DNA from: a virus
Direction: 5' to 3' (one strand)
DNA length: 36,001 nucleotides
IMG/VR virus record: IMGVR_UViG_3300041809_000250
Coordinates: 1 to 36,001 of that record
The first letter of the stretch is position 1, and every line of letters begins with the position of its first letter. The notes under the pieces were generated by a model. It did not search any database. It was not told where the DNA came from and worked only from the letters and a program-made list of their open reading frames with translations. Of the stretch, positions 1 to 36,001 are shown one piece after another. The position numbers and the translations under genes are program-made.

Positions 1-240
1 ATTTATCTTAACTGCAATTATCATGTTCTTTTTTAATACCTTCCTGATATAAGGAAGCGCATTAACTGTTAATAGGTTCGTCTTGTTATCACTGGTAAGT
101 GAGGTATTGAAAACAATCGAGCAACTATGTACGGGTGTTTTCACTGACTTCTTAACCGTAACCGTCTGCACATACTTACCTATATCTATTGTCCCCAATT
201 CAGTGAAGACTAATACCTCTGGAATTATCTTTCTTTCCAT
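1..240 (-). CDS. Probable tail/baseplate protein, 3' part outside window
   Basis: The gene starts with ATG at 238-240 and runs off the left edge, leaving 80 residues. Its start overlaps the tape-measure stop in a TAATG junction, so the two are translationally coupled. The visible part begins MERKIIPEVLVFTELG and is rich in beta-strand-like segments, with a stretch like VTVKKSVKTPVHSCSIVF. In contractile-tailed phages the gene after the tape measure is usually a baseplate hub or LysM-type protein, and the alternating hydrophobic pattern would fit the first domain of a hub protein. That role is inferred from position; no diagnostic motif is in the visible part. Confidence 0.6.
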   Translation of the reverse strand, partial: MERKIIPEVLVFTELGTIDIGKYVQTVTVKKSVKTPVHSCSIVFNTSLTSDNKTNLLTVNALPYIRKVLKKNMIIAVKIN

Positions 241-3200
241 TAGTAATTAACTCCGATCTGTGCATTTTGAACCTCTTCCATTAAGTGTAGTGGAGTATTC
301 TGAAACTTTACAGTAATTCCGATCTTCTTTTCTTTATCATCCGGTATCTGAATTAGTTTAATTTTTTCAGCTATAGATTCGGTTAGCTTCTCAAGCAATT
401 TGTTATCATCAACTGCCTTGGTGTCTGACCTATCGGTTTTCTCGTCATTGCTTGCCTCTATCCGTTTAGCTATAATCTTGTTCTCATCATGTATCCTTAA
501 ATCCGGCTTCAGTTTTACCGGAACGTCTACGGTTGACATTTTTAATTCGCTCTCATTCCTCACCTTCTCTTCGGGAACGGGAATTACTATATCCTTCTTT
601 TCCTTTTTTGCAAAAAACTTTTTGACAATTCCGTCTTTTCCGTTTGGTGCCTTTACCTCGGAATTATGTCGCTCGTTGTCAATAGCTGTATGCTTAACAT
701 TAGTGCTATCATTTTTCTGAATATGATTGACTTCCTCTTGGGGATTCTTCTTAAAATCTCCACCCCATTTTACTTCCTTATGTTCCTCTGCGTACTGTTT
801 TAATAATGGCTTTAATACCGGGTCTTTATTTACCTGTGTGTTGGATAGTTTCTTCCCTTCCTTGTAGAAATCAAAATCAATTGCCTCACCTGTAAGATGC
901 TTGCTGTCGTCCACTCCGTTTTTAAGTTTGCTTTCTTCTTCCAGGGTTCTTTTACCGCTAAGTACAGTTGCTTTATAACCGGACTTGCTAATTTTATCAT
1001 TAAGAGATTGCAAAGTCTGTTCACGAAAAGATTTTCCCATATCCGGCTGGCTTTGCTGTTTGTCTGGATAGGTCTTTTCTATATAATCGTCTCTCTCTTT
1101 TTCTAATGCGTGAATTTTCTTCCAAGCATTTTGCCTTTGAGGTTCCGGGTCGGTTAATGTTGTGAGTCCCGTACTCGGACTTATTACAGCTTTGCTTTCT
1201 ATTGTCCTTTTGATATAAGCGTCTAATGATTCATTTTTCAGCGACTCCTGCTCACCGTTCGATTCATACACGGCATTGTACATCTTATTATTATAATCTT
1301 TTTTCACTCCCTCTTTACTGTCCGTCTCTATACCAAACTTATCCCTCAAGTAATCTTGGATTTGCCCAATCCCTTGTTTAATCATATCATTTACTGCCTT
1401 GAAGCTCTCGGCACTCTCAAGCCAAAGCCTGTCAATGGTCGCCATCTTCTCCTGCGTATCAGTTATTGTTTTTTCCCAAGAATGTCCAATTTCAATTTGG
1501 ATATTGTTTACCTTCTCTGCCGTAGTTTCCCACTGCGTAGCTGATTTATCGGATTTACTTAGTAGATCACTTACTACTTTCTCTGCATCTTTTCCACCGT
1601 CCATCCCCTTGTAAACTTTATCAAGGAATTGCTCTAAATTCACCGTCTCTTTTTTATTACTGTTAGCATCTGTCTTAACTTCGACTTCTCCACCTGCAAT
1701 CAACTTTGATAACTGCGGTAACATACCTTTAGGTGCATTTGGCATCATTTCATTAAGCATGAAATAACTAAACGATTCGCTTCCGTGAGAATATCTCTTA
1801 GCCATGTTCATTACATCTTTAAGATTATCTCCGTCAAATATTCCACCCTTCATACGCTCGGTGTAATCTTCTAAGCCATTTTTCCCTAACGCTTGAAATA
1901 GAAATGTTTCCTGCGCTTCACTTTGTGGTTTCATCAATGACTTGAAGTTATCTAAAGTCTTCCCTCCAAGATCACCTATCCTGCCGTATGCGTTATCAAC
2001 TCCAAACAATAATGATGGAAGAGTCAAAAACTTATTAGTCTCATCTCTCTTTGCATCAACATTTAGCTGTAATTGCTGTACGGATAAGTCCCGGATATTT
2101 GAAAGAACGTCAACAATTCGTTTGTTGTCTGAATTCTCCCCGAAGGTTGTCTTCGTAAACTCCTTATCATTAGCAAGCTGTGTTATCCGGTAACCGTTTC
2201 CCTCGCCAAATAATCTTGTGGACTGGTTAAACTGAAAAATCTGGTCGGGGTCTATGCCTGTAGCTCTACCAAATTTTAATTGCTCTGTATAAAGCACTTT
2301 TTTGAACTCGCCTAAAGAATCTCCAAACTGCTTTTTGAATTCAAGCTCTTGCTCCGGCGTGTAACCTATTCCGCTACTTCCGTTAAGGTCTTTATTAAAT
2401 CTTATGCTCGCTTGTTTTTCTGGTATGTCGTACTGCCGGGCTTCATCACCGTAATGGTTTGCTTCGCCGTAGGTCTCTGAAAGGAATTTCAAACGCTTCT
2501 GTACATCGGCTGTTTTTTCAACGTTAATCATATCGGCTATTGAGCTTCCAAGGCTACCACCGAAACTTACACCTCCAGCTATAACCATTGGATTTCCCCC
2601 GCTCAACAATCCTCCGGCTATACCACCTATTACACTGCCTGCGCCCGTATATTCCAAGGAACGTTCCTTCGTATCTTTGAATAGCTCAAGTTGCTGTTGT
2701 TCAGAATACATTCCTTGTGGGCTTGTAAAATCAAATGCGGTCTCTTCCTTGGCGTTGATCTGCGCCATCGTACTTCCGACTTTCCCGGCATAACTAAGAA
2801 TCTCGGCTCCAATTGCTAATTTGCCTCCCTGCTGTAGCATTTGGAGCAATGTATTGTTAGAACCCTCAATCTTCTTAACATAGTCCTCAACCGCTCCACC
2901 CATTTCTTTGTAGGCTGGAACAATAGTATCCTTCATGGATAGTATGTCGCTTTTCAGGGCTTCAAAACTTCCCTTTGCTTCCGGGCTTACGGAAGGTATT
3001 AGTTCATCTAATAATCTGGCTGACTGGTCGAAGGAGTCTTCTGCTTTATTACCTGACTGATGGAATTTCTTTTTCCAGCTTAATACCTGCCTTCTATTTA
3101 ACTCTCCACCGCTGTCCTCTACGTTCTGGCTAAAATCCTCATAGGTTTTATCGAAGTTTTCCTGCATTATCCGGGCTTGCGCTTCAACTGACTTCCGTAC

Positions 3201-3404
3201 TTTGTTGAGTTGAACGGTATCGTTTCTATCAAAGTCCTCTGTATAGCTTTCTTGTGAAGTGCTTTTGTTTACGTTCTCACTAAAGCCATGTCCGATATGC
3301 CTAACTTTTTCAGCGTACTCTGCTAATTGCTGTTCAAACTTATCTCCACCCATAAGCTCTTCTAATCTCATTTGTACGCTTATGCCAACTTTATTCTCTT
3401 CCAT
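240..3404 (-). CDS. Tape measure protein with C-terminal M15-type peptidase domain
   Basis: This 1054-residue protein sits directly after the tail-chaperone genes, the usual place of the tape measure, which sets tail length and is ejected first. The N-terminal third is helical and polar. Residues about 190-300 hold glycine-rich hydrophobic stretches that could insert into a membrane. Residues about 800-900 look like an M15 (VanY/L-Ala-D-Glu) peptidase: SKHLTGEAIDFDF carries the SxHxxGxAxD signature with H836 and D843, then comes WGGDF and a third ligand in NHIQ (H894). These three residues are the expected zinc ligands. The domain would cut peptidoglycan cross-links during DNA entry. The ATG start lies inside the end of the upstream reading frame (14-base overlap). 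The tail beyond residue 900 is charged and of unknown function. Confidence 0.85.
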   Translation of the reverse strand: MEENKVGISVQMRLEELMGGDKFEQQLAEYAEKVRHIGHGFSENVNKSTSQESYTEDFDRNDTVQLNKVRKSVEAQARIMQENFDKTYEDFSQNVEDSGGELNRRQVLSWKKKFHQSGNKAEDSFDQSARLLDELIPSVSPEAKGSFEALKSDILSMKDTIVPAYKEMGGAVEDYVKKIEGSNNTLLQMLQQGGKLAIGAEILSYAGKVGSTMAQINAKEETAFDFTSPQGMYSEQQQLELFKDTKERSLEYTGAGSVIGGIAGGLLSGGNPMVIAGGVSFGGSLGSSIADMINVEKTADVQKRLKFLSETYGEANHYGDEARQYDIPEKQASIRFNKDLNGSSGIGYTPEQELEFKKQFGDSLGEFKKVLYTEQLKFGRATGIDPDQIFQFNQSTRLFGEGNGYRITQLANDKEFTKTTFGENSDNKRIVDVLSNIRDLSVQQLQLNVDAKRDETNKFLTLPSLLFGVDNAYGRIGDLGGKTLDNFKSLMKPQSEAQETFLFQALGKNGLEDYTERMKGGIFDGDNLKDVMNMAKRYSHGSESFSYFMLNEMMPNAPKGMLPQLSKLIAGGEVEVKTDANSNKKETVNLEQFLDKVYKGMDGGKDAEKVVSDLLSKSDKSATQWETTAEKVNNIQIEIGHSWEKTITDTQEKMATIDRLWLESAESFKAVNDMIKQGIGQIQDYLRDKFGIETDSKEGVKKDYNNKMYNAVYESNGEQESLKNESLDAYIKRTIESKAVISPSTGLTTLTDPEPQRQNAWKKIHALEKERDDYIEKTYPDKQQSQPDMGKSFREQTLQSLNDKISKSGYKATVLSGKRTLEEESKLKNGVDDSKHLTGEAIDFDFYKEGKKLSNTQVNKDPVLKPLLKQYAEEHKEVKWGGDFKKNPQEEVNHIQKNDSTNVKHTAIDNERHNSEVKAPNGKDGIVKKFFAKKEKKDIVIPVPEEKVRNESELKMSTVDVPVKLKPDLRIHDENKIIAKRIEASNDEKTDRSDTKAVDDNKLLEKLTESIAEKIKLIQIPDDKEKKIGITVKFQNTPLHLMEEVQNAQIGVNY

Positions 3405-3816
3405 TTTTGCCTGCTTTTTGGTTCTGTTGTATCTCTGCGATCTGTTTTTTCTGTTCTTCGGTGAGGTTCATTAAAAGATTATCCATTTGCTCTTTTAGAT
3501 TGCTTGAAAGTTCTTTGTCATAATTTTTATTCTTTACTCTGCCTTTAAGCATATTGATAACCATAGGGTTATTGTTATCAGTGCGCTTCAAAAAGTCCGG
3601 GACTATAACTTCAGTTAAAAAATCAAAATACATTTGTTCAAGCGTAGCGGTAAGGTATCGGGGGTCGTTACTACTGTAGCTGTATTTTTGCTTAAACCAT
3701 ATTCTTATATCATTATGTCCCTTATCTACGAAATCCAAAAAACTGTTGTTATGATATTGCTCTGCATCTTTGAGGTTTACTAACCACTTTAATTCGCTGG
3801 TTGCTTTATCAGACTT
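3391..3816 (-). CDS. Tail assembly chaperone T-extension, made by -1 frameshift (GT fusion 3391-4289)
   Basis: This frame is open without a stop from the A9 run inside the upstream gene down to 3391. It has no good start of its own: the first possible one is TTG at 3738 without a convincing ribosome site. A -1 slip after codon 158 of the upstream gene joins the two frames into a 299-residue protein (158 + 141). This is the classic G/GT arrangement of long-tailed phages, in which both forms bind the tape measure during tail assembly. The extension ends in a glutamine- and lysine-rich helical segment and overlaps the tape-measure start by 14 bases. The frameshift is inferred from sequence and position and has not been measured. 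Confidence 0.8.
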   Translation of the reverse strand, partial: KSDKATSELKWLVNLKDAEQYHNNSFLDFVDKGHNDIRIWFKQKYSYSSNDPRYLTATLEQMYFDFLTEVIVPDFLKRTDNNNPMVINMLKGRVKNKNYDKELSSNLKEQMDNLLMNLTEEQKKQIAEIQQNQKAGKNGRE

Positions 3817-4289
3817 TTTTTTTCCACTTCAACTTCATGCCAAATCTGTAATAGCTTCTCTTCATTCTGGTCGTTGAAACTAAAGCCTTCCGGCATTTCA
3901 ACACACAATACTTTAAGCATAGCGTAATTGTAGAGTAAGCTTTTCTCTCTGATTAAAGCTATGTATTGTTGATAGTACCTGTTTTGGTTCAACTCTGAAC
4001 GAAGTCCAAAGAGATCAACCCGTTCCGGCTCGGTTATCTTGTCCTGCAAGTCTTTAAGGTCGAGTTCTAAATATTGCTTATGCTTAATGATAAAGTTCTC
4101 TTTAAGCTTCGATTTATTTAGCTCCAAGTGTTTTTGATAAGCTCCGTTAATGGCTGATTCCAATTCGGCTAACTTATCCCAACCACCGGAAAGTTCAGCC
4201 ATTTCTTGCTGAATCTTCCTCTCCTCTAAAAAATTGGGTTCAAGTTTGAACTTAAACCCTTTATTCTGTTTTAATTCTACAGTTGGCAT
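3789..4289 (-). CDS. Tail assembly chaperone, G-like (zero frame product)
   Basis: This 166-residue, highly charged helical protein lies between the tail tube and the tape measure. It begins MPTVELKQNKGFKFKLEPNF and ends after a lysine-rich stretch encoded by the A9 run. Its start overlaps the tube stop as TAATG. Position, size and the slippery run near the 3' end identify it as the short member of a G/GT chaperone pair. Such proteins coat the tape measure and recruit tube subunits, and are absent from the mature particle. The last eight residues (SLIKQPAN) occur only in the unshifted form. The sequence alone would not identify it; the context does. Confidence 0.75.
   Translation of the reverse strand: MPTVELKQNKGFKFKLEPNFLEERKIQQEMAELSGGWDKLAELESAINGAYQKHLELNKSKLKENFIIKHKQYLELDLKDLQDKITEPERVDLFGLRSELNQNRYYQQYIALIREKSLLYNYAMLKVLCVEMPEGFSFNDQNEEKLLQIWHEVEVEKKSLIKQPAN
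3814..3824 (-). other. Probable -1 programmed frameshift site (A9 slippery run)
   Basis: On the minus strand the codons read GAA AAA AAA AGT. Nine A residues occupy 3815-3823 and are followed by G. Slipping back one base after the second AAA gives AAG TCT GAT and continues in the long open -1 frame. The zero frame stops at 3789-3791. The location between the tail tube and tape-measure genes matches the conserved frameshift of tail chaperone genes. I did not identify a stimulatory pseudoknot. Confidence 0.8.
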
Positions 4290-4858
4290 TAGCTTCCTAT
4301 TGCTACATTGTTATTGGTCATTACGGTTCCCGCTTGTGCCGGGTAAAGTATACCGCTGTTAAGTGCAAGCCATTCAATGCCCTTTAGTCTTTTCCTGTAA
4401 ATCATGTTTAGATTTCTCAAGTAAAGAGACTGTGCGTTAAAGTTAGCCTGTTGTCCTTGGATGATTACACCTTGGAACACATCAAGAATAACTCCTACGA
4501 TGCTTGAATCTTCGTGATCTGCGATCTGGAAGATAGCTGTAAGCTCTCTCTTGGATACCAAGTTCTTGTATGTAGGTAAAGTATCGTTCAACTGCATGAA
4601 ATACATTGACTGTATATTCAACTGTCCGGGAGGCATGGCTCCTTTTACGATCTCAACCGAGTTTCTCTGTCCCCATTCCATTACCGGGGTCATTTGATAA
4701 GTTTCATTCCAACTGGCTCCGAAGCCTCTTGCAACTAAGTTGTTTCCTGAATCGATTACCTGCACTACAATTGCACTGCCGGGTATCGCCTGATAGTAGC
4801 TTTCAGTATCTACGACTGTCCCGATTTTCAGAGGCAATCCTAATTTTTCATTGTACAT
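4289..4858 (-). CDS. Tail tube protein
   Basis: This 189-residue protein directly follows the sheath gene, as tube genes do in contractile-tailed phages. It is predicted to be mostly beta strand, with few charged clusters, and its size is normal for a tube subunit. The tube is the inner conduit through which DNA leaves the head. The start is clear: AAGGAG lies 10 bases before the ATG at 4856-4858. The gene sits in a separate ribosome-binding unit behind an 8-bp hairpin. No family signature is obvious, so the call rests mainly on gene order. Confidence 0.7.
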   Translation of the reverse strand: MYNEKLGLPLKIGTVVDTESYYQAIPGSAIVVQVIDSGNNLVARGFGASWNETYQMTPVMEWGQRNSVEIVKGAMPPGQLNIQSMYFMQLNDTLPTYKNLVSKRELTAIFQIADHEDSSIVGVILDVFQGVIIQGQQANFNAQSLYLRNLNMIYRKRLKGIEWLALNSGILYPAQAGTVMTNNNVAIGS

Positions 4859-4893
4859 AAATAAAATTCTCCTTAAATATTTTTTTATATGAC

Positions 4894-4916
4894 GGGCACT
4901 ATGTTGAGTAGTGCCC
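4894..4916 (-). terminator. Strong hairpin between sheath and tube genes
   Basis: A perfect 8-bp stem (GGGCACTA/TAGTGCCC) encloses a 7-base loop in the 77-base gap. No U-tract follows on either strand, so it is not a textbook intrinsic terminator. It could reduce read-through, protect mRNA ends or set the sheath:tube ratio. Confidence 0.45.
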
Positions 4917-4935
4917 TGTAATTAGCAATTGTTAG

Positions 4936-6666
4936 TTAATTCGATTTAAGATTTACCAGTAAATCAAATCCTATAAAGTCTTCTGAATTTATAGGTGTTA
5001 CTTCCGGGGTTAACATCAAAGCATTGTTCCCTTGTGGAACGATTGATATTTTGCGGTCAGTTATTACCCCTTCGGCTATAAAGCCGTCTAAGCAATCAAT
5101 ACCTTTAGTAGAGGCATTTGTTAGAGTTAAATTATCTGAACCTGCAAGTGTTTCCATTTCGTCATGGAAGCCTTCATAAACATAATCTATGATCTGAACC
5201 TGCTGAATTAAGAAAGATGCGTTATCATCTTCATTCCAAGAAGCTCCGTGATTCTGATAAGTGTTAATTGCCTGTGTGATCTCAAAACCGTTCTTGGTAG
5301 AAGAGACAATGAGAACGCTGTTATTAACGTAATTAGTAGAATCTGTTTCTTTGTTGAATTCGCCAAAGGTTTTTTCAACTGAATTTGCAGTGATTGAATC
5401 TTTTGTAAAATTCCTGCCAACTGAATTTGAGGAAAGCATTCCAGCGAATTGAGGTGCAAGTGACAAGTAAGCGGCATTGCCGTCTAAGCCTATCCCTGCG
5501 AGTGCTACATCACTTGAATTAAGAGCTTTAGCTCTATTGATTGGATGTCCTGCGTCCGTGCTTGTTTTAAGTACATCACCCTTATCCGCTCCGGTTATAA
5601 CAAGTACAGAATACTGATTTTTTCTTAAAATCTTTGCAATTCCGGAAAAAGTAGAATGCAGTGTTGCAATCGGGGAAATGACATTAAGAATTCTGATTCT
5701 GTTCTTGGTAAAGTTTGTGAACTCTTCCATTAACTGTGGTAAACTTCCAGCCAAAGTAGCCCAATCGCCGTTCGTTGTGGTGGTTGCAATTGGTGAAGTT
5801 CCGAGGGTTGCAGGTGAATGTACCAATAGTCCCAAAAAGTTATTTACTGGAGCTATGGTTGCTATGCTACCTGTGTTTGTTATGTCTCTGCTTGCTACAA
5901 AAATACCTGTAGAGTTAAAAAAGTTCAGCACTGCTGATAATACGTTGCTTAATGCAAGTAAAATAGTTGTTGACTTTTTGTTATTAACGTCAGGTGAGAA
6001 AAGCCTTGCATAGTTAGCTTGGGTTAAGCTTTGAATGGTTGTATCTAACGTTACTTGGTTAAGAACATCATCGATGCTTGTTATGGTTGCAGAAGTGTAA
6101 ACTGGTGTTACTCCATTAGCTGTGCAATAAACCTGATCGCCTACGCTTAACTGCGATACATCATCAAGTGATAATGTTTTAGAACCTGTTGAATTCAAAT
6201 CCGCTGTTAAAAACTTGGTGTACTTTGGCGGGGTAACGGAAATGCCAATGTTGGTTGAATCGTTTGTAATAACCAACTGAATATCATTGCCCGGTGCGCC
6301 GTAAATTGCGGGTGCAAGGTTAAAGATCGGTAATGGTGTAGTTGCGCCGTCTAACATCGGCAAGGTTGCCCTTGTTAATGGTGCGGGTGTAATTGTGTAA
6401 ACTACATTAGCTCCACCGACTTGGTTCTGCGCTACTGCGTTAGACAAGTCACCGACTCCGTAACATTTTTTTACTGACTTCAAATCACTGAACTGTTGAA
6501 TGACTACGCTTCCATCACCTGCGCTTACAGGTATTCCCTGTCTTGCGTTAGCAATTACTAACAAGCCGTTAAACGCTGGAATAGCGGAAGCTCCTGCGTT
6601 CTCTACTTTTATATCGCCGTATGCTCCCGGTACGGAATGTGTGATACCACCTACTGTTACTGACAT
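4936..6666 (-). CDS. Contractile tail sheath protein
   Basis: This 576-residue protein starts MSVTVGGITHSVPGAYG, and the VPGAY element near the N-terminus is typical of myovirus sheath proteins. The middle has beta-rich inserted regions (about residues 160-300). The C-terminal third, with NGFEITQAINTYQNHGASW and a later segment rich in EVTPINSEDFIGFDLLVNL, looks like the conserved sheath core that interlocks neighbouring subunits. The length is within the usual range. AAGGAG lies 9 bases before the start. It is followed by the tube gene, which together with it defines a contractile tail. The sheath surrounds the tube and shortens to drive it through the host envelope. Confidence 0.85.
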   Translation of the reverse strand: MSVTVGGITHSVPGAYGDIKVENAGASAIPAFNGLLVIANARQGIPVSAGDGSVVIQQFSDLKSVKKCYGVGDLSNAVAQNQVGGANVVYTITPAPLTRATLPMLDGATTPLPIFNLAPAIYGAPGNDIQLVITNDSTNIGISVTPPKYTKFLTADLNSTGSKTLSLDDVSQLSVGDQVYCTANGVTPVYTSATITSIDDVLNQVTLDTTIQSLTQANYARLFSPDVNNKKSTTILLALSNVLSAVLNFFNSTGIFVASRDITNTGSIATIAPVNNFLGLLVHSPATLGTSPIATTTTNGDWATLAGSLPQLMEEFTNFTKNRIRILNVISPIATLHSTFSGIAKILRKNQYSVLVITGADKGDVLKTSTDAGHPINRAKALNSSDVALAGIGLDGNAAYLSLAPQFAGMLSSNSVGRNFTKDSITANSVEKTFGEFNKETDSTNYVNNSVLIVSSTKNGFEITQAINTYQNHGASWNEDDNASFLIQQVQIIDYVYEGFHDEMETLAGSDNLTLTNASTKGIDCLDGFIAEGVITDRKISIVPQGNNALMLTPEVTPINSEDFIGFDLLVNLKSN

Positions 6667-6696
6667 AGAATAAACTCCTTCTTATTTAATTAAATT

Positions 6697-7596
6697 TTAT
6701 TGACCTTGTGTATCGACTATTATATCGCCGATTATGAATTCTTCTTCCTCTTTTGGAATCAGTGAAAAAACTTCAATCAATAGATTGAATACCACAGTGT
6801 AACCTACTGCGTTAACTCCATGTATCTGCGGATTATAATAATCTCCTTCAAGTGTAATATCGCAATCAACGGCTCCGAGCTTCTTGCATAGCCTTCTTAA
6901 AAATATTTTGTTAGCTCTCATAATGTTTGCTACTTCGTCTCTCCTTGATGGAGTATCAGTAGTCATAAAGGTTGCTCTGATTACATCGGTGTCGTATGTT
7001 CCCTTGACCTTTTTCCCTTGAATATTTGCGTATTGATCTCCCCAAATTCTGTATTGTGAAGCTCCGTTTACCCGCTCTATCATAAAATAATCGCTTGCAA
7101 CTGGCTCAATAGCAAAACAAAAAACTGTTTTGAAATCTTTGCCTAATTTGATTTTCTGACTTGGCGATATATAAATATTGTCCATTAGTTTGCGGATAGC
7201 TATGTCAACTATTTTCTTGCCGTCCTTAACCGATACCTGTAACAAAGGTAAGGGTGTTGCGCTTCCTCCGACTGCCGAGCTTACTTCCCCGGTTATCTGA
7301 TCTCTAATTACAACGCTGTAGAAATAGATAGTACCATTTGATACTATTAAATCTGATAAGACTGAAAATGTTGTGCTCTCTTTATCGAAAACAAAAAGTC
7401 CATTAAGATTATACGTGCTTAGATTAGTTATGTTTAGAAAATAAGAATCAATCTCCGTTTGTGTGATGGCGGTTTTTTCTCGTTTGAAAACATAAATCTT
7501 CGGATTTGCAGGCAATACAGGTAATTCCCATTTGAGAACTATCTCGCCTCCAAATGCGCTTGCTTCTAAACTTATGTTGTTAATAGGCTGTATCAT
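6697..7596 (-). CDS. Neck/tail structural protein with Fn3-like N-terminal domain
   Basis: This 299-residue protein lies immediately before the sheath. Residues about 8-110 resemble a fibronectin type III or Ig-like fold: a GGEIVLKWELP strand, a central KIYVFKRE strand, and a YFYSVVIRD strand followed by a short turn. The second part (about 115-290) is a distinct alpha/beta region ending in an acidic stretch. A place between the tail-completion protein and the sheath fits a tail terminator or another neck-associated component, but I recognise no family. It is the first gene after a copy of the 17-bp motif (7656-7672), so it may lead the tail operon. The ribosome site is weak. Confidence 0.5.
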   Translation of the reverse strand: MIQPINNISLEASAFGGEIVLKWELPVLPANPKIYVFKREKTAITQTEIDSYFLNITNLSTYNLNGLFVFDKESTTFSVLSDLIVSNGTIYFYSVVIRDQITGEVSSAVGGSATPLPLLQVSVKDGKKIVDIAIRKLMDNIYISPSQKIKLGKDFKTVFCFAIEPVASDYFMIERVNGASQYRIWGDQYANIQGKKVKGTYDTDVIRATFMTTDTPSRRDEVANIMRANKIFLRRLCKKLGAVDCDITLEGDYYNPQIHGVNAVGYTVVFNLLIEVFSLIPKEEEEFIIGDIIVDTQGQ

Positions 7597-7655
7597 GGAC
7601 TCATTACATTAGTAAAATATTGCCGTTATTTTAACACATTAAAGAAAGATAGTAG

Positions 7656-7672
7656 GTATTCTTTTTGGCAAT
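7656..7672 (-). promoter_or_regulatory. 17-bp repeated motif, copy 1 (candidate phage promoter)
   Basis: The minus strand reads ATTGCCAAAAAGAATAC, 5 bases after the stop of the preceding gene and 59 bases before the next start. It matches two other copies at 15 of 17 positions. The opposite orientation of its first half (ATTGCC on the plus strand at 7619-7624) also occurs in this gap. Confidence 0.6.
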
Positions 7673-7677
7673 ATATC

Positions 7678-8613
7678 TTATACTGTAAACCCTAAGTCCT
7701 TTAGGTCTTGCATAACTCCTTCTTTAAGGATCTGCGTAACTGGTTCCTTGGCCTGATTTGCGGTATTCTTTGCTAAGTTCATTGCATCGATACCTGGATG
7801 TAACCAACCGGTAGAATTTTCGCTCATTACACGGAAATTCATGTAATTACTATATGCAGTGTTGTTGTCGGTTTTATTCACCGCTCTGCTATAAGTGAAC
7901 TTGCCTAATGGTGTGTTCTGCATGAATTGTTCTCTTACTAGAGTTACATTTTTCTGGAACTTATACATTCCCTCATAAATTTCCCCTACGTCCGTTAATC
8001 TATCTCCCCAAGAGTAAACGTTCCTTTTTGTTTTGTCTGGATTATTAAATTTCATTCCGGTTGCGTCTGCTACATAAGCCTGACTTTTACTCGCCGGGAT
8101 AGGGTTTTCTAATTGCCCTCCCCTCTGCTGGACTCCTTCACTTGCCGTATTGATAATTGTACTGGCTCTTAGGTCTTTTGCTTCATTATAGATGTTGTCC
8201 GGCATTGACCGCAAGCCTAAGCTTCCCGGCGTACCGAACCTGAAAGGTATAATCAAATACCTGCTTCCATCTTTAGCTACTCTTACCTTGGAGCTTGTTT
8301 CAAGTATCTTTTTAAGATCAAACGGCTGTACTCCAACCTCCAAGAAATATGCGTAGGGTGACTTATTCTCGATATACAAATGCAGTTTGTCGTTATTGTA
8401 TGGATATTGAACACCGTCTAAGATGCCCTGAACATATCCACCCTCAGTATGCTTAAATTTTGCGCCTGCGTTTTTAATCCATAGGCTTGTAACATACTGT
8501 CCGGCTGTCTTTATTGCTTCAACTGAATGACTGCCTTCTCCAAGCCTTTTGTTTACTACTTTAACGAAGTCTTTGAGGGCCGAATAATCAAGATCGTAGT
8601 TTATCTTGTACAT
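7678..8613 (-). CDS. Head-tail joining/tail completion protein, HK97 gp10-like
   Basis: This 311-residue protein contains a YAYFLEVG segment (about residue 107), a YLIIPFRFG strand and GWLHPGI near residue 270. These recall HK97 gp10-type and related proteins, in which a helical N-terminus is followed by a compact beta domain and a xxHPG motif. Such proteins complete the head-tail joint. The start codon directly follows the stop of the RelA-like gene (TAA then ATG). The middle, from about 140 to 260, is longer than in classic gp10 proteins and may hold an insertion. The family call is by motif memory only. Confidence 0.55.
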   Translation of the reverse strand: MYKINYDLDYSALKDFVKVVNKRLGEGSHSVEAIKTAGQYVTSLWIKNAGAKFKHTEGGYVQGILDGVQYPYNNDKLHLYIENKSPYAYFLEVGVQPFDLKKILETSSKVRVAKDGSRYLIIPFRFGTPGSLGLRSMPDNIYNEAKDLRASTIINTASEGVQQRGGQLENPIPASKSQAYVADATGMKFNNPDKTKRNVYSWGDRLTDVGEIYEGMYKFQKNVTLVREQFMQNTPLGKFTYSRAVNKTDNNTAYSNYMNFRVMSENSTGWLHPGIDAMNLAKNTANQAKEPVTQILKEGVMQDLKDLGFTV

Positions 8614-9936
8614 TTACTTTAATAAAGTATAATTTCTTAACTTATTGAATCTTGAATTTATATTTACTATATTTGGGCTACTGGATAGCAAACTTTTAAA
8701 CAAAGAATTTTGACCGGAAGTATGCTTATGAAAAACATTTAACGAAGGGTCAATTATGGAATCGGAAATTAAATCTGCAATCGAACGTTTAGCTCCAGTA
8801 GCTAACATGTCACCTGACGAATATCGCAACTTAGCTGAAATGGGTTGCCAGTTATCTTTTAAGAATGATCTTAACTCGGTAACCACTTTATTTTCAAATG
8901 ACGGAGTGGACTTTGATTTAGACGGACTTTTAACAACCTTTTCTTCTGGCGGTTTATTATTAATCGTATCTAAATTAAAAGAATCTGAATCCGCTTCTTG
9001 ATCGAAACCTTTACTTTCCTCTGCATCTTTGTAAAAAGCCTTTTTGTAATACTGTTGCGAAAAGGCTAAGATCGCTTTTTTATAATTATCTACTACAGGC
9101 TTCAATTCTTCATCCCGCTCAATATCCGGGAACGCTGTATCAATATTCTTTTCAATATCATACAAATCATGCCCTAAATTGTGTTTCGCTTCCAACATGT
9201 TCTTTTGAATTAAAAGTAATTCCTTTACTAAAGGGTCGCTCTCGCCCTTAACTAATTTGATTGCTATATGTTTGTAGCCTGATCTTTTTTCAGTATATAA
9301 ATTGACAACATCATTCTGATAAATACTATAACCCTTTTGAACGGCACTATCCAAAATCATTTGAAATTGTTTCGGTGACTTTATTACAAGCGTAGTTCTT
9401 AATACGTCAGTTAATTTATCGTTCTTCTCCGGGTGTCCTTGCTTATCATTCTTTTCGATTTTCTGCATTAAGCTCTCTTTGGTTTTTACTGCATGCACTC
9501 TACAATCTCCGCTTACTGCTTTAAGTCCGTTCTCCACAGCTACAGCATTTATATCATTAAGATATGCGTCCCTCTGTGATTGCGCTTCCCTTACATAATA
9601 ATCTGCAAGGTCGCTCCAAGCTTTTCTTTTCTGCGCTTGCTGATCTACTCCGACTTCATCCAGGGTCTCTTTCACTTTTGCTAAAGGCGGTTCCAGCTCC
9701 TGTTTTTCTGTGGGAAATGACATGCCCGTTTGATTAGGGTCTGTTGAATGTTCTGCCGGTTGCGTTTCTTTTGCCTTCCTATCTTCTTCCTTAATCTCAT
9801 CATCTAAATGCCAACGGTGATTATGGAGGGTTAGTGTACCTCCCTTTCCTGTTCTCGTTTCTCCTTCATTCTTCTTATCAAAAATATCAACTTGATTTCC
9901 GAACATGCTTACTTTTGGTTTAGCAATCTTTTCCAT
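8614..9936 (-). CDS. RelA/SpoT-like nucleotidyltransferase domain protein in virion gene cluster
   Basis: This is a 440-residue protein. Residues 15-20 are QVDIFD and 40-42 are HRW, a pairing also seen in neighbouring proteins. Residues about 146-260 follow the order of RelA/SpoT synthetase motifs: a basic-serine stretch VKTKESLMQKI (150-160), TDVLRTTLVI with D177 and R180, SGYKHIAI with G220-Y221, KELLLIQ with E239, and AKHNLGHDLYD (250-260). D177 and E239 occupy the places of the two acidic residues used in catalysis by RSH enzymes. The usual GYxxxH histidine is shifted or missing, so activity is uncertain. The C-terminal 120 residues are low-complexity and then helical. It could be an injected effector that makes or modifies nucleotides, or a structural relic of that fold. 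Confidence 0.6.
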   Translation of the reverse strand: MEKIAKPKVSMFGNQVDIFDKKNEGETRTGKGGTLTLHNHRWHLDDEIKEEDRKAKETQPAEHSTDPNQTGMSFPTEKQELEPPLAKVKETLDEVGVDQQAQKRKAWSDLADYYVREAQSQRDAYLNDINAVAVENGLKAVSGDCRVHAVKTKESLMQKIEKNDKQGHPEKNDKLTDVLRTTLVIKSPKQFQMILDSAVQKGYSIYQNDVVNLYTEKRSGYKHIAIKLVKGESDPLVKELLLIQKNMLEAKHNLGHDLYDIEKNIDTAFPDIERDEELKPVVDNYKKAILAFSQQYYKKAFYKDAEESKGFDQEADSDSFNLDTINNKPPEEKVVKSPSKSKSTPSFENKVVTELRSFLKDNWQPISAKLRYSSGDMLATGAKRSIADLISDSIIDPSLNVFHKHTSGQNSLFKSLLSSSPNIVNINSRFNKLRNYTLLK

Positions 9937-9944
9937 TTTTCACC

Positions 9945-10631
9945 TTAAAATAATTTTTGATCTGTTGTGTAAGAATCAATTGGATTACCCGTGCTCTTCT
10001 GAATGTATCTGCGTAGCTCACAAAGAACCAATCTTGGTAACTCTGCGTCTTGGGTTCCTCTATCTTTGGCTCCTACATCCCAAACGCGGAATTGTTCTTT
10101 GCATTTGAACTCAACCGAATAATAGGAATTATTCGCTGGCGCATTAGTCCCTATCCAGTTAATTGTAGTACCCTCTAAGCTAAAATCAACTCCAAGCTGA
10201 TATCCAACGCTTAATTGAGATACACTTACAATCTCCGTTACATCAAAGGCAAACAATGTATCCCGGACTCCCTTTCTCAATACGTCTGTGTCCCGTCTAT
10301 ATTTATTATCAACTACTAATACGTCTCCGTGTGCAAGAATTTCGTAAACGCTCTGTTCTATTTCCTCGTAATATTTTGGTATGGTAAACTTTGCCTTCAC
10401 GTTTGTAATTAAACCTTGCGTAGTACTTAAATCGCTAATATCCACATTTGATCTTATACCGTACGCTGTAACTGGGTTGTTATACCAAAATCCTTGCATG
10501 CAACCACACTCCGGTTTAGGCATACCGTTATTTTCCCCTACGCAACTGCATAACCTACCAGCGTAGTAGCTTAATTTCACTTTGTAAGTATCCATGAGGA
10601 GTTCAATATCACCGTCTAATACTTCAAGCAT
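9945..10631 (-). CDS. Neck/head-tail connector protein with four-cysteine knuckle
   Basis: This 228-residue protein has a CxC-x11-CxC arrangement (C28, C30, C42, C44) followed by GFWY, which looks like a small zinc knuckle. The rest is beta-rich, with a segment VYEILAHGDVLVVDNKYRRD about residues 93-112. Proteins of this shape, with a cysteine knuckle near the N-terminus and a beta domain behind it, occur among neck genes of several phages. The start overlaps the stop of the upstream gene as TAATG. A structural role at the head-tail joint is inferred from position and the knuckle; I cannot name the family. Confidence 0.5.
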   Translation of the reverse strand: MLEVLDGDIELLMDTYKVKLSYYAGRLCSCVGENNGMPKPECGCMQGFWYNNPVTAYGIRSNVDISDLSTTQGLITNVKAKFTIPKYYEEIEQSVYEILAHGDVLVVDNKYRRDTDVLRKGVRDTLFAFDVTEIVSVSQLSVGYQLGVDFSLEGTTINWIGTNAPANNSYYSVEFKCKEQFRVWDVGAKDRGTQDAELPRLVLCELRRYIQKSTGNPIDSYTTDQKLF

Positions 10632-11353
10632 TATGAATTATTCTCCTTGTCTCCATCGTAGGGAACTCCCGAAACTTCCTCAGCTGTCTTTTTAAATTTT
10701 GGAATATCGATCAACTCATCTTCGGTTATCCAGTTATTAACTCCACCTTGATAATCTTTGAAGTTTTTAATTCTTCGTATACAAATATTTTTATTACCAG
10801 GATGGCTAAAATCTTTATTAAAGAATAAATCAAAACCGTGTTGATCGTCAAACATTCCTTTCAAATGAAGATCACCGGATACCGCTACGCCTCCCTTGTT
10901 ATAGCTCACTTCACTATCTTTCAAGCCTAACTTTTGAGCTAATTCTTTAAGCGCTCTTTTCCCAGTTCTGCCGAAATGTTCCTTTGCATCATTATTGTAA
11001 TTCAAACTCTGATCTGACATTAATATTTTGTGCAGATCTTTAAGGCTCTTGGGTGTTTCTGTTTTTTCCCTTGCGTCTTTACGCTTGTAGTGGCCAATCT
11101 CTGATATTTTTGTTGTGGTCTCTGGCTTTTCTTCTACCAGCTTTTCGGCCACTTCAATCTTGGGTTCTTCTACCTCAACCGAATCAACCCAACGATGTTT
11201 TTCACTGTCAAATTTTCGTGTGTCCCCTTCTCCAAATTCCTTCGTTTCTCCCCCGGTCAACTCAACCGGCTCATCAAATAAACTTATTTGATCTGCTACT
11301 GGCTTAACCTTTATGTTGCGTACTGCTTTTATGAGCTCACAGTAAATTGACAT
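10631..11353 (-). CDS. Polyvalent-type protein with QISLFD and HRW motifs
   Basis: This is a 240-residue protein. Residues 22-27 are QISLFD, like a sliding-clamp-binding peptide, and HRW lies at 53-55. A charged linker (about 56-105) leads to a C-terminal domain of about 120 residues containing FGRTGKRALKELAQKLGL, GGVAVSGDLHLKG and KDYQGGVNNWI. I associate this domain pattern with small modules found in large phage and plasmid polyvalent proteins, but from memory only. GGAG lies 5 bases before the ATG. Neighbours are lysis genes on one side and neck genes on the other, so packaging into the particle is possible but unproven. Confidence 0.5.
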   Translation of the reverse strand: MSIYCELIKAVRNIKVKPVADQISLFDEPVELTGGETKEFGEGDTRKFDSEKHRWVDSVEVEEPKIEVAEKLVEEKPETTTKISEIGHYKRKDAREKTETPKSLKDLHKILMSDQSLNYNNDAKEHFGRTGKRALKELAQKLGLKDSEVSYNKGGVAVSGDLHLKGMFDDQHGFDLFFNKDFSHPGNKNICIRRIKNFKDYQGGVNNWITEDELIDIPKFKKTAEEVSGVPYDGDKENNS

Positions 11354-11365
11354 TATAACTCCGTG

Positions 11366-11866
11366 TTAGAAATTTAGAACTGCTCTTTGATATAAAATTG
11401 ACTCTGACAATCTCCTCGTTACGAGTCCCGCTAAAACTACCAACCTCCCCCTGACTTTGGCTTTATCAACTTGTTTGAGCCTATATATTACAATATTGGT
11501 TGTACCATTATTTACAGCCGTCCTTAACTCCCCTGTTATTCTATATCCGGCATTATAACTGAATGAAACAAGCGCATCAAATTCATTCCACGCCAAAGGT
11601 CTTGACGTTGATCTTTTTACATAGCTCTCAAAATCAATTAAATCTTTAGCCAAGCGGACATCTGCCTGCTGTTCCGTTATAACCATTCCTATATGAACAT
11701 TCTTTGTGTCCCCCCATCCAACCGTAATGATACCCGCCGGGTCTGAATATGCCTTGGCTCTAAATTGTTCAAAATGCTTAATTAACTTTACCCCTACTGG
11801 GCTTGTTACCTGTGCTGATAAAATAGGGCAAAGAAGAAGCGACAAGATGAATACAATTTTCTTCAT
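11366..11866 (-). CDS. Endolysin, T4-type lysozyme (GH24) with signal peptide
   Basis: This 166-residue enzyme belongs to the phage lysozyme family and cuts the glycan chains of peptidoglycan. The catalytic triad is in the standard spacing: E33, D42 and T48 in HFEQFRAKAYSDPAGIITVGWG-type context, matching T4 E11, D20 and T26. A short basic start followed by a hydrophobic core and LSAQ (residues 1-19) looks like a cleavable Sec signal peptide, so the enzyme may be exported by the host secretion system rather than released through large holin holes. It lies 4 bases after the membrane protein that is the best holin candidate. No obvious ribosome site precedes it, so translation is probably coupled. 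Confidence 0.9.
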   Translation of the reverse strand: MKKIVFILSLLLCPILSAQVTSPVGVKLIKHFEQFRAKAYSDPAGIITVGWGDTKNVHIGMVITEQQADVRLAKDLIDFESYVKRSTSRPLAWNEFDALVSFSYNAGYRITGELRTAVNNGTTNIVIYRLKQVDKAKVRGRLVVLAGLVTRRLSESILYQRAVLNF

Positions 11867-11870
11867 TAGA

Positions 11871-12320
11871 TTAAGCTGTAAACATTAAATAGAAGACAAG
11901 GCATACCAATATGGTGACACTTGGAATAATTGTAGCCAATAGTCCCATTGAAGCAACTGCGTTGGTTTGATGAGTAAATTTTATATCAGTAAAAACATAC
12001 TGCAACCAACCTCCCAATAAGCCTATCAGCGTTACAAGGACTGCTGAAATCAAACAAGTCTTAAATATCTTATTCACTATACTCGTTGATTGAATTTTAC
12101 TTATATCGCCTTGCAACTTTTCAACCTGCTGAATGTTTTTGCAAGTAACCTTTGTGGTATCATAGTTCTTTGCAATCTGGATATACTTTTGGGTTATTGC
12201 TTGATTGTCGTTGCTCTCTTTCGGAAGTATCCACATGGTTGTAATTACAATAGAAAAGGCTACTACAATCAGTGCAATTAAATTAATTCTTGAATACCGT
12301 CTCAATTTTATATTGTCCAT
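11871..12320 (-). CDS. Holin candidate (three membrane segments)
   Basis: This 149-residue protein has three hydrophobic segments: about 12-32 (INLIALIVVAFSIVITTMW), about 88-110 (CLISAVLVTLIGLLGGWLQYVF) and about 126-147 near the C-terminus. A polar, probably periplasmic or cytoplasmic, loop of about 50 residues separates the first two. It sits immediately upstream of the lysozyme, the usual place of a holin, which permeabilises or depolarises the inner membrane at lysis time. With an exported lysozyme, a small-hole (pinholin-like) action would be enough. Holins have no fixed signature, so this is a call from topology and context. Confidence 0.6.
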   Translation of the reverse strand: MDNIKLRRYSRINLIALIVVAFSIVITTMWILPKESNDNQAITQKYIQIAKNYDTTKVTCKNIQQVEKLQGDISKIQSTSIVNKIFKTCLISAVLVTLIGLLGGWLQYVFTDIKFTHQTNAVASMGLLATIIPSVTILVCLVFYLMFTA

Positions 12321-12348
12321 TTAAATTCTCTTTTTAATTTATTAATTG

Positions 12349-13425
12349 TTAAATAACTACTGCATCAAGGTTACGTCCGTACTTCATGCGCAAATCTTCC
12401 TTGAACTCTGCTAATTCTTCTTTGTAAGTTTTTATAATATCTTTAAGAATGAATGATTTAGATTTACTTTGTCCATCTATACTTTCACTAATGCTTCCTG
12501 CTCTTAATGCGGGGTCAATTTTAGGTAACATCTCTAATAATGCTTGTTGGCTTATGGCCATTTGAATACTTTCCTTTTCAATAGCATCGCAACCCGGATA
12601 TACTAAGCCTGTAGTGTAAGATGCCCTGAACATACAAGGCACTCTATCAAGACTACCGCTATTGATTAATGATATTGCGAGTCCGCTAAGATTGGTAAGC
12701 AATAGAGTGTATAAACCGGATGAGGCTCCCGAAGGTATCGGAAGAAACTCAATGGTACCTAACAAGCGATCAACTATAAATAAACTCGTATCGATACTGG
12801 CTATTGATTTATTACCGTAAAAAACTTCAAACTTATCTAAGCTATTTATTGGCGGGTTGTATACGTCAAACTGCCATAAGTTGGAAGAGAACTGATCGAA
12901 ATAATAGTCTCGCTCTTCTTGAACGATTGATCTCACTTGAAATGAAAGTTTTGTACTCGTTTCAAGTTTATGCTGTGCGCTTCTTAAATATTTTCTAATG
13001 CCTTCCCGATGTTTCTGAACATAACTGCCTACGGCTGAACGATAAAGTTTATCCATGTTGTGTTCAGCATTAAGAACATAATCAAGAAAGTATTGCACTG
13101 GTACAATCTCTTGTATCGATTCAAATTCTCCGATTAACCTTGCATCTTCCGGGTAGTATTTATCCTCAAGTGTAACGGTTGCACAAGTAAAATAAATCCT
13201 GATATATTGTTGAGGTACGGTAATGTTAATAGTTATCGCCGAAGCCTGGAAAAGATTAGTAGCCGTATTAAAAGTTAGTGAGATATTACTTAGTGGGTTG
13301 GAATTAGAATCGGTAAGAGTAGTTCCGTCCTCGCCGATTACTGTTAATGTTATCTGTGCGGTATTGACTATCCCCGGCTGATCTAAGACAATGTTCGTAG
13401 GTGTACCTAAAAGTATGTTCTTCAT
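12349..13425 (-). CDS. Head-tail adaptor/neck protein
   Basis: This is a 358-residue protein following the capsid genes. The first 90 residues are beta-rich and Ig-like. Residues about 105-180 are helical. A later part contains VPCMFRASYTTGL, then a helical segment with QMAISQQALLEMLPKIDPALRAGS and SISESIDGQSKS, and ends in a helix with KTYKEELAEFKEDL. The SxSxSIDG-like element followed by a helix is typical of adaptor proteins that bind the portal ring in large myoviruses. Position two genes after the major capsid protein supports a neck role. There is no strong ribosome site. Confidence 0.5.
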   Translation of the reverse strand: MKNILLGTPTNIVLDQPGIVNTAQITLTVIGEDGTTLTDSNSNPLSNISLTFNTATNLFQASAITINITVPQQYIRIYFTCATVTLEDKYYPEDARLIGEFESIQEIVPVQYFLDYVLNAEHNMDKLYRSAVGSYVQKHREGIRKYLRSAQHKLETSTKLSFQVRSIVQEERDYYFDQFSSNLWQFDVYNPPINSLDKFEVFYGNKSIASIDTSLFIVDRLLGTIEFLPIPSGASSGLYTLLLTNLSGLAISLINSGSLDRVPCMFRASYTTGLVYPGCDAIEKESIQMAISQQALLEMLPKIDPALRAGSISESIDGQSKSKSFILKDIIKTYKEELAEFKEDLRMKYGRNLDAVVI

Positions 13426-13459
13426 TAAAGCCGTTCATCTTTATTAAGTTAGTAAATTC

Positions 13460-13699
13460 TTATTCTTCTGTTAATCCTAATTCAGCATTTTGCTGAACCT
13501 GTTTTGTCGGAGCTTTCCCTTTACTGTCTTTGGATTTTACAATTAGGAATCCCGATTTTACTAAATCTTCCGCGTTCTTATCATCAACAACAGCTTGACC
13601 TTTATCGTCAAAGGTTAATTTTCCGGACTCGTGAATATCTTTATGAACCGTAAGGGTATGATTGATTAAGTCTATATCGGCGTGTGTTATTGTTTTCAT
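13460..13699 (-). CDS. Small protein after the major capsid gene, unknown
   Basis: This 79-residue protein begins MKTITHADIDLINHTLTVHKD and has a lysine- and glutamine-rich C-terminus. An AGGA site precedes the ATG by 4 bases. It is separated from the capsid gene by a terminator-like hairpin. Small genes in this position can encode head decoration or connector-associated proteins, but nothing in the sequence proves it. The segment AEDLVKSGFLIVKSKDSKGK looks like a short helix and strand, as in small DNA- or protein-binding folds. Confidence 0.55.
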   Translation of the reverse strand: MKTITHADIDLINHTLTVHKDIHESGKLTFDDKGQAVVDDKNAEDLVKSGFLIVKSKDSKGKAPTKQVQQNAELGLTEE

Positions 13700-13742
13700 T
13701 GTTTCCTCTATGAAATGTTTTTGTTATTTACAAAGAAGAGGA

Positions 13743-13764
13743 GGAAGGTTATTCAATACCTTCC
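13743..13764 (-). terminator. Hairpin downstream of the major capsid gene
   Basis: A 7-bp stem (GGAAGGT/ACCTTCC, loop 8 bases) lies 31 bases after the capsid stop. On the minus strand it is followed by a pyrimidine-rich stretch (TCCTCTTCTTTG), not a clean U-run. It probably attenuates transcription so that capsid mRNA exceeds downstream messages. Confidence 0.5.
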
Positions 13765-13794
13765 CCCGCTATCGAACCAGCATGTGAGTAAAAA

Positions 13795-15204
13795 TTAACA
13801 GTTAAGGTTGCTGCCTACGTTCTTTAACACGACCATTTTGTTGGGGTTGTAAAGAATAGGAGTTCCATACCATTTCTGTAACCAACGGATACTATCATCA
13901 ATTATTGCGAGTGGTTGCTTAACCATCGGGAGCAATTGACGAATATCCAATACCTGATCGAAGTCCCAATCCCAAAAGAACGAGTAGTTTGTTCCCGGAA
14001 TTTCACTTCCATCGTCAAAGTATGTTGAGCCTGCGGGAGTAGTTTCAACATACTGATAGGATGTTAAAGCTGTATTGGAAGAAAGTTTCCTGTAAACTTC
14101 AAACGCAGAAGCTTGATAACCTGCAGGTGAGCCGTTATCAGAAAGGACTGCCTGAACCTTTTGACTTGCGCCTATTACGATTCCCTTAACCTCAAAACCT
14201 GCGCCTGCTCCCCACGCACTAACCGGGAGGAAGCAATAGTCATAAGTACCAGGAGTTAACAAAGGTACTGGTGACGGGTCAGTAACAACTGTTACGACTG
14301 CGGTTAAAGCATTCAATGTATTAGGTGAATCCGAACTCATCGGTGCAAATGCAGTATTGTTAGAGTTCATAAAAGGATAAGGATTGTCCGTATTTGTCTC
14401 ACCTTTGCTTTTCAAATGCAAATCGGTTTCCAAATTACCGGAGCCATTCGCGAGTTCCCATTTCTTCGGAACTGCCGTAATATCTCTGATTTCATTATTC
14501 CCTATCATGTATGTTTTATTTTGAATTACGTAGTTAGCATAATTTTGAAATGCACTAATCGGGATCCAACCCTTTAAGTTCATCGGGTCTCCGTAATTAC
14601 CTTCGATAGTTGCGCCGATTTGATTCAAGATAGATGGGGTAATACAGTTCCCTCTTAGATCAATAATGTTTTGAGATGGGTTATTTACTCTGTTATTGAA
14701 CTGTGCAAGGAAGCCGTTGAATTCTGTTGAAATATTAGCACTATTAGCGAAAAACGCTTTGTAATCAATAGTTCTTATGATAGCAATAGCTTTAAGGTTC
14801 TGAATCAAAGTAGTATTGTTTACAAGTGATTTTACACTGTTAGCAACATTAGGAACTTTACCTACTGCGCCAATATATTTCACGCACTCATACTCACGAG
14901 TGATGTCTTCGTCCCATTCGTCCGGTAATCCACCTTCAACGTAGAAGTTAGCTCTACCGATTTTGTTCACAGAAGTGAACTCTTCGACTGTAGACTCGGC
15001 TTTAGACTTGTTTATTTGTAAGAAAAATTTTGATGCCTTTTCTTTTTCTGTCGCATACTTCATGGTTTTTGCAAGACTCTGTAATCTTGTAGCCCCAAAA
15101 CCCGTTTCAGTTTCCGGGCTTACTCCGTATCCAACATCAAGGGCTTTGCGAAGTGCGCCTAAATCGCTCTCCTCAATCCCAAACGATATCATTCTGTCGT
15201 CCAT
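13795..15204 (-). CDS. Major capsid protein
   Basis: This 469-residue protein lies directly after the protease/scaffold gene. The N-terminus resembles capsid proteins of large myoviruses: a short helical region, then GYGVSPETETGFGATRLQS (25-43), then LAKTMKYATEKEKASKFF and a segment ESTVEEFTS leading into the fold. The 25-43 motif also occurs in the protease (14 of 19 positions identical). Residues about 295-400 are beta-rich with Ig-like character (TYDYCFLPVSAWG, AFEVYRKLSS), suggesting an inserted surface domain. AGGAG lies 9 bases before the ATG. It is expected to be the most abundant virion protein; the hairpin behind it fits that. Confidence 0.8.
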   Translation of the reverse strand: MDDRMISFGIEESDLGALRKALDVGYGVSPETETGFGATRLQSLAKTMKYATEKEKASKFFLQINKSKAESTVEEFTSVNKIGRANFYVEGGLPDEWDEDITREYECVKYIGAVGKVPNVANSVKSLVNNTTLIQNLKAIAIIRTIDYKAFFANSANISTEFNGFLAQFNNRVNNPSQNIIDLRGNCITPSILNQIGATIEGNYGDPMNLKGWIPISAFQNYANYVIQNKTYMIGNNEIRDITAVPKKWELANGSGNLETDLHLKSKGETNTDNPYPFMNSNNTAFAPMSSDSPNTLNALTAVVTVVTDPSPVPLLTPGTYDYCFLPVSAWGAGAGFEVKGIVIGASQKVQAVLSDNGSPAGYQASAFEVYRKLSSNTALTSYQYVETTPAGSTYFDDGSEIPGTNYSFFWDWDFDQVLDIRQLLPMVKQPLAIIDDSIRWLQKWYGTPILYNPNKMVVLKNVGSNLNC

Positions 15205-15282
15205 TGTTTTTATTCTCCTAAAAACTATTTGATAAAACTTTTTTAAATTGCTAATTATTAGCTATTACTTAACAAACTTATT

Positions 15283-16011
15283 TTACTTTTGCATTGAATT
15301 GATTTTAGCCTTAACCATCGGCACTATTGATTCGTCGATGTAGTTCATACCTTCGTATGCACCTACGTCATTGCCGGATATTTTGCCTTCTTCTTTCAAA
15401 GCGTCCAGTGCATTTGCAACTATGGATTTATTCATTTTAGAAAGGTCAATATCAAGGTTTGCTGTTTTAGGGCTGTTTTCGTGATACTGAACTTTGTTGA
15501 GTAAATCTGATGGTGCGAAATTCACGCCTGCGGTTCCCTGCAATGATTTTACTAATAACTGTCCGTTGATCTTTGTTGCTTCGCCTATGATTGCTACTGA
15601 TTTTTTGAAGTTTGAGTTATCGCCTGCCATATCGCATAAGCCTTGTGCAATAGCTTCAACTGATTTAGCAAGTTTGTCTGTTTTTTCCGCGACTGCGGAA
15701 ACAACTTCAAGCAAACTAATATCAGCTTCTTGTTTTGCATTAAAGTATGCTGTTAAATCGGTATTACCGTTAGCATCCTTCATTGAGTTGACTGATTTTT
15801 GTAAACTTTGCGAAATTTTGATTGGGTCGATATTCGCTTCGACTGCCGGGACTTCTTGTGCGCTTGCGATTGCTTTTTTGAATGAGCCCTGCGCCTGAAT
15901 GGATTTATCCATTTGATTGTGTTCCCATTCAGTAGCTTTTTTTTCGGCTTCCTCTTCCGAACATCCCTGACTTAGAAAAGCTTTCTTAGCTTCTTCTTTT
16001 GACTTGAACAT
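15283..16011 (-). CDS. Nested scaffold protein from internal in-frame start
   Basis: Inside the protease gene an ATG at 16009-16011 (M220) is preceded by AAGGAG (16020-16025) with 8-base spacing, a far better ribosome site than the one before the full-length start. Translation there would give a 242-residue helical protein, equal to the scaffold part alone. Overlapping in-frame protease and scaffold genes are known in other phages (lambda C and Nu3). The internal product would be needed in excess over protease. The evidence is the ribosome site and domain boundary; no protein data exist here. Confidence 0.6.
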   Translation of the reverse strand: MFKSKEEAKKAFLSQGCSEEEAEKKATEWEHNQMDKSIQAQGSFKKAIASAQEVPAVEANIDPIKISQSLQKSVNSMKDANGNTDLTAYFNAKQEADISLLEVVSAVAEKTDKLAKSVEAIAQGLCDMAGDNSNFKKSVAIIGEATKINGQLLVKSLQGTAGVNFAPSDLLNKVQYHENSPKTANLDIDLSKMNKSIVANALDALKEEGKISGNDVGAYEGMNYIDESIVPMVKAKINSMQK

Positions 16012-16668
16012 ATTAGAATCTCCTTGTGTAATTTTATTTTTTATTGTTCCCCCTTGACTCCTCAACCTTGTGGCTCCGAAGCCGGTTTCATCGTCCGGGG
16101 CTGTTCCGTATCCTTCTTGTAAACTCTTTACAAAAGTTGCATAGGTCTCCGTATTCTTCGGCTTAACCGTTAGAACTACGTTAGTAATCCTTGCCTTTGA
16201 TACAACTCCTGTCTTTTTATCTCGCTCCAAATACTCGCCCTCTATACTCCATCCAACTTTCTGCGGTTTGTTTGGGTGCAACCGATTATAGTTTTCAATA
16301 GCCTTCAATAAACCATAAGCACTTTTGGCGCATTTTTGTTGTTCTGTTAATTGTTCGTTCGGTAGGCCGTCAAAAGGTATAAGCTCTCCCTCGAATGAAG
16401 CTTGTCTCCCGGACTTAATTAATCTGGAAGGAAAACCGATAATATTATCCGGCTCTTTACTGGTCGGGCTGTCGTGTTCATATTTAATTTTTCCCCAACC
16501 TCCGTCAAAGTAACTAAAATCAAGTCCCTTGGTTAAAAGAGTCTCGCCGTCTGCGTCTTCTTTGTCGGTAGAAAGTACCCCTCCAACCTTGACGGAAGCT
16601 CCAACGCCGGAACCGCTCTTTATTAAATATGCCGGTGCGAAAAAATTAAATTTGTCTTGTTTATTCAT
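15283..16668 (-). CDS. Prohead protease-scaffold fusion
   Basis: This is a 461-residue protein. Residues 1-180 look like a herpesvirus/S78-type prohead protease: H65 in KYEHD and S141 in GWSIEGEY are the expected catalytic histidine and serine. Residues 186-204 carry the GYG..P..ETGFGATRL.S motif shared with the capsid protein. The remainder (about 220-461) is helical, charged and alanine-rich like a scaffold, with EVVSAVAEKTDKLAKSVEAIAQGL. The protease domain would trim scaffold and capsid subunits once the shell is complete. An internal start at M220 probably yields the scaffold alone. The first start has a weak ribosome site and follows a hairpin by 4 bases. Confidence 0.75.
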   Translation of the reverse strand: MNKQDKFNFFAPAYLIKSGSGVGASVKVGGVLSTDKEDADGETLLTKGLDFSYFDGGWGKIKYEHDSPTSKEPDNIIGFPSRLIKSGRQASFEGELIPFDGLPNEQLTEQQKCAKSAYGLLKAIENYNRLHPNKPQKVGWSIEGEYLERDKKTGVVSKARITNVVLTVKPKNTETYATFVKSLQEGYGTAPDDETGFGATRLRSQGGTIKNKITQGDSNMFKSKEEAKKAFLSQGCSEEEAEKKATEWEHNQMDKSIQAQGSFKKAIASAQEVPAVEANIDPIKISQSLQKSVNSMKDANGNTDLTAYFNAKQEADISLLEVVSAVAEKTDKLAKSVEAIAQGLCDMAGDNSNFKKSVAIIGEATKINGQLLVKSLQGTAGVNFAPSDLLNKVQYHENSPKTANLDIDLSKMNKSIVANALDALKEEGKISGNDVGAYEGMNYIDESIVPMVKAKINSMQK

Positions 16669-16672
16669 CTCT

Positions 16673-16705
16673 GTAGCAAAATTTCTATATCTTAATTTTT
16701 GCTAC
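16673..16705 (-). promoter_or_regulatory. Leader hairpin next to the protease start
   Basis: GTAGCAAAA (minus strand 16705-16697) pairs with TTTTGCTAC (16681-16673): a 9-bp perfect stem, extended inward by two further A-T pairs past one mismatch. It ends 4 bases before the ATG, so it could limit translation of the full-length protease relative to the nested scaffold. Confidence 0.45.
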
Positions 16706-16734
16706 TAACCTAACAACTTGATAATAATTTGTTT

Positions 16735-16751
16735 GTAAACTTTTTGGCAAT
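16735..16751 (-). promoter_or_regulatory. 17-bp repeated motif, copy 2 (candidate phage promoter)
   Basis: The minus strand reads ATTGCCAAAAAGTTTAC, 66 bases before the protease start and just after the terminator-like hairpin at 16759-16785. It matches the other copies at 15 of 17 positions. It would open the capsid operon. Confidence 0.65.
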
Positions 16752-16758
16752 AAGTGAG

Positions 16759-16785
16759 CCTACCCTAAGAAATACTTAAGGCAGG
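16759..16785 (-). terminator. Terminator-like hairpin ahead of the capsid operon
   Basis: An 11-pair stem (CCTGCCTTAAG/CTTAGGGTAGG, two G-U pairs) with a 5-base loop follows the spanin-like gene by 12 bases. No U-tract follows on the minus strand; TTTT follows on the plus strand. CTCACTT direct repeats flank it (plus-strand AAGTGAG at 16752-16758 and 16791-16797). Confidence 0.5.
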
Positions 16786-16797
16786 TTTTGAAGTGAG

Positions 16798-17406
16798 TTA
16801 AAACGAAAGGGAAAATGAGTAGATCACACCCATAAATACCGAGGGCACTAACTTTAGATCTCCGACTATAGGAATAGCATAGCCAATGCCAACACCGAAT
16901 TTGATATGCCAGAAAAAAGTATCCGGGGGTTGCAGGTATGTAGGTTTATATTCCGTCTTTATAAAATGTGTTACCTTGATAGTAGGCTTAACATTAAATT
17001 TATTCACCGGGGGGAACAAATACTTTAATTGCAATCTTAATGTATCTTTTGCCGTGTAGGTAGTGTCACCATATTGAAAATCATTAGGAATTGGTATTGA
17101 CGTATCCGCGATTGCTTCTGTAACTTTCATTTTCACGGTATCGATAATAGTCACCGTGTCTATTTTGGCGGGAATATTATGCTCCGCTACGATCTTTGTT
17201 ATTGTCTTTAATTGTTTAATCGTTGTATCGCTCAAATGAGCCTGTAGATCAAACGCCGGGATAGATATTGAGTCTTGTTTAGCTTCAACCTTTGTCTGCG
17301 GTAAAGGAACCGGTTTAACTTCATAAAATCCTTTTGTAATAAAAAAAGTTATCACAATTGAAATAAGTATACCTACGGTATAGGCAACATGGATAAATGG
17401 TTTCAT
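16798..17406 (-). CDS. Membrane-anchored spanin-like protein (DUF6808-like)
   Basis: This 202-residue protein has one N-terminal membrane segment (about 9-27), a long polar region rich in T, D and K, and a C-terminal part of beta strands (FGVGIGYAIPIVGDLKLV, then VFMGVIYSFSL) that looks like outer-membrane hairpins. This shape matches DUF6808-type proteins I know from Bacteroidota phages. It could span the periplasm and join inner and outer membrane at lysis, although lysis genes lie elsewhere in the window. The start overlaps the nuclease stop as ATGA. The function is inferred from topology. Confidence 0.5.
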   Translation of the reverse strand: MKPFIHVAYTVGILISIVITFFITKGFYEVKPVPLPQTKVEAKQDSISIPAFDLQAHLSDTTIKQLKTITKIVAEHNIPAKIDTVTIIDTVKMKVTEAIADTSIPIPNDFQYGDTTYTAKDTLRLQLKYLFPPVNKFNVKPTIKVTHFIKTEYKPTYLQPPDTFFWHIKFGVGIGYAIPIVGDLKLVPSVFMGVIYSFSLSF

Positions 17407-17690
17407 TGAATTGCTCCTATTGTTCTTAGGGCTTCTTCGGTTGTTTCAACAATTGAAATTTGTCCTGTCCAAGCCATGTGAAATATGTCCTCGTCTTTAG
17501 TTAATAATCTCTTTTTTGGCGGTTGTTCCGGGTTCTTAATCTCCAGTAAATAATTCCTACGCCTAAATCCTACCACGATGTCGGGAAAACCTTTGCCCAA
17601 ACTACTCGTAATAGCCACACTGGCTCCGGCTTTCCTCAGTCCTTCGACAACCGCCTCTTGGTTATCATCAATTCTTGCCTTTTGTCTCAC
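17403..17690 (-). CDS. VRR-NUC-type PD-(D/E)xK nuclease
   Basis: This 95-residue protein has the compact PD-(D/E)xK layout of VRR-NUC nucleases: an N-terminal helix with E12 and E16, then a GFPDIVVG strand (D37), then YLLEIK with E50 and K52. Family members act on branched DNA or serve as phage recombination or packaging nucleases. The length is normal for a stand-alone single domain. The start is GTG (17688-17690) with an AAAGGG stretch 4 bases upstream. It overlaps the preceding helix-turn-helix gene by 23 bases, so both are probably co-translated. An ATG does not occur in a sensible position. Confidence 0.8.
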   Translation of the reverse strand: MRQKARIDDNQEAVVEGLRKAGASVAITSSLGKGFPDIVVGFRRRNYLLEIKNPEQPPKKRLLTKDEDIFHMAWTGQISIVETTEEALRTIGAIQ

Positions 17691-18012
17691 TTTGCCCTTT
17701 ACTTAGCAAATCCTCAAAATCAAACTTTTTGCCCCAATAACGCTCACGGAGTCTGTACGCTGTGCGCCTGCTAATCCCTTCGCTTTCAGCTATCTCCTCT
17801 GTAGTTTGCTTGGCGAATTCCGGGTCGTCTTTTAATTTGAAGTATAGTGATAACTTGTACAATGTAGCAATCGGGAAACTTACTATTTGAAGCTTCCTCA
17901 ACTGCCTGTTAGCATGGTAAATTAATTTTATTGCCTCGTGTCCAACCTTCAACCTTAACTCGTTCAAGATCATTAAAACTTTAATTCTGTCAATCTCTTT
18001 TACGGTTTGCAT
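17668..18012 (-). CDS. Helix-turn-helix DNA-binding protein
   Basis: This 114-residue protein carries a clear helix-turn-helix at about residues 70-92: TTEEIAESEGISRRTAYRLRERY. The N-terminal half is helical and basic and may mediate dimerisation. Phage proteins of this size are often transcription regulators or small-terminase-like factors. It lies in a short operon with a nuclease, just before the terminator and promoter-like motif of the capsid operon, so control of late genes is a reasonable but untested idea. The ATG follows the stop of the gene before it directly (18013). Confidence 0.65.
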   Translation of the reverse strand: MQTVKEIDRIKVLMILNELRLKVGHEAIKLIYHANRQLRKLQIVSFPIATLYKLSLYFKLKDDPEFAKQTTEEIAESEGISRRTAYRLRERYWGKKFDFEDLLSKGQSETKGKN

Positions 18013-18474
18013 TTAGTTAGACCCTCCGTTTTGATCTTCCCTACCCCAAAAGTCTTTTGAGTTAATGCTTTGGTTCGGGATATATGGCATGATCTCATCA
18101 TTTCCTAAATCAATTTGATGAATGTCTTGCGGAGTAGCAAAACTGTTTTCCCGTTCCTTAATATAGAGTAGGGCTCCCAAGACATTGTATATGTCGCTTC
18201 CCTCATCGAATAAATCTTTTACTTTATCGTCAAACTCTGTAAAGCCTCCAACTACATTTTCATACTTCCCGGCTTTTTGGGGTGCGATCTTAAAAAGTAT
18301 CGGGTGAAGAGCTTCCCAAAATCCCCCGGTTTGTTTGTACTCGCCCTGTCCCCGCTCATTGGTTAGCCAAGTGTCAAGAAGCGAGTTAACGGCTTCACTG
18401 ACGTACTGCTCCGGAGTCCTGCCGTCTGCATGTTCCTGAAAGTACCTTTCTAATTCATCTGTTTGGTAATACAT
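18013..18474 (-). CDS. Unknown acidic protein after the DarB-like gene
   Basis: This 153-residue protein starts at ATG 18472-18474, with AAAGGAG ending 8 bases upstream inside the stop of the giant gene (AAG GAG TGA). An in-frame GTG at 18483 has no comparable ribosome site, so I prefer the ATG. The protein begins MYYQTDELERYFQEHADGRT and is acidic, with a phenylalanine- and tryptophan-rich middle (FWEALHPILFKI) and an asparagine-rich C-terminus. I recognise no family. It is coupled to the giant gene and could act with it. Confidence 0.6.
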   Translation of the reverse strand: MYYQTDELERYFQEHADGRTPEQYVSEAVNSLLDTWLTNERGQGEYKQTGGFWEALHPILFKIAPQKAGKYENVVGGFTEFDDKVKDLFDEGSDIYNVLGALLYIKERENSFATPQDIHQIDLGNDEIMPYIPNQSINSKDFWGREDQNGGSN

Positions 18475-18479
18475 TTTAC

Positions 18480-21400
18480 TCACTCCTTTGTTTCTTTGCT
18501 TGGTTCTTCTTTTTGTCCTGTCGCTAATCTCTTAACGATGTTTTCGTAATTTTCGCCATAATATTTCTCGGCTAAACTTTCGGCCTTATTGTGCCTATCA
18601 TAATCTTTTGATTTTAATTCTTTGTGAAGAAATTTAACTACGTTCTCATCTTCCTGCGGGAAAACTATTTTTCCACCTTCGTTGTCAATATACATTTTGG
18701 CTTTTTCAAAATCAGCAATTTTGTATATGCCGTCCATATCCCTATAAATAACTGGATGATAATTATTTTCATCATCTGCAAGGTTTTTAAGTATCTGCGA
18801 TTTATGCTGTTTGAGTATTTCAACCGGCAATCTTGATATTACGCAATCATCATGTGTTTTGTCTTCATTGATTAACTTATCAAATAGCTTAGGCAAATCC
18901 ATCTCGGTTTTTTCAATAGTCTTACCATACTGCGCCTCAAACTGTTTAATCGTTAAGGTCTTGGTCTGTACTCCTGAATATGCGTTCCATGTTTCTAACT
19001 CAACCCTGCCGGTACTATGAGTGTAATTTTTAACTATAGCCAAGTTATCATTTGCAAAACTATATTTGATTATACTATTGATCGGAATTAATGTATCGAA
19101 CTCCGGCATTATGATAGGTCGTTTATCTAAGGTTATTGCGTCCTTGTGTTGGAAGTCCTCCTGCGTATTAACATCATTCTGCAATCTTTCTAATTCCTGT
19201 TCCAACTGCTTGTATTGACGGCTGTCCTTTTCCGGCACTCTATTCATACGGAATTTAAGATCAAATATTTCTTCTAAATTCCTGAACCCGGACATGCGCT
19301 TCTTTTCTTTAATTGCGTTCTGCAAAGAAACATTTCTTCTTTCTAATAGCTTTCGGGCTACGTCCGGATTATCAGCCATGCTTATCATCATATCATCTAA
19401 TGATAATTCAACGTCCGGGTTCCATGTATTGCTTTCGCCCTTCATAAACTCTTCGGTCATTTTACCTTTTTGCCTGACCTTATCACTCATAAACGAGTCA
19501 ATACTTCCCTTGCTGAGATAGTAGTGTGTATTAACAAAATCCAAATCGTTTCCTTGCCTAATTCCTCTACCGTTACCCTGTTCGATCTGTAAATAATTCC
19601 ACGCCGGTTGCAAATGGTGAATATCGCTTGTCAGTTTATTGAAGTTAAGACCTTCACCCATCGTTGCATAGTTACCGATAATTACTTTGTACTTGCCACT
19701 ATTGTAGTCCTCTGAAATTTTCGATCTCTTAATTGGGTCTTTTGCTGTAACGCCGTTCACTACACATATTTCGTCTGACGGAATACCCATATCAGTCAAT
19801 TCTTTTTTTAGTTTATCATGCAACTTTGTATTGATAGCAAATATTAATTGCTTACCTCCGTTTTTGTAAATACCAAGAACACTATCATTCAATTGTTTTA
19901 TTTTTTCCAAATCATTATGCTTCTCGACGTAGTCCTCATCAATCTGTTTTGCAAAGTAAGAATTTTTTTGATTATACCAATCAAGGTCGGAGGCAATCTT
20001 TATCATATCAGACTGGATAGAAAAACCGCAATCATCAATTAGCTCCTCGTCTTTTGCCCCGGTATACTTTGTGTTCAATTCTGCAAGCTTAGGCAAGTAA
20101 TCATCGTGGAAATACTCCGACAATTCATCTGCATCCTCTTGGGTGAACATGCCGTCTTCTATTTCCTTCTTTATCTTCTCTTCGTTTAGCTTCCAAGTCC
20201 CATGATCTTTGTCCCACCTTTTGAAACGTACTGTCCAAATTCTCAATTGGCAATTCCTGAATAATTTTTTTTGCCCTTCATTAAGAGTTGACATAACGTT
20301 TTCCGGTTTTTCATTAGGAAATTTTATGTTAGCTTTAACGCTCTGAACATCGTCCTTGGTCTTGTAATCCGTAAATCTGAAAAATAATTTTCTCAATATA
20401 TCCGGTGAACTCCATCCTCCAAATTTCTCTTTCATTATTACTCTACCGTCCGTATCGGTAGTAGGCGCATATTCTTTGATGGCAAACTTGCGGATAAAAT
20501 CATCCATGTTATTTATTCCAAGGTCTGCAAGCTCTTTCTCGGCTACAGGCAATAACATATTAAATACTTCAAGTGGGCTATTACTAATCGGTGTAGCTGT
20601 GAGGGAATAAAAGCCTCCTTCATTATTCTGAGATCTAATAATCTTTGAAGCAAATAAATTGTGTGTCGATCTTTGTGCCGATGTAGAGTTCACGCCCTTA
20701 ATGTTTTCTTCAATGCTCTGGAGGAGGTTCTTTGAATCGTGCGCCTCATCTCTCACCATCATATCAAACCCTAAGTTTTCAAGGTAGATGCCCTGTATTG
20801 CGTCCTTGTTCTCCATCATCTTTGACAACTGCTGTAAAGCATGATCTCTTTTCTTTTTTGCTAATTTACTGGCTGACTCCAGTTGCGGGTAATATTTTTC
20901 GACTAATTCATCTAACATATTTTTCTTTGTTTCCGGAGCCAGGTCAATCATCCCAAAAGTATCACGGCTCATTAGTACCATGTCGTATTCACCGCTTGCG
21001 ATCTGCATTAACTTAACTCTCTTCTCGCCAGCATTTTCCTCAACCCATCTTGATACGCCTGCCTTATTTGTAACTTTCTTCATTCCTACAACTACGTAAT
21101 TAACTCCAACCGTCCATTTGTCAATCTCATTCAACCAATTTTTCAGAACTGATTTAGGTGTTACGATTAAAGGTTTCTTCGCTCTCCCGGTCTCCTTGTG
21201 TAGCAACGTCAAGACAATAGCCTCTAACGTTTTTCCTAATCCGACTCCGTGTGCGACTAATCCTTTCTTTTGGTCATACATTCTGCGCACTAACGCCCAA
21301 GTATGAGCTCCGGCTTTTTCTCTGGCTGTAACCTCCCTACCGTTCGGGGTAGTAGCAATTACCCTGTCGTAGGCAAATTTGCTTAGATTCTCAATCGGGC

Positions 21401-24400
21401 TTTCGTCATATTGTTTTTGCAAATAATTATTGTAGGCTCTATTGTACCGATCTGTTATTGCATCTGACTGTTCATGTCCTTTAAGGAATTTTACAAAACC
21501 GCTTTTAACTTTAGCAATATCCGCTTTAAGTCTCTCGGCTTTTTCGTCTTTTGCAAATATTCGATTGATACCGTTTATGTTAGTTAGCAATGTCAAATAA
21601 AACGGATTATTCTCATCATCGTTTTTGAAATAAAGTTTCAATAGTTCTTTTAATCTGGCATTTTCCTTTTTATCATTTGCTCCTTTGTTGGCAAACAAAA
21701 GATAAAGTTCTTTGTGTATCCCAGTTACGGGCACAATCATTTTTAATTTATCATCATAGACAAGCTTGTCTGCAAAGTTCGCTCCTATTTGCCCGTCTAA
21801 ATATTGGTTTAAAATATCTATACTGAAAAGTTTACCTGCGTCCGACATCATCACCGGCAAGTAATCTAATTCTTTAATGCCTGCCCGTCTCCTCAATTCA
21901 AATATTTGATTTTCCAACTTTTTATCTAACAATTCAAGCTCGTTTCTTCGGCCCGGGTCGGCTGACTCCAACTTTTTCTTGATACTTTTTCTTTTGTCGG
22001 CCCATGCATCCAATTTCCAGTAAACATCACCTACACATACCTCCTGAATAGGTGCATAATCCATGTTTTCATCTAAGAACACGTCTTCACTGTGAAGAAG
22101 AGCTAATTCTAAATCATCATCTCCCGTGTAGAGGCTTCTAATTGATTCCAAATCTCCCGGAATATGGTTATTAACCAAATATTGAGTAATAGAAAAAATA
22201 TCGTTACTGTCATAAACGCCTATATCGGTACTGGATTTATAAACGTTGGTAAAAGCAATCGGGTCTTTGAATATCTGACTAAGATCACCCTTGAGGTCAA
22301 TTGCTCCGGCTATATATAAGATAGGATTAAGTACCGATCTGCCTAAAAACTTTGTGAGCTTGGCTTCTTTTGTCGGGTCTCCGTAAACTTCTACAAATTG
22401 TTTAACTAATCCTCCTAATTGCTCGGCTTTCTTTTGTGCATCACTCGTACTAAATTGACCCTCCTGCAGACCTAACTGAAAATCTCTAATGGCGAGTCCC
22501 AAAGTGACAGCTTTTCTAACCATAATATCTTGGTAATCGCTTTTACCTGTATAGCTCTGTAGTTCCCGGTCTAATCTGTTTCCGAAATCGCCTCCTAAAA
22601 CTGAAATCTGATCTCTCGTTAAATCAGTAATCTTAGATATGTCATTTTGGAGTTCTGTCAACTCCGCGAGGTTATTTACCCTTAGTTTTTCTTTCTGATC
22701 TTCGGGTATACACGTATAATTAGCAAGGTCTTCCTCGTTTATTCTTTCCCATCTATGATTTTCATTCAAACGATAATTTCTACCGTTGATCTGTTTCATG
22801 TCTCCTACATGGAGCTCTTCTTCATTAGATGGCATTGAAGTAATTCCGAGGGCTACATAATCGTCCTTATCCCTCTTCAGCATATCCATCATGCCGTTCA
22901 GTTCCGGTATTTTGAGATCACCCTGCCAAATCTTTTGTCCGAACTGACCAGTACTTTCTTTTCCAAGCGCATACTGCGGATTTTTCTCAAAGTACTTTCC
23001 ACTTATAAAATCATTGTCCAAAACCATTGAATCATATAGTTGATCTAATTCTCCAGACTTTAGATCATTCAATCTTTCTATTGCCTGCTGTGGTCTTTTG
23101 CGGAAGAAAACAATATCCGTTGTTACTTGTGCGTTTGCGTGTTTGAAGGCTCCTGTAGGCATACGAACTGCACCCAAAAATTCGGCTTTTTTGTTCATTG
23201 CAAGCCTCCACGTAGCAAGCTGATTGTCCATTATCCCGGTTGGGACTATCATTCCTAAAATGCCGTATGCTTTTAGATCGTCAATACCTCTCAGAATAAA
23301 ATATTGTTCGTGTGTAGGTACGTCCTGATATGCTGGGTCGTCAATTACACACGCTCCCCTTACGCCGAATGGTGCGTTTCCTATTACTGCGTTATACTCT
23401 CCTCCATCTGAACTGCGGTTAAACTGTTCAAAGCTCTGAATTCTTATGTCGTGGTTCTGTCCATAAAGAATGTCTGCAACCCTACCACTTACCGGGTCAA
23501 TTTCAACGCCGGTAACTAAAGTGTCTTGCGGTGCGGTGTGAATGAAGTTACCTGTAGCGCAGGAAGGTTCAAGCACCTGGCCTCCCTTAAAGCCTAAATT
23601 TTGTATTGCCTTCCACATGAATTCAGTTACCTCCGGAAGAGTGTAGAATTCATTCAGACTAATATCGTCTAAGGTTTCACTTCCTAAATTTCCCCGTCCG
23701 GTATACTGGATAAGTTTTTCCTTATCCTCTTTTGTAAAATCTTTATTCTCTTTTGTGGCCAATAATTCCCTAACCTCTGTATTTAATTTCTCTCTGTTCT
23801 TTTTACCAACGACTTTGGTGTATTCAATGTCTTCAACTTTATCGGCTGGCTTAGTCGTAGGTTTGTTAGATGCAGGTTTACTTTCCTTAGAAGGTTCATT
23901 AGCATCAATGGGCTTGGGACTTTTTCCGATTCCGTGGGTTGATTCTGGCTTTGCTGTTGCCTCACTTGTTTCTCCTTTATGTCCTTGTTCAATTAGGTTC
24001 TGTATCCATGTTCCAAGAAAACTATTTTGACCTTTCTTCTCTTTAAGGTTAACTGCCTTCTGTTCAAACATATCATCATATACCTCGGAATATGTTCCGG
24101 CATAATGATTTTCAAAAGTTAATGCTTCAACTGTTCCGTATTTAGAATCGACTGCAATCTCCATGCGTGGGTCACTCATTAAATCGCCGTTCTGTGTTCC
24201 GAACTGACCCATTGAAACAATCCTCCTGCCCTGGCTGTCTGTTCCGTAACCTTCAACTGATAAGTCCATGTACCCATCGGACTTTAATTTGAAATGATCT
24301 CCGACTTTTATACTGTCAAGGTTTGGAATAACTTTTTTTAGATTACGATAATTCTTACCATAAATCGTATCGTAAAACGGGTTGTCCGCTTTCTTGATTT

Positions 24401-25220
24401 TCTCTACCGGCTTTACTGCGGGTGTCTTTTCTAAAGGCTTTTCATTTGCTATCGGTTCTGCCGATACCGGTTTTTTTTCTTCCGGCTGATTAAACAGTTC
24501 AAGCATTGAGTGAAAGGCTGTAGTGGTTTTTTTAGTTCCCGCTACAGACGAATTTTTTGGTTTCTTATTAAGAGCTACATTGTTTCCAAACAAGGATAAA
24601 GGAGGAGTAGTTTCTGCCTTCTCGCCTTCTTTGAACAATCGCAATACCGACGGGTTTTTTTTTGAACGCTTGTATTGGTAGGTCTGTCCGTCCTTAGTAA
24701 CTGTCTTCCCTTCTTTTGGCTCGCCTTCTTGTGTTTGTTTGAATAAATCTATTTGAACTAAATTAGGAACCTTTATTCCCTTGAAGAGTTGAATAATATT
24801 GTTGACCGCCTTTATCATTTTTCCTTCTCGTTTGGTTAATTTATCTTTGAATTCTGAAAAGTTCATTGGAGTTATACCTTGTAGAAATGTTTGCTCGTCA
24901 TAATGCTTGCGGAATGCGTCCCTTGCTTCCTGCTCGGTGTTAAAACCCAACATCACTTTATCTTCATCATACTTCCCTGTCTCCGGGTTCTGTATATGAG
25001 CAACAAAAACCTGATCGCTATTTTTGTTATCACCTATGAAGCAATCAACTTCATCCCCATCCGTGCCAAATGTACCGGAAATATAACCGTAAGGATTTTG
25101 CATTTTCGTTTCCCACTCGGTTCCATCTGCATCTGTCCCTATTCGTACACTTCCTGTCCGGTTCTCAATCTTTATGTTTAGTCCTTGAAAATCTAAACTA
25201 CCTTGTAACTTGTAACTCAT
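18480..25220 (-). CDS. DarB-like polyvalent protein: InPase-like, N6-adenine methylase and SNF2 helicase
   Basis: This 2246-residue protein is a large polyvalent protein. Residues 1-125 match the InPase-like domain found at the start of such proteins (YGYISGTFGTDGDEVDCFIG). QIDLF lies at 156-160. A methylase follows: motif I LEPSCATGNF (550-559) and the catalytic NAPF (615-618), an N6-adenine type. HRW occurs at 822-824. The SNF2/superfamily 2 helicase has GVGLGKT (1325-1331), DEAH (1491-1494), TATPISN (1541-1547) and QGNGRGIRQGN (1881-1891). Phage P1 DarB combines methylase and helicase and is injected with DNA to block type I restriction. The same use is inferred here because the gene sits among head genes. 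The C-terminus, from about 1990, is helical and then unknown. Confidence 0.8.
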   Translation of the reverse strand: MSYKLQGSLDFQGLNIKIENRTGSVRIGTDADGTEWETKMQNPYGYISGTFGTDGDEVDCFIGDNKNSDQVFVAHIQNPETGKYDEDKVMLGFNTEQEARDAFRKHYDEQTFLQGITPMNFSEFKDKLTKREGKMIKAVNNIIQLFKGIKVPNLVQIDLFKQTQEGEPKEGKTVTKDGQTYQYKRSKKNPSVLRLFKEGEKAETTPPLSLFGNNVALNKKPKNSSVAGTKKTTTAFHSMLELFNQPEEKKPVSAEPIANEKPLEKTPAVKPVEKIKKADNPFYDTIYGKNYRNLKKVIPNLDSIKVGDHFKLKSDGYMDLSVEGYGTDSQGRRIVSMGQFGTQNGDLMSDPRMEIAVDSKYGTVEALTFENHYAGTYSEVYDDMFEQKAVNLKEKKGQNSFLGTWIQNLIEQGHKGETSEATAKPESTHGIGKSPKPIDANEPSKESKPASNKPTTKPADKVEDIEYTKVVGKKNREKLNTEVRELLATKENKDFTKEDKEKLIQYTGRGNLGSETLDDISLNEFYTLPEVTEFMWKAIQNLGFKGGQVLEPSCATGNFIHTAPQDTLVTGVEIDPVSGRVADILYGQNHDIRIQSFEQFNRSSDGGEYNAVIGNAPFGVRGACVIDDPAYQDVPTHEQYFILRGIDDLKAYGILGMIVPTGIMDNQLATWRLAMNKKAEFLGAVRMPTGAFKHANAQVTTDIVFFRKRPQQAIERLNDLKSGELDQLYDSMVLDNDFISGKYFEKNPQYALGKESTGQFGQKIWQGDLKIPELNGMMDMLKRDKDDYVALGITSMPSNEEELHVGDMKQINGRNYRLNENHRWERINEEDLANYTCIPEDQKEKLRVNNLAELTELQNDISKITDLTRDQISVLGGDFGNRLDRELQSYTGKSDYQDIMVRKAVTLGLAIRDFQLGLQEGQFSTSDAQKKAEQLGGLVKQFVEVYGDPTKEAKLTKFLGRSVLNPILYIAGAIDLKGDLSQIFKDPIAFTNVYKSSTDIGVYDSNDIFSITQYLVNNHIPGDLESIRSLYTGDDDLELALLHSEDVFLDENMDYAPIQEVCVGDVYWKLDAWADKRKSIKKKLESADPGRRNELELLDKKLENQIFELRRRAGIKELDYLPVMMSDAGKLFSIDILNQYLDGQIGANFADKLVYDDKLKMIVPVTGIHKELYLLFANKGANDKKENARLKELLKLYFKNDDENNPFYLTLLTNINGINRIFAKDEKAERLKADIAKVKSGFVKFLKGHEQSDAITDRYNRAYNNYLQKQYDESPIENLSKFAYDRVIATTPNGREVTAREKAGAHTWALVRRMYDQKKGLVAHGVGLGKTLEAIVLTLLHKETGRAKKPLIVTPKSVLKNWLNEIDKWTVGVNYVVVGMKKVTNKAGVSRWVEENAGEKRVKLMQIASGEYDMVLMSRDTFGMIDLAPETKKNMLDELVEKYYPQLESASKLAKKKRDHALQQLSKMMENKDAIQGIYLENLGFDMMVRDEAHDSKNLLQSIEENIKGVNSTSAQRSTHNLFASKIIRSQNNEGGFYSLTATPISNSPLEVFNMLLPVAEKELADLGINNMDDFIRKFAIKEYAPTTDTDGRVIMKEKFGGWSSPDILRKLFFRFTDYKTKDDVQSVKANIKFPNEKPENVMSTLNEGQKKLFRNCQLRIWTVRFKRWDKDHGTWKLNEEKIKKEIEDGMFTQEDADELSEYFHDDYLPKLAELNTKYTGAKDEELIDDCGFSIQSDMIKIASDLDWYNQKNSYFAKQIDEDYVEKHNDLEKIKQLNDSVLGIYKNGGKQLIFAINTKLHDKLKKELTDMGIPSDEICVVNGVTAKDPIKRSKISEDYNSGKYKVIIGNYATMGEGLNFNKLTSDIHHLQPAWNYLQIEQGNGRGIRQGNDLDFVNTHYYLSKGSIDSFMSDKVRQKGKMTEEFMKGESNTWNPDVELSLDDMMISMADNPDVARKLLERRNVSLQNAIKEKKRMSGFRNLEEIFDLKFRMNRVPEKDSRQYKQLEQELERLQNDVNTQEDFQHKDAITLDKRPIIMPEFDTLIPINSIIKYSFANDNLAIVKNYTHSTGRVELETWNAYSGVQTKTLTIKQFEAQYGKTIEKTEMDLPKLFDKLINEDKTHDDCVISRLPVEILKQHKSQILKNLADDENNYHPVIYRDMDGIYKIADFEKAKMYIDNEGGKIVFPQEDENVVKFLHKELKSKDYDRHNKAESLAEKYYGENYENIVKRLATGQKEEPSKETKE

Positions 25221-25243
25221 TCAGCTTGCCTTGGAATATTTGT

Positions 25244-25278
25244 TTAATTATAGCTTTATATTAGCAAACTATAATTAA
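25244..25278. promoter_or_regulatory. AT-rich dyad upstream of the DarB-like gene
   Basis: Perfect 10-bp inverted repeat TTAATTATAG/CTATAATTAA with a 15-base spacer, in the 77-base gap between the two giant genes. The layout matches the dyad at 28799-28829 (same spacer, related half-sites). Its right half on the minus strand contains TATAAT, so it may overlap a promoter. Confidence 0.5.
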
Positions 25279-25297
25279 TGTAAGGTTTCGGTAAAAA

Positions 25298-28200
25298 TCA
25301 ATCACTTTTTTTATTATTTAACATTTGTCTCTCTGCACTTGCATTGACTGACACATCAAATAAAGATAATTGATCTTTATTCCCTGTGCTTTGCCATCTT
25401 TTTACCTCTGGATTTTTTCTACTCCAAGTAAGAATATTCTTAGCCTTGTCAATCGCCTTCCTCATAGATGAGAACAGAGATTTCCCTATCATGGGTTCTT
25501 TCGCCCCTATCCCGCCCGGAAAAGTTGTTTTGAAGTTTTTGCTGAACGCTTCCTCCGGACTCATCCCCGAACTAAACATATCGCCTGCAAGGTCAAAGGT
25601 ATAGTTTTTAATTGTTCCTCGGATTTCTTTCTGTGTCTTGTTAGCAAGGGTTTCTACAAGCGCAACGGTCTTAGAATTAGCATTTAACGGGTCAAGCCTG
25701 TTGTTTTCCTCCTGCCTCAAAAATCCGTTCACATCATCTTTGAAACTTTCCTTTTCCGTTTCGTACAGTCTCAATATTCTTAATGCTTTCCCTAAATCCT
25801 CTGATATATCTCCCAGCTTACCTTTCAGTGACATAATATCACCGATTGAATCGGTTATACCTCGCTGTGTAGCATCGGGCAAATAATCTAAATGCTCGCC
25901 GTTTTCTCCAAATAGCCTTTGGGTAATTATATCCTTGATTTTATCTTTCTGCTCGGGTAAAAGTTTTTTTGACTTTAGATCATAATAATTTGGTAGTTCG
26001 TTATCTGCTATTACACCTCTCTTTAACATTTCATTTACTAATGGCTCGCCTATTTTATCAAGGTATTCTCTGATTGTTCCCCCTCCCTCCATTTTGGCAT
26101 CATTGAAAAGATCAGCAATCTTATTAAAGAGTGAATTGTCAATCAGTACGGCTTTAGCTTTCCCGCTTTCAGTTCTCGTCTGTGCGAGCTTAGTATCTGA
26201 ATTGCTTTGAACTCCAAGCTCATGAATGCGCTTTATATCGTCTACAGCTAACCTTCTCACTACTACCGGCTCTTGCATCTTTTCAATATCATCCGGCCTA
26301 AAGCCTAAACGGTCTGCGTTCTCAATAAGCTTCTTTTTGTATACGTCACTTCCGTTCTCATAGCTTGATGCAATTCCTAAACCTCTGCCGTTCCCGGCAA
26401 TTACTTCATAGTCCTTCGATATAGTGGGAGCTCCATAATCGACTGTAGATGAGAAGTCAGGGAGGAATGTATCGAAGTTCTCCCCGATGTCATTTGCAAT
26501 CCCGGCTACCTGTCGTTTGGATTGTTCGCTTGTGCGATCTCTGTTCTGTGCTTCCTTTATGGAATATTTTTCATTGAACCTACCGTCTGTATGGTGACTC
26601 ATAATTAAATCTTTTAATTCAATCACTTCCCATGTTGCATACTCCTTTACCTTTGGTGTAAAATATACAAGCTGTGGTTTCTTACTCGATACTATTCCTT
26701 TACTAAGGTCTGTTGACTCAAATATCCTTTTGCCGTTTAACTCTTTCAGTGTATCTACCGATACTGCGCTTGCGTTTCCGTCCGCATCTTTGTAGCAGAC
26801 AAACTGTGTCCCGTCAATTTCAGTAATATCTGTAATCGGGCAATTCAGCCCCCCAATCTGTACCGTATCATATTTACCTTTGGACTGAGTAATATTGAAC
26901 CGCTCGCCCTCTTTGTCGTACTGAGCATTAAATGTAAATGGTATATCTCCAACGGTTATTTTCTTTTGTGCGTAAAATTTATTATCTCCTAATTCATAAC
27001 CTCCTCTTTGTAATTTCGCTGATGAATTTATATACGCCTGACTTTCTACGACCTTCTTGGTATCCTGATTTAACAAATCTCTCGATTGCTCATACTCTTT
27101 CTGTCTGCACTTATCCGATTCTAAATCATCAACTGTTTTAGAGTTCCTCTTGCCTCTAAACCTGTTCATTTTAGTTTTAAGCCTTTCTAACCTCTCTAAT
27201 TGTTCCGGGGAAAGTTCACCGCTAAAATGATACGTTTTTGTAGACGGTTCATTCATCTCGTCTTCTAATTCTTTTTGATGTTCCTTATAGTTGATAAAGA
27301 ATAAATCTCCGTCCTTGTCCTCGCCTGCGTACCCTTCCGTATCCATATCCCGTATAACATAATCAGTATCGCCGTGCCTTATTTTGAAGTCTGCAACTCC
27401 ATCGATCAAAGTATCTACATCTTTCCATTGCGGATTATAATGCCTGCTTACTTGATGAGTAGTATCTCCCGTGTTGACATACTTGGTAAAGATTAGATCA
27501 TTCTTTTTGCCGAACCCGCCTTCTTGTGAAGTGGTTGCAAATTGTTGGTATTCCGGTTGGTTCGCATAATCGTAGTTAGCCATTAAGAAACCATCATCTT
27601 GATTATAGGCTCCGTTCACCGTCTGCGCTGAACTAATTACTTTGTTATTTACCTTTGGTAATTTTAATTGTAGTTTTTGTTCATTGGATTTGTACGGTTC
27701 AATGGGTTGAGCTCTCCTTATATAAACAGACTCGCCGTCAGCTTTTTTAGTTAAGATTATACTATCAGAAATGTACTTGATAGTTCCCATATCTCCGTTG
27801 CCAAGTGAAATAGTATTGCCTATTTTATAACTCGTTTGATCTTGGACTTTCTTCATATAGTCCTGCTTATTGATCTGGTAAATCTTTTTGTTTTCCATTT
27901 CAAGCCACATATAATTAGGCGAAGTATCTTTAACTCTTGCAATCTGACCTTTGTAGGTTGCATATTCACCGGGCTTAAAAGAATTAAGATCAACATTCTG
28001 CGGTGTCGTATGTCCCGGTGTGGTGATTTCTTTCTGAACTTCTTCACCCTCTCCATTTTTCCATACTTTGCCGCTAGGTAGTTCATACAAGTAAATGTAT
28101 TTATCCCGCGGGTTTTTCGGGTTAGGATTAGGTTTTCGTTCAATATATTTATGTCCCGGTCTTTCACCTCTGTTGCTTCCAACATTACCCATAGTAATCT

Positions 28201-28786
28201 TGGGGGCTTTAAGTGAAATACCGAACGCTTTAAATATTAAATCCTTCGGCAGCTGATCTTCTACGATCAATATTTTTGGGAGGAGAGCGACTATAACTTC
28301 TTCAACAAACATTTTTCCAATAACCGGCTTCCGAACTTTGACTCTTATTTCGTTATACCGGCTCTTGCATATAAAAATATGCTCATGCTTATCATGCTTT
28401 ATATAATCAGGATAGCATAAAGCTTTCCTAATGCTGTTTGATTGCGCATCTGCTCTTACAAGTCCTATCGGTGTTTCAAATGTACCTGACAATAAACGCT
28501 CCGGGTTCTGTTCTATCTCCGGCTGTTTGGTCTTTATAAGCAATTCATTTGCAATTGACTTTCGTATAACATTAGTTTTCCTATTCGTAAAATCTTTAGC
28601 CACTACTACGTTATCCCCGATGGCTAATATCACACCCTGCGGAATGACATCTCCACTTTCAATAACATTGATGGGAACAATATCTTTCAACATACCTTCG
28701 TTATCTCTGGTACAAATGAAATTATTCTCTAAACTCTTGTGAATAAATCCACCTTCATAATCAGGTATTTTGAAAAGATGCTTCAT
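25298..28786 (-). CDS. DdrB-like polyvalent protein with ParB-fold domain
   Basis: This protein has 1162 residues from the ATG at 28784-28786; a TTG three codons earlier is less likely. The N-terminal half is a series of beta-rich segments. Residues about 730-870 match the DdrB-like ParB superfamily domain: SHHTDGRFNEKYS, AQNRDRTSEQS, then GNGRG (about 798-802) and VVVRRL. In P1, DdrB is an internal head protein of the Dar anti-restriction set. A basic region contains RPGHKYIERKPNPNPKNP (about 215), typical of polyvalent proteins. QLSLFD lies at about 1139-1144, near the C-terminus, and is a perfect sliding-clamp-type peptide. It precedes the DarB-like gene. Packaging and injection are inferred from P1. 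Confidence 0.7.
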   Translation of the reverse strand: MKHLFKIPDYEGGFIHKSLENNFICTRDNEGMLKDIVPINVIESGDVIPQGVILAIGDNVVVAKDFTNRKTNVIRKSIANELLIKTKQPEIEQNPERLLSGTFETPIGLVRADAQSNSIRKALCYPDYIKHDKHEHIFICKSRYNEIRVKVRKPVIGKMFVEEVIVALLPKILIVEDQLPKDLIFKAFGISLKAPKITMGNVGSNRGERPGHKYIERKPNPNPKNPRDKYIYLYELPSGKVWKNGEGEEVQKEITTPGHTTPQNVDLNSFKPGEYATYKGQIARVKDTSPNYMWLEMENKKIYQINKQDYMKKVQDQTSYKIGNTISLGNGDMGTIKYISDSIILTKKADGESVYIRRAQPIEPYKSNEQKLQLKLPKVNNKVISSAQTVNGAYNQDDGFLMANYDYANQPEYQQFATTSQEGGFGKKNDLIFTKYVNTGDTTHQVSRHYNPQWKDVDTLIDGVADFKIRHGDTDYVIRDMDTEGYAGEDKDGDLFFINYKEHQKELEDEMNEPSTKTYHFSGELSPEQLERLERLKTKMNRFRGKRNSKTVDDLESDKCRQKEYEQSRDLLNQDTKKVVESQAYINSSAKLQRGGYELGDNKFYAQKKITVGDIPFTFNAQYDKEGERFNITQSKGKYDTVQIGGLNCPITDITEIDGTQFVCYKDADGNASAVSVDTLKELNGKRIFESTDLSKGIVSSKKPQLVYFTPKVKEYATWEVIELKDLIMSHHTDGRFNEKYSIKEAQNRDRTSEQSKRQVAGIANDIGENFDTFLPDFSSTVDYGAPTISKDYEVIAGNGRGLGIASSYENGSDVYKKKLIENADRLGFRPDDIEKMQEPVVVRRLAVDDIKRIHELGVQSNSDTKLAQTRTESGKAKAVLIDNSLFNKIADLFNDAKMEGGGTIREYLDKIGEPLVNEMLKRGVIADNELPNYYDLKSKKLLPEQKDKIKDIITQRLFGENGEHLDYLPDATQRGITDSIGDIMSLKGKLGDISEDLGKALRILRLYETEKESFKDDVNGFLRQEENNRLDPLNANSKTVALVETLANKTQKEIRGTIKNYTFDLAGDMFSSGMSPEEAFSKNFKTTFPGGIGAKEPMIGKSLFSSMRKAIDKAKNILTWSRKNPEVKRWQSTGNKDQLSLFDVSVNASAERQMLNNKKSD

Positions 28787-28798
28787 ATTAAACAATCA

Positions 28799-28829
28799 AA
28801 TTATCTCTATTCAAAATTGTCAGATAATT
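28799..28829. promoter_or_regulatory. AT-rich dyad upstream of the DdrB-like gene
   Basis: AATTATCT and AGATAATT form an 8-bp inverted repeat with a 15-base spacer, 12 bases before the DdrB-like start. The half-sites are close to those at 25244-25278 (AATTATAG). A dimeric regulator reading half-sites about two helical turns apart would fit. Confidence 0.5.
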
Positions 28830-28861
28830 AACTTTATCGTAAATTGAACTTGCTCACAACT

Positions 28862-29914
28862 TTAATAGCCTAAAATGTTTTCGTTGTACCATTGTTTATA
28901 CGCTTCCGGGTCTTCAACTTTTAGCCGGATATTTCCGTCTTTGTCAATCCATTGTAGAATAGGATTAAATGCAATCCATCTGCATCGGCATTGAGGGTGT
29001 AACGGAATCACCGGCATTGAAAGTTCGTGATGTTCCCGGTAGGTCAAGTTCTCTGTTGTATTCCCCTTATGCTTATCAATTCTTTTCCGCATTGCGGTTG
29101 ATCTGCCATAATTACTTTTTCCAACCCAAATTTCATTTTCCCAAATGTCTGCAATCTTGTTATATTCTTCCCCGGTTAAATTAGAATAGTCCAGGGGAGC
29201 TTCGGCTCTTACCTTGTAAACCTTACCATTGAGTAAATCAAAACAGTGAGGACATGCGTCCGGCATACTGATGCCGACTACATACTCGCCTTCTTCCATC
29301 ATAGATAAGTAGCCATTACTAAATGCATCGTTCGTCTCGCAAATAGCAACTCGTTTCCAATCCCTGTTAAGCTCTCCTACTTCATCTGCTAAACCTCTTA
29401 ACCGCTCTTCTATCCTCCTGATACCTTCGTGTTTTTCTACAGCTTCAACAAGCGTGTTCTTTACTGTTTGTTGTGTGCTCGATAAGGTATTCGATAACTC
29501 AACGGCTCCTCGTTCTACAGCCTGCTCAAAACGCTTCGCTTCTTCGATTGAAAGATTATACTTCTTAACTGCGTCCTGTAAATACTTCGGCAATAGGCTG
29601 ACTTCATCAATCTTGAATTCTTCACCTTGATTGTCTGACTCTGCCAATAATCTCCCGATTATGTAGGCTCGCAAAAAGAAAGTTTTAGCTTCCGGTACAA
29701 TTCCATTAAAATAGTTCCGGGTGAACTCGTCAACTGCCTGCATCTCTTCAAAAGTCAAATAATCTTTTGTCTTTAGATCAATGGCTTTACTCTGAAACAT
29801 GAACTCGCCTAAATCATTGTAGTACTGCTCTGGATTAAGTAATCCAAATAGTTGACGTTCGATGTAGTCAAGCTCTTTTAGATGCTGTATTTTGTTATCG
29901 ATTGTTATAATCAT
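28862..29914 (-). CDS. MuF-like minor head protein
   Basis: This 350-residue protein has the Mu gpF/SPP1 gp7 pattern. An N-terminal helical part is followed by CETNDAFSNGYLSMMEEGEY, then CPHCFDLLNGKVY, and a C-terminal HPQCRCRW at about 306-313. The two cysteine clusters are thought to bind metal in this family. MuF proteins join the portal inside the head and may enter the cell with DNA. The start overlaps the stop of the preceding gene as TAATG. The protein ends soon after the HPQCRC element, so no extra toxin domain is fused here, unlike some MuF proteins. Confidence 0.85.
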   Translation of the reverse strand: MIITIDNKIQHLKELDYIERQLFGLLNPEQYYNDLGEFMFQSKAIDLKTKDYLTFEEMQAVDEFTRNYFNGIVPEAKTFFLRAYIIGRLLAESDNQGEEFKIDEVSLLPKYLQDAVKKYNLSIEEAKRFEQAVERGAVELSNTLSSTQQTVKNTLVEAVEKHEGIRRIEERLRGLADEVGELNRDWKRVAICETNDAFSNGYLSMMEEGEYVVGISMPDACPHCFDLLNGKVYKVRAEAPLDYSNLTGEEYNKIADIWENEIWVGKSNYGRSTAMRKRIDKHKGNTTENLTYREHHELSMPVIPLHPQCRCRWIAFNPILQWIDKDGNIRLKVEDPEAYKQWYNENILGY

Positions 29915-30420
29915 TATAAGAAAGAGAATATTATTCTTAATGTTTCAAAGGCATTTGCTTTCCCATGTAGCATCATTTCTAAAGTACCCGTTAAAACATA
30001 AAGCCCTATAATTGTTAATGCTGACCTATAGAGAAACTTGCCGATTGGTTTAAGGTATTTGGAGGTTCCATTTCTGAATCCAACAAAGTTTGTCCAAATA
30101 ACATGAATGTCCTGAAGGAATACAGTCCGGGTATCGATTATATCTAAATGTTCTTGAACCTTCTTTATGTTTTCCCAACTGTCTTTAATAGCTTCCTTCT
30201 GTGTTAAGTATTGAGTCTTACCGTTGATGAGTTCAATCGGTTCCGTTACGCTATTATGCAGGTAGTCAATTTTCGTATTCATATCGTCAAATTGCTTTGT
30301 TAATTCTTTATGCTCCTTAACTATATAAGGACACTTTGACTTGTTGGTTGTTTTGGCGGGGACTGAGCAAAGCTTTAAGATTTTTGTTTCATCTTTGCTT
30401 GGTTTTCTTCTGGGTTTCAT
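29914..30420 (-). CDS. Membrane-anchored protein between portal and MuF, unknown
   Basis: This 168-residue protein has a basic N-terminus, a long helical middle (about 35-110) likely to form a coiled coil, and a single C-terminal membrane segment (about 131-152, SALTIIGLYVLTGTLEMML). Portal and MuF genes are usually adjacent, so its place between them is unusual. Start and stop overlap neighbours tightly: TAATG with MuF, and 22 bases after the portal stop. It could be a membrane-acting injection or superinfection factor; no motif supports one over the other. Confidence 0.55.
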   Translation of the reverse strand: MKPRRKPSKDETKILKLCSVPAKTTNKSKCPYIVKEHKELTKQFDDMNTKIDYLHNSVTEPIELINGKTQYLTQKEAIKDSWENIKKVQEHLDIIDTRTVFLQDIHVIWTNFVGFRNGTSKYLKPIGKFLYRSALTIIGLYVLTGTLEMMLHGKANAFETLRIIFSFL

Positions 30421-30442
30421 TGTTTGTTAAGTTTGATAGTTA

Positions 30443-32275
30443 TTAAATATCCGAATCCTGCTCGGAAACGTCTTTGTATTTTTCGATTAACTGTTTATCA
30501 CGATCTGTGTCCTGTCCGGGCTGTGGTTGTTCCTGCGCCTGATCGTTTTGCTCCTGTGCTATCTCCTTATCTGGCTCTCCGAGTTTGGCTTGGTTCGGCT
30601 TGGCTACCTCTCCGGGTTTTCCGGTTTCTTCATCGCCGAGCTGAGGTTGCTGTCCCGGTTGTGGTTGCTGACTTTTTTGTTGTGCATTAAACAACACTGC
30701 TTGGAATATCTGCGGGTTTTGAATACCCTTTACATCGAATATATTTACATCTCCTAACATTAACTCTTGGCGTTCCTTATCCTGTTCTGCTAATAGGTCG
30801 TTTACGCTTTGTATCGTGGCAAGTTTGCCTTTACTGATCTCTAATTTTTGTTTTTTATCTTCAATTTGGAATCCGGTAAATTGCAACTTCACGTCAAGCT
30901 TAGTTATCTCTTGACATACGTTATTACCGTGTTTGTTTGGTGAGTTGAAAGAGTCTGCAAAGTGCTGTAAGAATGTTTTAAGTCCCGTGTCCTTGCTTTC
31001 CTTCACTATTCCGTCTGTAGGTTCATCAAATATCGACTTCTGCCCAACAGCATCTCCGTAAGCTCCTAACGATAACTCTCTTGGATCTGTCCCGGATAAC
31101 ATACAGAAGATAGAAAAGAGCAATGTCATAAATTGATGATACTCTGCGTCCCGGCTGTTGTTTCTGACTCCTACCCATTTGCCGTCTGCTTTCTCGCCTC
31201 TCAAAGCCATTGCCGGGAACCTTGATGCGTTACTGGCTCCTGAACTATAGGCGTAGAATAGCTTCTTTAACTTCTCAAGCTGTGGTTGATTTACTCCCCC
31301 ACCAGTAAACAAGAAAAATCCCAATGGTAATTTGCTATTTGTAAAATTGCTCGCATTCATTTTGAGTGCGTTTACAATGTAGGTAATCATTCTAATCGCT
31401 TGTTCTACGATTGAATAACCTCTCTGCGCCTTTTGGAATTTTGACCGGGTAAAGAAATGATGTTTCCTTACATATTCTCTTGAAGATACTGCAAGCTTCT
31501 GGCCTTGATATACGCATACATAATCCGGGTCGTCTTCTTTATCAAATAATTCTTTTTCTTCTTTAAGGTCATACAGCTTTTCATAGTTTTTCAGTAACTC
31601 GGTAAGTTCATCTGTGTGATAACGAATTCCTCCGGTGAATTTAGGTACTTTAATTATTGGCTTCCATATAATCGGGTCTTGTATCTGTATTGCAATTGGT
31701 CTGCCCTGTCCGTCCCGTCTCATCTCCCAAGTCATATCGTCTACATCAAAAAAATCTTCATAGCTTGCACCTAAAAAGTTTCCGAAGTTTGCGTAGGGTG
31801 AATTTGGAGGGAAGAAAAAATTATCAAACATTCTTTGTTCCCACTGGCGTAGGATTGCTTTTTCTTCTTTAGATGGTGCATAATCAGGATTGTTATAAAC
31901 TAACTTAGCTCCTCTTTCGATTGAATCACCTATAGGTGCGCGTCCGTATGTTATTAAATCCAACCTACGCTTATTCTTTATCAGCCTTGCCGGTTCGCTT
32001 TCCCCGGCGTTTCTCAATATCTCATAACTGGTCGGCTCGGTTTCCCAATTTATATACCTGTAGTTATCAGTAGCATCAAATTGAGGGTTCTCGATCTCTC
32101 GTAAAACCGACAAGATTTCTTCCGACAATTCATAATTGATTGATTGGTTAGCATCTAACCGGTTAAAGTCTTCTGATAAGTATGGATTGCTTAATATTTG
32201 GTCAACAAATGCGTTGGGGTTTTGCTGTTGTGTGTCGTTTGCTTGTGCATCATCTAAACTAATATTCAAGGGCAT
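30443..32275 (-). CDS. Portal protein
   Basis: This 610-residue protein, counted from ATG 32273-32275, precedes MuF and has portal features: IWKPIIKVP, then a long helical wing with EELFDKEDDP, then RKHHFFTRSKFQKAQRGYSIVEQAIRMI, where RGxSxxE is typical of portal proteins of this type. A conserved helix-strand stretch around AMALRGEKADGKWVGVRNNS follows. The C-terminal 90 residues are rich in glutamine, proline and aspartate (QPQPGQQPQLGD), as in the flexible tail of many portals. A TTG start 16 codons upstream lacks a ribosome site. The twelve-subunit ring is the DNA entry and exit channel of the head. Confidence 0.85.
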   Translation of the reverse strand: MPLNISLDDAQANDTQQQNPNAFVDQILSNPYLSEDFNRLDANQSINYELSEEILSVLREIENPQFDATDNYRYINWETEPTSYEILRNAGESEPARLIKNKRRLDLITYGRAPIGDSIERGAKLVYNNPDYAPSKEEKAILRQWEQRMFDNFFFPPNSPYANFGNFLGASYEDFFDVDDMTWEMRRDGQGRPIAIQIQDPIIWKPIIKVPKFTGGIRYHTDELTELLKNYEKLYDLKEEKELFDKEDDPDYVCVYQGQKLAVSSREYVRKHHFFTRSKFQKAQRGYSIVEQAIRMITYIVNALKMNASNFTNSKLPLGFFLFTGGGVNQPQLEKLKKLFYAYSSGASNASRFPAMALRGEKADGKWVGVRNNSRDAEYHQFMTLLFSIFCMLSGTDPRELSLGAYGDAVGQKSIFDEPTDGIVKESKDTGLKTFLQHFADSFNSPNKHGNNVCQEITKLDVKLQFTGFQIEDKKQKLEISKGKLATIQSVNDLLAEQDKERQELMLGDVNIFDVKGIQNPQIFQAVLFNAQQKSQQPQPGQQPQLGDEETGKPGEVAKPNQAKLGEPDKEIAQEQNDQAQEQPQPGQDTDRDKQLIEKYKDVSEQDSDI

Positions 32276-32369
32276 TGTTAGGCATTCCGATATAAATTTG
32301 CAACTAATGATTCCACTTAGCAATTGGAATAGTTTAATCTAAACGTATTGTTTTGTTACCTAAATGCCC

Positions 32370-32386
32370 GTATACTTTTTGGCAAT
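32370..32386 (-). promoter_or_regulatory. 17-bp repeated motif, copy 3 (candidate phage promoter)
   Basis: The minus strand reads ATTGCCAAAAAGTATAC, starting 3 bases after the stop of the preceding gene and 94 bases before the portal ATG. Like copy 1 it is preceded by TAAGATAT-type sequence that includes the stop codon. It would open the head operon. Confidence 0.65.
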
Positions 32387-32389
32387 ATC

Positions 32390-32698
32390 TTACTTGTAGT
32401 CTATCTTTTTCAAGAATCCCTGTTGTATTTGTAGGTCAAGTATGGAAGCTGTTTCAAATGTAAATGAGTTAAGAAAATATTCCTTAACGTTCTCGAACTC
32501 CTCCTCGCTTAACTTGAAATGGTAATCTTTTTCAAATCGCCCTAAAAACATACTGTCAAGTGGAGGCATCCGTTTTCGTTGGAAGTCCTTACGGATAACA
32601 TCATACTTTTGCATTAAGTCATTCGTAATCCTGTCGTCGTCTTCAAATAATAATTCAACTTCCTTATTCTGTTCCGGGTTACTACATAATATTATCAT
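32390..32698 (-). CDS. Unknown protein, last gene before the head operon
   Basis: This 102-residue protein begins MIILCSNPEQNKEVELLFED and has acidic and helical segments, ending in a lysine-rich stretch. The start overlaps the stop of the DUF4406-like gene as ATGA, so the two are co-translated. The gene before a portal is often a terminase subunit, but this protein has no ATPase or nuclease signature and is too short for a large terminase. I do not recognise its family. Confidence 0.55.
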   Translation of the reverse strand: MIILCSNPEQNKEVELLFEDDDRITNDLMQKYDVIRKDFQRKRMPPLDSMFLGRFEKDYHFKLSEEEFENVKEYFLNSFTFETASILDLQIQQGFLKKIDYK

Positions 32699-33057
32699 GT
32701 TTTCCCCTTGGCAATTAGTTTCTCCATAAGAAGTAACATTTTTGAACTTGTGGGATATACCGGAATGTTATACTTCTGTACAAGCTTTATTTCCTTAATC
32801 ATTCCCCTTGAAATTTTGTCGCCGCATAGCCAAACTTCATCTATTATTTTGCGCTTAAAAAGCTCTTCAATGTTCTTTAGCCCCCGGTTTCTTTCCGCCG
32901 GGATTGTATCATTAAGAGCAATGCAATCAGCGTAGTATGGGACAAAGGGAACTAACTCTTTATTTTTCAGATTAATATTTCTTACAATGTTTTTGATCTT
33001 CATCAAGTTCCCATTTACATCCCCGCTTATAGGGTGTGAGATAAAAACTATTTTCAT
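32695..33057 (-). CDS. DUF4406-like protein (nucleoside deoxyribosyltransferase-related fold)
   Basis: This 120-residue protein starts with ISHPISGDVNGNLMKI, then VPFVPYYADC and a stretch EVWLCGDKISRGM near residues 73-85. This pattern is that of DUF4406-type proteins, small relatives of nucleoside 2-deoxyribosyltransferases often carried by phages. The family may act on nucleotides or modified bases, but its biochemistry in phages is poorly known. It is 4-base overlapped with the next gene. A second RelA-like nucleotide-acting domain elsewhere in the window makes nucleotide metabolism a recurring theme, which is an inference. Confidence 0.65.
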   Translation of the reverse strand: MKIVFISHPISGDVNGNLMKIKNIVRNINLKNKELVPFVPYYADCIALNDTIPAERNRGLKNIEELFKRKIIDEVWLCGDKISRGMIKEIKLVQKYNIPVYPTSSKMLLLMEKLIAKGKT

Positions 33058-33058
33058 G

Positions 33059-33400
33059 TTATATCACCTCACATGAGATCACGTTTTTATACATAGAAAA
33101 AAAAGGTATTCTCCACCCGGACACATGGAAACGGTATTTCTGCCCGATCTTTATACTGCCATATATGTCTGACGAATTGAATTTGAAAAATAGGAAACTA
33201 TCCGTATCCTGTAACACTTCCTTATCTGTATATATTAAGTATTTACTAACCGACTTACCCTCTTCGTCTGTGCCCGTAACTCTTTCTGTTTTGGTTACTG
33301 TTCCCTCCGTATACCCTATCGTTGATACGTAAAAGAATATACTTGATAATATTATCGCAATAACAACAATGAATAACGATATACCTGGACTAAGTTTCAT
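33059..33400 (-). CDS. Small one-helix membrane protein
   Basis: This 113-residue protein has a membrane segment (about 7-27) and an outer part containing EGTVTKTERV, SKYLIYTDKEV, NSSDIYG and SGWRIPF. This arrangement matches a widespread group of small phage and bacterial membrane proteins that I know from memory, possibly DUF1523-related. No function is established. It stands in a row of small genes, with the stop 1 base before the start of the DUF4406-like gene. Confidence 0.6.
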   Translation of the reverse strand: MKLSPGISLFIVVIAIILSSIFFYVSTIGYTEGTVTKTERVTGTDEEGKSVSKYLIYTDKEVLQDTDSFLFFKFNSSDIYGSIKIGQKYRFHVSGWRIPFFSMYKNVISCEVI

Positions 33401-33410
33401 AATGCCTCCT

Positions 33411-33686
33411 TTAATATTTGTTTATATTTCTTCTTGGTTTTCTTAACGTGCTCGGACAACCTTCTCCGGTCATTGCCTGCATAAACTTTTCGTAAATTAC
33501 TTCATTGATATAACTGCATTGTTTATCAGTTAACGGTTGCATATTCATTGAATCTAAGAACTGCGTTACCTTTCGCTTGTATTCAAACTCGTTTTTCAGT
33601 TTATCAAATTCATATTCCCGTTCCCTCATTAATTGAAGATTAGCCTTTGCTACTCTCCGTCCCTGTTCAAGTGCATCCTTCGTCAT
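33411..33686 (-). CDS. Unknown small helical protein
   Basis: This 91-residue protein is helical and charged, with a coiled-coil-like N-terminal half (ANLQLMREREYEFDKLKNEF) and a basic C-terminus (LRKPRRNINKY). The ATG at 33684-33686 follows an AGGAAA site that belongs to a 12-bp tandem repeat in the short gap before it. No family is recognised. Confidence 0.55.
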   Translation of the reverse strand: MTKDALEQGRRVAKANLQLMREREYEFDKLKNEFEYKRKVTQFLDSMNMQPLTDKQCSYINEVIYEKFMQAMTGEGCPSTLRKPRRNINKY

Positions 33687-33720
33687 AATGTTTCCTATAA
33701 TGTTCTCTATAATGTTTGTA
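33685..33720 (+). repeat. Three-unit 12-bp tandem repeat over a gene start
   Basis: ATAATGTT occurs three times at an exact 12-base period (33685-33696, 33697-33708, 33709-33720). The repeat covers the stop of one gene and the ribosome site and start of the next. It may be neutral slippage or may multiply ribosome-site-like sequence (AGGA, AGAG on the minus strand). Confidence 0.6.
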
Positions 33721-33961
33721 AAATTGCTTTAGATGTTTCATTTAATAGCTCGTAAAATTTCTTATAATCTTTGTCCCGGAGTGCCTTAATCATCTTAGCT
33801 TTATTCTCATCGGCTAAACTTGGCCTATGAGTAAAGAAACTCATTACCATGCACATATCGCTTGCGTCCATCTCGGCTTCATCGTGGAAGATCTCGTTAC
33901 AAAATACGTCCTGCTTTTCCATATACCGATTGCCTGAATATGTTGTCGTCCGATAAATCAA
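33707..33961 (-). CDS. Unknown small protein
   Basis: This 84-residue protein starts at TTG (33959-33961), which overlaps the preceding stop as TTGA, or at an ATG 13 codons later (33920-33922). I keep the longer form because of the coupling. The sequence has methionine-rich, acidic stretches (DASDMCMVMSFF) and ends in a helix (YKKFYELLNETSKAILQTL). No family is recognised and there is no membrane segment. Confidence 0.45.
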   Translation of the reverse strand: MIYRTTTYSGNRYMEKQDVFCNEIFHDEAEMDASDMCMVMSFFTHRPSLADENKAKMIKALRDKDYKKFYELLNETSKAILQTL

Positions 33962-34146
33962 AAAGTTTTCTCTGCTGTTATTTCAAAGGCATAGTGCCAA
34001 CTATCCGCGTTGCCGCAAACTAAGCGATACATAATTACTGATTCCGGGTTAATTAGAATTCCGGTTACTATCCTTTTCCTCTGATCATAGTCTGTTTCCA
34101 AATAGGCTTCATCGCCGATATCAAATTCATTTCGTATTGTTAACAT
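33958..34146 (-). CDS. Small beta-rich protein, unknown
   Basis: This 62-residue protein has an SH3- or KOW-like look: FDIGDEAYLETDYDQRKRIVTGI, then a strand and WHYAFEITAEK. Short proteins of this shape are frequent in phages of Bacteroidota-type hosts, judged from memory. It overlaps the DUF5131-like gene at its start (7 bases). No function can be given. Confidence 0.5.
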   Translation of the reverse strand: MLTIRNEFDIGDEAYLETDYDQRKRIVTGILINPESVIMYRLVCGNADSWHYAFEITAEKTF

Positions 34147-34808
34147 ATTCGTCTTAAATTTTTCTTTACTTTTATATTCAATAACCCAAGCTCATCTATT
34201 AGCTCTTTAATCTTTTCCGGTGACGGCTCCGCAAGTGAAATGTCCCTGTCCCTATCGCAGTTAGCTCCTATCGTTACGATGTCTGGCTTTATGAAATAAA
34301 GCATTATTAATAGTTCATTCAATTCAAAATCAAGAATAGGCTCAATGGTTATCATTGTCTTATAACCCCCTTCACGTAGCAAACACATTGCCTCGGCTCG
34401 TTTTTCTATTTTTGGTGCTGACGATATAGAATAGTTGCGGTTGCTCTCAATTGTAGTAGCAAGTATAACTTTGTCCGGAAAAATAAAGTTTTCTAAAAAT
34501 CGTTTCGGGTTCTTCGACTGGAATAAATATTTATTCCCTTCATTGTGGTGTAGACAGTGGTCAAGGGTTTTATATATCCATTCGTCAGGTACTCTCTCTT
34601 GAAACATATCGTTTGAACTTCCCACAAAGATATAGTTACCTTTTCCTAAATCCGTGTCAAACTCCTTCTCATCTAATCGTATTGGCTTCAAATTTCCGAA
34701 GCGCTTCATGTAGCAATACACACACTCATGTGAACACTGCCCTTTAACAGTGTTCCATGTGTGTGTAACAAATTCGTAAATATTTCTTTTAGGTATATTC
34801 AATCCCAT
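34140..34808 (-). CDS. DUF5131-like protein with radical-SAM-type cysteines
   Basis: This 222-residue protein starts with THTWNTVKGQCSHECVYCYMKR. C25, C29 and C32 form a CxxxCxxC cluster, the motif that binds a 4Fe-4S cluster in radical SAM enzymes. Further matches to the DUF5131 (phage Gp37/Gp68) family are IFVGSSNDMF (about 60-69), LFQSKNPKRF and a late TIEPILDF. The family is common in phages but its reaction is unknown to me. The length is near normal. ATG follows the upstream stop directly (34809). The neighbouring genes are small and unknown, so context gives no substrate. Confidence 0.75.
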   Translation of the reverse strand: MGLNIPKRNIYEFVTHTWNTVKGQCSHECVYCYMKRFGNLKPIRLDEKEFDTDLGKGNYIFVGSSNDMFQERVPDEWIYKTLDHCLHHNEGNKYLFQSKNPKRFLENFIFPDKVILATTIESNRNYSISSAPKIEKRAEAMCLLREGGYKTMITIEPILDFELNELLIMLYFIKPDIVTIGANCDRDRDISLAEPSPEKIKELIDELGLLNIKVKKNLRRIC

Positions 34809-35051
34809 TTAGCCCTCTTTGTTGAATGTAATTTCTCTAACTCGTTGATAACGAATCGTCATAGTTACTTCTTCGCTTCTTATTTCTACTGAATGCATTA
34901 CATCCGTAACAAACCCTCGGCATTTTATATCTTCTGAAATGGTAAGAATTCTCCCTTTCGTTGCAAGCTCTACCAACGTATCAGTAATCCGTTTACCCAT
35001 TAACACAGCCTGTTGAATCATTTCTTTCTTAGAAGGGTTGCTGATCGGCAT
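34809..35051 (-). CDS. Unknown small protein before the DUF5131-like gene
   Basis: This 80-residue protein has a helical N-terminus (SKKEMIQQAVLMGKRITDTLVEL) and a beta-rich C-terminus (EVTMTIRYQRVREITF). The start overlaps the upstream gene by 23 bases. No family is recognised. It is probably co-transcribed with the DUF5131-like gene that follows without a gap. Confidence 0.5.
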   Translation of the reverse strand: MPISNPSKKEMIQQAVLMGKRITDTLVELATKGRILTISEDIKCRGFVTDVMHSVEIRSEEVTMTIRYQRVREITFNKEG

Positions 35052-35481
35052 GATACATCTCCTGTTTCAAAAAACTTAATTGTGTTCTCAATGCATTGAT
35101 GAGCTCTTTAAGTGTTACATTTGTCCGCTCAACCTGCCTAAATACTCTCTGCTCCCGACTAGTCTTGCTTAATAGTATTTCCCGGAAACGTGTAGCCTGC
35201 ATGTTTATATCAAGGTTCTCTGAATAATAACCTTTGGCAATATTTAACATTTGCTCTGCCAGTGCATAAAGGTTATCTACTCTGCCCAACTCCGATGTAA
35301 AGTCTCGAAGTTTCTTTTTTATATCTTCCGGGTTCCCGTGGTCGAATCCTGCTATAATTAACTTATTGATACGTTCAATCTCTTTAATGATTTTTAATTG
35401 TATTTCCGGTTGGTGGTCAAATTCTGGCTGCTCTGGCTTTCGTTCCGGTTCCTGTTTTTCTTGTTCTGTTATTTCGCTCAT
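35029..35481 (-). CDS. Unknown helical, charged protein
   Basis: This 150-residue protein begins MSEITEQEKQEPERKPEQPE, a disordered acidic stretch, followed by helices up to LRTQLSFLKQEMYHADQQPF. Coiled-coil heptads are likely between about 30 and 140. Its start overlaps the stop of the upstream gene (35481-35483). Nothing points to a specific function; a structural or DNA-binding scaffold protein is possible. Confidence 0.55.
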   Translation of the reverse strand: MSEITEQEKQEPERKPEQPEFDHQPEIQLKIIKEIERINKLIIAGFDHGNPEDIKKKLRDFTSELGRVDNLYALAEQMLNIAKGYYSENLDINMQATRFREILLSKTSREQRVFRQVERTNVTLKELINALRTQLSFLKQEMYHADQQPF

Positions 35482-36001
35482 TAATAGTTGTACCTTTCTT
35501 TTACGATCTCTGCAATCTTTTCACACTCACGCAATTTGATTAACAGTATTTTTGAAATAATCGGAAGCATTTCCGCTTCCGGGACACGTTCCTGTATGAG
35601 CTTGTATTTCTCTTTCATAAATAGGTCACAATACCTTTTGAGCTCATCCTCTGTAATCATGCTAATGTCGCTCATAACTCCCTGGATCTCTAATTGCATT
35701 ATGTTATAATTCAATATTGATAAGGAATCTAAAACGTCTTTACTTCCCCACGATGGATGATCTATTTTCCCGCCGTCTTTTATTACGCTTTTTGCTTCCC
35801 AAACTAATAGCTCGGTTAAACTGTAGTCCTTACCTGCTATTTTAATTTTAATATCCTGTTCGTTACAGACTTCTATGTTATTGTTCCAAACGTTAGCTCT
35901 TAACATGGTGTATAGTCTAATTTGCATAGCGTTTGAAAAAAAGTAACACTCTGATGCTACGCCTTTACTTATCACTACCTGTCGCAAACTTTCACTATTA
36001 T
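35481..36001 (-). CDS. Unknown protein, 5' part probably outside window
   Basis: The frame stays open to the right edge. A TTG at 35985-35987 is the first possible internal start and has no ribosome site, so the true start probably lies beyond 36001. The visible part is alpha/beta, with CYFFSNAMQIRLYTMLRANVW early and a helical end KILLIKLRECEKIAEIVKERYNY. No family is recognised. The stop overlaps the next start. Confidence 0.5.
   Translation of the reverse strand, partial: NSESLRQVVISKGVASECYFFSNAMQIRLYTMLRANVWNNNIEVCNEQDIKIKIAGKDYSLTELLVWEAKSVIKDGGKIDHPSWGSKDVLDSLSILNYNIMQLEIQGVMSDISMITEDELKRYCDLFMKEKYKLIQERVPEAEMLPIISKILLIKLRECEKIAEIVKERYNY

Follow-up and report, generated by a model that had tools for sequence, protein, structure and literature searches.

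A Dar-like gene triad with a pyrophosphatase-like domain among the head genes of a phage in an IMG/VR record

The closest described counterpart of the locus reported here is the Dar system of phage P1, which comprises DarA, DarB, DdrA, DdrB, Hdf and Ulx. P1 packages DdrB, DarB and Ulx in its head and injects them, which protects its DNA against restriction by the host. DarB is located in the P1 head and protects in cis, and its capsid-targeting signal lies within its first 30 residues. To our knowledge, it is not settled, even in P1, how DarB blocks restriction. A role in the localization of DarB has been ascribed to Ulx, and one in adding DarB to the capsid to DdrB. Ulx, DarB and DdrB are linked to protection against EcoB/EcoK (PMC12810830). 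P1 particles without DarA or Hdf lose every other Dar protein (PMC12810830). Furthermore, a DarB-like protein was detected by mass spectrometry in virions of the podovirus JC1.

Several components of this system are known from other contexts. Iyer et al. (2017; PMC5512222) described polyvalent proteins with InPase, DdrB-ParB and LPD36-methylase-SWI2/SNF2 domains encoded beside virion genes, and considered for InPase either the clearing of PPi or the hydrolysis of an infection-induced nucleotide; their study mentions neither Ulx nor the cassette as such. In Thermus Lalka phages, according to the available part of a report from 2024 (PMC11437467), a darB homolog is likewise followed by a ulx homolog, and the same packaging hypothesis is put forward; these phages belong to a different group, and that part of the report does not mention InPase or DdrB. 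Finally, Bordetella phage vB_BbrM_PHB04 and related contigs share with our locus the order portal, MuF, InPase, DarB, Ulx and capsid, but PHB04 encodes InPase as a separate gene, has no DdrB-ParB that we could find in the locus and carries a second helicase gene after ulx.

The window, i.e. the whole stretch of 36,001 nucleotides that was analysed, comes from the 36-kb virus record IMGVR_UViG_3300041809_000250, has a G+C content of 38.5% and carries nearly all of its genes on the minus strand. In the order of transcription, its head region reads portal, a gene of unknown family, MuF-like, DdrB-like, InPase-DUF6908-methylase-SNF2 (DarB-like) and Ulx-like, followed by an HTH protein, a small, weakly nuclease-like protein and, after a second gene of unknown family, the head protease-like and major capsid proteins. 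Packing is tight, with 77 bp between ddrB and darB:

30443..32323, minus strand, portal protein (phrog_11117, E 1.5e-14)
29914-30420, gene without an assigned family, between the portal and MuF-like genes
28862..29914, minus strand, MuF-like minor head protein (weak TIGR01641; E 2e-17 against its positional counterpart in PHB04)
25298..28786, minus strand, DdrB-like polyvalent protein (1162 aa from the ATG at 28786; the open reading frame opens at TTG 28795)
18480..25220, minus strand, DarB-like polyvalent protein of 2246 aa with InPase, DUF6908, gamma-class N6-adenine methylase and SNF2 ATPase
18013..18483, minus strand, Ulx homolog of 156 aa that shares 4 bp with the end of darB (phrog_1629 ‘Ulx-like anti-restriction’, E 6e-6)
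15283..16668, minus strand, head maturation protease-like protein (phrog_1028, E 7e-23)
13795..15204, minus strand, major capsid protein (phrog_752, E 6e-58)

Between ulx and the protease gene lie the small gene with weak VRR-NUC/endonuclease similarity (17403-17690) and the HTH gene (17668-18012), the latter of which is also found in relatives. Upstream of the portal gene, a small gene resembles nucleoside 2-deoxyribosyltransferases (32695-33057; phrog_355, E 1.5e-7). At 25-27% identity, the major capsid protein has distant kin in Bacteroides phages, DAC16 among them, and in SPO1-like Bacillus phages.

The original prediction, made from the DNA alone, had placed a DarB-like and a DdrB-like gene next to each other, downstream of portal and MuF, and Pfam and PHROGs matches on the minus strand bear this out. 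It had described them as a pair; both genes are real, but the set is a triad, as the Ulx homolog had been overlooked. As in P1, a DarB-type methylase-SNF2 protein is directly followed by Ulx, and a DdrB-ParB protein is present. Unlike in P1, ddrB is joined to darB and ulx beside the portal, MuF and capsid genes, DarB bears InPase and DUF6908, and DdrB has an internal ParB domain and no metallopeptidase motif, while DarA and Hdf were not detected.

The DarB-like protein has the following domains:

24837..25214, minus strand, InPase domain, type I pyrophosphatase-like (aa 3-128; PF18823, E 7e-43)
23979..24344, minus strand, DUF6908 domain with no assigned function (aa 293-414; PF21849, E 6e-25)
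22971..23813, minus strand, LPD36-like N-terminal helical part and N6-adenine methylase (aa about 470-750; motif IV N615-A-P-F618)
19296..21299, minus strand, SNF2-type ATPase (aa about 1308-1975; PF00176, E 1e-16, and alignment to P1 DarB)

With several enzymatic domains in a single protein encoded amid virion genes, it is a polyvalent protein, and with an N6-methylase and an SNF2 ATPase in about 2250 aa, it is built like P1-type DarB. It matches the PHROGs families of phage DarB-type methylase-helicases (phrog_11801, E 1e-211) and ‘DarB-like antirestriction’ proteins (phrog_10089, E 1e-125), and in phmmer searches its methylase and helicase parts retrieve P1 DarB (E 1e-87) and the PHB04 protein (E 8e-145). 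Over DarB, the identity to PHB04 is 29%. InPase, SNF2 and ddrB-ParB were recovered by Pfam, and the methylase by alignment to DarB and by phmmer. Aligned with P1 DarB, the protein keeps Walker A (GLGKT), DEAH and motif VI as well as motif IV (NAPF) of the methylase; the SNF2 motifs read GVGLGKT (1325-1331), DEAH (1491-1494) and QGNGRGIRQG (1881-1890), and the N and P of motif IV are unchanged in 73 of 73 aligned DarB-like sequences. The LPD36 motif GxG[GAS] reads GRGN in the window and GRGG in its relatives, with G in the last position in 69 of 71 aligned sequences. PADLOC and NCBIfam also returned DpdE, ZorD, DrmD and BrxH; since these matches lie far below the family cut-offs and reflect common SNF2/methylase similarity, we rejected DISARM, Dpd or a similar defence system.

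The identification of Ulx rests on profiles and position, as tblastn with the window protein found nothing in phages, even at E 1, and the single pairwise comparison with P1 Ulx is weak (E 3e-4). The PHROGs family that it matches also takes in P1 Ulx (E 6e-65) and the PHB04 gene (E 7e-26). Starting with the window protein, an iterative profile settled on 79 of 8163 open reading frames from 89 loci, P1 Ulx included, and the reverse search from P1 Ulx retrieved the window protein at E 3e-28 among 80 matches in 80 loci; from either end, one Ulx-like gene per locus was recovered. The match directly follows darB in 30 of the 33 non-redundant loci, against a chance expectation of about one, and because the profiles ignored position, this placement is independent support. 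The AF2 model is confident (pLDDT 90.6) and found no fold match in BFVD or the PDB, so that structure supports neither side. On these sequence comparisons, we assign 18013-18483 as a Ulx homolog.

A scan of viral contigs with the single protein returned no relatives of the cassette; an alignment was required. The resulting profile search of IMG/VR yielded nine loci, six of them distinct, with best-segment identities of 42-49%, and a genome scan added two loci in metagenome-assembled genomes (MAGs), one from Ignavibacteriales and one from Bacteroidetes. The cassette was thereby found again in eight distinct related loci. DarB proteins of relatives share 44-48% identity with that of the window over the full length. 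Wherever the flanks are long enough, the order is portal/MuF, DdrB, DarB, Ulx, protease and major capsid protein. In the Ignavibacteriales MAG, a portal gene shares the contig with the cassette. The Bacteroidetes MAG locus lies on a 346-kb contig, surrounded by DnaK, pantoate ligase and phosphofructokinase genes and with a serine recombinase nearby; provided that the MAG assembly is correct, it is a chromosomal prophage. The host of the window phage is probably a member of the Bacteroidota. A second lineage, typified by PHB04, shares this order but has no DdrB and encodes InPase separately. The phage had also been called contractile, which our searches do not sustain: no sheath family matched in any of the eight records examined (the window and seven relatives). 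Four relatives encode Baseplate_J, which contractile phages usually have.

For the DdrB-like protein, the ATG at 28786, the start originally proposed, agrees better with the N-termini of the relatives than the TTG at 28795. Its defining domain is internal:

26249..26638, minus strand, DdrB-ParB domain (aa 720-849 counted from 28795; PF18763, E 6e-20; QNRDR and GNGR motifs, the latter with R804)

N802 and R804 are present in 28 of 28 homologs. In L013 (1943-7447), the corresponding protein has an insert of ~90 aa soon after the GNGR motif. The HExxH motif of the C-terminal metallopeptidase of P1 DdrB was not seen in the window protein, whose C-terminus has no recognisable domain; among the relatives, HEFAH motifs occur in L008, L009 and L013, ART-PolyVal domains at the C-termini of L012, L017 and L089 and an HD domain in that of L089. 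The AF2 model of the window protein was poor (pLDDT 49) and therefore not used.

The short interval between ddrB and darB is filled in L008-L015 by N6/N4 methylases:

L008:8413-9921, L009:8251-9921, L010:8202-9923, L012:9207-9839 and L013:8844-9923, DNA methylase genes in the ddrB-darB gap
L088:4362-9808, minus strand, genes for two HsdS-like proteins, an HsdM-like protein, an N6/N4 methylase and a BsaWI-type endonuclease in the ddrB-darB gap

The block in L088, the Ignavibacteriales MAG contig, runs on the opposite strand. Observations from single loci such as this are tentative because MAG and metagenome contigs may be misassembled. The adjacency of dar and restriction-modification genes in some relatives recalls P1, where the order is res-mod-lxc-ulx-darB.

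In the reading that we favor, at a probability of about 0.72, the triad is a late-gene anti-restriction module that is injected with the DNA and operates without the loaders known from P1. Helped by Ulx and the DdrB-like protein, the DarB-like protein would enter the procapsid and later be ejected together with the DNA; in the new host, its SNF2 motor would move it along the entering DNA, and the N6-adenine methylase and/or the moving motor would stop restriction enzymes, which in P1 are the type I enzymes EcoB and EcoK. We infer packaging, injection and protection from P1. The homology to DarB and DdrB, the position among late genes, the adjacent Ulx and the recurrence of the cassette favor this assignment: homologs of all three proteins adjoin inside a head gene cluster, the order portal, MuF, (ddrB), InPase, darB, ulx and capsid genes recurs in relatives (in PHB04 and its kin without ddrB), methylase, SNF2 and InPase retain their catalytic motifs, a DarB-like protein occurs in JC1 virions, and an InPase domain is attached to a portal C-terminus in the PDB. 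It is weakened by the failure to find DarA and Hdf, by the missing DarB leader (see below), by a DdrB with an internal ParB and no C-terminal metallopeptidase, and by the GRGN variant of LPD36.

The variable C-termini of the DdrB-like proteins would also suit packaged and injected proteins that serve chiefly an early take-over of the cell, with InPase, a ParB-type nuclease and C-terminal effectors attacking host nucleotides or signaling while the methylase-helicase part handles the incoming DNA for replication. The ADP-ribosyltransferase (ART-PolyVal) and HD domains in relatives, the conserved catalytic residues of InPase and the nucleotide targets proposed for it by Iyer et al. (PMC5512222) all fit. 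However, such effector domains are absent from the window DdrB-like protein, the neighboring slot in relatives is filled by methylase and restriction-modification genes, and P1 Ulx, DarB and DdrB are specifically linked to EcoB/EcoK protection (PMC12810830); we consider this alternative unlikely.

Within an injected anti-restriction module, InPase would be a passenger, whose most likely task is to remove pyrophosphate or a phosphoanhydride nucleotide formed on infection. Column counts over about 42 sequences identify E19, R26, Y44, D54, D56, D59, D85 and K88 as conserved; the window keeps the metal-binding acids (E19, D54, D56, D59 and D85), and the DGDxVD motif aligns with E. coli PPase (E about 0.04). 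The domain is probably an active phosphohydrolase. Of 36 DarB clusters, 9 have it as part of DarB and 11 have it no more than 3 kb upstream, and some loci have it joined to DdrB in place of DarB; in DarB it is optional. A phage portal sequence in PDB 9b41, by name and length presumably the Pa193 gp19 portal, has this domain at its C-terminus as well. Since the catalytic acids are kept and the domain also occurs at a portal C-terminus, it seems to be an enzyme carried in the head. The same portal could, at low odds, speak for a structural or targeting module without enzymatic activity, which would be compatible with the main explanation: residues 529-765 of the Pa193-type portal are without density, the DarB of L012 (9971-10030) reads as a clean in-frame loss of InPase with the leader retained, and InPase is apparently absent from the DarB of L088. 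A mere tether, however, would need none of the acids, R26 and Y44 that almost all of the 42 sequences retain.

Least probable, and quite improbable overall, is a methylase that marks progeny DNA late in the producing cell, with protection by methylation and no injected protein; the active-looking N6-methylase, the late position and the ordinary methylases in the same cassette of relatives are in line with it, but it would be redundant beside the latter, P1 DarB and its JC1 counterpart are virion proteins, and the conserved partner Ulx has a packaging role in P1.

DarA and Hdf families had no match in the window, in six viral records (several of them fragments) or in the two MAGs, while a P1-like control was positive, and the P1 DdrA profile matched neither the window nor the family loci. 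In the relatives, DarB has a leader of ~25-70 residues ahead of InPase, at the site of the capsid-targeting signal of P1 DarB; in the window, InPase begins almost at once, and no in-frame upstream start exists. As DarA and Hdf are needed in P1, either another loader exists or the packaging inference is wrong. A tentative idea, to which we give somewhat less than even odds, is that phages of Bacteroidota and their relatives have a Dar system loaded without DarA and Hdf, in which Ulx, DdrB and neighboring head proteins (MuF, the N-terminal 700 aa of DdrB) take over, DarB loaded in this way brings a phosphohydrolase along, and DNA-modification genes suited to the restriction systems of the host are swapped in and out of the ddrB-darB gap. 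Both the substrate of InPase and the replacement for DarA/Hdf are speculative.

The original observation is thereby confirmed, and its interpretation is partly supported, being plausible and strengthened by Ulx. The combination appears less novel than had been suggested and also less unusual, given the polyvalent proteins with InPase and DdrB-ParB of Iyer et al. (2017): the domains, the class of architecture and the darB-ulx pairing are already published, and the locus is a rearranged version of a known kind of system. It suggests that the loading of DarB is separable from the DarA/Hdf scaffold of P1, and pares the Dar system down to DarB, Ulx and DdrB, perhaps its core. InPase, a domain without an established role, gains a repeated genomic partner, and DarB and Ulx travel together through many lineages of tailed phages.
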